Part shown: in pieces, positions 1 to 64,000 of the stretch
Position numbering within the stretch: the stretch's first letter is position 1
Layout: each line of letters begins with the position of its first letter
From: Calditrichales bacterium MX18-03
GTDB taxonomy: Bacteria; Bacillota; Clostridia; Lutisporales; Lutisporaceae
Length of the DNA: 64,000 nucleotides
Direction: 5' to 3'
Assembly (NCBI GenBank): GCA_021083345.1
Contig: JAJGRE010000001.1
Span: forward strand, 558,001 to 622,000
The notes under the pieces: generated by a model
What the model was told of the DNA's origin: nothing
Databases searched by the model: none
Seen by the model: the letters and a program-made list of their open reading frames with translations, nothing else
Program-made: the position numbers and the translations under genes

Positions 1-1186
1 CCTTTGAGGTAGCCCAAACGATATAAAGCCATGCCGCCTGCTTTTCTGCCTCCGTTGAATACTTGTTAATGCCGATTCCGGAGCCGCCGTAAATATTTGC
101 ACTTCTGACATCACCATAGGGCAAAATGGAGTACCCGACCTTACCGGCTACTTTGGAGTGAACCTGATCCTCCACATAAGTATAGTTCTCATCCCAATTA
201 GCCATCATGGCAACCTCGCCGTTCCTGAAAACTCTGGCCAAATCGGTCCAGTTCCAATTGACGCTTTGGGGAGCCGAAACACTTGCAACTTTCTTATACA
301 TGTCCAGCGCCTGGATAAAATCTCCATCCAAAACATGGATGTTGTTGAAGGCTTTTAATCCCAGCGTATTGATTTTTTCATCGAAAAAATAATCACCGCC
401 ATATGCCGCAAGGATATTGGAAAACTCGCAGAAAATCGAGTTGTGCTCCTGCGCCATCAGACCGCTGCCGTATTTTACCAATTCATTGGGCACATTTTCA
501 TCAATCCATCTGGCGATCTCACTATACCTTTCCCAGGTGAACCCGCTTGTCCCGGGCGTCCAGTCATAGCCCATCTCCTTAAAAAACCGGTCTCTGTACT
601 TATCAAAGACATCTTTCCGGTAGTATAGGATCATGGTGGTACTGTCAAAAGGCACTGCATAGATGTTCTTATCTTCTTCGAAATACGAGCAGACGGCTGT
701 CTGATTCTCGAAAAAGTCCTCCGTAAGGCCTTTGATCTGAGGCAGCTCGGGGTTACTGCCGTACGGGTTCAGTATCTCCAGATAGCCATAAAAACGGTTC
801 AAGGTCTGGTACGGATCCACATAAACCAACTGATACTTACCGGCCTGTGCAATAAAGTCAAGGTTGACCTTTTGCACCAGCGTATCGAAATCCACCGGTT
901 TTATTTTGATATTGATGCCCGTGACTGCCGAGAACTCCTCATTCTCATGGGAGAGGATGCTGGCATACAGATTGTTTTCCACGATAAAATTAAGCGTCAT
1001 GCCTTCAAACTGCCTGATGTCGTAGTCTTCGGACAATTCGAGGTTTTCAAAGCTTGTCCCTTTGAAGCTTTTGCTTGATACGCCTGCCGCCTTGCCAGGC
1101 ACGACGGCGTTATTTTCCGTGACGCTGCCGGAACAGCCTGTAAGAAAAATACAAATCATCATGAATGCTAAAATTCTCTTATACAT
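1..1186 (-). CDS. Extracellular solute-binding lipoprotein (sugar ABC transporter type), 3' end cut off
   Basis: The reading frame opens with ATG at 1186 and runs without a stop to the window edge, so about 395 residues are visible and the C terminus is missing. The N terminus is a lipoprotein signal: MYKR, a hydrophobic stretch, then the lipobox LTGC at residues 16-19, so the mature protein should be anchored outside the membrane. The body has the look of family 1 extracellular binding proteins (for example AVPFDSTTMILYYRKDVFDKY and, near the edge, AAWLYIVWATS, a typical end region of these proteins). Such proteins deliver sugars or oligosaccharides to an ABC permease, which would lie outside the window. 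It is transcribed away from operon A and separated from it by a terminator. Substrate cannot be told. Confidence 0.85.
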   Translation of the reverse strand, partial: MYKRILAFMMICIFLTGCSGSVTENNAVVPGKAAGVSSKSFKGTSFENLELSEDYDIRQFEGMTLNFIVENNLYASILSHENEEFSAVTGINIKIKPVDFDTLVQKVNLDFIAQAGKYQLVYVDPYQTLNRFYGYLEILNPYGSNPELPQIKGLTEDFFENQTAVCSYFEEDKNIYAVPFDSTTMILYYRKDVFDKYRDRFFKEMGYDWTPGTSGFTWERYSEIARWIDENVPNELVKYGSGLMAQEHNSIFCEFSNILAAYGGDYFFDEKINTLGLKAFNNIHVLDGDFIQALDMYKKVASVSAPQSVNWNWTDLARVFRNGEVAMMANWDENYTYVEDQVHSKVAGKVGYSILPYGDVRSANIYGGSGIGINKYSTEAEKQAAWLYIVWATSK

Positions 1187-1254
1187 ACAGTCCACCCACT
1201 TATTCACTGTCATTTATAAATTATATTAACATAATCGCCTGATATAATAAACAA

Positions 1255-1304
1255 CCCCTTGAAAAGTAGAATAACCTTCATTTTTTATCACTACTTTCCA
1301 AGGG
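1255..1304 (-). terminator. Probable terminator of the che operon A
   Basis: A 14-base inverted repeat (1256-1269 with 1291-1304, one mismatch, arms CCCTTGAAAAGTAG and its complement) lies just past the stop codon of the HD-GYP gene. On the minus strand it is followed by a T-rich stretch (GTTGTTTATTATA). The loop is about 21 bases, longer than usual, so efficiency is uncertain. Confidence 0.5.
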
Positions 1305-1342
1305 AGTGGTTTTTAGTCTTTTCAGTTATATGAAAGCTGTCC

Positions 1343-2911
1343 TTACAAAAGGTTCCTGTCATAAAGATCCTGCATGACCCGGACGATTTCCGGACAAAAC
1401 TGGGTTCCGCTGTGCTTTTGCAGCTCCAAAACCGCTTCAGCCTTCGTCATGGGTGATTTGTAGGATCTAAAAGAAATCATGGCATCATAGGCATCCGCCA
1501 CGCCGATAATTCTTGCCACAAGCGGCAGGCCGTCCATCTGGGATGTGATGGGGTAGCCTCGCAGGTCGAAGCGTTTGTGATGGAGCAGCGTTCCCATGAT
1601 CACATTCTCCGAAAGGCCAGTCTGCTCCAGGATGCGCCGTCCAATTTCAGGATGCAGCTTGATCGTTTCAAATTCGTCCGGTTCCAGACACCCCGGCTTG
1701 GACAGCAGGGTATCGCTGATTCCTATTTTTCCGATATCATGCAGAATCCCCGCAATTTCGATTTCTTCCGTTTCCAAATCGGTCAAACCCAATTCCCTGC
1801 CGATCATAACGGCATTTTGCGAGACCCTTACCGAGTGCCCCTGGGTATAGGTGTCCTTGACTTCCATCGCTACTACCAATGCTTTGATGGTGCTCAAATA
1901 GTGCTGCTTGACTTCAAAATACAGGTTTGTCCTTTCAATGGCAAAGACAATGATGTTCGCCAGCGCGTTCAGCATGGTCATATAGTCTTCTTCTAGGGTC
2001 TCGGTACTGCTGATGCTCAGGACGCCAATGGGTTTTTTGTTCAGGAACATCGGAATGAAAATCACGTTTTTTATGGCATCCGATAGGATCAATTGCCTGT
2101 TGTATTCCGATACATACTGATGTCCCAGATCATTCAGGACAATCATTCTTTCTTCCAAAACCGCTTTGCCCATTACATCCCGCCGTATATCGATGGGGTT
2201 CTGGCTGATATGGTCCTTCAGTACGCCGGATGCTGCTTGGCAATGCAGTTTGCCGTCATCCTCCAGCAACCGGATGGTGCATAAGGGAGCGCCTGTTGTT
2301 TCTACGATTGCTTTCGTAATGACCCTTAGCAATACATTCAGGCTGCCATAAGAGAGGTCCTCGATGATGGCGCCGCTGATATCATCCAAAACAGAAAGCT
2401 GCTTGTTCCGCTTTTTCAGCTTGCGCTCCATCCGGATCCGTTCGGTAATGTCCCGGGCAATTCCCTGCACCCCCACAAGTTCGCCGTTCTCATACAGTCG
2501 CCTGGTATCAGCCTCCAGCACCTTTCTTGTTGTCCCGTCAGAATGCAGCATCCAAAGCTCCTGCTGCTCCAAGTCCCTGACCGACATCTCAGCGATGATA
2601 TCGCTGCAGTTGGCATAATGGTGAAGCGGGCACATAATGTTCTCCAGGTGCCTGGTGAACAGTTCTCCGCTTTTATAACCCAGTGTCCTTTCTACTGCTT
2701 TGTTTATAAACGTTATCCTGCCGGATGCATCAATGATAAAAAGGATATCGGTCATGTTTTCAACCAGCAGCCGGTATTTCTGCTCCGATGCCTCCAACTG
2801 CTCAAAAGCTGCCATCAGCTGTTCATTGGATGCTTCCAGTTCTTCATTGGCTTGCTGCAGCCTATGGTTATAATCCGATCTGATTTTATACCTTTTTACA
2901 TGCTTGATCAA
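1343..2911 (-). CDS. PAS-GAF-HD-GYP protein, probable c-di-GMP phosphodiesterase
   Basis: A soluble protein of 522 residues. Order: short coiled coil (about 15-45), PAS with PAC tail ending in GIARDITERIRMERKLKK (about 45-165), GAF (about 180-330), HD-GYP domain (about 340-520). The HD-GYP motifs are present: HDIGKIG, a downstream LHPEIG, HHKRFDLRGYP and a metal-site region VADAYDAM. HD-GYP domains hydrolyse cyclic di-GMP to pGpG/GMP. The start is TTG at 2911, chosen because a strong Shine-Dalgarno GAGGAGGG (2918-2925) sits at correct distance and no ATG is better placed. It is the last gene of che operon A, directly behind a lone receiver, which suggests that the pathway ends in c-di-GMP turnover. 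The PAS/GAF ligand is unknown. Confidence 0.88.
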   Translation of the reverse strand: MIKHVKRYKIRSDYNHRLQQANEELEASNEQLMAAFEQLEASEQKYRLLVENMTDILFIIDASGRITFINKAVERTLGYKSGELFTRHLENIMCPLHHYANCSDIIAEMSVRDLEQQELWMLHSDGTTRKVLEADTRRLYENGELVGVQGIARDITERIRMERKLKKRNKQLSVLDDISGAIIEDLSYGSLNVLLRVITKAIVETTGAPLCTIRLLEDDGKLHCQAASGVLKDHISQNPIDIRRDVMGKAVLEERMIVLNDLGHQYVSEYNRQLILSDAIKNVIFIPMFLNKKPIGVLSISSTETLEEDYMTMLNALANIIVFAIERTNLYFEVKQHYLSTIKALVVAMEVKDTYTQGHSVRVSQNAVMIGRELGLTDLETEEIEIAGILHDIGKIGISDTLLSKPGCLEPDEFETIKLHPEIGRRILEQTGLSENVIMGTLLHHKRFDLRGYPITSQMDGLPLVARIIGVADAYDAMISFRSYKSPMTKAEAVLELQKHSGTQFCPEIVRVMQDLYDRNLL

Positions 2912-2966
2912 CCGTATCCCTCCTCATGCATGCTGTATGCCGCCTGTAACGCTCTTATTTAATGCA

Positions 2967-3371
2967 TCATTTGTCTTTATTGATCAAATTCAGCTTTTCC
3001 AGAACCTCGATAAACTTAACTACGTCGATGGGCTTGGCTGCATACGCTTCACAGCCGATTTCGAATGCATTCTGAACATACTGTGCTTCTGCCAAAGCCG
3101 TTGTCATGATGATTTTTGCCCGCTTTTCCGGGAGGATACCCCGTTGTTTCTCCATGTCCCTGATGGCTTTCAGGGCTTTGACGCCGTCTACCTTCGGCAT
3201 CATGATATCCAGGCATATCAGGTCATAGGGGTTGTTCTCCTTCATTGCCATCAGATAAGCATCCAGTGTCTCCAGTCCATCCACCACCAGATCGCACTCC
3301 CCATATTGGGACAGGATTTTGTGCAGGAATTTCCTGCTTGTCAGATCATCTTCCGCTATCAGTATCCTCAT
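2967..3371 (-). CDS. Stand-alone receiver domain (CheY-like response regulator)
   Basis: A 134-residue protein that is only a receiver domain: acidic pair EDD at 7-9, phospho-acceptor D55 in LDIMMPKVDG, Thr in the IIMTTA strand, Lys in AKP. It has no output domain, so it should act by protein contact or as a phosphate relay. The frame also has an ATG two codons upstream (3377), but the AGGAGG lies only one base from that codon and seven bases from the ATG at 3371, so 3371 is preferred. It sits between the six-PAS hybrid kinase with HPt (upstream) and the HD-GYP gene (downstream). A relay from that HPt to this receiver and on to the HD-GYP protein is an inference from gene order. Confidence 0.9.
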   Translation of the reverse strand: MRILIAEDDLTSRKFLHKILSQYGECDLVVDGLETLDAYLMAMKENNPYDLICLDIMMPKVDGVKALKAIRDMEKQRGILPEKRAKIIMTTALAEAQYVQNAFEIGCEAYAAKPIDVVKFIEVLEKLNLINKDK

Positions 3372-3386
3372 TTCCATTCCTCCTTG

Positions 3387-6300
3387 CTACTTTCTTGATC
3401 GAATGTATTTTTCCAGCATTCCTACCGTTTTTACCGCATTTTCCACCGCTTCGTTCAGGTTTCCCCGCCGCATGGCCAGTTCTGTTTTGAAGGCGATGTT
3501 TTTAAGCTCCACTACATCGATATCCTGTGCAAGCTCTTTGATTCTGTGGGCCGTTCTTTCAATGGCTGACAGGTCATTGCTGGCAATCACCTCTTCCAAC
3601 TCCCTGACATTAGCCTTCAGCTCCTCCAAAGCGGCATCAAAATCACTGGCGCTGCTTTCACCGGTCTCATGCCAATAAAGCAATTCGCCGCTTGCATCAA
3701 TTCTTATTTTATCATAAAAATCCCCGGCCTTGTCTTCTTTCCTCAATCTGAATTTATCGATTACGGCGAAGAGTGTCTCTAAGGCTATGGGCTTTGCAAT
3801 GTAGTCGTCCATCCCGGCATCAATGCACTTTTCCCTGTCCCCGGACAGAGCATAGGCGGTTACGGCAATGATCGGTGTGTGCCTCTCTGTCCCTTCCTGC
3901 TGCCGGATCCGCCTGGTTGCTTCCATTCCATCCATTTGAGGCATCTGGACATCCATCATGATCATGTCATAGGTTTTTCTGGAATGCATCGCCATGGCTT
4001 GTACGCCATTATCTGCGGTATCCACCGAATATCCTGCCCCCGTCAGCAGCTTTGCAAGCACGAATTGGTTGACCCCGTCATCGTCAACAACCAGGATATT
4101 CAACTGGTTGGCCGCCTGGAACATGACAGGCATACGCAGTGCTTCTTCCTCCTGCTTTCTGCCAGCCTCCAGCTTCAATGAGAAATGAAATACGCTTCCT
4201 TTCCCCCTCTCGCTTTCCACACCGATGGTACCGCCCATCATATTAACCAGCTGTTTGGATATCACCAGCCCCAGACCTGTTCCGCCGTATCTCCGCGTAA
4301 AAGAGCTTTCCAACTGTTCAAAGCTGGTAAAAAGCCTTCCCTGGTCGGCAGGGTCTATGCCGATTCCGGTATCTGCAACTGAGAAAATCAGGCCGATACT
4401 ATCTGCAGTGCTGTCTGTCCTTGAGACGGAAACGGTTATATACCCGTGCTCCGTGAACTTTATAGCATTGCTGACCAGGTTGTTGAGCACCTGTTTGATC
4501 CGGTTGGAATCTCCCACCAGGTATTGCGGCGTCTCGGGAGCTAAATCAACATGAAGCTGTAGGTTCTTTTCAAGGGCTCGCACCGAATGTGTCCCGACGA
4601 CCTCTTCCATCATATCCTTCAAGTCGAAGTTGACGCGTTCTATGGCCAGTTTTCCCGCTTCCATCTTTGAAAAGTCCAGTATATCGTTGATGATGTTCAG
4701 CAAGGAATTGGCACAGGCCTTCGCTGTGGTCAGATTTTCCTTTTGCTCGGCATTCAGCTGGGTAAACAAAGTCAGGTCGATCATACCCATGATGCCGTTG
4801 ATGGGTGTCCGGATCTCATGGCTCATATTGGCAAGGAATTCGCTTTTTGCCCTATTGGCGTTCTCAGCCAACTCCTTTGCGTACTTCAGCTCGATTTCCG
4901 ACTTTTTCTTCTGATCAATGTCGGTTACCAAAGTGACAAGCTTCTCCTCCTCCGGGCAGTAGGTTGCCCGTGAGTACCACCGCCCTGTGGAGCTGGATTG
5001 CACTTCATCCGTGTATATGCTTCTACCTGTTTTTCTGATTTCCCTATACATGTCCAGGTTCAGCTGCAGCATGTCGGCCTCATCAGGAAAGACCTCCGTG
5101 AACCGTTTGCCGATAATCTGATCTTTTTGCACATCGAACAGCTTTTTATAAGCTTCGTTGATTTCTTCTAACTCCAAATCTGCAGCATTTCCATTCTCAT
5201 CACTCAGGACCCTATATTGCGCAAATCCGCTGTGCAGATTCATAAAAAGCGAATGGTATTTCGCTTCATTTTCCATTATCTTTTTTTCTGCCAGCCTTTT
5301 TTCCCGCATATCCCGGGCAATGGAGAGGATGTATTGTTTACCGTCCATTTCAAAATAACTGGCATTGACCTCAACAGGAATTTCTTCTCCCGTCTTTGTA
5401 ATATGGATACTGTCAAAGGTAAATCGACCGTTTTTCCTGATCTTTTCGACGTTTAACTTATAAAAAGCTTTTTCCTTGCTCTTACAGAAGTCCGTCAGAT
5501 GCAGCTTCAATATTTCTTCTCTGCTGTATCCCAGTCTCTGACAGGCTACTTCATTTGCTTCAACAATTTTGCTGACCAAGTCTTCGTTGTCAATCAACTC
5601 ATGAAGGTAAATGGCATCAACCGCTGAATTGAAAAGGGTTCTGTATTTTTGCTCATTAGCCTGAACAGCAAGCTCTGCTTCCTTACGCTCGGATATATCA
5701 CGGATGATGCTTAACAAGACTCTTTCACCATTTAATGTTGTACCCTGCGAGCTGATTTCCGCAAGAAAAGCCGAGCCGTCTTTTCTATAATGTACAGCTT
5801 CAATGAACACGCCGTCTTTGTCCGCTTGCTGCATTTGTGCCCTGGCCAAGCAGCCATCTCTCCTGATGTCATAAATGCTTAAGTCTAGGAGCTCCTGACG
5901 CGTATACCCATAAGCCTTGACAGCTGCTTCGTTTGCTTCTACGATCCTGCCGTCAAATGAAACAAACAGAATGATATCTCGGGCTTTTTCGCTGAGTAGC
6001 TGATATTTCTTTAAAGCTTCTTCTGCGGCTTTTCTATTTGTGATGTCAAATGCCATGCCAATATAGCCATCGAAACGCCCGGAAGCATCAATGAATGGTC
6101 TTGCCGTGGAAAGGATCCATCTGTATTCCCCTTTCTGGTTGAGGAGCCGGTATTCCGTCTCATAGATCTCTTTCTTCCCATAAGCTTCCATATACTTAAT
6201 TCTTATCGTTTCAACATCCTCAGGATGAATATAATCAAACCAACCTTTTTCACTGATCGTATGTGAAGGGATGCCGGTAAATTCTTCAAAGTGTTTGCCG

Positions 6301-7238
6301 ATATAAGTATATCTGTGGTCCGTATCTCTTTTCCATACAATGGCTGGGAAGCCCTCCAGTATATCAAGCAGGACCCTCTCTGAACGAAGCAGCATTTCTT
6401 CATTTTCTTTCTGTCTTGTGATATCTTCTACAACTACAAGGGCATAGAGGTCCCCCTCCAGTGTAACCGGGACAACATCATACTTATACCACGGATTGGC
6501 CTCTTTACCCCCGAAATAAAACTTATGACCAATAATCAGGTTGTTATGGCGATTGCCTGTTTTCAGGACTTTGCCAATAGCACTCCTCAAGTCGCACAAT
6601 CTGCAGCTATCGCTGGCCCCGCAGCCTTTTTCCAGGCTGTTGCCGCATTTCAGCCCGTCGCCATATCTGTTCCCAATCAACATCAATCGGTCAATACCGA
6701 GTTTCTCCAGAAAGGACCGGTTGACCTTCCGTACGATTCCAGCCTTATCTACAATCAGCATTCCCATGGGAACAGATTCAAAGGTCTGCAGCATATTGTT
6801 GCGTTCCGCCTTAAGCTGCTCTTCCATCTGCCTGATCCGGTTGATTTCCCGGAAGACGATGACAGCGCCGGTGATGGCGCCTTTCCTGTCTTTAATGGGC
6901 GAGCAGCTTGCTGATATATAGCTCTGGATGCCCTCTTTATTGATAAGGGCTGAATGGCTTTTCAGTCCCACAACGGTGCGGCTGTGCATCGCTTCTATAA
7001 CCGGACTTTCTTCCGGTTCATTCGTGCTTGTGTTGATCAACTGAAATACATCGTCAATGTATTTGTCGGATGCCTCATCAGTACTCCATCCAGTCAGTAC
7101 TTCAGCAGTACGGTTCATAAAATCTATATGACCTTTCGAATCGGTAGAAATAACCCCATCCCCAATACTTGACAGAATGGCCGACATCCTGTCCCTTTCG
7201 CGGCCATTATCCTGCTTTTCAACTCTTATCGGTTCCAC
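3387..7238 (-). CDS. Soluble hybrid histidine kinase with six PAS domains, receiver and HPt
   Basis: About 1283 residues with no membrane segment. Visible order: six PAS/PAC units over roughly residues 15-785, HisKA with the phospho-acceptor motif [14 protein letters not shown] (about 810), HATPase with N box NNLVSNAIKF and G boxes (about 910-1030), receiver with MMDVQMPQMDG (about 1045-1165), and a C-terminal HPt with AHRIKELAQ (about 1215). The second PAS carries a cysteine cluster, CGNSLEKGCGASDSCRLC. This is a complete His-Asp-His phosphorelay in one chain. The start GTG at 7238 is preferred because GAAGGA lies six bases upstream; an earlier in-frame GTG at 7259 has no Shine-Dalgarno. It follows cheB in operon A and precedes the lone receiver, its likely phosphotransfer partner. 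Confidence 0.9.
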   Translation of the reverse strand: MEPIRVEKQDNGRERDRMSAILSSIGDGVISTDSKGHIDFMNRTAEVLTGWSTDEASDKYIDDVFQLINTSTNEPEESPVIEAMHSRTVVGLKSHSALINKEGIQSYISASCSPIKDRKGAITGAVIVFREINRIRQMEEQLKAERNNMLQTFESVPMGMLIVDKAGIVRKVNRSFLEKLGIDRLMLIGNRYGDGLKCGNSLEKGCGASDSCRLCDLRSAIGKVLKTGNRHNNLIIGHKFYFGGKEANPWYKYDVVPVTLEGDLYALVVVEDITRQKENEEMLLRSERVLLDILEGFPAIVWKRDTDHRYTYIGKHFEEFTGIPSHTISEKGWFDYIHPEDVETIRIKYMEAYGKKEIYETEYRLLNQKGEYRWILSTARPFIDASGRFDGYIGMAFDITNRKAAEEALKKYQLLSEKARDIILFVSFDGRIVEANEAAVKAYGYTRQELLDLSIYDIRRDGCLARAQMQQADKDGVFIEAVHYRKDGSAFLAEISSQGTTLNGERVLLSIIRDISERKEAELAVQANEQKYRTLFNSAVDAIYLHELIDNEDLVSKIVEANEVACQRLGYSREEILKLHLTDFCKSKEKAFYKLNVEKIRKNGRFTFDSIHITKTGEEIPVEVNASYFEMDGKQYILSIARDMREKRLAEKKIMENEAKYHSLFMNLHSGFAQYRVLSDENGNAADLELEEINEAYKKLFDVQKDQIIGKRFTEVFPDEADMLQLNLDMYREIRKTGRSIYTDEVQSSSTGRWYSRATYCPEEEKLVTLVTDIDQKKKSEIELKYAKELAENANRAKSEFLANMSHEIRTPINGIMGMIDLTLFTQLNAEQKENLTTAKACANSLLNIINDILDFSKMEAGKLAIERVNFDLKDMMEEVVGTHSVRALEKNLQLHVDLAPETPQYLVGDSNRIKQVLNNLVSNAIKFTEHGYITVSVSRTDSTADSIGLIFSVADTGIGIDPADQGRLFTSFEQLESSFTRRYGGTGLGLVISKQLVNMMGGTIGVESERGKGSVFHFSLKLEAGRKQEEEALRMPVMFQAANQLNILVVDDDGVNQFVLAKLLTGAGYSVDTADNGVQAMAMHSRKTYDMIMMDVQMPQMDGMEATRRIRQQEGTERHTPIIAVTAYALSGDREKCIDAGMDDYIAKPIALETLFAVIDKFRLRKEDKAGDFYDKIRIDASGELLYWHETGESSASDFDAALEELKANVRELEEVIASNDLSAIERTAHRIKELAQDIDVVELKNIAFKTELAMRRGNLNEAVENAVKTVGMLEKYIRSRK

Positions 7239-7264
7239 TTTGCTTCCTTCTTTCCACACAACTA

Positions 7265-8287
7265 TTAAAGCATGCTAATAAGCAATTGCGGTATATTCGC
7301 CAATGCACTCTGCCGTTCAACTGCCCCGATTTCATAGGCTGCCTTCGGCATGCCGTAGACAACGGAAGTTTTTTCATCCTGCCCGATTGTACGGGCTCCT
7401 TTGCGTCTCATGGCAAGAAGACCTTTCGCACCATCATAGCCCATTCCCGTCAGAATGATGCCGATGGCACTGATCCCCGCTTCCCTTGCAGCTGATTGAA
7501 AAAGAATATCTACTGAAGGGCAATGCCCATTGACCTTTTCACCTTCGAAGCACTCCACTTTATAAATGCCACCCATCCTGACCAGCTTCATGTGCCTGTC
7601 TCCTGGTGCGATCAAGACCCGGCCCGGTTCAACCCGGTCCCCGCTTTGGGCTTCTTTTACAGAAAGCGAAGTGGCCTTATCCAATCGCTCAGCAAACATG
7701 CGGGAAAACATGGGGGGAATATGCTGTACGATAACAATTCCGGGCAATGTGGCAGGCAGTGCGCTGAGAAGCCTGCTGATTGCTTCGGTCCCGCCGGTGG
7801 AGGCACCGATTGCAATCACATCCTTGCTGCTGCTGCGCACGGGTTCCGCAGGCTTTAAAACTTCAGAGGGCTCAATGGTATCTGCAACTCTTGCTATCGA
7901 TGCGGCTTTTATCTTTTGGATGAGTTCTTTGATAAAGGATTCCGTGGATTTTACTGATTTCACATCCGGTTTGGTGACAAAATCCACCGCACCGGCCTTC
8001 ATGGCGTCAAATACCGTCTCACTTATGGCACTGACAACGATGACAGGTATCGGATACTGTGGTATTAATCTGCGGATAAATTCAATCCCGTTCATCTTGG
8101 GCATTTCCACATCACAGGTCATTACATCGGGCTGATACTCTAATATCTTGTCCCTGGCATCAAAAGGATCTGAGGCAGATGCTACAACTTCAATATATGG
8201 GTCTGCCGCTATGCCCCTTGCCAGCAGTTCCCGGAAAACCATACTGTCATCCACCACCAGCACTTTGATTTTCTTTAAGCTGCGCAT
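7265..8287 (-). CDS. cheB: Chemotaxis response regulator methylesterase/deamidase CheB
   Basis: A 340-residue protein with an N-terminal receiver (DD at 13-14, phospho-acceptor D59 in TCDVEMPKMNG, K in VTKPD) and a C-terminal methylesterase domain. The catalytic triad regions are visible: S163 in IGASTGGTEAI, H189 in VQHIPPMFS, and Asp in LTGMGYDGAKG. CheB removes methyl groups from glutamates of chemoreceptors, and in this family also deamidates glutamines. ATG at 8287 is chosen: AAAGGAG lies eight bases upstream and overlaps the cheR stop; a GTG at 8296 overlaps the ribosome binding site. It lies five bases after cheR in operon A. Confidence 0.96.
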   Translation of the reverse strand: MRSLKKIKVLVVDDSMVFRELLARGIAADPYIEVVASASDPFDARDKILEYQPDVMTCDVEMPKMNGIEFIRRLIPQYPIPVIVVSAISETVFDAMKAGAVDFVTKPDVKSVKSTESFIKELIQKIKAASIARVADTIEPSEVLKPAEPVRSSSKDVIAIGASTGGTEAISRLLSALPATLPGIVIVQHIPPMFSRMFAERLDKATSLSVKEAQSGDRVEPGRVLIAPGDRHMKLVRMGGIYKVECFEGEKVNGHCPSVDILFQSAAREAGISAIGIILTGMGYDGAKGLLAMRRKGARTIGQDEKTSVVYGMPKAAYEIGAVERQSALANIPQLLISML

Positions 8288-8292
8288 CCTCG

Positions 8293-9108
8293 TCACTCCT
8301 TTCTGTAGACAGCAGGCATCACATACTTGTACCGGCAGGCTTCGCGGTTCAAGGATTCGGAATGACCGATGAACAGATAACCGCCTTGTTCGGTGATGTC
8401 ATAAAACTTGTTGATCAATTCCTCTTTGGTTTTGTTGTCAAAATAGATCATGACATTTCTGCAGAAGATCACATGGAACTTTTTCTTAAACGGAAATGCA
8501 GCATCCATTAAGTTGAATACCCTGTATATGATTTCATTCCTGATCTTTTCCACCAGGACAGCATTTTCTTCGTCAATTTTTTTGAAATAGTTCAGCCTCC
8601 ATTGTGCTGGAAGGCAGGCAATGCTTTCGTGGCTGTAAACACCAGCTTTTGCAGCGTTTAGCGCTTTATTGGAGATATCCGTGGCAAGGATCTTAGTGTC
8701 CCATAGGCTTTTTTCTTTCTCAAAGTATTCGTCAATGAGCATGGCTATGGTTGAGGGTTCTTCACCTGTGGCACAGCCTGCGCTCCATATCCTCAGGTCT
8801 TTCTGGCGAAGCGTATGCCTGAAGTAGGGCAATGCCTTGTCCCTCAAGAAATTAAAGTGATCGGCCTCCCGCATGAAAAAAGTATGGTTGGTGGTGATCC
8901 TGTTCATCAGCGTCGTTACAGCTTCTCCGCTCATGTCCGAAACCACATGCTCAAAGTAGGCCGAGAAGCTCCCGAAGTTTTTTGAGAGGAGCAGATTATT
9001 CAGTCTGCCCATTACCAGTGCCCGTTTTTCCTCTTTCAAATTAATGCCGTAATTCGCTTTGATGAAGTCTGCCAGCTGTCTGAACTCCTTGTCTGTAATG
9101 GCAATCAT
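8293..9108 (-). CDS. cheR: Chemoreceptor glutamate methyltransferase CheR
   Basis: A 271-residue protein of normal CheR length. The N-terminal helical domain is followed by the SAM-binding methyltransferase domain with WSAGCATGEEPSTIAML, the motif FCRNVMIYFDN and the late motif LFIGHSESL. CheR methylates MCP glutamates with S-adenosylmethionine, setting adaptation of the kinase array. AGGTGA precedes ATG 9108. It follows the MCP gene and is followed immediately by cheB, so the operon carries its own adaptation pair. There is no CheC or CheD in the window. Confidence 0.96.
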   Translation of the reverse strand: MIAITDKEFRQLADFIKANYGINLKEEKRALVMGRLNNLLLSKNFGSFSAYFEHVVSDMSGEAVTTLMNRITTNHTFFMREADHFNFLRDKALPYFRHTLRQKDLRIWSAGCATGEEPSTIAMLIDEYFEKEKSLWDTKILATDISNKALNAAKAGVYSHESIACLPAQWRLNYFKKIDEENAVLVEKIRNEIIYRVFNLMDAAFPFKKKFHVIFCRNVMIYFDNKTKEELINKFYDITEQGGYLFIGHSESLNREACRYKYVMPAVYRKE

Positions 9109-9165
9109 GATTTCACCTGCTTTTTTGTCCGGAGAGGGCTTGCAGCCCTCTCCGGACGGGTTCTC

Positions 9166-10896
9166 CTAGTATTTGCCGAACTCCTTGTCGCTAAGCAATA
9201 TCTTGCTTTTCGCACCCGTCGCTGCTGCTTCCTGGTGTATCTCATTGAAGTGTCCCACCGATACTTTTTTCCTGCCGTTCATGCTTTCAAGCATCCTGAT
9301 GATTTCAGGGCTCAGCTCTTCCATATCTCTGACGGAGGAGTGGCCTGTCTTCTTCAGCTTGAATCTGCTGACCTGCTCCTTGAGAAGCTCTGCCTGGCTG
9401 GAGAGTTCTTCACTGGCAGCTGCGCCTTCCTCAGAAGTGGAGGAATTGCTTTGGACCACCTGGGATACCTGCATGATGCCCTGGTTGATCTGTGATATGC
9501 TGGCGGCTTGTTCATTGGAAGCGATGGCAATGTCGCTTACCAGGTTTGCTACCTTGGCAACACCTTCTACGATTCTGCCCAGTGCCTGAGCGGTTTCATT
9601 GGCAATCTTTGTGCCGCCTTCTACCTTCTTGATGGAACCTTCGATCATATCTGTTGTTTCTTTTGCCGCATTGGCGGAACGTGCAGCCAGGTTCCTGACT
9701 TCCTCGGCCACAACGGCAAAGCCCTTGCCGTGCTGGCCTGCCCTTGCCGCTTCCACTGCAGCATTCAATGCCAGAATATTGGTCTGGAATGCGATTTCAT
9801 CGATGACCTTGATGATCTTGTTGATATTGCTGGAAGAATCATTGATCTCATCCATGGCCTTTAGCATATCCTTCATCTGGCTATTGCCCTGCATGGCATT
9901 GACTTTGGCGTTTTCAGCCAGTTCATTGGCCTGATTTGCATTATTGGCATTCTGTTTGGTTTGTGTCGAAATTTCCTCAATGCTTGCTGTCAGTTCCTCT
10001 ATAGAACTAGCTTGCTCTGTCGCCCCTTGGGAAAGGGCCATGCTGGAGTCCGAAACCTGGCGTGCACCGGAGGCAACCTGTTCGGATGCAGTATTGATAT
10101 TGGACATGGCATCATTCATATTCTCCGTCATTGCTCTAAATGCTTGAGCTAGAACGCCCACTTCGTCTTTGGTATGTATATCCACCGTTACGTCAAGGTC
10201 ACCATCGGCGATCCTTTTTGATACAGCAACCAATTTATTCAACGGCTTCTTGATGGAAGAGGAAATGAAAATACCTAGGAATATTGAGACAGCCATACCA
10301 GCTGCCAGGATGATGATCATCTGCATCGTCGCTGTATTTGCTGTTTTAGTATTGCCATCCGAGGTCTGCTTAGCGGTAGCAACCTTTATTTCCATCAGCC
10401 TTTCATAGGCTTGTTCGATCTCTTTTCTGAGTTTGTCTCCTTCACCTTTATTTAAGGCTATAGCCTGCGCTTTATTGTTGTCCCTTACCGACTTGATGAT
10501 TTCAGTAACTAAACCATCATATTGCCTCTTTTTCTCAAAGATATCGGCTGTAAGCTTTTGGCCTTCTTCTGTAAACAGGGTCTTCTGATAGCTTTCCAGG
10601 TTCTTTGCAAACTCTGCATTCCTGTCCTTGATTAAGTTTTCATAATCAAGGATTTCCGCTTCGTTGTCTGCAAGAATGATATCTTTTACATTTCCTCGCA
10701 TCCTTTGAAATGAATCTACTATGATAACAAGCTCACCCAACGGAGCCGTCATAGTCTGATACAGCTTTGTATCCAAGTTATCAATCGTTCTGATATTGAC
10801 TATGCCAATCAAGCCGATAGCACCGGCAATCAGAGCAACGATGAGAAAACCTGCAATAAGCTTGACCCCGATCTTCATGTTATAAAACCACTTCAT
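9166..10896 (-). CDS. Methyl-accepting chemotaxis protein (4HB-type sensor, HAMP, signalling domain)
   Basis: 576 residues. A first membrane helix (about 11-33) is followed by an extracellular helical ligand domain of about 150 residues resembling the four-helix-bundle MCP sensor, a second membrane helix (about 192-212), HAMP (about 213-267) and the long cytoplasmic coiled-coil hairpin. The hairpin tip reads [18 protein letters not shown] and EAARAG, the CheA/CheW contact region. No CheR-binding pentapeptide is seen at the C terminus, which ends DKEFGKY. GAGGGGGAA precedes ATG 10896. It lies between cheW and cheR in operon A and is probably the dedicated receptor of that system. The ligand is unknown. 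Confidence 0.95.
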
Positions 10897-10909
10897 ACTA
10901 TTTCCCCCT

Positions 10910-11407
10910 CTATTCTATAATACTAGTCAAACAGTTTGCCTCATCCTCAAGCAAAAGCTTGTCGCAGTCCAGAAGCAGCTTGACTTCGTTGCCCACCTTG
11001 CCTATGCCTTTTATGTACCGGTTGCCGACTTTGTTGAGCTCCGGCGGCGGCACTATCTCGCTGTCAGCGATGGAAATCACTTCAGAAACACTGTCAACAA
11101 TCAGTCCGATGGAAAGATCATCAATGTCGATGACAATCACACAAGTCCTGTCATTATAGTCTCTGAAAGGTTTCTTAAAACGCAGCCTGACATCCATCAG
11201 CGGGATTATTTTGCCTCTCAGGTTCATGATTCCCTTGATATAGTCGGGAAGCTCCGGTACCTCCGTGATGGGCTGTAATCCAACAATCTCTGTAACATGC
11301 TTGATTTCAATGCCGTACAGCTCATTTCCCAAAGAGAAGGTAAGATATTTGCCTTTCTGTGTATCCTCTTCCTGATCGTAGATATCCTGAACCAACTTGT
11401 CAGCCAT
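10910..11407 (-). CDS. cheW: Chemotaxis coupling protein CheW (operon A)
   Basis: 165 residues forming a CheW domain from about residue 15: [16 protein letters not shown], then [21 protein letters not shown] and a conserved [19 protein letters not shown]. CheW bridges MCP and CheA in the receptor array. The start at 11407 is chosen because GGAGGAG sits eight bases upstream; an ATG six codons earlier overlaps that site. It is 24 bases downstream of cheA and followed by the MCP gene. A second, distant cheW lies in operon B. Confidence 0.95.
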
Positions 11408-11431
11408 GTACCCATCTCCTCCCATTTTCTG

Positions 11432-13504
11432 TTATCTGTAATCAGCCAGCTCCGCCGCATCCAGGATCAGGCTGATGCTGCCGTCGCCCAGCAGGGTGCA
11501 GCCCGCCAGTCCCCGAATATGCCGAAGCTTTTTTATATAGTTCGGCAGCGCCTTGACAACAACTTGCTGCTGCCCCAACAGTTCATCGGCAAATATGCAG
11601 CAAGTCTTCTGATTGTTTTCAACCATGATGATGATACCTTCTGTCAGAGATCGGACCTCCGTCTGAACGTTATAAAGCTTATGCAGGCGTATGATCGGAA
11701 GACATTGGCCTCTTACCATGATCATTTCGTTATGATCGGGGTCTGTCAGGATATCCGTTGCCTTAGGCCTGAATGACTGCTTGACAGATGTTGTGGGTAT
11801 CGTGAAGCAGGATTTTCCAACTCTTGCATTCATACCGTCAATGATTGCCAGCGTAAGCGGGATTTTCAGCACAACGGTTGTACCGCAATCCTGCTTGCTG
11901 TCAACTGTAACCGTACCGCCAACTGCCTCAATATTTTTGGTAACCACGTCCATTCCGACACCGCGGCCGGAAAACTCAGTGATCTTCTCTTTTGTCGAGA
12001 AACCCGGCAGAAATATCAGGTTGAATACTTCCGACTCCGTCATCTCTTCTTCAGGCCGGTAGAGAAGCCCGTTTTCCCTGGCTCGCTCCAGGATTTTAGC
12101 TTTGTTCAAGCCTCTTCCGTCATCCCTTACGGTAATGACAACATCGCTGCCTGCATTCTTTGCTTCCAGAGTGATTGTGCCTTTAGAGGGCTTTCCTTTC
12201 GTATGTCTGTCCTCCTGTGCTTCAATGCCGTGGTCCAGTGCATTCCGTACAAGATGCATCAGCGGATCGGAAATGTGCTCAATAATGTTTTTATCAACCT
12301 CTGTTTCCTCTCCAATAATCTCCAGCTTGACATCCTTGTCCAGCTTCTTGCACATATCGCGAACAATCCGGTTCATCTTTTGAAAGGTGGTGACGAGAGG
12401 AACCATCCGGATCGACATGACCGTGTCCTGTAGTTCACTGGTGATTTTTCTCAGCTGCCTTGCAGCCTTTTGGAAGTTGTCCAGCTGCAAGCCCACGAGA
12501 TCCGGATTTTGTGTTACCATCGCTTCCGCAATCACCATTTCTCCCACCAGATCCATCAGCTTGTCCAGTTTCTGGACGTTCACACTGATAATGCTGGGAT
12601 GGCCCGTTGATAGACTTTCTTTTTCCTCTCTGTGCAATGCAGTCTCAACTGATGCTTTCGAACGTTCTTTGTAAGCTTCCTCGCCTGCTTTCTGTGCTTT
12701 TCTGAAGGCCCATGCAGGTTCATCGGTACGCTCCATTTTTTCCAGCTTCAAATCCTTCAGAAATACGGTTTTCATAAAGAAGTCGTTCATTTCCTGATAG
12801 CTGCATTCGGTCTGCAGATAGATCTCAAAGCCTTTTTCCCTTATAATCTGAACGCTTTCATCATTTTCAATAATATCTTCGGGATAATAGACGTACTCCG
12901 ATGTTAAGTCCTTCAAATTATGGATGATGGTATAGGCCCTGATATTTTCCATTTCACATCCGTCTTCGAAATAGACGACGGCATGGTAGTGATTCTGTGG
13001 CACTTGAACCTGCGGTTTATCCTGGCTGATATAATAATGCTGCTTTTCAACTTCTGCTCCCTTTTCAGCCGGTGATAAATCAAGCTTGCCATCTTCTTTT
13101 TTTAGGCTCAACAGATAATGCCTTATTCGATTGATAAGCAATGCGGCATTGCCGTCAGCCTCTTCGCCATTCTTGATCTTAATGATTTCCAGCTTGATAA
13201 AATCAACGCCTTCAAATACCAAATCAGAGAGACTGTTGCAATCCACATCCTTCGGCTTTTCCTCACGCAGATAAAAAAACAGATCTTCCATGGCATGAGC
13301 CAGTGCTGCAAGATTATTGAACATCATCATGGATGAGGAGCCCTTTATGGTATGCATGATCCTGAAAATCTCATTGATGGCAGGCAGTGTATAACAGCTT
13401 GCCTTTTCAGAATCCAGAATGGACTGTTCCAGTTTTTCCACCAGCTGCGAAGTCTCATGTATGAATATCTCCAGCATCGGTTCATTCGAAAAATGACTGG
13501 ACAA
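11432..13504 (-). CDS. cheA: Chemotaxis sensor kinase CheA
   Basis: 690 residues with the usual domains: HPt with H51 in FRIMHTIKGSSSMM; a middle segment (about 165-255) that could be the P2 response-regulator docking domain; dimerisation helices (about 305-370, LDKLMDLVGEMVIAEAM); ATPase with N box HLVRNALDHGIEA and GSGRGVGM-like box FSGRGVGMDVV; and a CheW-like regulatory domain (about 545-690). It autophosphorylates on the HPt histidine and passes phosphate to CheY and CheB. The start is TTG 13504 with AGGAGG seven bases upstream. It is preceded by cheY and followed by cheW in operon A. Because no flagellar genes are nearby, the output may not be motility (inference). Confidence 0.96.
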   Translation of the reverse strand: MSSHFSNEPMLEIFIHETSQLVEKLEQSILDSEKASCYTLPAINEIFRIMHTIKGSSSMMMFNNLAALAHAMEDLFFYLREEKPKDVDCNSLSDLVFEGVDFIKLEIIKIKNGEEADGNAALLINRIRHYLLSLKKEDGKLDLSPAEKGAEVEKQHYYISQDKPQVQVPQNHYHAVVYFEDGCEMENIRAYTIIHNLKDLTSEYVYYPEDIIENDESVQIIREKGFEIYLQTECSYQEMNDFFMKTVFLKDLKLEKMERTDEPAWAFRKAQKAGEEAYKERSKASVETALHREEKESLSTGHPSIISVNVQKLDKLMDLVGEMVIAEAMVTQNPDLVGLQLDNFQKAARQLRKITSELQDTVMSIRMVPLVTTFQKMNRIVRDMCKKLDKDVKLEIIGEETEVDKNIIEHISDPLMHLVRNALDHGIEAQEDRHTKGKPSKGTITLEAKNAGSDVVITVRDDGRGLNKAKILERARENGLLYRPEEEMTESEVFNLIFLPGFSTKEKITEFSGRGVGMDVVTKNIEAVGGTVTVDSKQDCGTTVVLKIPLTLAIIDGMNARVGKSCFTIPTTSVKQSFRPKATDILTDPDHNEMIMVRGQCLPIIRLHKLYNVQTEVRSLTEGIIIMVENNQKTCCIFADELLGQQQVVVKALPNYIKKLRHIRGLAGCTLLGDGSISLILDAAELADYR

Positions 13505-13529
13505 CCTAACCCCTCCTTTCTTTTGCAGA

Positions 13530-13892
13530 TTAAACCGATAGTACTTTCCTTAATGTTTGAACCACCTGCTCTTCCTTAAATGGCTTTACGATGAATGACT
13601 TTGCCCCGTTCATGACCGCCTCCCTCACCATGACCTCCTGCCCCATTGCTGAGACCATGATGACTTTTGCTTTAGTGTCATAGGCCATAATGGCTTTAAG
13701 TGCCTCCGTACCCGACATTTCCGGCATTGTAATGTCCATTGTCACGATATCGGGCTGACACTGTTTGTACATTGCTACTCCAACTGCACCGTTCTCCGCC
13801 TCGCCGACTACCTCAAAGCCGTTCCGTTCCAACATCAGTCGAATGGTAGCCCTCATAAAAGTCGCATCATCCACAATCAATACCTTACCCAT
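13530..13892 (-). CDS. cheY: CheY-like receiver protein
   Basis: 120 residues, a single receiver domain: VDD at 7-9, phospho-acceptor D53 in VTMDITMPEMSG, Ser in VIMVSAM and Lys in IVKPF. The reading frame extends upstream into the tetR gene, but the real start is ATG 13892, preceded by AAGGAGAGG. It lies 17 bases after tetR and 25 bases before cheA, so it is likely the direct phosphate acceptor of that CheA. The stretch between tetR and this gene contains only the ribosome binding site. Confidence 0.94.
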   Translation of the reverse strand: MGKVLIVDDATFMRATIRLMLERNGFEVVGEAENGAVGVAMYKQCQPDIVTMDITMPEMSGTEALKAIMAYDTKAKVIMVSAMGQEVMVREAVMNGAKSFIVKPFKEEQVVQTLRKVLSV

Positions 13893-13909
13893 AGGGAATC
13901 CTCTCCTTT

Positions 13910-14497
13910 CTACTCCGGAATAAATGCATCCAATGTCATTATTAAAGTCGACAATGTATAGTCCTTCAAAGAAAAACCGAAGCCGTTCAGCCTCCAATTC
14001 AGGCAGATGGTATTGCAAAGACCCAAAATGATGTTGGCCAGCTTGTCGCTATGGATCTCACGTCCATTTCCATAATATGCCTTGGCTTCCTCCGCATAAT
14101 TCTCAAAAAGCTTCAGACGGGTAGCAAAGACATGCTTGATCTTATCAGCAAACTGGGGGTCGCAGGCAAGCACGTCATAGGCTTGTGTAATGGCAGTAAT
14201 GGGCGGATAGTTCTCATACAACTCCACATATGCCTTTACGATATACAGAATGGCCTCTTTGGGGCTCAGGCTCTTATGCCTTACTGAAGCTTCGATGTCC
14301 GCATCGTATTGCGAATAATGATCCAGAACGGCCATGATCAGCTCTGCCTTTGACTTGAAATGCTTGAAAATGGTTGCCTCCGAAATCCCCACCCTCTGAG
14401 CGATTTCCCGGGTGGACATACCCTGAAGTCCTAGTTCGTTTATTACTTCGATGGTTGTTAAAATGATACTGTCACGTCTGTGAATCAAATTTTCCAT
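13910..14497 (-). CDS. TetR/AcrR family transcriptional regulator heading the che operon
   Basis: 195 residues. The N-terminal helix-turn-helix is typical: RRDSIILTTIEVINELG, then MSTREIAQRVGISEATIFKHFKSKAELI at about 27-54. The C-terminal ligand-binding half is not assignable to a known subgroup. It is the first gene of operon A, 17 bases before cheY, with GGAGGT ahead of ATG 14497. An imperfect palindrome between the -10 and the gene suggests autorepression of the whole chemosensory operon by an unknown effector. A TetR regulator as the lead gene of a che operon is unusual. Confidence 0.92.
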   Translation of the reverse strand: MENLIHRRDSIILTTIEVINELGLQGMSTREIAQRVGISEATIFKHFKSKAELIMAVLDHYSQYDADIEASVRHKSLSPKEAILYIVKAYVELYENYPPITAITQAYDVLACDPQFADKIKHVFATRLKLFENYAEEAKAYYGNGREIHSDKLANIILGLCNTICLNWRLNGFGFSLKDYTLSTLIMTLDAFIPE

Positions 14498-14513
14498 ATA
14501 TTACCTCCAAGGT

Positions 14514-14529
14514 AAGTAAGTATTTACTT
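14514..14529. promoter_or_regulatory. Candidate TetR operator
   Basis: A 16-base imperfect palindrome, AAGTAAGTATTTACTT, matches its own reverse complement at 14 of 16 positions. It lies between the -10 element and the tetR ribosome binding site, about 12 bases into the predicted transcript start region. This is the position expected for an autoregulatory TetR-family operator. Binding itself is inferred. Confidence 0.6.
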
Positions 14530-14540
14530 CTGTTGTTTAC

Positions 14541-14569
14541 ATTGTATATTAGTCTTCCTCCTATGTCAA
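14541..14569 (-). promoter_or_regulatory. Sigma-A promoter of che operon A
   Basis: Reading on the minus strand, the -35 is TTGACA (14564-14569), the spacer is exactly 17 bases, and the -10 is TACAAT (14541-14546). This is close to the vegetative consensus and directly precedes the candidate TetR operator. Confidence 0.75.
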
Positions 14570-14643
14570 TCCCTGTAATAAAATGCAGAATATCTTATTT
14601 TTGCTAAAAAATTTTGAGAATACTGTCAAAAATTTTCCAAAAG

Positions 14644-14680
14644 AAAAAACGCCGCTTCTTCATTCAAAACGACGCTTTTT
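14644..14680 (-). terminator. Rho-independent terminator of operon B
   Basis: On the minus strand an 11-base-pair stem (AAAAAGCGTCG with CGGCGTTTTTT, two G-U pairs) ends in a run of six T. It lies immediately after the stop of the hybrid kinase gene at 14688 and separates operon B from the promoter of operon A. Confidence 0.7.
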
Positions 14681-14687
14681 GATCATC

Positions 14688-17159
14688 CTATTTAAGCCAT
14701 TTTTCGATCTTCAGGTTCAATTCAAATATATCAATGGGCTTTGAAACATAATCATCCATGCCGGCATCCAGACATTTTTCCCGGTCTCCGCTCAGGGCAT
14801 AGGCTGTCATCGCAATGACCGGCGTATGGGTTCCGCTTGCTTTTTCCTTCAACCGGATCGCAGCTGTTGCAGAATAGCCATCCATATAGGGCATGTTGAT
14901 ATCCATCAGGATCAGATCGCACTTTTCTTTAAAGTATTTATCCATCGCAGCTTTTCCGTTTTCTGCCAAGATTACCTGCAGCCCCATCTTCTTAAGCACG
15001 ATGCTGACCAGATTCCTGGAAATCTCGTCATCCTCCACAAGCAATACCGATTTTCTCTCCATGCTTTTGGGAAGCAGCTTCTCAACGACACTGTTGCTTT
15101 GATCAGATAAAACACTCATTTCTTTAGGAAGCCCAAAGACACCAGTGAAAAAAAACTTGCTCCCGATGCCTTCTGTGCTTTCCACGCTGATTTCTCCATC
15201 CATCATTTCTACCAGCTTTTTAGAGATGGCCAGACCCAGTCCGGTCCCGCCAAATTGTCTGGTGAAGGAATCGTCCACCTGGCTGAACCGTTTGAAAAGC
15301 ATGTCCAGCTTATCCGGTGAGATCCCTATTCCCGTATCGGATATGATGAACCGCAGTTCCACGCTGGCACTGCGCTGCTTTACCATCTCGATTTGTATCG
15401 TTACCCCGCCGTACAATGTGAATTTGACCCCGTTGCCCACCAGATTGGACAGCACCTGCCTAAGCCTTACGGCATCCCCTAAGAGGAACTGCGGTATCCG
15501 TTCATCCACGTTCAGATTGATAAACAAGCCATTCTGCTTCGCTGCAACCTCAAAAAGCTCAATCACTTCATGAGCCGTCTCGCGGATATTGAAGGGCGCT
15601 TTTTCCAGATCGATTTTACCGGCTTCAATCTTCGAGTAATCCAGAATATCGTTCAGCACCCTTAGAAGGGACCTGGTGGAGGATTTTACCGTCTCCAGGT
15701 ATTCCCTTTGCTTCTCTTCCAGCTTGGTCATCAGCGTCAGGTCCGTCATGCCGATGATCCCGTTCATGGGGGTCCGGATCTCATGGCTCATATTAGCAAG
15801 AAAACTACTTTTTGCAGCATTTGCAGCTTCCGCAGTTTTCTTGGCTTTTCTCAGCTCTTCCTCGTTCTTGATCCTTTCAGCTATCTCTTCCTCAAGGGTG
15901 GCATTAGCATCCTCCAGCATGACGTTGGTTTTATAAAGCTCATCCGTCCGTTCCAGTATCTTGCTCTCTAGTTCGCTGTTCAGTTTGCTGAGCTCATCTT
16001 CGACTTTCTGGCGTTCTGCGATTTCCTCTTCCAGGACGGCATTCATTTCTTCAAGCCGCATGGTCCTTTCCACCACTTTATTCTCCAGCTCTGCGTTCAG
16101 ACTCTGTATTTCATTTTCCCTTTCCCTGACACAGTTTTTCATGATATCGAAATGCTCCGACAAAGCCTCAAATTCTTTGAGGCCTCTGTATTCGGCATAA
16201 GTGCCGTAATCCCCCTCTGAAATACGCCTGGTTCTTTCCAGCAGGCTTTTTAAGGCTTTCATGATGCCTTCAACATTCACAAAGTAAAGGATCGTCGAAA
16301 TAGCAAGCATCAGGACCAAGCCCCCGAGAATCATATACCTTAGCCTGTTGACACTGGCTAAAAGACTGTCTTCATGAATCGTGATGACGGAATACCAGCC
16401 GGTTGATTCGATCAAGGAAGGATAGATAATGAACGTCTGATTGTTTTCACTATACCGGTAAGGCTGTTTCAGGCGGATGCTTTCGGCCACGGCATCAAAA
16501 CGGCTGAAAAGCCGCCTTTGGTTTACCAAGTCCCTGTCCTGGTCCTGAATATAGATGCCTTTCTCATCGAGGATGGAAATATGCCCTCCCGCTTCCACAG
16601 GGATGCTCTCAATGATTTCCGTCAGCTTTGACAGGTTCAAATAGCCCACCAGTGTCATATCTTCGGCCTTGATGGAGATGGTAACGGTAGGCACATTTGT
16701 CTGCTGGGAAATGAACACCCTTGACCAGGTAGGCTTCCCTGCGGCATCGGCTTTCTTATAGAATTCCTCATACAGCATGCTTGCGCCGGCCAGGCCTTTG
16801 TCATAAGGTGCCATGTTCTTAATGGTGCCGGCGCTGTCAATAACCTGAATACTGTCGAAATATGGACGGATACGAATGATGCTGTTGAGATACAGGTCAA
16901 TTTCGTTTTCTGGAATGAACCCTTCTTTTGAAAGTCCGGTTTCAACTTCCTTCATTACATTGACAGGTCCTTGAATAAATGCCTCTACCTGATTGCTGAT
17001 ATGCATTGCGATGATCTTGTTGCTGTATTCAATGTCTTCCTTAATGTTCCTGCTGAATAGCGACTGTGTCACATACCCAAAGATCAATACCGGCATAATG
17101 AAGATCAGTATGATGCCGTAAAGCATGGTTTTTTTAAGGCTAACGCTTCTTTTCATCAT
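14688..17159 (-). CDS. Membrane hybrid histidine kinase (Cache sensor, HAMP, HisKA, HATPase, receiver)
   Basis: 823 residues. A membrane helix at about 13-33 and a second at about 275-297 enclose an extracellular sensor of the double-Cache type. Then come HAMP, a long coiled coil (about 345-450, rich in EEEIAER repeats), HisKA with [17 protein letters not shown], HATPase with NLVGNGVKF, and a receiver with [13 protein letters not shown] and a final Lys in VSKPI. It ends without an HPt. ATG 17159 overlaps the stop of the upstream binding-protein gene as TAATG, so the two are translationally coupled. A binding lipoprotein upstream could present its ligand to this sensor; that pairing is inferred from coupling only. 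Confidence 0.92.
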
Positions 17160-18292
17160 TATTCTACCTTTCTCAGTTCACCGTTGACCAGTCTGAAGAT
17201 CATGTATTGCCGGGTGTTATCTCCAAAGGCGTCAATTTGATAGTCTCCCTGCAGACCCTCGAAGTCCTTGATTTTCAAGATATTCTGCTTGATGGTGGCC
17301 GGCTTCAGGTCTGGTCCCATTTTCATGGCTTTGAACAAAGCCTGCGCTGCTTCATAGGAAAACATGGCGGAAAAGGTGGGGTTTTCACCGTATTTATTGA
17401 AGTACTTTTCTCTGAAGCCGGCAAAAGCAGGGGATGGATCATTGAGATCAATGGCTCCCACGATCAGCATGCCGTCTACAGCAGTACCACCCTTTCTGGG
17501 TAGGTCTGCCGTATTCGACCAAAGGGGTGCATAAATCTGAATGGTTGATCCCATTTTTCTTATCTGCTGAGCTATTTTTGCATTATTGGCTGAATCTGCG
17601 ATGATCAGCACCGCGTCAGCCTTTGATGTCACGATGCTTTCAGCCAGATGTGAAAAGTCAGCTGCGGTATCCTTCACAAAGGTTTCTGTCAGTATGATTT
17701 GTCCATGTCTGAGCTCCAGCTCATGCTTGAAGTTCTCATAAAGCACTTCGCAGAACCCCTTATTTCCCATATCATAAACAACTGCAAGCCTGTAATGCTT
17801 GTTTTTACACGCTTCTATTGCCAATATGTCTGCCTGTGCCTTTGTGGTGGCGATAAAGCGGATGAAGTTGTCATCCTTTCCGGACAAGGCATCGGCACTG
17901 ATGGTGGGTGACAAAAACAGGATATCTTCGCTTTTTAAGGCATCCATAGCGCTCACAATCATTCCGCTTGTGTAGTGGCCTATTACCACCGGTATGCTTT
18001 CGTCAATGAATTCATTATCAATTTTCAGTGCTGTCTCACTGTCGTTCTTATCATCCTTTACTACTAACTCCACTTTTCTCCCATTCAAACCGCCGTTTGC
18101 ATTGAATTCCTCAACCGCCAGTTCAACCCCTCTGCGCCCGGACACGGATAGATCGGAATTTACACCGGTCATGGTACCGGCTGCACCGATCCGAATGGGC
18201 TCCTTTTCAATCCGGCATGCCGATAAACCGGTGAGCAGCGCAAAAAGGATCATACAAAACAAAGCTGCTCCAACGTGACTTGATTTCATCAT
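17159..18292 (-). CDS. Periplasmic-binding-type lipoprotein, branched-chain amino acid (LivJ) family
   Basis: 377 residues. The N terminus is a lipoprotein signal ending in the lipobox LSAC at about 23-26. The mature part is a type I periplasmic binding fold: [37 protein letters not shown], and later [14 protein letters not shown] and [16 protein letters not shown]. Members of this family bind amino acids, amides or related small molecules. No ABC permease genes accompany it. Instead it lies between a REC-GGDEF-HD-GYP gene (abutting) and a hybrid kinase (overlapping by one base), which suggests a sensory rather than a transport role. Confidence 0.9.
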
Positions 18293-19717
18293 TTACTGCT
18301 CATCCCTTTCGCTCAGCATTTTCAAAAAAGCTGCTGCAATTTGGGGATCAAACCGTTTGCCCGCCTGGCTCTCTATGAATTCTACAGCCTCGGACCGGGA
18401 TACCGGCCTCTGGTCAAAGCTTCCGTGCAGCATGGCATCATAGGCATCCAATACCGCTATGATCCTCGCATTCAAGGGAATACTGTCGCCGGAAAGACCT
18501 TGAGGGTAGCCGCCGCCGGACCACTGCTCATGATGACTCAGGATATCGTTGGCAATATGTGCCAGATCCGGTGATGCCCCGGCTATCCTGTACCCTATTT
18601 CGCAGTGCTTTTCCATGTTCCGCCGTTCCTCAGGTGAAAGGTCTCCGCTTTTTGTCAGCAGTTCATTTGGAATACCGGTAATCCCAATATCATGGAGCAG
18701 TGAAAGCATCCTGAGGTTGTCCTTCTGATCGGCAGACAGCCCCAGCATCGTCCCCAACCCTTCTGAATACTCGATCAGGCGGTCACTGTGGGACTCAAAG
18801 GCTCCGTTCAGCAACGATTCCCTAAGGGATGCAATGATGGAGTTCCGGACATTTTTGCTTTCCATCAGCTTGTTGTTGTACATCTTGTCCTCTGCCGCTC
18901 TGTAGACAGCCTTTAAGTCCTGTCCGGCAAGCTCCTTCACTGCGTAACCCATCGCAATGCTCGGCTTAATGGGATCTTCTTTTCCTTTGGCGCACTTCTC
19001 CCTGATTCGGTTGATGAGCTTCTCTGCGTCCTCGGCCTTCGTTCTGGGCAAAACAATGAGAAACTCGTCCCCACCCATGCGGGCGATCAACTCGCCTTTG
19101 CGGCATTCACTCCGGATGATGCCTGCTATTTTTGTCAGCAGCCGGTCTCCCGCATGGTGGCCGAATGCATCGTTTGTAAGCTTCAACCCGTTTACATCAC
19201 CAAATATGAGGGAAATTGGCAGGTTTCTTTCGGTATCGATTCGCCGCATCTCTTCTTCACAAAACCTTCTGTTGTAGAAGCCCGTGAGTTTGTCATGGTA
19301 GTTCAGGTATATGATCTCTTCTTTCCTCTTCATCAGCTCCAAGGCATTTCTGACTTTGCAGGGCAGCGATATCTTCATGGCTTCTTCGCTCAGGGGCTTT
19401 GGGAAATAGTCATAAGCCCCCAGGCTTAACGCGCGCTCCACTGCCTGCCCGTCATCAATACCCGTGCAGACGATAACCGGAATATCCATTGCAGCAGGGT
19501 GCTCCTTTATCTCTCTCAAGACCTGAAAACCGTTTTTGACCGGCATAATGATGTCCAGAATGCAGACCTGTATATTATGCTGCATGATTTTTTCCGTAAT
19601 ATCCAGGCCGTTCTCAGCCTCATACAGCATGACATTATCCAGCTTCTTTTCCAATATCTGGCGGATGATTTTCCTTTCAATGGGAGAATCGTCAACGATC
19701 ATTATGTTTCCGTTCAT
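18293..19717 (-). CDS. Receiver-GGDEF-HD-GYP bifunctional c-di-GMP enzyme
   Basis: 474 residues. Receiver (about 1-120) with phospho-acceptor in CILDIIMPVKNG; GGDEF (about 135-295) with intact RMGGDEFLIVL; HD-GYP (about 310-470) with LLHDIGITGIP and SHHEQWSGGGYP. The diguanylate cyclase active site is intact. The position of the inhibitory RxxD site reads RKGE, so product inhibition may be weak. In the HD motif the usual HDIGK lysine is replaced (HDIGI), while the metal-binding H and D remain. The protein could make and break c-di-GMP according to phosphorylation. AAGGAGAG precedes ATG 19717 and overlaps the end of the upstream hybrid kinase, its likely phosphodonor. Confidence 0.92.
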   Translation of the reverse strand: MNGNIMIVDDSPIERKIIRQILEKKLDNVMLYEAENGLDITEKIMQHNIQVCILDIIMPVKNGFQVLREIKEHPAAMDIPVIVCTGIDDGQAVERALSLGAYDYFPKPLSEEAMKISLPCKVRNALELMKRKEEIIYLNYHDKLTGFYNRRFCEEEMRRIDTERNLPISLIFGDVNGLKLTNDAFGHHAGDRLLTKIAGIIRSECRKGELIARMGGDEFLIVLPRTKAEDAEKLINRIREKCAKGKEDPIKPSIAMGYAVKELAGQDLKAVYRAAEDKMYNNKLMESKNVRNSIIASLRESLLNGAFESHSDRLIEYSEGLGTMLGLSADQKDNLRMLSLLHDIGITGIPNELLTKSGDLSPEERRNMEKHCEIGYRIAGASPDLAHIANDILSHHEQWSGGGYPQGLSGDSIPLNARIIAVLDAYDAMLHGSFDQRPVSRSEAVEFIESQAGKRFDPQIAAAFLKMLSERDEQ

Positions 19718-19720
19718 CTG

Positions 19721-22700
19721 CTAGCTCTCCTTCTCGTTTTCTTTGGACAGTGCATTCAGCGCTTTTCCGATCTCATCCAACAATCCGGCCAGCATTTCCA
19801 TATTTGCATTTTTCACTGCATCTTCAGCCTGCAAAGCATGCTTTGCAATGTTATTGGCCCTGACACTTCCGGCCGCGCCCTTGAAATGATGCAGCACCGA
19901 AGCTGCTTCCTTCAGGTTGCCTCTTGCAACCTGCTCCCTCACTGCTTCCAGCAGCCTCTCCCCTTGATCTCGGAAGTCGTTCAGGAGCTCTTCACAGGTT
20001 TCCTTATCCAGCCCTGACTCATTCATGAGGTCAAGCAGCACATTTGCATAATAACGGCTATCCGGCATTCTGCTACTGTCCTCAGCAACGAGCTTCCCAT
20101 ACTTTTTCAGCAGCCCCATCACCTGACCCAGATTGACGGGTTTGCCCACATATTCATCCATTCCCGCTTCCAGGCACTTATCTTCATCGCCTTTCATGGC
20201 ATAAGCCGTCATCGCTACGATAACCGTATGCTTCCTTCCCTTTTCCGCTTCCCGGATCCTTCTTGTTGCTTCATACCCGTCCAGAGCCGGCATCTGGCAA
20301 TCCATGAAAACAATATCATAATCTTTGCTTTCGCAAGCGCTGACGGCTTCCTCGCCGTTTACCGCCACATCGCAGCTTAGCCCTTTCATTTTCAGCAGCT
20401 TGATAAAAAGCTTACGACTGACTTCATTATCCTCAACCAACAGGATTTTCAGCTTGTCATTAAACTTGGCTTCTATGGCAGCGTGCTTGGTTGCAAAAAC
20501 AGGCTTCTCGCCATTGTCACCGTGCTTCCCTGCCAAAGCCATTGCCGTGCAGTCAAGCAGCTCATTCCTTCTGTAGGGTTTTGAGATGTACCCGGCAAAG
20601 CCCTTTGCTTGTGCCTCTTTTGCCATCGAGTTTGTCGTTACAGACGTGATCAGGACAAAGGGTATGCGGGCTTCGGGATACCGTCCCATAATAGATGTTG
20701 CCAATTCAAAGCCGGTCATATCCGGCAGCTGGAAATCAACCAATACCATGTCGTAGGACCTTATCCTCTGAGCTGCCATTTTAGTCAATGCTGCCACTGC
20801 ATCTTCAGCCTCGCTTACCAGGCAGCCCAATTCCTCCAGATAGACTCTTGCCACATGCCGGTTTGTCTCATGATCATCCACGATCAGTATCCGCTTGCCT
20901 TTCAGGATGGAATAATCCGGGGGGAAGGGTATGTCAAGCTCCTGTGCTTTGTTAAGCCTGAGCAATACTGTAAAGGTTGTTCCCTTTCCTTTTTCGCTTT
21001 CGATGCCGATGGAACCGCCCATCATTTCGACCAGGCGTTTGGATATGGCAAGCCCCAGGCCGGTACCGCCGTATTTTCGCGTTGAAGACGCGTCTGCTTG
21101 ACTAAAGGGTATAAAAAGCTTGCCCAATTCCGGCTCAGCCATGCCGATGCCTGTGTCCTTTACTGTCAAGGCGATCTCGGCATCCTCATCCGTTTCGTTA
21201 TTCAAGGTGACTTCGATATACACCTCGCCCTTGTCTGTGAATTTTACAGCATTGCTGACCAGATTGGTTAGAATCTGCCTTGTTTTTGTAGGATCACCGA
21301 TTAGGAAATTCGGAATGGCTGAGCTGATCAGCATATTCAGGCTGATTCCATTTTCTTTTGCCTTTGCATCAAAAAGGATGACCGTTGCTTCAATCATGGC
21401 GCGCAGATCGAAGGGGATATGCTCCAGCTCTATTCGGCCTGCTTCTATCCTGGAGATGTCCATGATGTCGTTGATGACAGAAAGCAGTGAGTCTGTCGAG
21501 GTCTTGATGGTTTGGACGAATTCATGCTGGTCGCTGGTCAGCTCGGTATCCTCCAAAAGCTGCAGAAAACCGACAATGCCGTTCATAGGCGTTCTGATTT
21601 CATGGCTGGTATTGGCCAGGAACTGGCTCTTTGCGATATTGGCTGCTTCCGCCTGCTCCTTTGCCTTAAGCAGCTCACTATTGGTGCTCTCCAGCTCCAT
21701 TGTTCTTTTCCTAACCATCCCCTCCAGGTTATTGATCAGTGAATTCAACTCCCCGGCCATTTGATTGAATGCCCTGGCCAGCATGCCGATTTCATCATTT
21801 CTAAAGATCCTGGCCCGCTGCGACAAATCGCCTTTTGAGAATTTTTCTGTTGTATCGATCAAAGCATATACCGGCTTCAATATGACCTCGGTACTTTTCA
21901 GATAAATCAATATGGACAGCAGGATCGAAAAAAGCGATAAAAACACGGATGTCCCGATGCTTCTTTTGATCTCGGCAGTAAAAAGAGATTCCGGTATAGC
22001 CGTCATAATCAACCAGTTCAGGCCTTCATTTCTGTATTCATTGATTGTGACATGAATCGTTTCTCCGCCTTCACGAATGACATGCCTGCTGACAGGTGTG
22101 TCTTTATGCTGCTTAAATGCGTCAAGGATTACTTTGTTTTCAATTTCTTCAACGGTCTTTCTCCTGATTTTTCCGTCGGTCAGCTTTTCAAAATTGGGCA
22201 CTTCCAGTGAATTGGCTATCAGCGCACCGTTTTCATGCTCGACGATAAAAGCCACCCCATTCTTATCGTGTATCATCTCTTTCAAGTACTTATTGAGGCT
22301 TGATAAGGTCATATGTGTACCCAAAACCCCTTGGAGAGCACCGTCTCTGCTATATATCGGGTATGCGGCTGACAGCGCCAGATCATCCTTCACAAAATGT
22401 TTGTAAACAGGTGAAAAGGTGGGCTTTCCCATTCCTTTGGCAGCCTTATACCAATCCCGTATCCGGGGATCGAACTTTCCGAAGTCTTTCAAAAAGCTTC
22501 CCTCGGTCAAATCCGCGTTTACGGAAAAATAATGGGAGTTCCCCTTGGTATCGGCATCGCTTCTATATAGCTCAATTTCATTTTGGCTGTTTCTGCGGGC
22601 GCCATAATAGCTGCCGCTTTCAGTCCCATAGCTGAAGCTGTAAATCTCTCCGCTGTTGGATTTGATGACGCCGGCAAAAAAAGCTTCCCGTTTTTTCTTA

Positions 22701-22987
22701 TTGCCGATATCCACAACTCCGTTCCGTATGAGATGGTGGTTTATTTCATTATTGAACAGCGCAGCACCAACCAGCGCTTCTATTTCATCCAGTATTCTTA
22801 AGTTGGCCTCTTCCTCTATTTTGTTAATGGTATTATCCACAGACACTTTCCAGTTTGAAAACACAATAAATAAAATGATTCCGATCGTAATAACCATCAG
22901 TAAAATAAAGGCAATGCTCATCAGCAGCCTTAATGATTTTCTATGCTTGTCCCCTTTCATTCCATCCGGTTTCATTTCTTCAGCCAC
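19721..22987 (-). CDS. Membrane hybrid histidine kinase with two receivers and HPt
   Basis: 1088 residues. Membrane helices at about 22-46 and 340-360 flank an extracellular Cache-type sensor. HAMP follows (about 365-420), then HisKA with [17 protein letters not shown] (about 470), HATPase with [10 protein letters not shown] and KYGGTGLGL, receiver 1 with [11 protein letters not shown], receiver 2 with [11 protein letters not shown], and C-terminal HPt with [11 protein letters not shown] (about 1015). The HPt could pass phosphate to the receiver of the next gene. The start is uncertain: GTG 22987 is the first in-frame start and its upstream sequence (GGATGTGATGTT) is a poor ribosome binding site; an internal ATG at 22975 is no better. 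Confidence 0.9.
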
Positions 22988-23017
22988 AACATCACATCCA
23001 TTTCAAGCCTTCACTGC

Positions 23018-23533
23018 CTAATCAATGCGTTTTACGAAAAAACGGCAGATCCGTTCCCCGTTTTCCCAGGAATCCTGTTCTTTCGCTTTAAAAGGCTTTC
23101 CCGTATATTCCTCAAAAATACCTGCTATGAGACCTATTGCATAATCGTACAAGGGCTCTCCCGCCGCAGGGATTCCGGCGCTATCCAAGTCTTCAGTCAG
23201 CGTCAGGACAAAGGAATGTTCCTTTACGTCCATCATTTCCACCTGCAGGATACCGATTTTAAGCTCTGAAAGCAGTATCTGCAGCTGCTTAATGAAAATG
23301 CTGAAGGATGCTGTTTTGTCAAGCATGTTCTTGCAGAACTCTCTTCCTGCAAGTAAGCCCGCTTTTAAAAATAGCTCTTTTGCCTTATCCTGGCCGCATT
23401 CCAGTTCAAGCACATCCTTCATCGTATATTGCAGCAGCCTGTATACTGATACATAGGTCATACTCCCCAGCTGAGGCCTTCCGCTAACGATGTCTCCGAT
23501 GGCCTCCCATTGGAAGCTGTATCTCTTGTTCAT
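23018..23533 (-). CDS. V4R (4-vinyl reductase-like) small-molecule-binding domain protein
   Basis: 171 residues, apparently a single V4R domain. Features seen: GRPQLGSMTYVSVYRLL near the start, LLAGREFCKNML in the middle, and a C-terminal LYDYAIGLIAGIFEEYTG followed by ENGERICRFFV. The family often has paired cysteines near the C terminus; here the first is replaced by Ser (EQDS) and the second kept (RIC). V4R domains are thought to bind small ligands and act as sensors. ATG 23533 is chosen because AGGGTGGG lies six bases upstream. The position between cheW and a hybrid kinase suggests a cytoplasmic input module. The ligand is unknown. Confidence 0.75.
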   Translation of the reverse strand: MNKRYSFQWEAIGDIVSGRPQLGSMTYVSVYRLLQYTMKDVLELECGQDKAKELFLKAGLLAGREFCKNMLDKTASFSIFIKQLQILLSELKIGILQVEMMDVKEHSFVLTLTEDLDSAGIPAAGEPLYDYAIGLIAGIFEEYTGKPFKAKEQDSWENGERICRFFVKRID

Positions 23534-23574
23534 ACTCAACCCACCCTTCTTTGAAGCTTATTCCGTCGCTCCGG

Positions 23575-24003
23575 CTAAACCGGGAGCATCATCAACTTTT
23601 CCAGATCCAGGAAAATCAAAAGCCTGTCCGAAAGCTTACCGACCCCTTGGATGTATTTCCTGTCAATGCCGCCTACCATCTCCGGAATGCTTTCATAGCT
23701 CTCAACCCCCAGAGAAACCATTTCCGACGCATCATCTACAGCAAATCCGATGCCTCTCTTTTCAGATTCGATGACGATAATCCTGGTATTATCGCTTTTT
23801 TCAGTCTCCTCCATGCCGAATTTCTCCTTCAGATTGACGATGGGAACGATTTTGCCCCGCATATGGATGATGCCCTCCACATAGTCCGGCGCATCGGGTA
23901 TCTTGACTATATCCCAGCAGGGAACGATTTCCTTGACTTTCATGATGTCAATGCCAAAGCTCTGGTCATTCAATTTAAAAATAACCCAATGCATCTCTAT
24001 CAT
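23575..24003 (-). CDS. cheW: CheW-like coupling protein (operon B)
   Basis: 142 residues covering one CheW domain: HWVIFKLNDQSFGIDIMKV, EIVPCWDIVKIPDAPDYV, GIIHMRGKIVPIVNLKEKF. It starts at ATG 24003, overlapping the stop codon of the Spo0E-like gene as ATGA, a sign of translational coupling. Operon B has no MCP or CheA of its own, so this protein must use receptors and kinase encoded elsewhere, such as those of operon A 10 kb away or the MCP at 32449. Confidence 0.93.
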   Translation of the reverse strand: MIEMHWVIFKLNDQSFGIDIMKVKEIVPCWDIVKIPDAPDYVEGIIHMRGKIVPIVNLKEKFGMEETEKSDNTRIIVIESEKRGIGFAVDDASEMVSLGVESYESIPEMVGGIDRKYIQGVGKLSDRLLIFLDLEKLMMLPV

Positions 24004-24176
24004 TCTCCCTTCGCCTCACAAATCCTCTGCATGGCATAATAACGGTTCAACGCCTCATCCAGAAGCATGCTCTTATGTACTACACAGGGATCCGTTAAAT
24101 CCGCGCATTTGTCAATTGCCTCTGAAAGCTCACTCCTTAAACGCTCCACCCATTTCAGCATTCCATCCTCGTTCAT
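24000..24176 (-). CDS. Spo0E-like aspartyl-phosphate phosphatase (58 residues)
   Basis: A short gene read directly from the sequence: ATG 24176 to TGA 24000-24002, 58 codons. The protein begins MNEDGMLKWVERLRSEL and contains HKSMLLDEALNRYY at about 34-47, which matches the Spo0E signature S-x-x-LD-x-x-(I/L)-x-x-Y within a two-helix protein of the usual size. Spo0E family proteins dephosphorylate Spo0A~P and delay sporulation. A strong GGAGGGAG stands before the start. It is the first gene of operon B and overlaps cheW by four bases (ATGA). This places a possible brake on sporulation in a chemosensory operon. The target is not proven. Confidence 0.75.
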   Translation of the reverse strand: MNEDGMLKWVERLRSELSEAIDKCADLTDPCVVHKSMLLDEALNRYYAMQRICEAKGE

Positions 24177-24277
24177 AAAATCTCCCTCCAGACGGTATGA
24201 ATAGGTTAAGTGACACTCAGTAGACTTTATGTGCTTCCGTTAAACCAACTCCTACTTAATGTAAATAGTGTAATTAT

Positions 24278-24309
24278 ATTATATCTGTCCCAAATGACGG
24301 AATTATGAC
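24278..24309 (-). promoter_or_regulatory. Promoter of operon B with 11-bp-spaced direct repeats (SARP-type architecture)
   Basis: On the minus strand TTTGTCATAATT is followed by a second GTCA. The two GTCA cores occupy 24306-24309 and 24295-24298, exactly 11 bases apart. The -10 TATAAT (24278-24283) begins 12 bases after the last repeat base, leaving 11 bases between. There is no -35 match, which suggests an activator-dependent promoter. The same layout is found at 29728-29759. Confidence 0.55.
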
Positions 24310-24342
24310 AAATTACGCGCCGCCCTATGAAATAAGTATGAA

Positions 24343-24375
24343 ATAAGCCTGTAAATTCAAGGATTACAGGCTTAT
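24343..24375 (-). terminator. Terminator after the SARP-like response regulator gene
   Basis: A perfect 12-base-pair stem (ATAAGCCTGTAA, 24343-24354, with 24364-24375) and a nine-base loop lies past the stop of the gene at 24446. On the minus strand the tail is TTATTTCATACTTATTT, only moderately T-rich. Confidence 0.55.
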
Positions 24376-24445
24376 ATTTATTAACAAGTAGCAATTGTTA
24401 AAATAAAACATTTTAGGATTCAACTGTATTTAGCGCCCGAAGGAT

Positions 24446-25573
24446 TTAACTAAGGCCCTTGCACAACTCTGTGTAGAGGCTTGTCACTGTTTTTCCTGGA
24501 GCAACGCCCAACTCCCTTTGTATGGTCTTGGAATACCGCTCATAATGTTTGATCAAAGAAAGCTTATCCCGCTTGGCGGCATAAACCTGCATATAAAGGC
24601 AATTGATTTCTTCATCCAGCTCATTCTTGACCGCTATTTTCTGAAGGATCTGCAGTGCTTCTGAGGAAGCGCCGCTGGCAAGCAGATATGCACCCAGTTT
24701 TTTGCCCAGGCTGCGGAGCAGGTTTGCCAGCCTTTCCTGTTCCGGCAAGGACCAATGATAATCCCTGTCCCCGAATAGCTCGCCGGCATACAGCTGTTCC
24801 GCTTCTAGTGCAGCATTGAGGGTTGAAAGGCTGATGTCGTCAAAGTGACTGATGCGATGCTCAAAATCATCATAGTCAACATAAATTTCATTCATCTCAA
24901 CCCTATAACTTTCATTAGCGGTGACAATGGCTGCTTTCATGCCGTAAGGCTCCAGTGCCTTTCTCAGCTTATATACCGTCGTGTTCAGATATGTTTCGGC
25001 ATTGTGGGGGGACATCCCCCGAAAAACCGTTTCCATCACATTCCATTTAGAGACGAATTTACCTTTGTACATCAGAAGAAAAGCAAACAGTTCCGCGCTT
25101 TTTGAAGAGCTCAGCCTGACAGTTTTACCATCACGGTCCCGGATGTCAAAGCCCCCCAGGCAGTAAACAAAAAGCCGCTTTGTTTTTTCCGCACTGACTG
25201 CCGTCTGTAAGGCATGCCTTCCGTACTGAACCCGCCGAGCCATCCGCTCCAGCCTTTCCTGGTAAACAGGCTTTACAATATAATCAATGGCATTGACATC
25301 GAAAGCCTCCAGTGCGAATTCCTTATGGGAGGTCAAGAAGACAATATCAACATTCGGCATGGCCTGTCTGACCTTCCTGGCAAATTCAAGGCCATTTTCT
25401 TCAGGCATATTGATATCGATGATAACCATATCCGGCTGCTGCTCCTCCAGTGCGGCATATGCGTCCCTGGTACTCTGGAAAGCACCTGCCAGCTCCAGTT
25501 CCGGTATTTTTTCCATCATCTTTTCCAGAAGCAGCAGCATGGATTTTTCATCGTCAATTGCAATTACTTTCAT
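24446..25573 (-). CDS. Response regulator with SARP-like output (receiver, winged helix, BTAD)
   Basis: 375 residues from ATG 25573. Receiver (about 1-115) with DDEKS, phospho-acceptor in VIIDINMPEENG and K in VKPV. A winged-helix DNA-binding domain (about 135-225) contains RLSSSKSAELFAFLL and PHNAETYLNTTVYKLRKAL. The C-terminal helical BTAD domain contains LEAEQLYAGELFGDRDYHW and ends with RELGVAP, as in SARP-like regulators. An ATG at 25591 is in frame, but the paralog at 29819 starts at the equivalent of 25573, and both have GGTGATGG just ahead. It is the last gene of the kinase operon. It and its paralog are candidate activators of the 11-bp-repeat promoters. Confidence 0.88.
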   Translation of the reverse strand: MKVIAIDDEKSMLLLLEKMMEKIPELELAGAFQSTRDAYAALEEQQPDMVIIDINMPEENGLEFARKVRQAMPNVDIVFLTSHKEFALEAFDVNAIDYIVKPVYQERLERMARRVQYGRHALQTAVSAEKTKRLFVYCLGGFDIRDRDGKTVRLSSSKSAELFAFLLMYKGKFVSKWNVMETVFRGMSPHNAETYLNTTVYKLRKALEPYGMKAAIVTANESYRVEMNEIYVDYDDFEHRISHFDDISLSTLNAALEAEQLYAGELFGDRDYHWSLPEQERLANLLRSLGKKLGAYLLASGASSEALQILQKIAVKNELDEEINCLYMQVYAAKRDKLSLIKHYERYSKTIQRELGVAPGKTVTSLYTELCKGLS

Positions 25574-25592
25574 ACCATCACCCAAATCCATT

Positions 25593-27347
25593 CTAATTTA
25601 GTACCCACAAAGGAACGGAAACATAAAAAGTACTTCCCTCGCCGGGGTTGCTTTCCACCCATATGTCACCGCCGTTGCGGTGAACCAATTCCTTGCAAAT
25701 GAAGAGGCCTAGCCCAATGCCTTTTTCGCCCTCAGTGCCTGCTGTCGGCTGCACCTGCACGTCCTGAAAAAGCAGCTGGACTCTTTCCGGCCGGATGCCG
25801 ATTCCATTGTCCTGAACTGCAACGATTGCCATTTTGCCCTTCGCTTCAGCCCTCACACGGACGATGCTGTTTTTTTCGCTGTATTTGATTCCGTTGGAAA
25901 GCAGGTTCCATATGACCAACTCCAGCATCTCCTTGTCGGCCATGATGGTCAGCCTTTCGGGAACGGCAGCTTGAATGCTGATACTCTTTTCCTCAGCCCG
26001 CTGCTGCACCCGTCCCACGGCCAGATTCATGACCTCTGAAAGCTGCCATGCCTTCGGAACAATGAGTGTTCCGCCTGTCTTGCTCCTGAAGCACTCCAAA
26101 AGGCTTTCCACCACAGAGAAGATGTGCCTGACTTGTTCCTTGATCTCCACTGTCATTTCCCGGGTATCAACCTCTGCGAAAGATAGTTCTTCTTCCAGCA
26201 GTTCGGAAAGATTAACCAGCATCGCAACCGGGTCCCTGATACGGTCGTCAATGACAGCCAGAAGCTTGTCCTTCAAGGCATTCAGCGCTGCCAGCTGTGT
26301 AGCGGTGGACCTGATCCTCTCTTGGTATTTTTTCATTTCGGTGATATCGCTAAAGGTCAGCATTCTCCCCAGCCATACTTCTTTATCATGGATCAATACC
26401 ATCCTGATATTAAAATACTTCTGAGCATCGTTCACCAGGATGTATTGCAGGCAGCTGCTGCTTTCATTTCGGTTCATGAGCGCCAAAAGCGACGGATAAA
26501 CTTGAAACATTTCAGTGGTACGGCATTGTTCCGGCATGACGGAACTTAAGCCGGGAAAGATCCTGCAGGCCGCCGTATTGAAATTGATGATGCAGTTTTC
26601 GTTATCAAGCAGGATAACCCCATCATCCATTGATTCAAACATCCTTTCCAGCGCTGCCTGCTTTAACCTTAGCAGTTGGTACCGGAAAACGGCATAAATG
26701 TAAATGATGCCGGACAGCATGAAACCAGTTGGGGTAAAGTCAAACCCGTTCCTGAACACATCAAAAAGGTAAACCAGATTCAAGACCCATGGAATGCAGG
26801 TGCCAAGTATCATCACGATCAATTGCTTCCGCATATGGTCTGCGGCGCTTAACAATTTGGAATACAACAGAATCAGCCCGGTGATTATATTGGCATACGA
26901 ATAGACGATATGGACCCAGTACCAGGGTCCTTTGGTCAGGACCGCCACATCCATTAGTGTGGCTTTGGTCAGATACATACCGCTATAGTACAGATGGTGA
27001 AATTCATTTGTGTAGTGCAGAATAAACGTTGCAGCAGGCACGATAAAGAGCAGGCCGTATAGGCGTTTATTGAGATACGTTTCCAGGTTCAGATAATTAA
27101 TAATCATGATCAGCCACAACGGGGTGATAAATGGAATCCCCAGGTACTGCACTTTGAGCCAGAACTTTATCCACTCGATATCATCCTGTTTGATTTCAAA
27201 TGCGTAGCCGAAGGAATAGAAGGAAACAGCGAGCATGGCAAAAGACAACCACAGCGCTGGCTTCAGCCTGCGTTTTTTCCATGACAGATAAGACAGATAA
27301 AGGGTTATGGTTGTTGAACCAACCATCAGATGCGTTAAGACATTCAT
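25593..27347 (-). CDS. 7TM-type sensor histidine kinase with a degenerate phospho-acceptor site
   Basis: 584 residues. About seven hydrophobic helices fill residues 1-225, in the manner of the N-terminal 7TM domain of histidine kinases. A PAS follows (about 230-345), then a HisKA-like helix pair and a HATPase with VIWNLLSNGIKYS, VQDNGIGIRPE and GIGLGLFICKEL. The H box reads KLLAVIDDRIRDPVAM, where the sister kinase has KLFTIVTHDVRHPFTT: the phospho-acceptor His is Asp. The codons were checked in the DNA. The protein may bind ATP but cannot autophosphorylate at the usual place, so it may work as a partner or phosphatase. AGGAGGG precedes ATG 27347. It lies between the PAS kinase and the SARP-like regulator. 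Confidence 0.87.
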   Translation of the reverse strand: MNVLTHLMVGSTTITLYLSYLSWKKRRLKPALWLSFAMLAVSFYSFGYAFEIKQDDIEWIKFWLKVQYLGIPFITPLWLIMIINYLNLETYLNKRLYGLLFIVPAATFILHYTNEFHHLYYSGMYLTKATLMDVAVLTKGPWYWVHIVYSYANIITGLILLYSKLLSAADHMRKQLIVMILGTCIPWVLNLVYLFDVFRNGFDFTPTGFMLSGIIYIYAVFRYQLLRLKQAALERMFESMDDGVILLDNENCIINFNTAACRIFPGLSSVMPEQCRTTEMFQVYPSLLALMNRNESSSCLQYILVNDAQKYFNIRMVLIHDKEVWLGRMLTFSDITEMKKYQERIRSTATQLAALNALKDKLLAVIDDRIRDPVAMLVNLSELLEEELSFAEVDTREMTVEIKEQVRHIFSVVESLLECFRSKTGGTLIVPKAWQLSEVMNLAVGRVQQRAEEKSISIQAAVPERLTIMADKEMLELVIWNLLSNGIKYSEKNSIVRVRAEAKGKMAIVAVQDNGIGIRPERVQLLFQDVQVQPTAGTEGEKGIGLGLFICKELVHRNGGDIWVESNPGEGSTFYVSVPLWVLN

Positions 27348-27402
27348 ACGCTTCCCTCCTATAAGCCGCTTATCGCTGCAGCTATCGGCTCAAAGTCTCC
27401 GG

Positions 27403-29694
27403 TTATGCCTGTACCGGAAGTGAAAAATAAAAGCTGCTGCCTTTCCCCGGAATGCTTTCTGCCCAGATCTCTCCACCGTTCTGGCACACCAGTTCCTTGC
27501 AGATCTTAAGCCCCATTCCTCTGCCTTTTTCGCCTTCCGTTCCCAAGGTGGTATAAAAGTCAGTATTATCGAAGAGCTCTTTTGCCTTTGCCGTGCATAT
27601 TCCCACACCGGTGTCGCTGACGGCAGTAACGATTTTATTATCTGTACGGCATGCACTTATGGAGATCAATCCGCCTTTATGGGTAAACTTAACCGCATTG
27701 GAAAGAAGGTTTCTCAGAACGATCTCCAGCATCTCCCGGTCTGCAAGAACCATAATGTCCCTGCTTATCTCGACGGTCATGCGCAAGCCTTTGACAGCAC
27801 CGTTGATCCTGCTGTCCTGGACTGCTTCCTGTACGGCGTCGTACAGCGCCAGCGGCTCGGGATTATGCCGCAACCCCTTCATTTGGCTTCTGAACCATTC
27901 CAGCAGGTTTTCCACCATCATATAGGTTCTTTTAATATGCTCGGCAACTTCATCGATCAACTCCCTGCTGTCACTGTTGCAATATACCTTTTCTTCATCC
28001 AGGATCTCCATCAGCGTTAGCAGTGTTGTAAAAGGATGCCTTACGTCGTGGGTTACAATCGTAAAGAGCTTGTCCTTCATTGTATTTAACTCTTCCAGCC
28101 TGGAAATGACGGCTATCTTCTCAATTGTTTTCTGCAGCGCCATGTTTTTTTCTTTTTCTGCCTCCAGAAGCTGTTCATGCTGTTTTTTGATTTGGTTTTC
28201 CTTTTCTACCATCTCGGTTATATCGCGGCTGCTTATAACTGCATACTCAATGATGCCCTGGGCGTTCAATATGGGCGTTCCGCTGGTATTAATGAATTTT
28301 TCTTCGCCTCCATAAACGAGTTTGATACGTTCTCCATAGACCTGCTCGCCTCTCAGCACTTTCTTCGCCGGCAGGTTGTCCTGCGGGATCCGGTTTCCTT
28401 CCATATCGTAGTAAAGGATTACAGAAGAAGAATCACCTGCATAATTTGCCTTCACTTCCGGCATGAACATTTTGGCGGCTTCGTTCATAAAAATATATCT
28501 ACCATCGCTGCTTAGAACATATAAGGCATCCGGCAGGCTGTTCAATATCGAATAAAGCTCTTTCCATTTTCTTTCGATTTCCTGACTTTGCTTTATATAC
28601 GCCGTCATGTCATGAAAGCAGGAAACACCGATGAGGAATTTGCCGTACTCATCATATACCGGTGTACCATTTACATCGAAATGTATTTCCTTGCCGTCCG
28701 ATTCCATGATGATCCGATAGTTGTTCAATGTTTCTCCATTCATTACCTTACAATCAGGCAAGGACTCTATTGCAAGCTCATTTCTTTCTGCGTCATAAAA
28801 CCTGGCACCGTCAAACCAGTCTCCAGGCTTCTTGATTTCAATGGACGGCGTCAACCCCCTAGCCTTCTTGTTGACAATATAACGGCCATTCCTGTCAATA
28901 ATGCTGCAGGCATCGGACATGTTTTCAATAACCGCTTCCAGCTGCTTTTTTTGGAGCACCAGTTCCTCTGCCTGTTTTGCCAAGCGCTCTTTGTTCAGCT
29001 CTCTTTCTGTTACATCCGTCAGCATGGAAACGATATATTTCACTTGCCCGTACTCAGAAATGGGCGTTAGAACATTATCGTAATATTTGCCTTGCCAGGC
29101 CCTGACACTGCCCTTCATGCTATTTAGATAAAGGGACGCATTATTTTCAATCATCCTCAGCCAGAGAGTTTCTGCTCTGCTGCCTTCAAAATCAGATACT
29201 ATATCCTTCAACAACCGTCCTATTGCCAATTCTTTCTTATTAAACTTTTCATCGAAGCTGTCCAGATAAGTTTGGTTAGCTTTAATCAGAACCATTTCGG
29301 GCAATTTGTAAATTCCTATACCCACCTGGTTCTCTTCAAGGAGCTTTACCATTACCGGTAACCCGCTCCTGATTGTGCGGCTTGGCCGGTCCAAAAACTC
29401 CAGAACCGTCATACCTCCCGTTATTAACTTTTTTTCAAGTACTTTTACTTCCCTGTACAACAGCGACTTAGTGAATATATAGCCTTCAAGTTTTTGGGAT
29501 TCACAGTTGAGATCTGGCTCAAGCTTGCTTCGCAGCAGTGTTTGCAATACATATGACATTTCTTTGTTTAATAGGTCCTCCGCCTGATACTCCGTTAAGC
29601 TGAGAAAAGTCTGGTTGACATGAACAATGCTTCCATTATTGATCTTGATTAAGGGTGTTTCCATGATCGACTTGATTTTGTACTTCAATCTCAC
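27403..29694 (-). CDS. Soluble multi-PAS sensor histidine kinase
   Basis: 763 residues with no membrane helix. Four PAS-like units are visible over about residues 5-520 (PAC ends such as VSMLTDVTERELNKERL and ISSRDITEMVEKENQI). HisKA follows with the intact H box FTIVTHDVRHPFTTL, and HATPase with VLRNLLSNAVKF, VSDTGVGI and GRGMGLKICKEL. There is no receiver, so it should phosphorylate a separate regulator, most simply the SARP-like one two genes downstream. The start is GTG 29694 with GAGG six bases upstream. It is the first gene of a three-gene operon that has the second 11-bp-repeat promoter upstream. Its ATPase domain is clearly related to that of the neighbouring 7TM kinase. Confidence 0.9.
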   Translation of the reverse strand: MRLKYKIKSIMETPLIKINNGSIVHVNQTFLSLTEYQAEDLLNKEMSYVLQTLLRSKLEPDLNCESQKLEGYIFTKSLLYREVKVLEKKLITGGMTVLEFLDRPSRTIRSGLPVMVKLLEENQVGIGIYKLPEMVLIKANQTYLDSFDEKFNKKELAIGRLLKDIVSDFEGSRAETLWLRMIENNASLYLNSMKGSVRAWQGKYYDNVLTPISEYGQVKYIVSMLTDVTERELNKERLAKQAEELVLQKKQLEAVIENMSDACSIIDRNGRYIVNKKARGLTPSIEIKKPGDWFDGARFYDAERNELAIESLPDCKVMNGETLNNYRIIMESDGKEIHFDVNGTPVYDEYGKFLIGVSCFHDMTAYIKQSQEIERKWKELYSILNSLPDALYVLSSDGRYIFMNEAAKMFMPEVKANYAGDSSSVILYYDMEGNRIPQDNLPAKKVLRGEQVYGERIKLVYGGEEKFINTSGTPILNAQGIIEYAVISSRDITEMVEKENQIKKQHEQLLEAEKEKNMALQKTIEKIAVISRLEELNTMKDKLFTIVTHDVRHPFTTLLTLMEILDEEKVYCNSDSRELIDEVAEHIKRTYMMVENLLEWFRSQMKGLRHNPEPLALYDAVQEAVQDSRINGAVKGLRMTVEISRDIMVLADREMLEIVLRNLLSNAVKFTHKGGLISISACRTDNKIVTAVSDTGVGICTAKAKELFDNTDFYTTLGTEGEKGRGMGLKICKELVCQNGGEIWAESIPGKGSSFYFSLPVQA

Positions 29695-29727
29695 AGCCCC
29701 CCTCTATATGCTTGTCCTGCTACATAT

Positions 29728-29759
29728 ATTTTATCCCCTTTATCTGACTCAATTATGAC
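29728..29759 (-). promoter_or_regulatory. Promoter of the kinase operon with 11-bp-spaced direct repeats
   Basis: On the minus strand it reads TTTGTCATAATTGAGTCA, with GTCA cores at 29756-29759 and 29745-29748, 11 bases apart, and a -10 TAAAAT at 29728-29733, again with 11 bases between. The first 12 bases are identical to the promoter of operon B. No -35 is present. Confidence 0.55.
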
Positions 29760-29818
29760 AAACTTCGCCGTCAATCCTTCTTTAACCGGCTCGAATGAAA
29801 GGTTTCCGGCATTTCTTC

Positions 29819-30949
29819 CTAGCTTTCGTAGACGGATTTCTGCAGCATGTGATAGAACTCTGTTATCATGCTGTCCGGTGTTATGCCAAGCTCTCTCTGT
29901 AGGGTCTTGGTGTATAGCTCATACTGTTTGGCCAGCGATACAATGTCCCGTTGAGCTGCATAGGCATGCATCATCAGACAGTTGATGTCCCTGTCCAGTA
30001 TATTCTGCGCCAGGAGCTTTTTCAGGATATATACCGATTGAGTCAGCGCGCCGGTCTTAATCAAATAGCCGCAAATCGTTTTTCCAAAACGCTTGTACAG
30101 CAATGCCAATCGCTCGCGTTCAGGCAAGGACCAGCAATATCCCTTATCACCAAACAGCTCGCCGGCATAAAGGCTTTCTGTTATCATGGCCTCGCCCAGA
30201 TTGCTGCTGTCGATGACGGACAGATTTTTAATACGGTCCTCAAAATCCAGAAAATCAACGTAAAATGCCTTTGTATCTATGGAATACCCTTCATTGTGTG
30301 TGATGATAACCTCAGCAGCCCCCTGAGCTTCCAGTACCCTCCTTAATTTGTAAACCGTTGTGTTCAGATAGGCCTCCGCATTATGAGGCGGCATACCCCT
30401 GAAAACCTCTTCCATGATTCTCCATTTTGAAATAGAATGATGGTGATGCAACAAAAGAAATGACAACAGCTCTGCGCATTTGCTTGAATTCAGCTGTACC
30501 GGTTCGCCTGACCCATTTCTTAACTCCAAGCCTCCCATACCGTAGACAGAAAGCCTGCCTGAAGGCCTGCTGCTGTCCGGCTCCTTAAGCTCATGCCGCT
30601 GCATTGCCCGCCTGACTGTGCGTGTAAGCCTCTCCTGATCGATCGGCTTCATAATGTAGTCAAAAGCACACACATCATAAGCTTCCAGTGCATATTCCTT
30701 GTATGAAGTCAGAAATACAAGAGCCCCGGGGATACTGTCTGCAGCTATCCGCCTGGCAAATTCCAGACCGCTCTCCTCCGGCATCCTGATATCGACAAAA
30801 ATCAGGTCCACCGGGTTATCCTTCAAAAACCGAAAAGCATCTCCCGTATCCTGAAAGATGCCTGCAATCTCCACCTCTTGCAGCTTAGCCAGCATTTTTC
30901 TCATTATGAGCAGCATGGACTTCTCATCGTCCACTATGATTGCTTTCAT
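29819..30949 (-). CDS. Response regulator with SARP-like output, paralog
   Basis: 376 residues, collinear with the regulator at 24446: receiver with DDEKS, phospho-acceptor in IFVDIRMPEESG and K in MKPI; winged helix with QLNSSKCAELLSFLL and PHNAEAYLNTTVYKLRRVL; BTAD with ESLYAGELFGDKGYCW and RELGITP. The long shared stretches show an ancestral duplication. A TATAAT (30979-30984) lies upstream on the minus strand, without a good -35 and without the 11-bp GTCA pair. The gene stands upstream of the kinase operon but has its own promoter region. The partner kinase is likely one of the two downstream. Confidence 0.88.
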   Translation of the reverse strand: MKAIIVDDEKSMLLIMRKMLAKLQEVEIAGIFQDTGDAFRFLKDNPVDLIFVDIRMPEESGLEFARRIAADSIPGALVFLTSYKEYALEAYDVCAFDYIMKPIDQERLTRTVRRAMQRHELKEPDSSRPSGRLSVYGMGGLELRNGSGEPVQLNSSKCAELLSFLLLHHHHSISKWRIMEEVFRGMPPHNAEAYLNTTVYKLRRVLEAQGAAEVIITHNEGYSIDTKAFYVDFLDFEDRIKNLSVIDSSNLGEAMITESLYAGELFGDKGYCWSLPERERLALLYKRFGKTICGYLIKTGALTQSVYILKKLLAQNILDRDINCLMMHAYAAQRDIVSLAKQYELYTKTLQRELGITPDSMITEFYHMLQKSVYES

Positions 30950-31037
30950 GCCATCACCAACTATTCATTCTTATTTCCATTATACCGTCAACTTTTACTT
31001 TTTTCTACATAATTAGCCAATTTGTCTACAACTTGTG

Positions 31038-31066
31038 TTGACTTTTCATTTAGCGCCTTATATACT
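31038..31066 (+). promoter_or_regulatory. Sigma-A promoter of the small membrane protein gene
   Basis: TTGACT (31038-31043), a 17-base spacer and TATACT (31061-31066) stand about 40 bases before the start at 31105. It is divergent from the regulator gene at 30949. Confidence 0.65.
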
Positions 31067-31104
31067 GAATGGTAATAAGTCAAAGGAATACCGGAGGCAT
31101 ACTG

Positions 31105-31275
31105 ATGAAGATACATGTCGTGGAAGTCATTGTACTGGCTGCTGCCGTCGTCATTGAGGGCTGGACCATTGCCAGCGGAAACTTCAACCCGGTCTGGGAT
31201 ATCCCCCTGATGGCCCTTATTGCCTATGTCCTTGTCAAAAAATACAAAGCCGGGCAGGCAGAAAAGAAAAAGTAG
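31105..31275 (+). CDS. Small membrane protein of unknown function
   Basis: 56 residues: MKIHVVEVIVLAAAVVIEGW forms a first hydrophobic helix and DIPLMALIAYVLVKKY a second, ending in a lysine-rich tail. The start is ATG 31105 with GGAGG seven bases upstream; the in-frame codons further upstream lie in the promoter. It is monocistronic, with a clear promoter and a strong terminator, which supports real expression. I do not recognise the family. Confidence 0.7.
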   Translation: MKIHVVEVIVLAAAVVIEGWTIASGNFNPVWDIPLMALIAYVLVKKYKAGQAEKKK

Positions 31276-31279
31276 AACA

Positions 31280-31309
31280 CAAAAGGAACCGAAAGCATCG
31301 GTTCCTTTT
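31280..31309. terminator. Bidirectional terminator
   Basis: An inverted repeat AAAAGGAACCGA / TCGGTTCCTTTT with a five-base loop lies between the convergent genes ending at 31275 and 31320. T runs are present in both directions. Confidence 0.75.
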
Positions 31310-31319
31310 ACTATGTGGA

Positions 31320-31823
31320 TTAATTCACTTTTATACCCTGGATCAGATCTCTGAACTGGCTTTCTTCCTGCTCCGTATACTCGCTGTTCTTGTAGCCCAG
31401 TACGGATATGATCTTGTCCTTGTGCCTGAATCGATAGTAAATCATGACCATCTGTGTTGCATCATCGTGCACGTGAGCGCCATATATCTTTCCCAACGTC
31501 TTATGCTCAATCACGTCTTCCTTCTCAATGTGGATGTAGTGATCGTCACCTATTTCTTTTTTGATGGTATCCGGACCCACAACCGTATCCTTATCTTCCA
31601 GCTCATGCAGCACCAGCGTGGTTTCGGAGTCGTTCCTGAACTCAACCGTTGTGCTTTTCAGCTGATCATCCTTACTTTCCTTATCTTTTACAAACTCCTT
31701 AGGTATCCTCACTTGCCAATCCCCATCCGCGCTTTTGTACGCGTAGGTGTTGGCGGTGCCTGCACAGCCTGCCGCGGATATAAGCACCAATATTGCCATC
31801 AGAATTGCTACAGCTCTTTTCAT
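31320..31823 (-). CDS. Lipoprotein of unknown function
   Basis: 167 residues from ATG 31823, chosen for the GGGGGAG four bases upstream; the frame opens 11 codons earlier without a ribosome binding site. The signal peptide MKRAVAILMAILVLISAAGC carries the lipobox SAAGC. The mature part (about 145 residues) is hydrophilic with alternating strands, for example DGDWQVRIPKEFVKDKES and MVMIYYRFRHKDKIISVLGYK. It resembles in outline secreted beta-sandwich domains of the PsbP type, but I cannot assign it. It is probably membrane-anchored on the outside. There are no informative neighbours. Confidence 0.75.
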   Translation of the reverse strand: MKRAVAILMAILVLISAAGCAGTANTYAYKSADGDWQVRIPKEFVKDKESKDDQLKSTTVEFRNDSETTLVLHELEDKDTVVGPDTIKKEIGDDHYIHIEKEDVIEHKTLGKIYGAHVHDDATQMVMIYYRFRHKDKIISVLGYKNSEYTEQEESQFRDLIQGIKVN

Positions 31824-32073
31824 ATAGCTCCCCCTTAATAATGTAAAGGTACACACCTTGCTCGGGCACGAGGTATTCCTTTTGTGTTAAGGAATGTCCC
31901 TTCTTGATCAGTTCAACCATTAAAAATTATAGCACATTTGTCCTATTTATACTATAAGTACTGTCAGACTGACGGAACAAAATCGACCCTGTCAAGAGAA
32001 ATATCTCTCACCTCTTTTTTGATACAACTCACATATTCAATCTCCCTTCATATGATGTTAAAGAGGTGATACC

Positions 32074-32367
32074 ATGTATAAGGCATTACACCGCCATCAT
32101 TATGAAGATCTTACCAATACGGTCATGGAGCATGACCACAAGCTCTCCGGCATTACCAGCAAAGACCCTGACTTCAAAGGCCATGTCCATTATATGTCGG
32201 GTTACACCTCCGAGGATCAGGAGCATGTGCATTACTATGCCGTTATTACCGGTCCGGAGATCAATGTAGAGGAAGGACATGTTCATTTCTTTCAGGGGTT
32301 TACCACCGTCGGCAAGAAGCACTTCCACATTTTCTACGGTTATACGTCAGTGCATTCGCACTATTGA
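32074..32367 (+). CDS. YmaF family histidine-rich protein
   Basis: 97 residues made of repeats of the pattern H-x-H followed by a glycine-threonine turn: GHVHYMSGYTS, EHVHYYAVITGP, GHVHFFQGFTT, KHFHIFYGYTS, ending HSHY. This is the YmaF family found in spore-forming Bacillota; function unknown, and the paired histidines suggest metal binding (inference). AGAGGTGAT precedes ATG 32074. It is monocistronic and ends at a strong shared terminator. Confidence 0.85.
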   Translation: MYKALHRHHYEDLTNTVMEHDHKLSGITSKDPDFKGHVHYMSGYTSEDQEHVHYYAVITGPEINVEEGHVHFFQGFTTVGKKHFHIFYGYTSVHSHY

Positions 32368-32396
32368 CCATAGATACGCCAATCATATACCGACAT

Positions 32397-32446
32397 AAAA
32401 ACACATCGGGTCCTATGATCCAAGATCAAATCCCCGATGTGTTTTT
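32397..32446. terminator. Bidirectional terminator between ymaF-like gene and MCP
   Basis: A 14-base perfect stem, AAAAACACATCGGG at 32397-32410 with its complement at 32433-32446. It ends in T runs on both strands and so serves both convergent genes. Confidence 0.85.
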
Positions 32447-32448
32447 AT

Positions 32449-34485
32449 TTATATTCTGAATCTGGTTACAAGCTCTTTCAGGTCCTTGGCGTTCTCGGTG
32501 TTTTCATCCGCACCTTCACTCAGGCTCTTTGTTTTGTCTACAATGGTAACCGTCTTATTGGCAATGCTTTCCACGCCTTCCGCTCCCTCCGACACTGCAA
32601 TGGAGACTTCTTTGATGGACCTTGTGATGTTTGCTACCGAGTCGTTCAAGCTCTTGGAGGTCGTGCTGAAATCGCCGGCCATGCCGTTAAACAGGATGGC
32701 ATCGGTGTTATACTGGTCTGCTGTCTGTATCAGCTTCTCAAACTCATTGATGACTTCCTTGTCGATGAAGGTCATGACCCGGGATGCGCTGTCAGCCAGA
32801 TTGGTAACCGAGCTGTTGACGTTCTTGACGACATTCTGTATATTTCCGGCAGTGCTGGAGGATTGCTCGGCCAGCTTCCTGATCTCGTTTGCCACAACGG
32901 CAAAGCCTTTTCCCGCTTCTCCGGCTCTTGCTGCTTCGATGGCGGCATTCAATGCCAGCAGATTGGTCTGCTCTGTTATTGCCAATATCGCCTGTGCAAG
33001 GGTATCAATCTCCGAAACCGCCTTGGACTGCAGGATAGCTGTTTCCAGTTCTCCCTTTGCCCTTTCATAGATTTTCCTGGCATTTTCCGAGCTGCTCATG
33101 GCTTCCTGCTTCAACCGCTGCGCCCTGGCACTGACTTCTTCTGCTGACACAGCTCCTTTCAAAGCCTTATCGAACATGTCGTTGATGGCATCTTCAATTT
33201 CCTGTGAAGTCGCATTAATTTCTTCAATGGAAGCGGCGGACTCCTCAGATCCCGCAGACAACTGCTGGGTTGCTGCTGAAGTCTCATTGGTCTGGTCCCT
33301 TACGACATCTACCAGCAACCTTACATTTTCCGAGTTCTGGATAACGTTGTCGGACACTGCAGTCAGCTTGGCAATCATTTCCCTCAAGGACTGCCGCATG
33401 CTTGCCACCGACTTCATAATAATGCCTACTTCATCCTTATACCGGAGCAGGTAATCATAGGCGGCATCATCTTTGATATCCAGGTTGGCTGTTTTATCGA
33501 TCACCTCCACCACTTTCCTGATGGGCTTGGTAAACCGGTTGGACAGGAACAGCCCTATACCTGCAGATAGTACCGCTATGGCAGCTGTTATCATGATGAC
33601 AACGGACAGCATGCCGCGGATCGGTTTGTTGATATCGTCCAGGTCAGCAGTGGTTACCAGAATCCAGCTGCATTTTGGAACAATGATGTACGCGCCCAGC
33701 TTCTGCTTCCCGTTGAACAGGTACTCCGCAATATCTGCTTCAATTTTTTCGCCCTTCATCAAACGCTCCACAACGGCCTTGATAGAAGCATTTTCAACAG
33801 GCTTGTTGATTTTTTCCTTTGTCGGATGGTACAGCATCAGACCGGTTGAATCCACGACATAGGCGTAGCTGGACTCGGTATTGCTGATCTTTACCGTTTT
33901 CAAATACTCGGAAAGTGAGTCCACCAGGACGGCGTTGGCCGTAAAGCCAATGACACTGCCGTTGTCCATCACCGGACTTGTGATGACGGTGATCAATGCA
34001 CCGGAGGACTTGGAAACCAGTACATCGCTAATAGAGGTCTTCCCACTCTCCAGTGTGTCTTTCACATACTTCCGGTCCTTGATATCCGCGCCGATCAGCT
34101 TGCGGTCGCTGTCCGCCACAATGATACCGGACTTGTCCACCACAAAGATGTGTTCGGAGTTTCCGAATTCTTCTACATGCTGAGTTAGCTGCGCGCTTAT
34201 CGCCTCAACGCCCGCTTTATGCTCCGGGGTTTCCGATTGCATCGGATCCGCTTTCAAAAGCCCGATGATATCCGGCTGCTTCGCCAGAGCGCTCATTGCA
34301 GCTTCTTCCTTGGCAATCAAGGTTGAAACGGTTTGCGAAAGACTGAGATTGAGGGTGTTCATTTCATACCTGACTTGCCTGTACACATAGTCCGAAGTAT
34401 TTTTGAAGTTAAAATACGCTGTGATACTCATCGATATCACAATTATCAAAATAATGGTGATTGTGAATTTTTTCCCAATAGACAT
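32449..34485 (-). CDS. Methyl-accepting chemotaxis protein with double-Cache sensor
   Basis: 678 residues. Membrane helix 1 is at about 7-27, followed by an extracellular double-Cache ligand domain (about 35-280, with [19 protein letters not shown] and [17 protein letters not shown]), membrane helix 2 (about 283-305), HAMP, and a signalling hairpin whose tip reads [21 protein letters not shown] short C-terminal tail ends TRFRI. It is a chemoreceptor for an unknown small molecule, encoded alone. It could feed the CheA of operon A or the orphan CheW of operon B. It has its own promoter within a dyad at 34572-34626. Confidence 0.95.
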
Positions 34486-34571
34486 ACGCCCACCTGCTTT
34501 TAATAAAATTTATTAATTTCTTTTACTGCGAAAAAGGACTGGACTTGATAAGAAAGCTGCAGCGAAGATAG

Positions 34572-34626
34572 AAAAGTGCAATAATATGCATTAGAATAGA
34601 TTTTCTTGCATTATTATAGCACTTTT
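34572..34626. repeat. Imperfect inverted repeat spanning the MCP promoter
   Basis: The arm at 34572-34590 (AAAAGTGCAATAATATGCA) is the near complement of the arm at 34607-34626. The upstream arm covers the -10 of the MCP promoter and the other lies in the early transcript. It could be an operator dyad or an mRNA leader hairpin. Confidence 0.5.
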
Positions 34627-34641
34627 ACATACAAATATCAA
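34613..34641 (-). promoter_or_regulatory. Sigma-A promoter of the MCP gene
   Basis: On the minus strand TTGATA (34636-34641), a 17-base spacer and TATAAT (34613-34618). The leader to the start codon at 34485 is about 120 bases. Confidence 0.75.
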
Positions 34642-34687
34642 CATTGTTCATCTTATTTCGACAATTGGATAAACTTACCGCCGGACT

Positions 34688-34978
34688 TTATTCTTTTACC
34701 GGCACCGATAGATGGAACTCCGTCCCGACGCTTTCTACTGACCGAAACCACATTTTCCCGCCGAAGCCGGCCTTCAGGTTTGAGTTGGACATATCCAGTC
34801 CAAGGCCAGTTCCGCTCTTGCCCTTTGTGGTTGTTATCTCCTTGAAGATACCGGTTTGTACCTCTTTCGGTATACCACCGGCCATATCCTTCACCATCAG
34901 GACAATCTTCCTGTCTTGGTTCCGACCTGTTGTTCAATCTCCCTGCCTCTGCACGCATAGGCTTCTATGGCATTTTTC
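34688..34978 (-). pseudogene. Frameshifted remnant of a histidine kinase ATPase domain
   Basis: Two frames on the minus strand together give pieces of a HATPase domain. One frame (to about 34905) carries the N box KNAIEAYACRGREIE; after a shift the other continues with RKIVLMVKDMAGGIPKEV, IFKEITTTKGKSGTGLGL and GTEFHLSVPVKE to the stop at 34688. These correspond to the N, G1, F and G2 boxes and the domain end. No HisKA or sensor part is present upstream, so only the C-terminal third of a former kinase remains. It sits between the MCP promoter and dinB. Confidence 0.75.
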
Positions 34979-35081
34979 CGTCCTGACTGTTTTGATGACC
35001 CCCTCTGAAAAAACCATCCGGTGATCCGGGTAGACAATAAAAGGGGTCACCTTTGTCCTTTTAAGGTTGATCCCGCCCATC
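34935..35081 (-). CDS. Short open frame behind dinB, possibly chimeric
   Basis: 48 codons from ATG 35081, which has AAGGAG seven bases upstream and follows the dinB stop by ten bases. The first part, MGGINLKRTKVTPFIVYP, looks protein-like. The last 19 residues are an out-of-frame reading of the decayed kinase fragment and are unlikely to be original. It may be the truncated head of a small dinB partner protein joined to the pseudogene by a deletion. I do not recognise it. Confidence 0.4.
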
Positions 35082-35091
35082 TTTTCACTCC

Positions 35092-36306
35092 TTATGCTTT
35101 GCCATCCGTTCTCCGATTCATTTCGCTCAGCTTTATTACTTTAGCCCGCTTGATCGTATCCTGACCGAACTTTTTCCGGATAGCATCGATGGCCTTCTCC
35201 AATTTCTCTTCCTTAACAGAAGCCGATTTGTCCTTTATGATATCAAAAATACTAAGCTGCTCCCCTTCGTTTTCCTCAAAATTTAAAAGGCCGATACCCA
35301 GCAGTCGGACTGGCCTCACCGCATTCCAGTTGGTTTCCAGCAGCTCGCAGCCTGTTTTGTAAATATCCCGCGTCAGAAAAGTGGCCGAGATGGTCTTCTG
35401 CCTGGTTATGGACTCAAAGTCTGCATACTTGATCAGGACAGAAACCGTCTTCCCCTTCATTCCATGCCGTCTGGCATCCTCCCCTACTTCCTCCGCCAAG
35501 GTGAGCAGGACTGTCCTAGCCTGCTCAATATCCGAAATGTCTATTGGGAGGGTTGTGGAGCGGCTGACTGATTTGCTGTCGTAGTGGGGGTTCACGGTAA
35601 CCTCGGTGGTATCGATCCCGGAAGCCAGCCGATGGATGTCTTCACCGTATTTCCCGAAGGCTTTCCGAAGGATGGCCGCATTGCAGGCAGCAATGTCTCC
35701 GATCGTATACATCCCCATGCTGAACAGCTTTTTCTCGGTTTGCTTTCCGATTCCATACATCTCCCTGACGGGCAGGGGCCAGATCTTTTCCGGAACATCC
35801 CTGACCCAAATCTCAGTGATACCCAAAGGTTTTTTCCTTTCCGACGCCATCTTGGCCAGAAACTTGTTCTCCGAGATGCCGATAGAGCACCACAGATCCA
35901 GCTTGCTGACGATTTCATCCATGATCTTGCGGGCCATCTCGTCGGGCTTTCCGAATAGGGCTTCGCAGCCCGTCATGTCCAGCCAGGCCTCGTCGATGCT
36001 GTTTTGCTGGATGACCGGCGTATATCCGGCTAAAACAGACATGACCTGCCGTGACTTTTCTTCATAAAAACGGTGTTCAGGCGGCACCAAAAGGATTTCC
36101 GGACAAAGCTTCCGGGCTTCATGCAGCACCATGGTGGTCTTGACCCCGTATTTCCTCGCTTCATAGTTGGCAGCCAGAATGATCCCGGAACGCCTTTGGG
36201 GATCTCCTGCAACAGCGGCAGGTTTACCTCTCAGCTCCGGCCGCCGCGTCATTTCACACCCTATATAAAATGCATTCATATCAACAAGGAATATGACCTT
36301 TCTCAT
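35092..36306 (-). CDS. dinB: DNA polymerase IV (Y-family translesion polymerase)
   Basis: 404 residues from ATG 36306, with GGGGGAA five bases upstream. The palm motifs of Y-family polymerases are seen: VDMNAFY at 8-14 (catalytic D9) and NSIDEAWLDMTG near residue 100 with the paired acidic residues. The helix-hairpin-helix region (MYGIGKQTEKKLFSMG, about 175-190) and the little-finger domain follow. It copies damaged DNA with low fidelity. The first motif has Asn in place of the usual second Asp (DMN rather than DMD), a tolerated variant. It is probably the only complete gene of its transcript. Confidence 0.92.
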   Translation of the reverse strand: MRKVIFLVDMNAFYIGCEMTRRPELRGKPAAVAGDPQRRSGIILAANYEARKYGVKTTMVLHEARKLCPEILLVPPEHRFYEEKSRQVMSVLAGYTPVIQQNSIDEAWLDMTGCEALFGKPDEMARKIMDEIVSKLDLWCSIGISENKFLAKMASERKKPLGITEIWVRDVPEKIWPLPVREMYGIGKQTEKKLFSMGMYTIGDIAACNAAILRKAFGKYGEDIHRLASGIDTTEVTVNPHYDSKSVSRSTTLPIDISDIEQARTVLLTLAEEVGEDARRHGMKGKTVSVLIKYADFESITRQKTISATFLTRDIYKTGCELLETNWNAVRPVRLLGIGLLNFEENEGEQLSIFDIIKDKSASVKEEKLEKAIDAIRKKFGQDTIKRAKVIKLSEMNRRTDGKA

Positions 36307-36371
36307 GGCTGTTCCCCCGCTTAAACTTGTCATAAGCCTATTATAAACCCTGCGCCCGGTGCTTTACAAAC

Positions 36372-36399
36372 AAAAAAACCTCAATACTTCGTATGGAGG
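36372..36399 (-). terminator. Terminator after the orphan kinase
   Basis: On the minus strand CCTCCATAC-GAA-GTATTGAGG forms a stem with one mismatch, followed by seven T and then GTTTG. Confidence 0.85.
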
Positions 36400-36425
36400 C
36401 CATTCGTTCCTGCCATCAGCCGTAT

Positions 36426-38000
36426 TCAGTTCACTGAGTAGATATCGGAAAACTCCACCTGGACCCTTTCCACATAGGCTTGCTTTCCGATGGATTTAAA
36501 ATTCGTCCTGTCATGATCGACCTTTTTTGCCGGCAGACGGAATGTAAAGGCACATCCTCCACCCCGCCGGCTTTCCACCTCGATGGTTCCACCATGCATT
36601 TCAATCAGAGACTTTGCCAGATTGAGGCCGATCCCGCTGCCTTCATGCTGCCTGGTCAGCATATCGTCAATCTGGCAAAAGCGTTTGAAGATGTCTGCCT
36701 GCTTTTCACAAGGTATTCCTATCCCGTTGTCAGAGACTGTTATGCTTACGGCACTGTCAGAATCGCAGACATTGACTTCGATTCTGCCTCCGTGCGGGGT
36801 GAATTTGACCGCGTTGGACAAGAGGTTCAGCATGATCCTCTCAACTTTTTCTTCGTCACAGGCTATGATTTTTTCCTCTGTGTCGGTATCGAACACAAGC
36901 TCGATGCCCTTGACCTTGGCGAATTCCGAAATGGAAAGCGTGATTTCCTCAATGATGCTGATGATATTGCAGTTGCTGAGGTGTAATTCGAAAGCGTTGG
37001 CATCAATCCGGGTAATGTCGATCAGATTGTTGACCAGCCTCAGCAACCGATAGCAGTTCTGTCTCATGATCCCGGTATTCCTATGGACTTTTTCCTGGCA
37101 CTTATGGTAAAGGTCATCCTTTGTGTAGAGATCAAGCAGCTGAACCGACCCCAGTATAACATTTAAAGGGGTTCTGAGCTCATGGGATATATTGGCGAAA
37201 AACTCCGTTTTTGTTTTATCTGTCTCCAGCATCTCATCGATGATCCGCCTGTTTTCCATCATATTCTTTAAAAGCATCTCGTTTACCTTCTTTTCGGTAA
37301 TGTCTGTCATGACCCCTACAATGCCCGCAGGCTGCTTCCTTTCATCCATGAAAATCGCTTTGTTGAGAATCATGTTCCTGAAGCTTCCATCTGCTAATTT
37401 CACCCATGTCTCATAAACCTGATGACTGGAATTCGCCAGCAGCTCGGCATCCATTTTATCATAGGTGGCGGCCAATTCCGGATCCGCAATATCATTGACG
37501 GTTTTTCCGGCCAGTGCGGCACTGCTGATTCCCATGGCTTTCTCATATGCGCTATTGCATCCGATATACCTTAAATTCATGTCCTTGAAAAAAATAGGAC
37601 TTGGGATGGTATCCATCAGGCTTTGCAGAATAGTAAGCTTTTCGTTAAGCACCTTCTCTGTTTTCTCTCTCCGGTGGATTTCCCGGCTCAGCTCTGCGTT
37701 CTTCTGCCGCAGCTTCTCGGCATAGCCGCCTATCAAATAAGCTGAAAAATAATATAAGGCAGTACCTATGATCATGTCCAGCAGGCCATGCTTATAATCC
37801 ACATTGATACCAAGGAAGAAGTTGACGAATCCGCAAACAACCCACAATGTCCCTGTATAAAGCCCATCCCTATAGCTAAACTTCATACAGCTGATAATGA
37901 TGAACACGAGCCCCAAAATACCTTTGATGGACATAGGTATAAAGGGTATTATATTGATAAATGCCATCGATGCGTAATAGAATAATTTTACCTTGCTCAT
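36426..38000 (-). CDS. Membrane-bound PAS histidine kinase (orphan)
   Basis: 524 residues. Three to four hydrophobic segments over about residues 5-95 form a small membrane-embedded sensor. A short coiled coil leads to PAS/PAC (about 125-250, ending GVMTDITEKKVNEM), then HisKA with FANISHELRTPLNVILG (about 285) and HATPase with LNLLSNAVKF, VSDNGIGIP and GSGIGLNLAKSL. A tail of about 35 residues follows. There is no receiver and no regulator gene beside it. ATG 38000 is chosen over a TTG two codons upstream because GGGGG lies six bases before it. A ten-base direct repeat lies upstream. Confidence 0.9.
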   Translation of the reverse strand: MSKVKLFYYASMAFINIIPFIPMSIKGILGLVFIIISCMKFSYRDGLYTGTLWVVCGFVNFFLGINVDYKHGLLDMIIGTALYYFSAYLIGGYAEKLRQKNAELSREIHRREKTEKVLNEKLTILQSLMDTIPSPIFFKDMNLRYIGCNSAYEKAMGISSAALAGKTVNDIADPELAATYDKMDAELLANSSHQVYETWVKLADGSFRNMILNKAIFMDERKQPAGIVGVMTDITEKKVNEMLLKNMMENRRIIDEMLETDKTKTEFFANISHELRTPLNVILGSVQLLDLYTKDDLYHKCQEKVHRNTGIMRQNCYRLLRLVNNLIDITRIDANAFELHLSNCNIISIIEEITLSISEFAKVKGIELVFDTDTEEKIIACDEEKVERIMLNLLSNAVKFTPHGGRIEVNVCDSDSAVSITVSDNGIGIPCEKQADIFKRFCQIDDMLTRQHEGSGIGLNLAKSLIEMHGGTIEVESRRGGGCAFTFRLPAKKVDHDRTNFKSIGKQAYVERVQVEFSDIYSVN

Positions 38001-38071
38001 AAACAACCCCCATTATTTGACACAATTAGCACTTACATACTAATATTACATCAATAATTGTACCGTATATA

Positions 38072-38094
38072 CAATTTTCGATAGCAATTTTCGA
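38072..38094. repeat. Direct repeat upstream of the orphan kinase
   Basis: CAATTTTCGA occurs twice (38072-38081 and 38085-38094) with a 13-base period, about 72 bases before the start codon of the kinase. It could be a regulator binding site. Confidence 0.5.
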
Positions 38095-38120
38095 CACCAA
38101 TATGCAGATTTTTTAACAAT

Positions 38121-38152
38121 AAAAAGAGCTGCAAGCTTAAAGCTTGCAGCTC
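38121..38152 (-). terminator. Terminator of the nhaC-dehydrogenase operon
   Basis: GAGCTGCAAGCTT and its complement form a near-perfect 12-13 bp hairpin (38126-38152), followed on the minus strand by TTTTTATTG. Confidence 0.85.
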
Positions 38153-38178
38153 CGGTTAGAGAATTCTTAGCTTATGTT

Positions 38179-39315
38179 TTACAGCTCGGTGACTGTCTCC
38201 TTGTAGATGACCCCGCGGTTTTTCAACTCCTCCATGACTGTTTTGAACACAGCATGATTCTGACCCACATACTCCGGCGGAATGACTCCCTTGCGGTCGA
38301 ATTTCCCCGACGCTATCTGGCGGGCCATAACGGCGCATGGAAAACCTGTGCAGCGGGCCATGGAAGTGGTCTTGGTCTCATCATCGAAGTAATCCAGCAA
38401 ATCGTAGGTATACAGCAGCCGCTTGCCGTCTTTTTTGCCTTCCACTTCAATGCGCATGACGGTGAATTCACGTTCTCCCTCTTTGAGCTTCCATACCGGG
38501 AACATCAGGCTTGCTGTCAAATCGATGGGTTTAATCGTCACCCCTTTGACATTGACAGGCTCTGTGCTAAAGAAGCCGGTTTCCCGGAGCATCCTCATTC
38601 TTTCCACATGGCCTGGGAACCTGAGGGTCTTTTCCTTCATGAAAGGCGCTTTCATGGTGTAAGCCAGGCTGCGCAGCCCGTCGGTATTGAATGCTTCCAG
38701 CGTCCCCACGCCGGGCAGCGTGATCAGCTCCAGATCCGATAGTGCCGGTCTTTCTACAAGCTTGCCGTATTCAACCAGCCTCGAAGGTCTGGTGTATTCT
38801 TCAATCACATCAATCGCCGAGAAAACAATCTTATACTCATAAGGCCATTCTCTTACAACCGGCAATCCGCCCACAAGGATGAGGCACCGCTCCGTCTCAT
38901 CCAGTAGACTGGATGCATAGCCGATAATCATGTTGCTCATGCCGGGCGCTACGCCGCAATCTACCACGGCAGTAACCCCTTTTTCCTTTGCAAAACCGTC
39001 AAGCTCCAGGTGGTTTTCCGGGCAGAAGGAAATATCTGAGATATTTTTTCCGGCATCAATAACCGTCCGCAGCATCTCAAAGCCCATAAAACCCGGTACG
39101 GCTCCCACCACGATATCGTAATCCTGTACACGGGTCTTCATGCTGTCAAAATCCGAAAGATCCGCCCGGATGCCTTTGATGGGTCCCTGGGTCGCCAGCC
39201 TGTTCAACACCGCTTCATCCCTGTCGCAGACTGTCACCTCAATATTCCTGTCTTTTGCCAGGTCCTTGGCCATGACGCCGCCAACCAGACCGCCTCCTAA
39301 AACGATTGCACGCAT
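38179..39315 (-). CDS. Saccharopine dehydrogenase family protein, lysine 6-dehydrogenase-like
   Basis: 378 residues. A Rossmann NAD(P)-binding N terminus, VLGGGLVGGVMAKDLA, is followed by VTVCDRDEAVL, DIVVGAVPGFMG and the active-site region VVDCGVAPGMSNMI. The C-terminal saccharopine dehydrogenase domain contains MARCTGFPCAVMARQIASG. Length and motifs fit the lysine 6-dehydrogenase branch, which oxidises the epsilon carbon of L-lysine to a semialdehyde that cyclises; related enzymes act on other amino acids, so the substrate is not fixed. AGGAGG precedes ATG 39315. It is 26 bases downstream of nhaC and probably co-transcribed. Confidence 0.8.
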   Translation of the reverse strand: MRAIVLGGGLVGGVMAKDLAKDRNIEVTVCDRDEAVLNRLATQGPIKGIRADLSDFDSMKTRVQDYDIVVGAVPGFMGFEMLRTVIDAGKNISDISFCPENHLELDGFAKEKGVTAVVDCGVAPGMSNMIIGYASSLLDETERCLILVGGLPVVREWPYEYKIVFSAIDVIEEYTRPSRLVEYGKLVERPALSDLELITLPGVGTLEAFNTDGLRSLAYTMKAPFMKEKTLRFPGHVERMRMLRETGFFSTEPVNVKGVTIKPIDLTASLMFPVWKLKEGEREFTVMRIEVEGKKDGKRLLYTYDLLDYFDDETKTTSMARCTGFPCAVMARQIASGKFDRKGVIPPEYVGQNHAVFKTVMEELKNRGVIYKETVTEL

Positions 39316-39341
39316 GTTGTAATCCTCCTATCTCGTTAAGT

Positions 39342-40766
39342 TTATAATGCGAGATTCTCATCCCGTTTTACATCTTGAGCTGCTGCCGGAAGCTTTTCTA
39401 TGGTGATTCCTGTATAACCGTAGATGATGGATATCAGAGGGTTCAGCAGATTCAGGAATGCATAAGGTGCATATAACAGGGGCGAAACGCCCAAGGTTGC
39501 CGTCATATAAGCCCCGCAGGTATTCCATGGAATCAGTGCCGAGGTCAGAGTCCCCGCATCCTCCAGACATCTGGACAGGTTCTTTGGATGCAGCCCTCTC
39601 TTGGCATACTCGTCTTTGAACATCCTTCCAGGAAGTACAATGGCCAGGTACTGATCCGGCATCAGTACATTTGTAAACACGCATGATAAAATGGTGGCTG
39701 TGATGAGGGAACCTGTGCTTTTTACAAACATAAGGAGCCTCTGGGATAATACCTCCAGCATGCCGGATTTCTCCATGACGCCTCCAAAGGCTAGTGCGCA
39801 AAGCACCAGTGCGATGGAATACATCATACCGTCCATGCCGCCTCTGGATAAAAGACTGTCTACCACTTCAATGCCGGTTTCCGAAGTAAAACCGTAATGT
39901 GAAGTATTCACCAGGTCCGCCATGGAATTGCCCTGGAACACCATTCCGAATAAAAAGCCTAGTACCACCCCGCCGATGAGTCCCGGTATGGCAGGTATCT
40001 TGAACGCTACCATCAGTATGACAACAATCGGGGGAATCAGAAGCAGCAGATTAATATTGAAATTGGAAGAAAGCGTGGTCAGGATCTCATTGATACGGCT
40101 CATGTCCAGTTCTTTCCCCGCATACCTGCCGCCAAGGATGCCGTATAGCACCAATGCTATCAGCAAACTGGGCCCGGTCGTAAAGATCATGTGCCTCACA
40201 TGGTCAAAAAGGGTGGAACCTGCCATGGCGGGAGCCAGGTTAGTAGTATCGGAAAGGGGGGACATCTTGTCTCCGAAGTATGCGCCGGAGATAATGGCAC
40301 CGGCAACCATGGGCATCGGAATACCCAAGCCGTGCCCTACGCCGATCAGCGCAATACCCACCGTGCCGGCCGTACCCCAGGAGGTTCCTGTTGCCAGAGA
40401 TACGATACAGCAGATCAGGCAGGCTGCTACAAGGAAATATCCGGGTGCCAGGATCTTCAGGCCGTAGTAGATCATGGTGGGAACAACACCGCTGATGATC
40501 CATACACCGATCAGCATCCCGACGATCATCAGGATCAGTATAGCCTGCATTGACATCATGATGGTATGAACAATTCCCTCTTCAAGAGATTTCCAGGTAT
40601 GACCCAGCCTTATTGCAATCAGAGCTGTTACAACCGCTGCACCTACCAGCGGGACATGAGGACTCGCTTCAAACTTGATGATCGCCACTGCAAGGAATAA
40701 GATAAGGCATGCGATAGGGATAAGTGCTTCTGTCAGAGTCGCCTTTCTCAGATTCTTTTGACTCAT
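39342..40766 (-). CDS. nhaC: NhaC family Na+/H+ antiporter
   Basis: 474 residues with about eleven to twelve hydrophobic helices. Characteristic NhaC segments are GTSWGTAGTVGIALIGVG, GAIISGAYFGDKMSPLSDTTNLAPA and LIPWNTCGAYMTATLGV. These proteins exchange Na+ for H+; some close relatives exchange organic acids or amino acids. GGGGG stands seven bases before ATG 40766. The dehydrogenase downstream suggests that it could serve a substrate or the ion balance of amino acid breakdown, but this is only an inference from gene order. Confidence 0.9.
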   Translation of the reverse strand: MSQKNLRKATLTEALIPIACLILFLAVAIIKFEASPHVPLVGAAVVTALIAIRLGHTWKSLEEGIVHTIMMSMQAILILMIVGMLIGVWIISGVVPTMIYYGLKILAPGYFLVAACLICCIVSLATGTSWGTAGTVGIALIGVGHGLGIPMPMVAGAIISGAYFGDKMSPLSDTTNLAPAMAGSTLFDHVRHMIFTTGPSLLIALVLYGILGGRYAGKELDMSRINEILTTLSSNFNINLLLLIPPIVVILMVAFKIPAIPGLIGGVVLGFLFGMVFQGNSMADLVNTSHYGFTSETGIEVVDSLLSRGGMDGMMYSIALVLCALAFGGVMEKSGMLEVLSQRLLMFVKSTGSLITATILSCVFTNVLMPDQYLAIVLPGRMFKDEYAKRGLHPKNLSRCLEDAGTLTSALIPWNTCGAYMTATLGVSPLLYAPYAFLNLLNPLISIIYGYTGITIEKLPAAAQDVKRDENLAL

Positions 40767-41032
40767 AATAATACCCCCATACTTTTATTTTTTCATGGTT
40801 ATCCTAGCTCAAACAGCACAAAGGTTATCATTCCTCCTTCCTTTTGAAAACAGTAATACAAGTTGTTTATATATATGAAATTCTCAAAACAATCATCACA
40901 AAATGTTATTAATTAATATTAATGCAAAGTTTGTACCAAATCTGAAATCCGCGCCAAAGCAGCTTTCTTCACGTCCTATGTTTGCAGTTTGTAAACACAA
41001 AATACAAATATGTTAAAATTTTGAACACATGC
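40767..41032. other. Intergenic region upstream of nhaC
   Basis: An AT-rich stretch without a gene. It must hold the nhaC promoter; AT-rich -10-like sequences (TATATA near 40870) are present, but no convincing -35/-10 pair could be fixed. A ten-codon open frame with GGAAGGAGG in front (starting near 40833 on the minus strand) could be a leader peptide, but the spacing is too short to trust. An inverted repeat is at 40979-40997. Confidence 0.4.
40979..40997. repeat. Inverted repeat, possible operator
   Basis: TGTTTGCA, three bases, TGTAAACA: arms complementary at seven of eight positions. It lies between the SorC-type regulator gene and nhaC and might bind that regulator; this is inferred only from position. 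Confidence 0.4.
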
Positions 41033-41065
41033 AAAAAGCTGTAAGATCAAATCTCACAGCTTTTT
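41033..41065 (-). terminator. Terminator of the URO-D/FGGY/SorC operon
   Basis: AAAAAGCTGT-AAGA-loop-TCT-CACAGCTTTTT forms a stem of ten base pairs plus three, ending in five T on either strand. Confidence 0.85.
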
Positions 41066-41084
41066 CAGCTTTGCGATGCCGATA

Positions 41085-42047
41085 TCACTTGCTGTTCAGC
41101 AGATAATCCGCAGTCTCATGATTGGTGACTACTACATCCAGCAGCTTTCCTCTGAGCGCTCCCAGAATGGCCTGCTGCTTTTCTTTGCCGCCTCCTATGC
41201 CCACTATCAGGGGTATGCATCTCAACTGTTCCATTGCCGGTGCAACCAGCTTTTCATCCAACGAGGTGTGGATCCGCCGTCCTTGAATGTCAAAATAGCT
41301 GAAGGCTACATGGCCTACAGCTCCTCTCGACAGAAGCTCATCCAAATGCACCCTGCCTAGCAAGCCCTCCCGGAAGGGTGAAATCCCGGCACCCACGCCG
41401 CCAATGCCCATCAGTGCCATATCACACTTGCTGATCAAGCTTAAGCTGCTCTTGATGGAGGGGTCCTCCAATAAAGCCTTTTTTGTCTCATTGCTTTCCA
41501 CAAAGGCAGGCGCATGGAAAAAGTACGGTGTAGCCCCCAAATGCTGTGAAAACATCATGACGATTTCATCCGACTGGTTTATGATTTCCCTTGACATCCC
41601 TTCATTGCTGTTATTGGACGCCCTTCCGGCTATCTGAACAATGGCTAGGTCCTTGTGCTTTTCCTTATTCCTTTCACAAATGTTCTCTGCAACATGCCGG
41701 ATGGTCCTTCCCCAGCCTACACCGATGCGCATACCCGGCTGAAGGTAAGGCTTTATAAAGCCAGCGGCAGCGGAGCCCAGCCTTTCCAACAGTTTTTCAT
41801 CGTCGGGCTCCGTCACTACCACTGCGTTCTTAAGCCCAAAGTGCTTTTCGAGCTTTCTTTCCAGCTCGATATTGGAAGCCATATAGTCCATGATCTCAAT
41901 CTTGACGATGCCTTCCTTGAGAAGGCGTTTCAGCATCCTGTTGATTTTCTGGCGGGACATGGACATCTTTTCTGCAATCTGTTCCTGGGTCAAACCATCC
42001 CTGTAATAATAATGGGCCAGTTTGACCATGGTTTTCATCTCTTCCAA
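41085..42047 (-). CDS. SorC/DeoR family sugar-responsive transcriptional regulator
   Basis: 320 residues. A helix-turn-helix at about 15-45 (YYRDGLTQEQIAEKMSMSRQKINRML) is followed by a SorC-type sugar-phosphate-binding domain with IGVGWGRTIRHVAENI, VQIAGRAS, GIGGVG and CIPLIVGIGGG. The start is TTG 42047, with AATAGGAGG seven bases upstream; the frame runs on upstream into the FGGY gene, but no other start has a ribosome binding site. It is the last gene of the operon behind the FGGY kinase, so the kinase product is the probable effector. Confidence 0.88.
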   Translation of the reverse strand: MEEMKTMVKLAHYYYRDGLTQEQIAEKMSMSRQKINRMLKRLLKEGIVKIEIMDYMASNIELERKLEKHFGLKNAVVVTEPDDEKLLERLGSAAAGFIKPYLQPGMRIGVGWGRTIRHVAENICERNKEKHKDLAIVQIAGRASNNSNEGMSREIINQSDEIVMMFSQHLGATPYFFHAPAFVESNETKKALLEDPSIKSSLSLISKCDMALMGIGGVGAGISPFREGLLGRVHLDELLSRGAVGHVAFSYFDIQGRRIHTSLDEKLVAPAMEQLRCIPLIVGIGGGKEKQQAILGALRGKLLDVVVTNHETADYLLNSK

Positions 42048-42066
42048 TGGTGAACCTCCTATTAGT

Positions 42067-43614
42067 CTATGCCTTGAATGTATGGGATATGGATGCATTG
42101 ACGTCCTTTAATGCGGAATAGAGCTGTCTGTATATTTGATAATATCCGTTATATGTTTCAGATAAACTTCTATCAGGCGTGTAGATCCTTCCAGATCTGA
42201 AAGTACGCTCAAAAGCTTGCTGCTCATCCTTGTACACACCTGTACCGATACCGGCTAACAAGGCGGCACCCAGAGAGGTTGCCTCCTCTATATCCACAGC
42301 TTCCAGGATCCTGCCCGACACATCCGCCTTGTTCTGCATGAGGAGGGCATTGCGTGTTACGCCGCCTACAGATATTATTCTATCATATTTTTTGCCCGCT
42401 GCGTTTTCAATGGACATAAGCATTTCTCTGAATTGATAATTAAGGCCTTCAACGACAGCCCGGATCATGTCCCCTTTATCCACGGAGCTGCTGAGGCCCA
42501 CAAATGCACCTAATGCCTTTGAATCCGGAACGATGCAGGATCTTCCCGAAAAATACGGCAGCAGAAATACACCCTTGGAGCCGCAAGGTGCCTGAGCTGC
42601 CTTTTGCATCAGATGGCTCCAGACATCATCCCCTGACTCACGGGCTTGCATTTGCTCTTCATAACCATAGTTGTCCTTGAACCACTCCATGATGCCTCCC
42701 GAGACCTCTGCAGCCATCAAACTGTAATGATCTCTTGCCACGTGGGCTTCAACTGTAATGCCTGCGTCCAGGACCTGTTTGCGCGTCTCCGGCCTTTTTG
42801 CCGCTGCCAGCAGCATTTCCCAGGTACCGGTGATATTCACCAGCACCCCATCATTGAAGCCGCCTGCAGGAATGGAAGCACAGTGATAATCATGCCCGCC
42901 CAGTACTACGGCAGTTCCCTCGCTGAGTCCCGTCATTTCTCCGGCATGCTGCGTTACTTCCCCCAGGAAGGTTCCGCTTGGTTTTATATCCGGCAGGATG
43001 GATTTGTCAATGCCGGAATGTCTGATCAGGTCATCAGACCAGGTACGGGCTGCGAGATCGAATACCGAGGTGCAGGAAGCCATGGAATGATCTGTGGCCA
43101 TCACACCGCAAAGCATGTAATTGATGAAGTCCTCTATCATCAGCCATTTATAGGCTCTTTCCATGATATCGGGATGATTTTCCTGCAGCCACATCATGCG
43201 GAAGATGGTGTTGATGGGATAGATCAGCCTGCCGGATACGGAAAAAACCTTTTCTGCGCCGGGGACTGAAACCCATGAATTGCTTTGCGGCAATGTCCGG
43301 TGGCAATGCCAGGCAATAAAGGGGTAAAGCCATCGGCCGTCTGCGTCCACCGGGAGTCCGTCATAGCCGAAGCCTGTGACGGCAACCGCCTTAACCGCAC
43401 CGGCGTCATCAATGCCTGACAGCGCCTTCTTTGTGGCCGCGCATACGCCTGCCCAGATTTTTTCCGGCTCCCAGCATGACCATTTGGGATGTTCAGGGTT
43501 GAGGTAAGACAGCACCGTCGGCGAACTGCCGAAAGAAATTAAATTGCCTTCCAGATCATAAACCGCTGCTTTCAGACTGGTTGAGCCCAGGTCAATTCCC
43601 ATCAGGTAACTCAT
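42067..43614 (-). CDS. FGGY family carbohydrate kinase
   Basis: 515 residues, the usual length. Phosphate-binding MGIDLGSTSLKAAVYD at the N terminus, TGFGYDGLPVD, a sugar-binding Asp in VVLGGHDYHCASI, and the adenosine-site region VGGVTRNALLMQNKADVSG. It transfers phosphate from ATP to a sugar or polyol; the specificity cannot be read. AGGAGG stands ahead of ATG 43614. It lies 13 bases after the URO-D family gene and before the SorC regulator. The regulator-kinase pairing recalls systems such as LsrR/LsrK or sorbitol operons, but no transporter is nearby. Confidence 0.88.
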   Translation of the reverse strand: MSYLMGIDLGSTSLKAAVYDLEGNLISFGSSPTVLSYLNPEHPKWSCWEPEKIWAGVCAATKKALSGIDDAGAVKAVAVTGFGYDGLPVDADGRWLYPFIAWHCHRTLPQSNSWVSVPGAEKVFSVSGRLIYPINTIFRMMWLQENHPDIMERAYKWLMIEDFINYMLCGVMATDHSMASCTSVFDLAARTWSDDLIRHSGIDKSILPDIKPSGTFLGEVTQHAGEMTGLSEGTAVVLGGHDYHCASIPAGGFNDGVLVNITGTWEMLLAAAKRPETRKQVLDAGITVEAHVARDHYSLMAAEVSGGIMEWFKDNYGYEEQMQARESGDDVWSHLMQKAAQAPCGSKGVFLLPYFSGRSCIVPDSKALGAFVGLSSSVDKGDMIRAVVEGLNYQFREMLMSIENAAGKKYDRIISVGGVTRNALLMQNKADVSGRILEAVDIEEATSLGAALLAGIGTGVYKDEQQAFERTFRSGRIYTPDRSLSETYNGYYQIYRQLYSALKDVNASISHTFKA

Positions 43615-43627
43615 ACGCTGCCTCCTA

Positions 43628-44674
43628 TCAATACGGTTCGGCCAGTTTCTGCCGGTCTAAGGGATATCTGCCGAAAACCCTGGCTGTATCCAGCATGGCT
43701 TTGAAGTTTTCGGGCTTCACCTTTGAATGTATGCTGTTGCTTGAGGATAATATATAACCGCCTTCAGGGGCTGCGATGTTCAAGCACCGCTTGGTCTCAC
43801 GGACGGTATCTTCCACGCTTCCAAAGGTCAGCGTTTCGGCACAATCCACATTGCCCTTGATTGCGATCCGGCGGCCGTATTTCTTCTTGATATGGGCCAG
43901 ATCCATGCCGGACAAGGGGTCTATGGGATCCAGGCAGTCGATGCCCGAATCAATGATCATATCGATGATGGACATAATATTGCCGTCGGTGTGTTTGATC
44001 ACATAAAGCCCCAGATCCTTGTAGCCTCTCATGACTCTGCACAGCCTTGGATAAAATATATTCCGGAAGGCTGTCGGAGATATCATGGGGCCGTTGTTGT
44101 AGGCATAATCATCACCAGTGTAGATGATTTTTACGCCTCGTTTTACAGCTTCGGAAGCCATCATGAGGTTGACCTCCACTGTCATGTCGATGAGTCCTTC
44201 GACTAATTCCGGCTCTTCTGCAATGGCAACCATAAAATCCTCGTAAGACATCAAGCGGCTGGGCAAGGACATGACATCGTTCAAATGCAGAATGACAGCC
44301 CTTTGGCCATTATGTCTTGCCATTGCCGCCTCCAGGGACTTATAGCGTGATGCCTTCAATGCATCAGGCGGTGTATACCGCTCCAGATCCCTCATGCACT
44401 TGATGGGGCCTGAGACTGGGACCGAGTGGTCCTCGGTCGAGTACCGCTTGATCATGCCCCATTCATCCTGAAAAAGGTTTTCGTCCACCCTGACGCTGTC
44501 ATAATTCAAATCGACGCATGCAGCGTCCATTTCCATTTCACAGACAAAGTCATCATAAGTGGCACCCGGGCATAAAGCCTGGATCACATTGTTGTGGATC
44601 AGCCACTCAAATACAGGAACCCTATCTGTTTCCTCATGCGTTAATGCTTTGATCAGCCTTTCTTCCGAAGTCAT
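43628..44674 (-). CDS. Uroporphyrinogen decarboxylase (URO-D) family protein
   Basis: 348 residues from ATG 44674, preceded by GGAG at eight bases; the frame begins 16 codons earlier without one. Family features: SEERLIKALTHEETDRVPVFEW at the start, IIYTGDDYAYNNGPMISP, VIKHTDGNIMSIIDMIIDSG and IKGNVDCAETL. The set resembles the methyltransferase (MtaA/CmuA-like) and uncharacterised branches rather than true haem biosynthesis enzymes, and no haem genes are nearby. It is the first gene of an operon with an FGGY kinase and SorC regulator. The substrate is unknown. Confidence 0.82.
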   Translation of the reverse strand: MTSEERLIKALTHEETDRVPVFEWLIHNNVIQALCPGATYDDFVCEMEMDAACVDLNYDSVRVDENLFQDEWGMIKRYSTEDHSVPVSGPIKCMRDLERYTPPDALKASRYKSLEAAMARHNGQRAVILHLNDVMSLPSRLMSYEDFMVAIAEEPELVEGLIDMTVEVNLMMASEAVKRGVKIIYTGDDYAYNNGPMISPTAFRNIFYPRLCRVMRGYKDLGLYVIKHTDGNIMSIIDMIIDSGIDCLDPIDPLSGMDLAHIKKKYGRRIAIKGNVDCAETLTFGSVEDTVRETKRCLNIAAPEGGYILSSSNSIHSKVKPENFKAMLDTARVFGRYPLDRQKLAEPY

Positions 44675-44802
44675 ATCCCTCACTCCTTCATGCTTTTGAG
44701 CAAGACCGTTACATATGCTCACTCTTTAATCATTTTCTCACTTATAAATAGCGTAATACAGTAACGGCGCATTGTCAATAAGGCTAGGGATTTTTTTCCA
44801 TA

Positions 44803-44836
44803 AAAAAAGAACCCAGGTACGATAGTACCCGGATTC
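44803..44836 (-). terminator. Terminator of the gcv operon
   Basis: GAATCCGGGTAC-TATC-GTACCTGGGTTC forms a 12-base-pair stem with two G-U pairs, followed on the minus strand by seven T. Confidence 0.88.
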
Positions 44837-44871
44837 AATCGTTGGTATATGTCTTTAATCCTGTCCGACAC

Positions 44872-47520
44872 TTACAGAGGCAGGCAGCGTCCCAGCTTGT
44901 TCATGGCAGCTGCGATATCTGCGTCTGTAAAGCAATATTTCATAGTTGTGTATGCGCTTCTCATCTTCCGGACATCTTCTTTAACCGTCTTGTTTCTCAA
45001 AATGACATCCGCCATCAGCTCTGCCAGCTGCTCGAACTCCTGCCTGCCGAAGCCGAACCTGACCATTTCGGAAACACCCAGCCGCAGCGCACCAGACGCA
45101 GTAAAGCCTTCTTCCTCCGGCGTTGCCTGGTAGTTGACGATGATGTTGTTGTCTTCCAGCCTGTTGGCTGCTTCAGGACCTGTGCCGTAGCCGACCCTCA
45201 CGATGACCTGGTGGGTCTCAGTGTAGGATATGTCAGGATCTCCAGCCACATCCAGTCCGGCCTGCTTCAGGCATTTGGCAAAATACTTGGCGTTTTCGAC
45301 GATGTTTTTCTGGTAGTCATCCTTAAAGTGGTTCATTTCATAAGCTGCCATCAGGAGTGCCAGCATGGTCCCCAGGTGGTGATTGCTGACGCTTCCCGGG
45401 AAAGCCCTGGTTTCAATGGTTTCCCAGAGACCGTACTTGAGGTCCGTTTCTTTGTAGTTTGCAGCGATGATGCCTCTCTGGGAACCGAAGAAGGTCTTGT
45501 GGGTAGAGCCTGTAACGATTTCAGCGCCTTCAGCAAAGGGATTCTGGAAATAGTCACCGGCCAATCCCAGGACGTGAGCCATATCGTACATAATGGTAGT
45601 GTTGATTTTCTGTTCATCCACGAAAGCCCTGATTTCTTTTACCGGTTCTTTATGCAGTACCATGCTCTTGCCGAATATGATCAGCTCCGGCTTATACTTG
45701 GCGATAAGCTTCTTGGTCTCTTCCACATCGATTTTGAAGCTGTTCTCTTTCAATACCGGGAAATTGACGATAGCCGGCTTCTCCGTTACGGGGTCTATGG
45801 CAATATAGTCGTGCAGGGCACCCATGGGCTGTGCACTCAAATGGCCGCCTCTGATGATATGGTTGTTCATGACGTAACCCAACCGGCTGGCATCCCTCTT
45901 GCGGTTCACCCGGTTCTTGAAGTCCATGACCGCACTGAATACTGCCGTATTGGCCATCTGTCCGCTGGTCACACGGGTCTCCACCTCTGAGCAGCCGAAG
46001 TATTTCTTCAGCTCCTCGATCAGCTGATGCTCCACCTCATCGATGAATTTGGTGCCCTGATAATAGAATACATCGTAGTCATAGAAGGATTTTATCTTCT
46101 TGTGCTCTGCATACCGGAAGGAGGGGTCCAGGATGGACAGCAGCCTGACGGCGCTGGAATGGGTCTGCTCCGAAGGTATCAGGTTGATGCTTTCCTCTTG
46201 CCGCCACATATGGTTCTCAAAGCTCTTCTCCAGTAGATTCAATGCCTTGGCCTTATAATCCGTAGACGCATCCGCCACATAGGTTTCGGTAAAGCCGTAC
46301 AGGATCGGTCTAGCAAAAGGCGGCGCATCTCCCCTCATATGATAAGGCGGTATCACGGCTTTGACCTTGTTGTTCCGGATCTCCACCTCAACCTCGTCAT
46401 CCACCAGGATATCGCTGTCGAGAAGCGCCAGACCAATGGCCCTCATGGCTTTTTCATCCTTGATCAGTGTATCCAGGCCGTGTCCCTCCGTCTTATAGTA
46501 GGGCACCATGGTACCGCTGGTCATATAACCGATTTCCGCACCGTTCTTGAATACCTTGAACCCTGCTCTTGCAATACCCTTCTCACTCAGAGCGATGGGC
46601 TTGATGACTCTGGGCAATGCAGTAAGGTCTGAAAAATCCCGATTCATGATCTTCTGGAACGCTTCAAACTGCTTGAGCAGTGCACTTCTGCCGATGTATT
46701 CGCCCTTTGCTTCGGCAAAGCTGACAGCAAACTTGGCCAAGGGAACCGCGAATATCGGAATCTCCTTGCCTTCGGCGTCCAGTCCCAGTTCATGCCCATA
46801 AAGGGGCAAACCGGCTTCCAGCCTCAAGGTGTCCCTTGCACCAAGCCCTGTGGGCATTGCGCCGTTATCCAGCAGCAGCCTCCAGATGGCTGCGGCTTCT
46901 TCTGCCTTCACAAACAATTCAAAGCCGATGGGCTCTCCCGTATAGCCGGTTTTGGCAATGCGGACTTCTTTCCCATCCAACTCAATAATGTTCAGCGCGT
47001 TTTTTACCGGCTCGGTCAGGTTGGGATCCTTTGATAGCCTTGCCAGGATGTTTTTTGAATCCGGTCCCTGAATGGCAATCATGCCTAGGGCTTCCGACTG
47101 GTTGGTTATCTGCGCATCGAAGCCTTTGATGACCTCGGTCAGGTGCGCCCAGTCCTTGTCGGCATTGGAAGCGTTCACAACCAGCAAGTACTCATCCTCG
47201 TAAAAACGGTAAAGGTACGCATCATCCAGAGCGCCGCCGTTTTCATTGGGGATCATGCTGTATTGTGCCTGGTTCAGGTCCAATGCCAGTACATTGCTGG
47301 TCAGGACATACTGCAGGAACTTCACAGCTTCCTTGCCGGTGATCACAAATCTTCCCATATGGGATACGTCGAATATCCCGGCTTTTTTCCGTGTATAGAG
47401 GTGTTCTTCCACAATGCCCGCAGGGTAGTTCACCGGCATTTCCCAGCCGCCGAAGTCCACCATGTTGGCTTTAAGCTTTATATGCTCATCAAAAAGTACC
47501 GTTCTCTTCAAAGTACTCAT
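44872..47520 (-). CDS. gcvT: Fusion of aminomethyltransferase (GcvT) and serine hydroxymethyltransferase-like enzyme
   Basis: 882 residues. Residues 1 to about 405 are GcvT: VDFGGWEMPVNYPAGIVEEH, FDVSHMGRFVITG, AKTGYTGEPIGFELF, LGARDTLRLEAGLPLYGHEL. Residues about 412-882 are a divergent SHMT: EESINLIPSEQTHSSAVR, TSGQMANTAVFSAV, YDMAHVLGLAG (D646, H649) and the PLP lysine K675 in GSTHKTFFGSQRG. No stop or frameshift separates the halves. GcvT releases methylene-THF and ammonia from the lipoyl intermediate; SHMT uses methylene-THF and glycine to make serine. The fusion may channel methylene-THF, or the second half may be specialised. ATG 47520 has AGGAGGG upstream and lies 14 bases after lpd. 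It is the last gene of the gcv operon. Confidence 0.9.
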   Translation of the reverse strand: MSTLKRTVLFDEHIKLKANMVDFGGWEMPVNYPAGIVEEHLYTRKKAGIFDVSHMGRFVITGKEAVKFLQYVLTSNVLALDLNQAQYSMIPNENGGALDDAYLYRFYEDEYLLVVNASNADKDWAHLTEVIKGFDAQITNQSEALGMIAIQGPDSKNILARLSKDPNLTEPVKNALNIIELDGKEVRIAKTGYTGEPIGFELFVKAEEAAAIWRLLLDNGAMPTGLGARDTLRLEAGLPLYGHELGLDAEGKEIPIFAVPLAKFAVSFAEAKGEYIGRSALLKQFEAFQKIMNRDFSDLTALPRVIKPIALSEKGIARAGFKVFKNGAEIGYMTSGTMVPYYKTEGHGLDTLIKDEKAMRAIGLALLDSDILVDDEVEVEIRNNKVKAVIPPYHMRGDAPPFARPILYGFTETYVADASTDYKAKALNLLEKSFENHMWRQEESINLIPSEQTHSSAVRLLSILDPSFRYAEHKKIKSFYDYDVFYYQGTKFIDEVEHQLIEELKKYFGCSEVETRVTSGQMANTAVFSAVMDFKNRVNRKRDASRLGYVMNNHIIRGGHLSAQPMGALHDYIAIDPVTEKPAIVNFPVLKENSFKIDVEETKKLIAKYKPELIIFGKSMVLHKEPVKEIRAFVDEQKINTTIMYDMAHVLGLAGDYFQNPFAEGAEIVTGSTHKTFFGSQRGIIAANYKETDLKYGLWETIETRAFPGSVSNHHLGTMLALLMAAYEMNHFKDDYQKNIVENAKYFAKCLKQAGLDVAGDPDISYTETHQVIVRVGYGTGPEAANRLEDNNIIVNYQATPEEEGFTASGALRLGVSEMVRFGFGRQEFEQLAELMADVILRNKTVKEDVRKMRSAYTTMKYCFTDADIAAAMNKLGRCLPL

Positions 47521-47534
47521 AGACCCTCCTGTAA

Positions 47535-48941
47535 TCAATTCTTTTTTGCAGGTGCGCTATGCAGTGCTGCACCATTAAGCCCCATGACCGCCTCGCTGAA
47601 AACCTCGCTCAGGGTGGGATGGGCATGGATCGTTCCGATGATATTCTCTGCAGATTGTTTCATGCCGATGGCCAGCACGCCTTCGTGGATCAAATCCGAA
47701 GCGTGGGGCCCCATGATGTGCACCCCTATGAGAATATCGTTTTCATCGGCGATCACTTTTAATAGCCCTTCCCCTTCACCCAGCGCCAGTGCTTTTCCGT
47801 TGGCGCCGAACATAAACCTTCCGGTCTTGAAGGCAATGCCCTTGGCCGAAGCCTCCTCCTCCGTCATGCCTGCAAAGGCAATCTCCGGGAAGGTAAAGAC
47901 GCAGCCCGGCACCACCGCTGCATTATAATGCGGCGTCTTACCCATCAGGTGCTCTGCAGCAGCAACGCCCTGATGTGATGCTGTATGCGCCAGCATTATG
48001 CCGCCGGTAACATCTCCTATGGCGTAGATATGGGGCACATTGGTCTGGCCGAAGCTGTTTGTTCCAATCCCTTTCCTGTCATAACCCACGCCGGCCTTCT
48101 CCAGCATCAGCCCCTCCACCACAGGCTGCCGGCCTGCAGCCATCAGAACCTGATCGGCAGCTATTTGCATTTCTCCTTTTTTTGTAGAAACCGTCAGCAG
48201 CAGTCCATCCTGCTGCTCTATCTTCATAACCCTTGAACCGGTCAATATTTCGATACCCTTCTTCTTCATCATGGGCACCAGCCGCTTGCTGAGATCGCTA
48301 TCCAGTTGTGCCAGGATACTGGGCAGAAATTCAATGACCGTAACTTGGCTTCCGAAAGCATTGAATATGGCCGCAAACTCCATGCCGATGACTCCACCGC
48401 CGATGATGGCAAGCCGCCGGGGAATATGGTCGATACCAAGCAGCGCCGTGCTGTCCAGCACGCCCGGCAGATCTGCACCTTCAATGGGCAGAACAGCAGG
48501 CTTTGAACCTGTAGCAATAATGATGCGCCCTGCTGAAATGGACTCTGCCGACCCATCCGCTTTGCTCACCGAAATGCTGTTGGCATCGGCAAAGGCCGCT
48601 TCGCCTTCAACGACCGTGATGCCGTTGGCTTTCATCAGCTGAACGATGCCGCTCACCAGCTGGTCAACCACTTTGTTTTTCCTGGCTTGAACCTGCTCCC
48701 AGTTGACAGAGGCGCCATTGGTGATGATGCCGAATTCTTCACTGTTTTTTACCAGCTGGCAGACCTCTGCGCTGCGGTGAAGGGCTTTTGTCGGGATGCA
48801 CCCCCAGTTCAGGCAAGTGCCTCCCATTCTCCGCTTTTCTATCAGGCAGACCTTGGCACCCAGCTGTGCCGCTCTTATGGCGGCGATATAGCCTCCCGGT
48901 CCGCCGCCGATTACAATCAGATCAAAGTCTTGTTTTTCCAT
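47535..48941 (-). CDS. lpdA: Dihydrolipoyl dehydrogenase (glycine cleavage L protein)
   Basis: 468 residues. FAD-binding VIGGGPGGYIAAIRAAQLG, redox-active disulfide C43/C48 in GGTCLNWGCIPTKAL, NAD-binding LAIIGGGVIGMEFA, AIGDVTGG and a C-terminal active-site region HAHPTLSEVFSEA. It reoxidises dihydrolipoyl-GcvH with NAD+. AGGAGG stands before ATG 48941. It lies between gcvPB, from which two hairpins separate it, and the gcvT fusion. Confidence 0.95.
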   Translation of the reverse strand: MEKQDFDLIVIGGGPGGYIAAIRAAQLGAKVCLIEKRRMGGTCLNWGCIPTKALHRSAEVCQLVKNSEEFGIITNGASVNWEQVQARKNKVVDQLVSGIVQLMKANGITVVEGEAAFADANSISVSKADGSAESISAGRIIIATGSKPAVLPIEGADLPGVLDSTALLGIDHIPRRLAIIGGGVIGMEFAAIFNAFGSQVTVIEFLPSILAQLDSDLSKRLVPMMKKKGIEILTGSRVMKIEQQDGLLLTVSTKKGEMQIAADQVLMAAGRQPVVEGLMLEKAGVGYDRKGIGTNSFGQTNVPHIYAIGDVTGGIMLAHTASHQGVAAAEHLMGKTPHYNAAVVPGCVFTFPEIAFAGMTEEEASAKGIAFKTGRFMFGANGKALALGEGEGLLKVIADENDILIGVHIMGPHASDLIHEGVLAIGMKQSAENIIGTIHAHPTLSEVFSEAVMGLNGAALHSAPAKKN

Positions 48942-48965
48942 TTATTCCTCCTGTCCCCCTAGTCG

Positions 48966-49013
48966 TAGAAAACATATTAAGCTTGCATATAGCATAGCTT
49001 GATATGTTTTCTA
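48966..49013. repeat. Long hairpin upstream of lpd
   Basis: A perfect 12-base stem TAGAAAACATAT (48966-48977) with its complement (49002-49013), and an inner AAGCT/AGCTT pairing. It lies just before the lpd ribosome binding site, directly after a second hairpin. Confidence 0.6.
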
Positions 49014-49014
49014 A

Positions 49015-49073
49015 AACAATAAGTGACTCACTTCTTCGTAGCTGCAACCCTATACATAGAGTCACTTATTGTT
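49015..49073. repeat. Long hairpin over the gcvPB stop codon
   Basis: A perfect 15-base stem AACAATAAGTGACTC (49015-49029) pairs with 49059-49073, with a 29-base loop. The gcvPB stop codon is inside the upstream arm as transcribed. On the minus strand a short TTTT follows. It could be a partial terminator, an mRNA processing or a stability element. Confidence 0.6.
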
Positions 49074-50520
49074 CCCATTTAAGGACCGGCGTTCTGGCCG
49101 CCTTGACCTCATCCAGCCTTCTGACCGGCGTATGATGGGGTGCCGACTTCAGCAGCTCCGGATTCTCCCTTGCTTCCTGTGCGATCTTTATCATGACATC
49201 GATAAAGCGGTCCAGTGTCTCCAGGCTCTCCGTCTCAGTGGGCTCAATCATGATGGCGCTGTGTACAATCAAAGGGAAGTAGATGGTAGGCGGGTGATAG
49301 CCGTAATCAAGGAGCCGCTTCGCCACATCCAGGGTCGACACCTCATGGAGGTCTTCTCCCAGTCCGCCCAATACGAACTCATGCTTGCACACTTCATCAA
49401 TGGGCAGATAATAGTGCTGCTTCAGCTTTTCTTTGATATAGTTGGCGTTTAGTACTGCCATCTTGCTGGCTTTTGTCAAGCCTTCGGCACCCATGGTCAG
49501 GATATAGGCGTATGCCTTTACCATGACGCCGAAGTTGCCATAGAAGCTTTTAACCTTTCCAATGGACTTGGGCTTATCATAGTTTAAAACATATTGGTCG
49601 CCTGCTTTCTCAATAACCGGTACCGGCAGGAATTCCACCAGCTGCCTGGCTACCCCCACAGGCCCGCTGCCGGGTCCGCCGCCGCCATGAGGGGTTGAGA
49701 AGGTTTTGTGCAGATTGAAATGCACCACGTCAAAGCCCATATCGCCGGGTCTCGCCATTCCCATGATGGCGTTCATATTGGCGCCGTCATAATAGAGCAG
49801 CCCGCCGGCTTCGTGAACAAGGTCAGCAATTTCCTTGATATTCTTCTCAAAAAGACCCAAGGTACTGGGATTTGTCAGCATGAGGCCTGCTGTTTCATCG
49901 CTGAGCACGGCTTTAAGGCTTTCAATATCCACTGCACCCTTTTCGTCGGATTTAATTTCAATGATCTCAAAGCCGGCTACTGCCGCACTTGCCGGATTGG
50001 TGCCGTGGGCAGAATCCGGAACGATGATCTTGTTTCTCTTTTGCTCACCCCTGCTGGCATGATAGGCCTTCATGATCATCAGACCGGCCAGCTCGCCGTG
50101 GGCGCCTGCCGCAGGCTGCAAGCTGAACTGTGCCATGCCGCCTATTTCGGAAAGCATTTCACCCAGCTCATACATTAGCTGCAATGAGCCTTGGGCTGTG
50201 CCGGCAGGCTGATAGGGATGCATGCCGGTGAATCCGGGCAGGGCTGCCATGTCCTCGTTGATCTTGGGGTTATACTTCATGGTGCAGGAACCCAAGGGAT
50301 AGAAACCGGTATCAACACCATAGTTTTTATTTGACAGCAGCGTATAATGCCGGACAACATCCACTTCGCTGACTTCGGGAAGCTCAACTTCGCCGCTTTG
50401 GCGCATGGCTTCGGGTATCATGCTGCTGGCATCCGGTTCGGGTACATCGCATGCAGGAAGGGAGCATGCCGTTCTACCGGCTTTTGATACTTCAAAAATC
50501 AGTTTCTCGTAGTTTTTCAT
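49066..50520 (-). CDS. gcvPB: Glycine dehydrogenase (decarboxylating) subunit 2
   Basis: 484 residues, the C-terminal half of the P protein. [48 protein letters not shown] and the PLP lysine K272 in [18 protein letters not shown]. With GcvPA it decarboxylates glycine and loads the aminomethyl group onto lipoyl-GcvH. ATG 50520 overlaps the gcvPA stop as TAATG and has AAGGAGGGG upstream; the frame extends 26 codons into gcvPA but that is not coding. Confidence 0.96.
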
Positions 50521-51875
50521 TATTTCCCCTCCTTTATATCGCCTAATATGGAAGCCAGGCTGTCGATTTCCGCCTTTGTCCGCTTTTCTGTTACGCAAAA
50601 CAGCAAGGCGTTTTCCAGTCCGGGATAAGCTGTCGATAAGTCAAAGCCGCCCAGGATCCCCTGACCCAATAACGCACTATTCACTTTACCGGCAGGAAGC
50701 GTGCCTTTGACAGCAAATTCCTTGAAGAACGGCTTGTCGAACACCGGCTTGAAACCTCCGGTCTTCAAGATCTCGTTATATGCATAGTGAGCTTTGGCGG
50801 TGCACTGTTGTGCGACTTCTCTGAGGCCCTTCTTGCCCAGCGTCGTCAGGTATATGGCTGCAGTCATGGCGTTCAGAGCCTGGTTGGAGCATATGTTGGA
50901 GGTTGCCTTTTCTCTCCGGATATGCTGTTCTCTCGCCTGAAGGGTCAGCACAAAGGCGCGCTTGCCGTCTATATCGGTGGTCTGACCCACTATTCTGCCC
51001 GGCAGCTTCCGCATCATCTTGGCTGTTGCCGCCATAAAGCCCAGGTACGGACCGCCGTAGTTCATCGGGTTGCCAAAGGCCTGGCCGTCGCCCACAACGA
51101 TATCTGCACCGTATTCACCGGGGTTTTTGATTATTCCAAGGGAAATAGGGTCCGACACGCTGACGATGAACATCGACTTGTTTTCATGGACGATTTTTTC
51201 AATCTCCGCTACATCCTCCAGGATGCCGAGAAAGTTGGGGTTCTGAACGATGATGCCTGCTGTTGCGGCAGAAGCTGCTGCTTTCAGCTTTTCCAGATCG
51301 GTAACACCGTCTGCAAAGTCGATTTCTACGACTTCAATGCCCTGAAAGCCCATGTAGGTCTTCAGAACCTTGCGTGTTTCGGGATGTACTGTTTTTGATA
51401 CAATAACAGACTTTCTCTTTGTGCTCTCGCATGCCATGATGGCTGCTTCCGCACAAGCCGTTGCACCGTCGTACATGGAGGCATTGGATGCATCCATGCC
51501 GGTCAGGTTGGCAATCATGGTCTGGTATTCAAAAATCACCTGCAATGTACCCTGGCTAATTTCAGGCTGGTACGGTGTATAGGCAGTATAGAACTCAGAC
51601 CGTGAGGTTATATGCTTGATGACTGACGGGATGTAATGGTCATACGCACCCGCCCCCAAAAAGCATACCAGTTCATCGGTATTCTTGTTTTTTCCGGCCA
51701 TTGCTATGATATGCCTTGCAAGCTCCAGTTCGGACATGCCGCCGCCAAGGTTCAGCTTTCTGCCGAGCCTGACTTCTGCCGGTATGTCTTCAAACAACTG
51801 GTCAGCCGATTGGATTCCGATGCTATCCAGCATCTGCTTTTCATCCTGAGGACCGTTCGGTATATATGGAAACAT
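50520..51875 (-). CDS. gcvPA: Glycine dehydrogenase (decarboxylating) subunit 1
   Basis: 451 residues, the N-terminal half of the P protein, without PLP lysine as expected. Typical segments are [60 protein letters not shown] and [18 protein letters not shown]. It forms a heterotetramer with GcvPB. GAGGAGG precedes ATG 51875, one base after the gcvH stop. Confidence 0.96.
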
Positions 51876-51876
51876 A

Positions 51877-52260
51877 TTACGCCTCCTCGCCGCAGAATTC
51901 CTTATAGGCTACTGCATTCATCAAATGCTCCAGCTCGGTGGGATCGCTCATTTCAACGATGAGCATCCAGTTTTCAAAAGCGTCCTGGTTTACCAGCGCC
52001 GGATCCTCCGTTACGGCGTCATTGACTTCGGTAATGGTTCCGGATACCGGGAGGATCATATCCGACGCGGCCTTAACAGACTCAACGGATCCGAAAGTCT
52101 CATCCTGTTTCATGGATGCGCCTGCCTCCGGCAGTTCTACATAAACGATGTCACCCAACGCATGCTGTGCATAGTCCGTGATGCCGACATAGGCTTTTGA
52201 GCCCTCGACCCTCACCCATTCATGATCCTTTGAGTAAAACAAACCTTCAATCGTTTTCAT
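51877..52260 (-). CDS. gcvH: Glycine cleavage system H protein
   Basis: 127 residues. [22 protein letters not shown], then the lipoylation site K63 in [15 protein letters not shown] and a C-terminal EFCGEEA. It carries the aminomethyl group between P, T and L proteins. GGAGG stands ahead of ATG 52260; an ATG five codons earlier overlaps that site. It is the first gene of the operon behind the glycine riboswitch; its lipoyl group could be made by the LipA encoded divergently. Confidence 0.95.
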
Positions 52261-52290
52261 TTCTTTTTCCTCCATTCATTTTATTTTTGA

Positions 52291-52335
52291 GAAAAATGAA
52301 GAGAATGCATGGCGATAATACGCCTCGCATTCTCT
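52291..52335 (-). terminator. Expression-platform terminator of the glycine riboswitch
   Basis: On the minus strand AGAGAATGC...GCG and CGC...GCATTCTCT pair in a long stem followed by TCATTTTT, just after the second aptamer and before the gcvH ribosome binding site. Its 5' arm overlaps the last bases of the aptamer, as expected for a switch. Confidence 0.8.
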
Positions 52336-52537
52336 GTTCTCTTTACCTGAGAGTATCGCCGCCTAAATGCAGCTTGCTCCTTCGGTGCCTTTCAAAAGGA
52401 CTTTTCAGAGTTCCATCCAACAACGATACCTTTGCCTGTAAGTTTCTGCGGGGACTCGGCATTCCTCACATTGCTCCTTCGGCCATCAGGATGAAGCTGT
52501 ATTGCCGCCCACCTGATATCTCCCGTTGCTATCATCT
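52332..52537 (-). promoter_or_regulatory. Tandem glycine riboswitch
   Basis: Two aptamers can be read on the minus strand. The first runs from GGGAGATATCAGGTGGG through GGCCGAAGGAGCAA. The second has GGAACTCTGAAAAG, GGCACCGAAGGAGCAA and the closing ACTCTCAGGTAAAG-AGAACAGAG. The CCGAAGGAGCAA and CTCTCAGGTAAA motifs are diagnostic of the gcvT/glycine RNA. Known members turn on glycine cleavage genes when glycine is high, by preventing a terminator such as the one directly downstream. Confidence 0.93.
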
Positions 52538-52581
52538 GGCTCCATATATTATTTGAAAATTGTGTGTTCACTATTATTAAA

Positions 52582-52610
52582 ATAATAACATCGTTAAGCA
52601 TTGATTACAA
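52582..52610 (-). promoter_or_regulatory. Likely promoter of the gcv operon
   Basis: TTGTAA (52605-52610), 17 bases, TATTAT (52582-52587) on the minus strand, about 45 bases before the first riboswitch aptamer. Confidence 0.5.
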
Positions 52611-52725
52611 TAGCATTTTTCCATATATGCTACACTAATGATTGATAATGTTTAAACAATTAAGGTTATAACTTGTATAAGTAATCTTATTCCTCTATAA
52701 TCTGTCTTATAAATAGTAAGGCGGC

Positions 52726-52754
52726 ATGACGCTGCCTCATAAAGCGGTTATAAT
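52726..52754 (+). promoter_or_regulatory. Likely promoter of lipA
   Basis: ATGACG (52726-52731), 17 bases, TATAAT (52749-52754), about 26 bases before the lipA start codon. The -10 is perfect and the -35 weak. Confidence 0.55.
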
Positions 52755-52779
52755 TTTATCATAGATGGGAGCTGTCAAT

Positions 52780-53631
52780 ATGCATCAAAAAAAACCCGAC
52801 TGGCTGAAGATCAAGATCCAAGGCGGCCAGGTCTCCGAAGAGGTCAAAGGCATCCTCAAGCGCTTGTCCCTCAATACGGTGTGCAAGGAAGCCAACTGTC
52901 CGAACCAGATGGAATGCTTCAGCCGTCATACTGCCACTTTCATGATTCTCGGCAGGGTCTGCACACGGAACTGCACCTTCTGCAACGTCACAAAGGGTGA
53001 ACCGCAAGCCGTGGATGCATTCGAGCCTATGAATGTTGCAATAGCCGTGGGCGAATTGAAGCTTCGGCACGCTGTCATCACCTCTGTCACAAGGGACGAT
53101 CTTGAAGATGGCGGCGCCGCTCATTTTGCCGAAGTGGTAAAAGCGATCAGAAGCGAGAGCCCGGCTACAACGATAGAACTGCTGATCCCTGATTTCAAAG
53201 GGGATATGAATGCCCTTTCCGTAGTGGCTGCTGCCAATCCGGATATCATCAATCACAATATTGAGACAGTGCGGTCTTTATATCCCAAGATAAGACCGGC
53301 TGCAGTCTACAGCCGCTCATTGGAATTGCTGTCACAGGTCAAGTCGTTTAACGGCAAAATCGTCACCAAGTCAGGCATGATGCTGGGTCTTGGGGAAACC
53401 GAGGCAGAAGTGGTGGGCGCGATGAAGGATCTGAGACAGGTCAGCTGCGACATTCTGACCCTAGGTCAGTACCTGGCACCCTCCAAAGCGCATCATCCCG
53501 TCATTGACTATGTCCATCCCGATTTATTTAAAAAATACCGGGAAATCGGTATGGAAATGGGATTTGTCAGCATCGCTTCAGCACCGCTGGTGCGGAGCTC
53601 ATACCATGCCAGCATGCCGGAAGGCCATTGA
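52780..53631 (+). CDS. lipA: Lipoyl synthase
   Basis: 283 residues from ATG 52780, with GGGAG eight bases upstream; an in-frame ATG at 52765 contains that site. Two iron-sulfur cluster motifs are seen: the auxiliary cluster cysteines C35, C40, C46 ([14 protein letters not shown]) and the radical SAM CxxxCxxC C61, C65, C68 ([13 protein letters not shown]). The conserved RSSY lies near the C terminus. It inserts two sulfur atoms into octanoyl-GcvH or E2 domains. It is monocistronic and divergent from the gcv operon that needs its product. No LipB/LipM or LplA gene is in the window. Confidence 0.95.
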
Positions 53632-53666
53632 AAATGAAATTTAACCAATGAATATAAATAAACATG

Positions 53667-53699
53667 AAGCTGCAGGGATCGAATTCCTGCAGCTTTTTT
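53667..53699 (+). terminator. Terminator of lipA
   Basis: AAGCTGCAGG, nine-base loop, CCTGCAGCTT, then TTTTT: a classical rho-independent terminator about 35 bases past the stop. Confidence 0.9.
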
Positions 53700-53798
53700 G
53701 CAGCGGGTACATAAGCCGGCCTTTGGAAATATTTCAAGGAATATCATGCTTTTTCCTTGCAGATACTAGCTTCATACAACATTATAAGGAGGAGTATC

Positions 53799-54017
53799 AT
53801 GCAGAACCTTTCAACTAAAGAGCTCAATTATGTCAAGGATTTGCTTTCATGGGAACTGCTTTCTGCGAAAAAAAGCTTCCAGTATTCTAATCAGGAAACA
53901 AATCCAGCTCACCAGAAAGTGTTTTCGGATGCAGCCAACATGCATCAGCAAAACTACCAGAGCTTATTGAACTACATTGATCAAATGAATCACAAGCAAG
54001 GGGGGCAGGCACACTAA
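53799..54017 (+). CDS. Small CotF-like spore coat protein
   Basis: 72 residues: MQNLSTKELNYVKDLLSWEL, then AKKSFQYSNQ and MHQQNYQSLLNYIDQM. The helical, Gln/Asn-rich character and the pairing with a second coat-type gene match the CotF-like proteins of clostridial spores (ferritin-like helical fold). AAGGAGG stands before ATG 53799; the frame extends upstream without a better start. It overlaps the next gene by one base (TAATG). Confidence 0.72.
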   Translation: MQNLSTKELNYVKDLLSWELLSAKKSFQYSNQETNPAHQKVFSDAANMHQQNYQSLLNYIDQMNHKQGGQAH

Positions 54018-54379
54018 TGGATACGCAAGCAACCATCACATCAAAAACAGGGGTACAAAAGATCGGCAGGACAGTATCGGCAGAATTGCCGAAAGTAAAG
54101 GATCCCAGCATCAATGTACGGGATCGGCTCAATGACGTTTTACTTTCCGAGAAGCACAATCTTGTCAGCTATCAGATAGCCATTAACGAAATAATCAATG
54201 ATGATCTGCGGAATCTGCTCATCAACAACCGCAATCGATTGCAGGGCTTGCATACCGGCGTATTCAACGAGTTGTTCAATCTTGGGGAATACCAGGCAGA
54301 TGTCGCTACCACGCCCCAAATTGCGGATACCTTTGATGTTTTCAGCGGATATATAACGCAGCTTCCCTATAAGCAATAG
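54017..54379 (+). CDS. CotF family spore coat protein
   Basis: 120 residues. After a short N-terminal segment come VRDRLNDVLLSEKHNLVSYQ, AINEIINDDLRNLLINNRNRLQ and LHTGVFNELFNLGEYQADVA, a typical CotF helical pair. ATG 54017 overlaps the stop of the preceding gene, so the two are coupled. It is followed nine bases later by the first asparaginase gene. Sporulation control is likely, but no sporulation promoter could be read with confidence. Confidence 0.78.
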   Translation: MDTQATITSKTGVQKIGRTVSAELPKVKDPSINVRDRLNDVLLSEKHNLVSYQIAINEIINDDLRNLLINNRNRLQGLHTGVFNELFNLGEYQADVATTPQIADTFDVFSGYITQLPYKQ

Positions 54380-54387
54380 CGTAGAAG

Positions 54388-55476
54388 ATGCAGCCCTTGA
54401 TCGTTTTAACAAGAACCAATCGCGTGGAAAGCATTCATAAGGGGTACTTTTGTATTGCTGATGCCGCGAAAAACCTCATATCCTCTATTGGTGACCCGCA
54501 AACAAAAGTATTCTTGCGCTCCTCAGCAAAGCCAATCCAGGCGGTTTCACTGGTGCACTCCGGTGCCTTGGAGAAATACAAAATACGCCCTGAAGAACTT
54601 GCTATCATTTGCGCATCACACAGCGGTGAAGATTTTCACCGCGAAGCTGTAAGTTCGATTTTGAGAAAGATCGGGCTTTCTGAGGATGCCTTGAAGTGTG
54701 GTGTTGCAAACCCATACAATCCGGACATGCTTCATGAGCTGATCAAAAAAGGCGAACGGCCTTCACAGTTGTATAATTGCTGCTCAGGCAAACACGCCGG
54801 CATGCTGGCCTTATGCAGATACTACGATTATCCGGTAGAGGCTTATACTGATCTGGATCACCCGGTGCAGCAGCTTATCCTGAGAACAACAGCAGAGCTT
54901 CTTGAATGCCCTGTTGATGAGATTGAAACCGGTATAGACGGGTGCGGCATTCCAACCTTAATGACAACCCTGCATCAAGCGGCTTTTCTATACGCCCTCC
55001 TGGCTCAGGGCTCCCAGGGTACGACCAAATATAAGGACAGCTTTGGGCGGATTCAAAAGGCAATGGTATCTTTTCCCCGCATGATCAATGGGGATAAGGA
55101 ATTCTGCACCGATCTGATCGCCTGCTCGGATGGGAAGGTGATCGGCAAGGTCGGTGCAGAAGGAATCTATTGCATTGCACTCCCTGAGAAACAAATGGGC
55201 ATATGTATCAAGATTTCTGACGGCAACGAAAGAGGCGTCTACCCGGTTGCTACTCATATACTGCAGCAGCTGAATGTCTTGAATGCAGCTGCAATGGAGA
55301 AGCTCAGGTTATGGGCATATCCTCCGGTGAAAAACCATAAGGGAGCTATAGTCGGCTATACGGTGCCGGTATTTGATTTACACAGCAACATGCAGTTCAG
55401 CGCACTTCAGATTGGCAGCAAATTTGACTTTGAGGTGAACAACGATGGAGCCTTTAGCAGTGGTAACGCGAAATGA
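54388..55476 (+). CDS. Asparaginase (asparaginase II, rhizobial AnsA type), copy 1
   Basis: 362 residues. Family features of the type first known from Rhizobium: VESIHKGYFCIADA, FLRSSAKPIQAVSLV, ICASHSGEDFH, YNCCSGKHAGMLALC, GIDGCGIPTL and GKVGAEGIYCIAL. The Ser/Lys and Cys residues of the family active site (RSSAKP, CSGKHA) are present. It would hydrolyse L-asparagine to aspartate and ammonia. The ribosome binding site is weak. It is overlapped by a paralog of nearly equal length. Confidence 0.88.
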   Translation: MQPLIVLTRTNRVESIHKGYFCIADAAKNLISSIGDPQTKVFLRSSAKPIQAVSLVHSGALEKYKIRPEELAIICASHSGEDFHREAVSSILRKIGLSEDALKCGVANPYNPDMLHELIKKGERPSQLYNCCSGKHAGMLALCRYYDYPVEAYTDLDHPVQQLILRTTAELLECPVDEIETGIDGCGIPTLMTTLHQAAFLYALLAQGSQGTTKYKDSFGRIQKAMVSFPRMINGDKEFCTDLIACSDGKVIGKVGAEGIYCIALPEKQMGICIKISDGNERGVYPVATHILQQLNVLNAAAMEKLRLWAYPPVKNHKGAIVGYTVPVFDLHSNMQFSALQIGSKFDFEVNNDGAFSSGNAK

Positions 55477-56494
55477 ATATATCGAAAGCGTCCATTATGG
55501 CTATATATGTGTAGTTGATGCTTCCGGAAAAGAGATCTACAGCCTCGGTGACCCGAATACGAAAATGTTCTTCCGCTCCTCGGCAAAACCTATTCAGACC
55601 TTGCCTTTAATTCAGTCAGGCGCCTCGGATGCCTTTGGGCTATCCGCAAAGGAGCTTGCTGTTGCTTGCTCATCCCATAGCGGTCAGAAATTCCACCAGT
55701 TGGCTGTAAAGGAGATGCTTCACAGGCTGGGTCTGGATGAAGCCTATTTGCACTGCGGTTTGATGTCTCCCTATAATGAAGAAGAAAACAAGCGCCTGAC
55801 CGGAGAAGGGCAAAGTCCTTCTGTTCTTCACTGCAGCTGCTCGGGAAAACACGCCGCGATGCTGGTTCTCTCAAAATTCCGGGGTTATAGCCTGGAAAAT
55901 TATGAAAAAATAGCTCACCCGGTTCAGCAGGAATTGCTCAATACAATTTCAGATTTTGCAGAAGAAGACCCCGGCACCATTCCTCTCGGCATCGATGGCT
56001 GCGGTGCCCCCATCTACCTTCTGCCCATCAAAAAGATCGCTTTATCCTATGCCAAGCTTATACGTGCCTCCCTTGACGGAAATGACCCATACCATAAGTC
56101 ATGCAAAGCCGTTTATGAGGCGATGGTTCACCATCCGGAAATGGTAGCAGGAGATTACGAGTTTTGCACCGAGCTGATGCAGGTGGCTAACGGCAAATTG
56201 ATAGGCAAGGTGGGTTGTGAAGCAGTCTATTGCCTTGGAATCAAAAACAGTGAACTGGGCATTTGCATCAAGATTGTTGACGGAAATGAACGGGCTGTCT
56301 ACCCTGTTGTCATCCGGCTCCTGCAGGAATTGAAAATCTTAACCGAAGCGGAATGCGCCCAGCTAAGCCGTTGGGTTTCTCCAGTCATAAAAAACAATTT
56401 GAATGAACCTATTGGCAGGATCGTACCGGTCTTCAACCTCCAGAAAGCTCAGAGCTCTAGCGCACTTTTGGGCAGGGAATATAAAAAGCTGTAA
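55445..56494 (+). CDS. Asparaginase (asparaginase II, rhizobial AnsA type), copy 2
   Basis: 349 residues and collinear with the preceding gene: VESVHYGYICVVDA-like start (IESVHYGYICVVDA), FFRSSAKPIQTLPLI, ACSSHSGQKFH, HCSCSGKHAAMLVL, GIDGCGAPIYLL, GKVGCEAVYCLGI. It starts at ATG 55445, 32 bases inside the upstream gene, with GAGGTGA six bases ahead. Both copies keep the conserved residues, so neither is an obvious pseudogene. The overlap suggests co-translation and perhaps a heteromeric enzyme. Confidence 0.88.
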   Translation: MEPLAVVTRNEYIESVHYGYICVVDASGKEIYSLGDPNTKMFFRSSAKPIQTLPLIQSGASDAFGLSAKELAVACSSHSGQKFHQLAVKEMLHRLGLDEAYLHCGLMSPYNEEENKRLTGEGQSPSVLHCSCSGKHAAMLVLSKFRGYSLENYEKIAHPVQQELLNTISDFAEEDPGTIPLGIDGCGAPIYLLPIKKIALSYAKLIRASLDGNDPYHKSCKAVYEAMVHHPEMVAGDYEFCTELMQVANGKLIGKVGCEAVYCLGIKNSELGICIKIVDGNERAVYPVVIRLLQELKILTEAECAQLSRWVSPVIKNNLNEPIGRIVPVFNLQKAQSSSALLGREYKKL

Positions 56495-56511
56495 GAAAAA
56501 TCTTACAGCTT
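56485..56511 (-). terminator. Terminator of the tRNA gene within the asparaginase 3' end
   Basis: AAGCTGTAAGA and its complement form an 11-base-pair stem with a four-base loop. On the minus strand it is followed by TTTTTATATT, so it would stop transcription from the tRNA gene. On the plus strand no T run follows. It overlaps the last codons of asparaginase copy 2. Confidence 0.65.
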
Positions 56512-56520
56512 AAAATTCAA

Positions 56521-56594
56521 TGGCTCCCGGTTAAGGATTTGAACCTCAACAAACTGATCCAGAGTCAGTTGTGCTACCGTTACACAAACCGGGA
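56521..56594 (-). tRNA. tRNA-Gln (anticodon CTG)
   Basis: A full cloverleaf of 74 bases including encoded CCA. Acceptor TCCCGGT/ACCGGGA, D arm GTGTAACGGTAGCAC, anticodon stem ACTGA/TCAGT with loop CTCTGGA (anticodon CTG), T arm TGAGG-TTCAAAT-CCTTA, discriminator G. It is an isolated tRNA reading CAG. Confidence 0.97.
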
Positions 56595-56758
56595 ATTGAT
56601 ATCGGTTCATCACCGACAAAATATATGATACCACGGTTTATGAATTTTATCAATCTAAAAACATACTATTTTTTTTGTTTAGTTCAAAAAACCTTTGGTA
56701 TCCGCTTTCTTTCTCCGGCATCCTTCAATTATGACGAATTTGCTCCGAACCATCCGTT

Positions 56759-57949
56759 TTACAGCAGCTCCAGGAAGCTTCTTCCGAATTCGGCTGTTGC
56801 TTCCAGATCTGCATCTGACGGTGCAAAGTTGAAACGCAGGCCGGACTCCGTCACCTTGAACTTCAGGCTCCGCAGCCTTTCCTCCAGCATCTTGACCGCT
56901 TCACCGCTCCAGCCGTAGGAACCGAAGGCGGCCGCCTGCTTGTTCCTGACATTGATGGGGCAAACCTCTGAAAGTACATCCCACACCGGCTTCAGCGCAT
57001 CCTGATTAAAGGTAGGTGACCCGATCAGCACACCGTCTGCATACTCAATTTTCCGCTTCATGTCCATCAGGTCCTGCTTTGAAATATCCACCAGCTCTAC
57101 ATCGAACCGGCTGTCTTGCGACATGGCAGTGTAAAGACGCTCAGCTATGGTAGCGGTGAAGCCGTATGCTGAGACATACGCAATGACGACATACTTCTTG
57201 TCGCTCTTACGCACTGCATCCAGGCTCCACTTCCTGTATTGCTCTATGTACTGCCATACATCCTTACGATGTACAGGCCCATGGCTGGTACCAATCATCG
57301 TGACAGGCAGATCCTTTATTTTTTCGTAGGCTTTCAGAAAGTGCTCTTTGAAGGGACCCATGATCACATCAAAGTAATATTTGAAAGCCTGGCTGAAATC
57401 CTCAGCCTCATCATTGAAAATACTGCCTTCAGCAGGACAATAATGACATCCGAAAACATCTCCGCTGAAAAGCAGCTGCTCGTCAGGGAGGTAGGTAAAC
57501 ATCGTATCAGGCCAGTGCAGGAAAGGTGCCATAATGAAACGGAAGCGCCTGCCTCCCAGCACCAGCTCCTCGCCGTCCGCTGCCACCTTGCAGTTGAAAT
57601 CCTCATTCAGCATGGCTTTCAGGTAGATGGAAGCCGGTTTGCTGCAAATGACCTGCGCATTGGGATACTTGGTCAGGAGATTCTTGATGGAGCCGGAGTG
57701 GTCCGGCTCCGTGTGGTTGGCTATGATATAGTCAATCTTCTCCGTGCCCAGCAGGGAGTCCAGCTTTTCGGAAAAGTCATGGTAATGGCCGATTTTCACC
57801 GACTCTACCAGTACGTTTTTCGCTCCCCTGATCAGATAGGCGTTGTAGGTGGTACCGTATTCCGTCTCCATGATAATGTCGAAGACGCGGAGTTGCGGGT
57901 CCCTGACACCAACCCAATCAATCCCTTCCTTCAGTTTGATGATATCCAT
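56759..57949 (-). CDS. FprA family flavodiiron protein
   Basis: 396 residues. An N-terminal beta-lactamase-like di-iron domain carries the iron ligands in ANHTEPDHSG (H79, E81, D83, H84), FSGDVFGCHY and GTSHGPVH. The C-terminal flavodoxin domain (about 255-396) begins VVIAYVSAYGFTATIAERL and contains LIGSPTFNQDALKPVWDVL. Such A-type flavoproteins reduce O2 to water or NO to N2O in anaerobes, with rubredoxin as electron donor. The start is ATG 57949 with AAGGGAGG upstream. The rubredoxin gene ends ten bases before it. Confidence 0.93.
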   Translation of the reverse strand: MDIIKLKEGIDWVGVRDPQLRVFDIIMETEYGTTYNAYLIRGAKNVLVESVKIGHYHDFSEKLDSLLGTEKIDYIIANHTEPDHSGSIKNLLTKYPNAQVICSKPASIYLKAMLNEDFNCKVAADGEELVLGGRRFRFIMAPFLHWPDTMFTYLPDEQLLFSGDVFGCHYCPAEGSIFNDEAEDFSQAFKYYFDVIMGPFKEHFLKAYEKIKDLPVTMIGTSHGPVHRKDVWQYIEQYRKWSLDAVRKSDKKYVVIAYVSAYGFTATIAERLYTAMSQDSRFDVELVDISKQDLMDMKRKIEYADGVLIGSPTFNQDALKPVWDVLSEVCPINVRNKQAAAFGSYGWSGEAVKMLEERLRSLKFKVTESGLRFNFAPSDADLEATAEFGRSFLELL

Positions 57950-57959
57950 ATTTCCTCCC

Positions 57960-58118
57960 TTAAGCCTTTTCAAACATATCCTTTCCTACGCCGCACAACG
58001 GGCAGGTCCAATCTTCCGGAATCTCTTCAAAAGGTGTTCCTGGTGCCACACCGCTGTCCGGATCACCTGCTTCGGGATCATAAACGTAACCGCATGCTGT
58101 ACATACCCACTTTTCCAT
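57960..58118 (-). CDS. Rubredoxin
   Basis: 52 residues read directly from the sequence: [20 protein letters not shown], a short aromatic core, then [16 protein letters not shown]. The two CxxC motifs bind one iron. AAGGAGG precedes ATG 58118. The gene is followed ten bases later by the flavodiiron protein, its expected electron acceptor, so together they form an oxygen or NO defence unit. A TATAAT (near 58166) lies upstream without a clear -35. Confidence 0.95.
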
Positions 58119-58241
58119 AATAGTTCCTCCTTAATAATCATTTTTCATTTCCATTGGCTTAGCTCTATTATACTATTTCATGCAGAACATTTCTACAATC
58201 TGCCAGTTATTTTTCCCGAATTTCAGTCGTTTTATTAAAAC

Positions 58242-58275
58242 AAAAAAGGATCTTCACACGAGAAAATCCTTTTTT
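58242..58275 (-). terminator. Terminator of the aminotransferase gene
   Basis: AAAAAAGGAT, a 14-base loop and ATCCTTTTTT form the stem, with T runs on both strands. It lies 20 bases after the aminotransferase stop. Confidence 0.75.
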
Positions 58276-58296
58276 AAAAAATGACGTTTTTATAAG

Positions 58297-59478
58297 CTAC
58301 TGCAAGGATCTGAGAACCTTGCCGAGGCGCTTGATGCCCTCGACGATCTTATCCTCCGGCATGTTGGAGTAGTTCAGTCTGCAGGTGTTTGCATGACCGC
58401 CGTTGGGGTAGAAGGGCTCACCTGGAACAAACGCTACCTTCTCCTCCAGTGCCAGCTTCAGCACGTGGGCTGCATCCTGGCCTTCAGGCAATGTAGCCCA
58501 TGCAAACAAGCCGCCCTGAGGTACTGTAAAGGTCACATTTGCGGGAAATTCCTTCCGCATCGTCTCGATCATCAGATCTCTCCGCTTCCGGTATACGTTC
58601 TTTATCTTCTCAATATGGTCATCCAGCTTGAACATCTCAAGGAATTTGTCCACTTCTCTCTGAGCGATGGTACTGCACTGCAAATCCGCACCCTGCTTGA
58701 CCTTGATATACTGCTGGAGTACTTCTGTGTCTGCAACCACCCAGCCCAGTCTCAAACCGGGCGCGAATATCTTGGAGAAGGTTCCCAAATGGATTACCAA
58801 TCCCTTTGTGTCAAAGCTCTTGATGGATGGCAACATTTCGCCTTCAAACCGAAGCTCTCCGTATGGGTTGTCTTCGACAACCGGTATCTCATACTTGATT
58901 GCCAGTTCCATCAGGCGCTTTCTGCGCTCCAGGCTCATGGTCCTTCCGGTAGGATTCTGAAAATCCGGAATGGTGTAGATGAACTTGGCATCCGGATGTG
59001 CCTCCAGTGCCTTTTCCAGCTCATCGATGAGCATCCCGTCTTCATCCATCGGGATCTCCACAAACTTCGGCAGATACGCCTTGAATGCGTTTAATGCGCC
59101 AAGGTAACTCGGGCTTTCACATATCACGGTATCCCCTTCATTGATGAAAATCTTGCCGGTAAACTCAAGCCCTTGCTGTGAACCGCTGGTCATCAGAACA
59201 TTTTGGGCATCACAGGTCATACCCAGATGCGACATCTGCTTTGCAATTTTTGCTCTTAGTGGCAGAAAGCCTTCGGTTGTACTGTACTGCAGAGCTGCTT
59301 TGCCATCCTCTTCAAGCACTCTGACACAGACCTCCTGCATTTCCTTGACAGGGAAAAGTTCAGGCGCCGGTAATCCCCCTGCAAAAGAAATGATATCCGG
59401 TATTTCTGTGAGCTTCAAAAGTTCACGAATAGCGGAGCTCTTGATGTTGTCCATTCTGCTGGCAAATTTAATACCCAT
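58297..59478 (-). CDS. PLP-dependent class I/II aminotransferase (aminoadipate/aromatic type)
   Basis: 393 residues from ATG 59478. IISFAGGLPAPELFPV near the start, LQYSTTEGFLPLR, TSGSQQGLEF, YTIPDFQNPTG, and the PLP lysine in HLGTFSKIFAPGLRLGW. The C terminus has CRLNYSNMPEDKI. This group (related to LysN and the MocR catalytic domain) transfers amino groups between 2-oxoglutarate and various substrates such as 2-aminoadipate, valine or aromatic amino acids. The frame opens 17 codons earlier, but the ribosome binding site GGGGGTG is about 11 bases from 59478 and too near the earlier codons. It is monocistronic. Confidence 0.88.
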   Translation of the reverse strand: MGIKFASRMDNIKSSAIRELLKLTEIPDIISFAGGLPAPELFPVKEMQEVCVRVLEEDGKAALQYSTTEGFLPLRAKIAKQMSHLGMTCDAQNVLMTSGSQQGLEFTGKIFINEGDTVICESPSYLGALNAFKAYLPKFVEIPMDEDGMLIDELEKALEAHPDAKFIYTIPDFQNPTGRTMSLERRKRLMELAIKYEIPVVEDNPYGELRFEGEMLPSIKSFDTKGLVIHLGTFSKIFAPGLRLGWVVADTEVLQQYIKVKQGADLQCSTIAQREVDKFLEMFKLDDHIEKIKNVYRKRRDLMIETMRKEFPANVTFTVPQGGLFAWATLPEGQDAAHVLKLALEEKVAFVPGEPFYPNGGHANTCRLNYSNMPEDKIVEGIKRLGKVLRSLQ

Positions 59479-59613
59479 TTTGAATAATACACCCCCATAA
59501 ATATTTAGCCCGCCATCTTGTGTTTCCATCCTCCAACTTCATTTTACAATAAAGCGGAATGGATTACCACAGCTTTTTTTATGAAAAAATTGTAATTGTG
59601 CCAAAAAAAAGAG

Positions 59614-59637
59614 AAAAATCCGGAAATCCGGATTTTT
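59614..59637 (-). terminator. Terminator of the rubredoxin-like gene
   Basis: AAAAATCCGG, four-base loop, CCGGATTTTT. The stem overlaps the stop codon of the gene at 59636 by two bases; T runs are present on both strands. Confidence 0.75.
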
Positions 59638-59962
59638 ACCATTTGTTCTTGGCAACATGGGTTGCGATCTCCGCTTTGCAGATGTTTTTGAGGACTCCGC
59701 ATTCTTCTTTTCCCTTCTTGAAAAGACTGACGCAGCCGGGATCCAGGTTCAGCTCAATGCCTTCTTCGCAAATGGCCGCAATTTTATCCATCAGATGCGA
59801 GAACTGCATATGCAAATCATTGGTTCTAAGTGACTTCACAATCAGTGCAGCCTGCTCCTCTGTCAGCTGAACGAATTTCTCCTTTGGCGCACCGCACTTG
59901 GGACACTTTTCAGGTGCCTCTTCCCCGTTATGGATATAGCCACATACACCGCATTTCCACAT
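59636..59962 (-). CDS. Rubredoxin-like zinc ribbon protein with helical C-terminal part
   Basis: 108 residues. The N terminus [30 protein letters not shown] is the short rubredoxin-like domain found at the end of rubrerythrins. The rest is helical with three further cysteines ([21 protein letters not shown]) and lacks the four-helix ExxH iron motifs, so it is not a rubrerythrin. AAGGAG precedes ATG 59962. A role in oxidative stress or electron transfer is plausible because of the metal site and the nearby rubredoxin, but is not shown. Confidence 0.75.
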
Positions 59963-60000
59963 AATTTATTCTCCTTTCATTATTAAGACTGATTTTATTG

Positions 60001-60028
60001 AACTGGATGTTTGCCAATCTATCCAGTT
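60001..60028. repeat. Inverted repeat upstream of the rubredoxin-like gene
   Basis: AACTGGAT (60001-60008) pairs with ATCCAGTT (60021-60028). It lies about 40 bases before the start codon and could be an operator or part of a weak terminator for the upstream gene. Confidence 0.45.
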
Positions 60029-60070
60029 TAGTTAGTTATTCTACGTAAAATTAGAAAATCCTGCTATATC

Positions 60071-60097
60071 AACAAATATTATTTATTAATATTTGTT
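60071..60097 (-). terminator. AT-rich hairpin at the end of the EAL-GGDEF gene
   Basis: A perfect ten-base stem AACAAATATT / AATATTTGTT with a seven-base loop overlaps the stop codon at 60096. It is AT-rich and may be weak. Confidence 0.45.
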
Positions 60098-61877
60098 ATT
60101 CGATATGGTAGCAACTGCACCAGTCCTGCTTGCAGCGCTTCTTCACACAGCTGAGAACTTCCCCTAGTTCTGTACTGCTCCGGAAGGTATGCTTTATACT
60201 TGAAACGGCAGCGATGGAAATCGTAACAAAGTTAAAACGCTCCTCTACGCCATGGCGGTTTTTTGTCTTGATATACCCGTTTTGCCTGTCATGCTCATTA
60301 TAGAAATCCCTAACCCGGCTGTCAAAATTCAGAATGATCCTGCGGCATAATTCATCAATTTCCGAATCAAAGACAACGGCCACAAAATCGTCCCCGCCGA
60401 TATGCCCCAAAAAGCTGCTGCTATTATCATATTCCTTCAGGCATTCCTGTATGATTTCCGCAGTAAATATAATCATTTTATCCCCATTTTCAAATCCGTA
60501 TACATCATTGAACGCCTTGAAATTGTCCAAGTCAAAATAGATGACATAATACGGCTCGAAAAAATCAACCAGCTTGTTCAGCTTTTCCTCGATCAGCAGG
60601 TTCCCCGGAAGGCCGGTCAGCGGATTGGAGTGCTTGGCTTTATTGAGTTCCAGCTGCGTGGTGTACTCCAGCAGGCTTTTGACTGTTGTGATGCCGTAGT
60701 ACTGCCCATCCTTGGTGATGATGATATAGTCGTACAGATCCTCATCCCGTCTGCCGATGGCGATGCGGGATACCTGTGCCAATGAAGTATTGTAATCGAC
60801 TATCAGAGGATTCTTGTTCATCAGAAGCCGAATAGGCCTGTTCATGAAAACGGCTACCCCGTATTGTGTTGCCAGATTGGCATAGAAATTGTTTCTCATG
60901 ATGAGTCCCACCGGATGGCCGTTATCAACTACCGGTATCCCGTATACCGCAGGATTATTTGTAAACATCCTGTTGACAATATTACCGGTGGTCGTGGTGC
61001 TTATGCTGCTGTCCAATCTGGCAATCTCGCCGATGGGCATGGAGCCGGTCGTATAGAAGTATTGTTTTTCCTTTTGTCTTTTTTTGTTTATGATCATTTC
61101 TTTAATGATAGGATTGATCTCTGCAAACGTTTTAGTTGGTCTTTGCAGTAAATAGCCCTGTCCGTAATTTATCCCGATGTCAATGAGAACATTCAGTTCG
61201 TCCACCGTTTCAATCCCCTCGGCAATCATGCTCATGTGCGTTGATACTGCAAAATCATAAAGCGTCTTTATCAGAATTTGATTGATTGGCTTCTTGTCGA
61301 TATCCCGGATCAGCTCCATATCTATTTTGATGAACTGAGGATGTACCTCCGCCAGCATCCGAAGACCGGAATAGCCCGCTCCCGTATCGTCGATAGCAAT
61401 GCGGTAGCCTTGGTTGATATATGTATCGATGGCCCTCCTGAACTTTTTATAGTCCTCGACAGCAGTCCGCTCAGTAATCTCAAGAATAATATTCATGGGA
61501 TTGACGTTAAGAGTCGATGCCAGATCCCTGGTGAAGCCCGTTTTGTACTTGTCATTGTCTATGACTTTGGGATCTATATTGACAAACAGGTATTTGGATT
61601 GCAGAATGGATTTCGCACGGTCTATTGCGTTCAATCTGCATAGGTATTCAAGCTCCCACAACAGATTATTATCCTCAGCAGCCTGAAAAAGCTTGTCCGG
61701 CCTTTCATAGGGACTGCCTGCCGGTCCTCTGCTCAAAGCTTCATAGCCGATTATTTCCCCGTCAGATAAAGAGACAATTGGCTGGTACACAGTGGAAATT
61801 TGGTTTTTCTTTATAATTCCTTCAATTTGTATTGCATCTTCATTAAGCCCTGATAGTGCTTCCTGCAATTTCTCCAT
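60096..61877 (-). CDS. EAL-CBS-GGDEF protein, probable c-di-GMP phosphodiesterase
   Basis: 593 residues. EAL domain (about 20-260) with the EAL residues in GYEALSRGP and further metal/catalytic motifs ILEITERTA, AIDDTGAGYSG, KIDMELIRDI and AEGIETVDEL. Two CBS domains (about 270-405) follow, then GGDEF (about 425-590) whose signature reads HIGGDDFVAVV. The EAL site looks complete, so c-di-GMP hydrolysis is likely; the GGDDF variant may be inactive or only bind GTP. CBS domains bind adenine nucleotides and may gate activity. ATG 61877 is preferred, though AGGGG lies 11 bases away; an earlier ATG at 61934 has none. It is monocistronic. Confidence 0.88.
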   Translation of the reverse strand: MEKLQEALSGLNEDAIQIEGIIKKNQISTVYQPIVSLSDGEIIGYEALSRGPAGSPYERPDKLFQAAEDNNLLWELEYLCRLNAIDRAKSILQSKYLFVNIDPKVIDNDKYKTGFTRDLASTLNVNPMNIILEITERTAVEDYKKFRRAIDTYINQGYRIAIDDTGAGYSGLRMLAEVHPQFIKIDMELIRDIDKKPINQILIKTLYDFAVSTHMSMIAEGIETVDELNVLIDIGINYGQGYLLQRPTKTFAEINPIIKEMIINKKRQKEKQYFYTTGSMPIGEIARLDSSISTTTTGNIVNRMFTNNPAVYGIPVVDNGHPVGLIMRNNFYANLATQYGVAVFMNRPIRLLMNKNPLIVDYNTSLAQVSRIAIGRRDEDLYDYIIITKDGQYYGITTVKSLLEYTTQLELNKAKHSNPLTGLPGNLLIEEKLNKLVDFFEPYYVIYFDLDNFKAFNDVYGFENGDKMIIFTAEIIQECLKEYDNSSSFLGHIGGDDFVAVVFDSEIDELCRRIILNFDSRVRDFYNEHDRQNGYIKTKNRHGVEERFNFVTISIAAVSSIKHTFRSSTELGEVLSCVKKRCKQDWCSCYHIE

Positions 61878-62065
61878 AAAACACTTGTCCCCTTTTTTGA
61901 TAAAATGACTTGTATTCTCATCATAATCAACCATTATTTTGTCTGTTTTACATGGATGTTAATATCCTGTTAAATGCCGTCGATTTTTTGCTCCAGCATT
62001 TTCCTCAAAACCACCGGTATGATTCAATCCGGAATGCAAAAAATAATAAGCAAGGAGGTGTGTTT

Positions 62066-62278
62066 ATGTCTCACAAAAACATAACAAGCAACAATATAGG
62101 CCAGAACAAGATGCACGCGCATAATCACAGCATAAAGTGCAATGTAGACACTTGCACATACTATGACAACAACTATTGCAGTGCCAATGTCATTGAAGTC
62201 AATCCGTTAGGCGACGGCGTAGCCCATTCCAGTGACGGCACCAGCTGCACGACCTTCGTAGAAAAAGGCAATAGCTAA
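62066..62278 (+). CDS. DUF1540 family protein
   Basis: 70 residues. The cysteine pattern KCNVDTCTYYDNNYCSANVIEV followed later by SCTTFVE is that of DUF1540, a small cysteine motif protein family common in clostridia and possibly metal-binding. AAGGAGG stands seven bases before ATG 62066. It is divergent from the EAL-GGDEF gene and ends in a strong terminator. Confidence 0.82.
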   Translation: MSHKNITSNNIGQNKMHAHNHSIKCNVDTCTYYDNNYCSANVIEVNPLGDGVAHSSDGTSCTTFVEKGNS

Positions 62279-62280
62279 TG

Positions 62281-62322
62281 AAAAACCCGCAGTCAAATCT
62301 CTAATTTGCACTGCGGGTTTTT
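62281..62322. terminator. Bidirectional terminator
   Basis: AAAAACCCGCAGT and ACTGCGGGTTTTT form a 13-base-pair stem between the convergent genes ending at 62278 and 62344. Confidence 0.88.
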
Positions 62323-62343
62323 CCCGGTTCTACTGCTTTTTTT

Positions 62344-62742
62344 TCAATCAAAGCTGGCAGCTGCTCTAATCATGTAATGCCCGTTTTCTGCTTGGTCCGA
62401 TTGGACTCTGATGAGCCAAACGCCCTTCACTACAGGGATCCTTTCAATATCATAAAGTGTTTTGCCGCTTTTTTGGTAGGCCACTGTACCGTCCGGTGAT
62501 ACCAGAGAAAACGTCAGGCTTCCTTTTTTTAAGGCTGAAGCGATCTTTAATCGAAGCTCAGTATCGGACTCGATCACGAGCTCCTTTTCCCGATATGCTT
62601 TACAAGGACCAGAAAAACCCTCATTTAAAGTCGTTGTGCTGATACTGGAATTCCGGCCAGCTGCCGCAAAGATTCCAACCCCTAAGGAGAGCATAAAGAT
62701 GATCAAAGCCATGGACAAAATCAAAATTTCCCTTTTTCGCAT
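62344..62742 (-). CDS. Membrane-anchored protein of unknown function in ABC operon
   Basis: 132 residues. One N-terminal hydrophobic segment (about 6-28, ILILSMALIIFMLSLGVGIF) without lipobox, then an exported domain of about 100 residues with strands such as LVIESDTELRLKIASALKKG and LTFSLVSPDGTVAYQKSG, likely a small beta-sandwich. AGGAGG precedes ATG 62742. It lies 11 bases after the ABC permease and is probably the last gene of that operon. Family not recognised. Confidence 0.72.
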   Translation of the reverse strand: MRKREILILSMALIIFMLSLGVGIFAAAGRNSSISTTTLNEGFSGPCKAYREKELVIESDTELRLKIASALKKGSLTFSLVSPDGTVAYQKSGKTLYDIERIPVVKGVWLIRVQSDQAENGHYMIRAAASFD

Positions 62743-62753
62743 ATCAACACCTC

Positions 62754-63452
62754 CTAAGTGTGGATCTCAAGGCCGGAGACAAATCTCCAGGCCAAGTAGC
62801 TTGCACCCAGCGAAGCTGCTAAGAGTGCCGTACCGATTAAAGCTGCAGCACCGCCCCAAACAACAAAATCATAAATCTGCCGTATAAACAGCACCGGAAT
62901 ACTTAATGCGACCAGTAATGCGGAAAGGCCATACCAACCGCCTTTGCTGTGAAAAACAGAACAAATCAGACTGTTCAGCGAAGCAATCACAAGAAATACA
63001 CTGAAGCATACCAGGGCAAACAGGAAGATGGTGCCAAGCCGGTGGTCAACGGAAGCAAAGCCCATGACATACAGGATTTTGGAGCCGGAACGTAACATAA
63101 AGCTCAGTGTAAAATAAACAAATGTCATAAGCAGGGTCAAGGCAAAGCATACCAGCAGATTGAAAACACTCATGTTTATATAGTATCGCTTTCTGGTCAT
63201 TCCAAAGCCGAGAAACAGATTGAACATGTTGAAATTGACTACGGGTATGGCTACCAGCAGCCCCAGAATAAAATTCAGCAGAATCAATGCGGTGTTATAG
63301 CCCATGGTGCTGAAAAAATCATGGTTCTTCAGAACAACGGCATTGATTGCCATGCTAATGATAATATTGGCAAGGTATACTGCCATAATAACCTTCAGAG
63401 GCAGCTTAAGGGATTGCATATAGATCCTAAACTGCAGCTGCATTTTGCTCAT
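62754..63452 (-). CDS. ABC-2 type transporter membrane protein
   Basis: 232 residues from ATG 63452 (GGAGGTGGAGAGA upstream). Six hydrophobic segments are visible, and LGFGMTRKRYYINMSVF between segments two and three is a typical coupling region of ABC-2 permeases. It overlaps the end of the ATPase gene by 26 bases. Together they form an exporter of unknown substrate, of the kind often regulated by GntR proteins in Bacillota. Confidence 0.82.
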   Translation of the reverse strand: MSKMQLQFRIYMQSLKLPLKVIMAVYLANIIISMAINAVVLKNHDFFSTMGYNTALILLNFILGLLVAIPVVNFNMFNLFLGFGMTRKRYYINMSVFNLLVCFALTLLMTFVYFTLSFMLRSGSKILYVMGFASVDHRLGTIFLFALVCFSVFLVIASLNSLICSVFHSKGGWYGLSALLVALSIPVLFIRQIYDFVVWGGAAALIGTALLAASLGASYLAWRFVSGLEIHT

Positions 63453-64000
63453 TCTCTCCACCTCCATTCCCTGCGGTCAGGGTGATAAACAGCTTTTGAA
63501 GCGGCATCGGCTGTATCTCAATGCCGTCTAGCCGCATCGCATTTTGTTCTATATCGGACAAGCTGTCAAAAATTGCCATCCTTACCAACCGGCCCATCTC
63601 TTCCGTATGAAGGATGCACTTTCCTTTCAGGTGCTGCTCCACTAATTCCCGCCTGCCTGCAACATAGAAGGATTTTTCATTAATCTTATCCATATCTTCA
63701 TGAAGCAGGATCTCCCCTTCTTCCAGTATAACCACCCGATCCATCAAGCCCTTGCATTCTTCAATCAAATGCGTAGAAAATATGATGGTTCTGGGATTCT
63801 CCGTATAGTCCTGCAGCAGGGTATTATAAAACTGCTGCCGCAGCACGGCATCCAAACCCAGGTAAGCCTCATCGAAAATAGTTAGCGGTGCCCTGCATGC
63901 CAGGCCGATGATGATGGCTGCCGCAGACAACATGCCCTTTGATAGTGACTTTGTCTTTTTGTTGACATCCAGGCGGAAGCATACCGCAAGCTGTTCCGCA
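63427..64000 (-). CDS. ABC transporter ATP-binding protein, 5' part missing
   Basis: The open frame continues to the window edge; about 191 residues are visible. Present are the signature region KSLSKGM, Walker B LTIFDE, D-loop and the switch histidine in FSTHLIEECKGL, then a C-terminal regulatory tail. Walker A would lie upstream of the window. The ATG at 63933 is internal, not the start. It pairs with the overlapping permease downstream. Confidence 0.88.
   Translation of the reverse strand, partial: AEQLAVCFRLDVNKKTKSLSKGMLSAAAIIIGLACRAPLTIFDEAYLGLDAVLRQQFYNTLLQDYTENPRTIIFSTHLIEECKGLMDRVVILEEGEILLHEDMDKINEKSFYVAGRRELVEQHLKGKCILHTEEMGRLVRMAIFDSLSDIEQNAMRLDGIEIQPMPLQKLFITLTAGNGGGENEQNAAAV

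Follow-up and report, generated by a model that had tools for sequence, protein, structure and literature searches.

SARP regulators of actinomycetes are among the described systems closest to this locus. In small and large SARPs the winged helix-turn-helix (wHTH) is N-terminal, with no receiver in front, and their target promoters contain direct repeats with a spacing of 11 or 22 bp, the 3' repeat lying 8 bp from the -10 element (PMC10936776). The afs box of AfsR consists of two 11-bp repeats centred at -29.5; the dimer bound there side by side touches both region 4 of sigma and the beta flap (PMC10936776). The locus analysed here resembles AfsR of Streptomyces coelicolor both in its proteins, in which an OmpR-type wHTH is followed by a BTAD domain, and in its promoters, in which the -35 element gives way to a pair of 11-bp direct repeats spanning about -40 to -19. 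The box geometry agrees with the SARP promoters of PMC10936776 in its 11-bp repeats and its centre near -29.5; the 11-bp spacing is that of SARP targets, and 9 bp separate the conserved repeat GTCATT from the -10, near to but not quite the 8 bp of SARP promoters, the count depending on where the repeat border is drawn. In contrast to SARPs, the regulators here carry a receiver domain in front (two-component input), the repeats are AT-rich GTCA repeats in Bacillota hosts, and the associated genes belong to sensing and surface functions (chemosensory, kinase, Spo0E-like, and surface-protein genes lie downstream) rather than to antibiotic clusters.

The receiver-wHTH-BTAD layout has already been catalogued outside actinomycetes as COG3947, the 'SAPR family' of response regulators, which have the same domain order as the proteins described here and under which these would be filed. 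EmbR of Mycobacterium tuberculosis shares the wHTH-BTAD core and gave the top fold match (2ff4), while its input comes through an FHA domain and a Ser/Thr kinase instead of a receiver. PhoB of enterobacteria acts on the Pho box, which stands in for the -35 some 10 bp ahead of the -10 and likewise consists of TGTCA direct repeats with an 11-bp period; PhoB, however, has no BTAD domain, the pst promoters of our genome lack the box, and with 48-52 bits our three regulators fall short of the PhoB equivalog cut-off of 296. The domain layout (COG3947) and SARP-type promoters in Streptomyces are known already. For the Bacillota REC-wHTH-BTAD regulators, no DNA box, regulon, or mechanism was found in the open-access papers searched, and neither the self-linked arrangement nor the two protein-box codes set out below were found described there.

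Sites A and B and the neighbouring regulators

The features considered lie on the minus strand of the window, i.e., the whole stretch of 64,000 nucleotides that was analysed:

14688..23539, minus strand: rest of the putative site A operon, with gaps of at most ~35 bp; its extent is inferred from spacing
23575..24003, minus strand: CheW-like protein (PF01584), second gene after site A
24000..24176, minus strand: Spo0E-like small protein (58 aa; PF09388, E=8.5e-9), first gene after site A
24278..24312, minus strand: site A, TTTGTCATAATTCCGTCATTTGGGACAGATATAAT, a box of two 11-bp direct repeats and a -10; putative promoter of the spo0E-like/cheW/kinase operon
24343..24376, minus strand: terminator-like hairpin AAGCCTGTAA...TTTACAGGCTT between regulator 1 and site A, from the RNA fold of the intergenic region
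24446..25591, minus strand: regulator 1 (381 aa), with receiver, OmpR-type wHTH, and BTAD; PF00072 and PF03704 over the cut-off, PF00486 just under
25593..27347, minus strand: sensor histidine kinase (HisKA_7TM, PAS, HisKA, and HATPase), 1 bp from regulator 1
27403..29694, minus strand: PAS-domain histidine kinase (763 aa), first gene after site B
29728..29762, minus strand: site B, TTTGTCATAATTGAGTCAGATAAAGGGGATAAAAT, box and -10; putative promoter of the kinase-kinase-regulator 1 operon
29819..30949, minus strand: regulator 2 (376 aa), with receiver, OmpR-type wHTH, and BTAD, all three over the Pfam cut-offs

Sites A and B have the 12-mer TTTGTCATAATT in common (24301-24312 and 29751-29762, minus strand), followed by a second GTCA, offset from the first by exactly 11 bases, and, after a further 11 bases, by a -10 reading TATAAT or TAAAAT. 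The hexamer 17 bp before the -10 is ATAATT at both sites, so neither has a -35 element. The initial annotation had described the two promoters in these terms, and its description proved exact. The 12-mer was found twice against 0.02 occurrences expected from shuffled windows, and the pattern GTCA-N7-GTCA-N11-TANAAT twice against 0.00, while the weaker GTCATAATTNNGTCA matches elsewhere in the window were at chance level (18 found, 18.9 expected). Site A, downstream of regulator 1, is oriented towards the spo0E-like/cheW operon, in which the stop of the spo0E-like gene overlaps the cheW start; the remainder of this operon encodes a V4R protein, a hybrid kinase (Cache-HisKA-2xREC-Hpt), a REC-GGDEF-HD-GYP protein, a periplasmic binding protein, and a Cache hybrid kinase. 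Site B is situated downstream of regulator 2 and faces the operon of the PAS kinase, the 7TM kinase, and regulator 1.

The genes at 24446 and 29819 had been read from the sequence as receiver-wHTH-BTAD proteins, and the corresponding Pfam domains are present. The BTAD domain is over the cut-off in both, Trans_reg_C is over it in regulator 2 and 0.3 bits under it in regulator 1, and the receiver spans residues 9-117 and 4-112 of regulators 1 and 2, respectively. Both show the REC-wHTH-BTAD order with the phosphoacceptor Asp, and they are 52% identical to each other in alignment. Residues D14/E15, D59, T87, and K107 of the receiver were invariant in 24 homologues; the VIA re-alignment filled with receiver domains, the BTAD part being outside its reach. 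The NCBIfam matches were generic response-regulator models only, all under the cut-off. In the PDB, the AF2 model of regulator 1 (pLDDT 89.9) matched EmbR and AfsR best, the latter through structures 8HVR/8K60, with ~250-260 aligned columns and a TM of 0.78 by target for AfsR.

Copies of the box in this genome and its family

Genome-wide scans were carried out as pattern searches with 0-2 mismatches in the 4.69-Mb genome. The core TGTCATAATTNNGTCA is present in exactly three copies, sites A and B and a third one at C7:1498327 (site C), against ~0.03 copies expected for 14 fixed bases by an arithmetic estimate; the reversed control pattern gave 0 exact matches in the same genome. Site C, which played no part in making the search pattern, fronts an operon ending in regulator 3 (C7:1492912-1494048), which is 45% identical to regulator 1 and is the only other close paralog of regulators 1 and 2, the next one reaching 28%. 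No core copy stands apart from the three close regulator paralogs, and the random scatter across the genome that the initial annotation had named as counter-evidence was not seen among the exact matches. A fourth near-copy with one mismatch, at C8:191473, was treated as chance because it has no -10 at N11 and ~1.5 such matches are expected (arithmetic estimate).

Among the 22 family genomes, the core was found in two, our genome and G014, which belongs to another genus. The same two are the only ones with close regulator homologues (next best match across the 22, 28% identity), and the box was absent from the 20 family genomes without them. In G014, a regulator gene with 56% identity is followed 93 bp on by TTTTGTCATAATTCCGTCAGATGATATTGGTAAAAT and then by Spo0E-like and CheW-like genes, which were named by eye from their likeness to the window proteins. 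The order regulator-terminator-box-spo0E-like-cheW-like is kept while the surrounding DNA has changed, and no further DNA-binding protein was evident among the listed open frames of the 6.3-kb G014 contig.

Box and recognition helix in the wider Bacillota

A scan of GTDB genomes revealed regulator homologues in Anaerocolumna, Paenibacillus, and Psychrobacillus. When the loci were searched with the pattern TTGTCA-N7-GTCA-N10..12 plus a -10, 12 full-score boxes were identified in 436 kb around the best homologues versus 0 in 983 kb of control loci; they were on the regulator strand, mostly ~60-100 bp past the regulator stop codon, and N11 was the best of the spacings 10-12 in every one. Outside the search pattern, a T at -1, a T at 17-18, and TGTCGAAG upstream were conserved. 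In 150 Paenibacillaceae genomes drawn independently of the GTDB homologue scan, with regulator genes located separately, there were 27 strict boxes versus 1 for the reversed control. For 18 of the 27, a regulator gene was no more than 12 kb away and on the same strand, where 0.04 would be expected under uniform spread. Two positions recur, one 66-98 bp downstream of the regulator and the other ~4.5 kb upstream of it. The latter fits the head of a kinase-regulator operon, as at sites B and C, and in L169 the box precedes a 7TM kinase gene in a position equivalent to site B; the recurrence of this upstream box in other genera supports, at the level of sequence, the feedback loop that the initial annotation had proposed through site B.

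The other 9 strict boxes had no close regulator gene nearby; some of these represent another sequence type, TTGTCACCGGAATGTCATTTTGGGC (in L181, a relative precedes an ABC transporter), which may be used by another regulator. Of the 13 genomes in which a close regulator was present, 4 had no strict box; among these 4, L230 carries a box with one mismatch at the expected position, and L237 has a class-II-like sequence. Genes after the box in Paenibacillus encode lipoproteins, a SecA2-like protein, and large proteins that are secreted or located at the surface, SLH-like ones among them; a regulator gene follows it in L167 and an HD-GYP-like gene in Psychrobacillus, the gene identities in Paenibacillus, L167, L169, and Psychrobacillus having been judged by eye from N-terminal sequence. 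Among the box-linked genes in Bacilli are c-di-GMP genes. The genes after TTTGTCATTTTGCYGTCATT are putative Paenibacillus targets, and the common theme of the predicted regulon looks like sensing and cell-surface output. The pairing of protein and site is found again in many Bacillota, and there it appears to activate sensing and cell-surface genes; a box recognisable from sequence would make the regulon readable in many genomes.

The box also varies with the regulator. Regulators with the helix ...YLNTTVYQLRK(V/L)L carry TTGTCAT...GTCATT, whereas those with the helix RKSLEPL carry TCTTTCATTATTCTTTYAKT instead, often at the same place. In the Paenibacillaceae, 12 of the 150 genomes contained TCTTTCATTATTCTTTYAKT, with 13 occurrences in total (reversed control, 0). 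Each of the 12 also encodes a regulator from the 220-280-bit group, which includes the RKSLEPL subclass and is present in only ~35 of the 150. In our genome, TTTTTTTCATTATTCTTTCATTGGTGTCGTATACAAT lies after regulator 3 (helix ...RKSLE), in front of a methyl-accepting chemotaxis gene. Direct binding would lead one to expect the site to change along with the recognition helix, and the pair of protein-box classes offers a ready system for studying how OmpR-type recognition helices choose half-sites. A broader reading, which we offer tentatively and hold at somewhat below even chances, is that these proteins form an undescribed family, widespread in Bacillota, of REC-wHTH-BTAD regulators with a target promoter just downstream, at least two co-evolved protein-box codes, and a cascade in this genome. 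One code would pair helix RKAL/RKVL/RKLL with TTGTCAT...GTCATT and the other helix RKSLEPL with CTTTCATTATTCTTTYATT; in the cascade, regulators 1/2 would act on site C and so on the regulator 3 operon, and regulator 3 on the second-code box TTTCATTATTCTTTCATT before the methyl-accepting chemotaxis gene. The predicted regulon in this genome is small, comprising sites A, B, and C and the second-code site after regulator 3.

Proposed promoter architecture and competing explanations

Sites A and B are very probably docking sites of the two neighbouring response regulators, and there is a good likelihood that they are activator-dependent promoters in which the box replaces the -35 for autoregulated two-component SARP-type regulators. 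The link between regulator and box and the SARP-type circuit, both put forward in the initial annotation, gain support from the paralog-tied copies, the co-occurrence within the family, the linkage in Paenibacillaceae, and the co-variation of helix and box, all of them sequence comparisons. According to the proposed mechanism, both sites would be sigma-A-type promoters with the two-half-site box TTTGTCATAATTnnGTCA in place of the -35, bound head-to-tail by two receiver-wHTH-BTAD molecules of regulator 1, regulator 2, or both. The half-sites lie at -38/-35 and -27/-24 when the -10 is placed at -12 to -7, and a box from -41 to about -20 would set the regulators against region 4 of sigma and against the beta flap, in the manner of AfsR on the afs box. 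Phosphorylation by the neighbouring kinases would lead to dimerisation on the box and to activation of the class-II type. Site B would close a positive feedback loop by driving the PAS kinase, the 7TM kinase, and regulator 1, while site A would drive the output operon encoding the Spo0E-like protein, CheW, the V4R protein, and the hybrid kinases. This would bring the SARP way of -35 replacement under two-component control outside actinomycetes.

Since OmpR-type regulators can act either way, the proteins might instead bind the box as repressors or modulate promoters that fire without them, and the linkage of box and regulator fits either direction. Activation is favoured because the -35 is missing at both sites; together with the invariant N11 to a good -10, this is the situation of the activator-dependent afsS promoter, and we regard repression or modulation as unlikely. 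The least probable explanation, to which we give hardly any weight, is that sites A and B are alike through a recent, functionless duplication of a regulator gene with its downstream flank. Regulators 1 and 2 are indeed paralogous and each is followed by a site, but their divergence at the protein level is already considerable, the promoters are unalignable by eye outside the box and the -10, and the box is retained in further genera and also among Bacilli, a cross-genus conservation that already contradicts this explanation.

Activator-dependent promoters under the BTAD regulators must also be weighed against Pho boxes, i.e., TGTCA repeats bound by PhoB/PhoP at phosphate-regulated promoters. 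This rival had no place in the initial annotation. The likeness to an E. coli Pho box is close, as the PhoB half-site is TGTCA(T/C) (PMC3264566) and the Pho box has two 11-bp repeats (PMC3978041), nearly the same sequence and geometry as here. Nevertheless, the box covaries with the recognition helix of the BTAD regulators and is found only beside them, being missing where the family lacks close homologues. The three PBP_like_2 (pst-type) loci carried no GTCA-N7-GTCA box upstream, and we consider the Pho box reading very improbable and rejected it after inspecting them. Their upstream regions contain TTTACAT/TTAACAT repeats at 11-bp spacing, in the form TTAACAT-N4-TTAACAT that resembles the Bacillus PhoP type, so the phosphate system of this genome uses another sequence.

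Regulator 3 and its flanking boxes

A third GTCA box (site C) lies ahead of an operon encoding a sensory protein, a kinase, and regulator 3, the close paralog of the SARP-like regulators 1 and 2 of the window, which suggests that regulator 3 may be under the control of regulators 1/2. Past regulator 3 and ahead of an MCP-like gene, TTTTTTTCATTATTCTTTCATTGGTGTCGTATACAAT matches the second-code box, the different box sequence of Paenibacillaceae regulators bearing an RKSLEPL recognition helix.

Own genome, contig C7:1498310-1498343 (locus L073, 10342), minus strand: third GTCA box, weak -10 (TAAGGT)
Own genome, contig C7:1492776-1492809 (L073), minus strand: TTTTTTTCATTATTCTTTCATTGGTGTCGTATACAAT, between regulator 3 and the MCP-like gene

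Sequence upstream of the GTCA box

Directly 5' of TTTGTCA, TGTCGAAG is conserved in Paenibacillus (loci L157-L186), and its GCGAAG is retained at site B, the promoter of the regulator 1 operon; this stretch could represent a weaker third half-site, lying 10 bp upstream. A SecA2-like gene (L170, genome G049) has a GTCA box approximately 300 bp ahead.

Other promoters and the second chemosensory cluster

The pst promoters of the same genome (L198, C7 near 655254) contain TTTACAT/TTAACAT direct repeats with 11-bp spacing that form a Bacillus-type PhoP box. A distinct promoter family, TTGTCACCRGAATGTCATTWTGGGC...TATAAT, was observed in L181 (G048), where an ABC transporter operon follows, and at G135:C3:1717187 and G170:C4:95243; these promoters probably belong to another OmpR-type regulator.

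A gap of 190 bp separates the site A operon from the gene cluster that follows it in the window:

3387-14497: second chemosensory cluster, including a TetR-type gene, CheY-like, CheA, CheW, MCP, and CheR, among others
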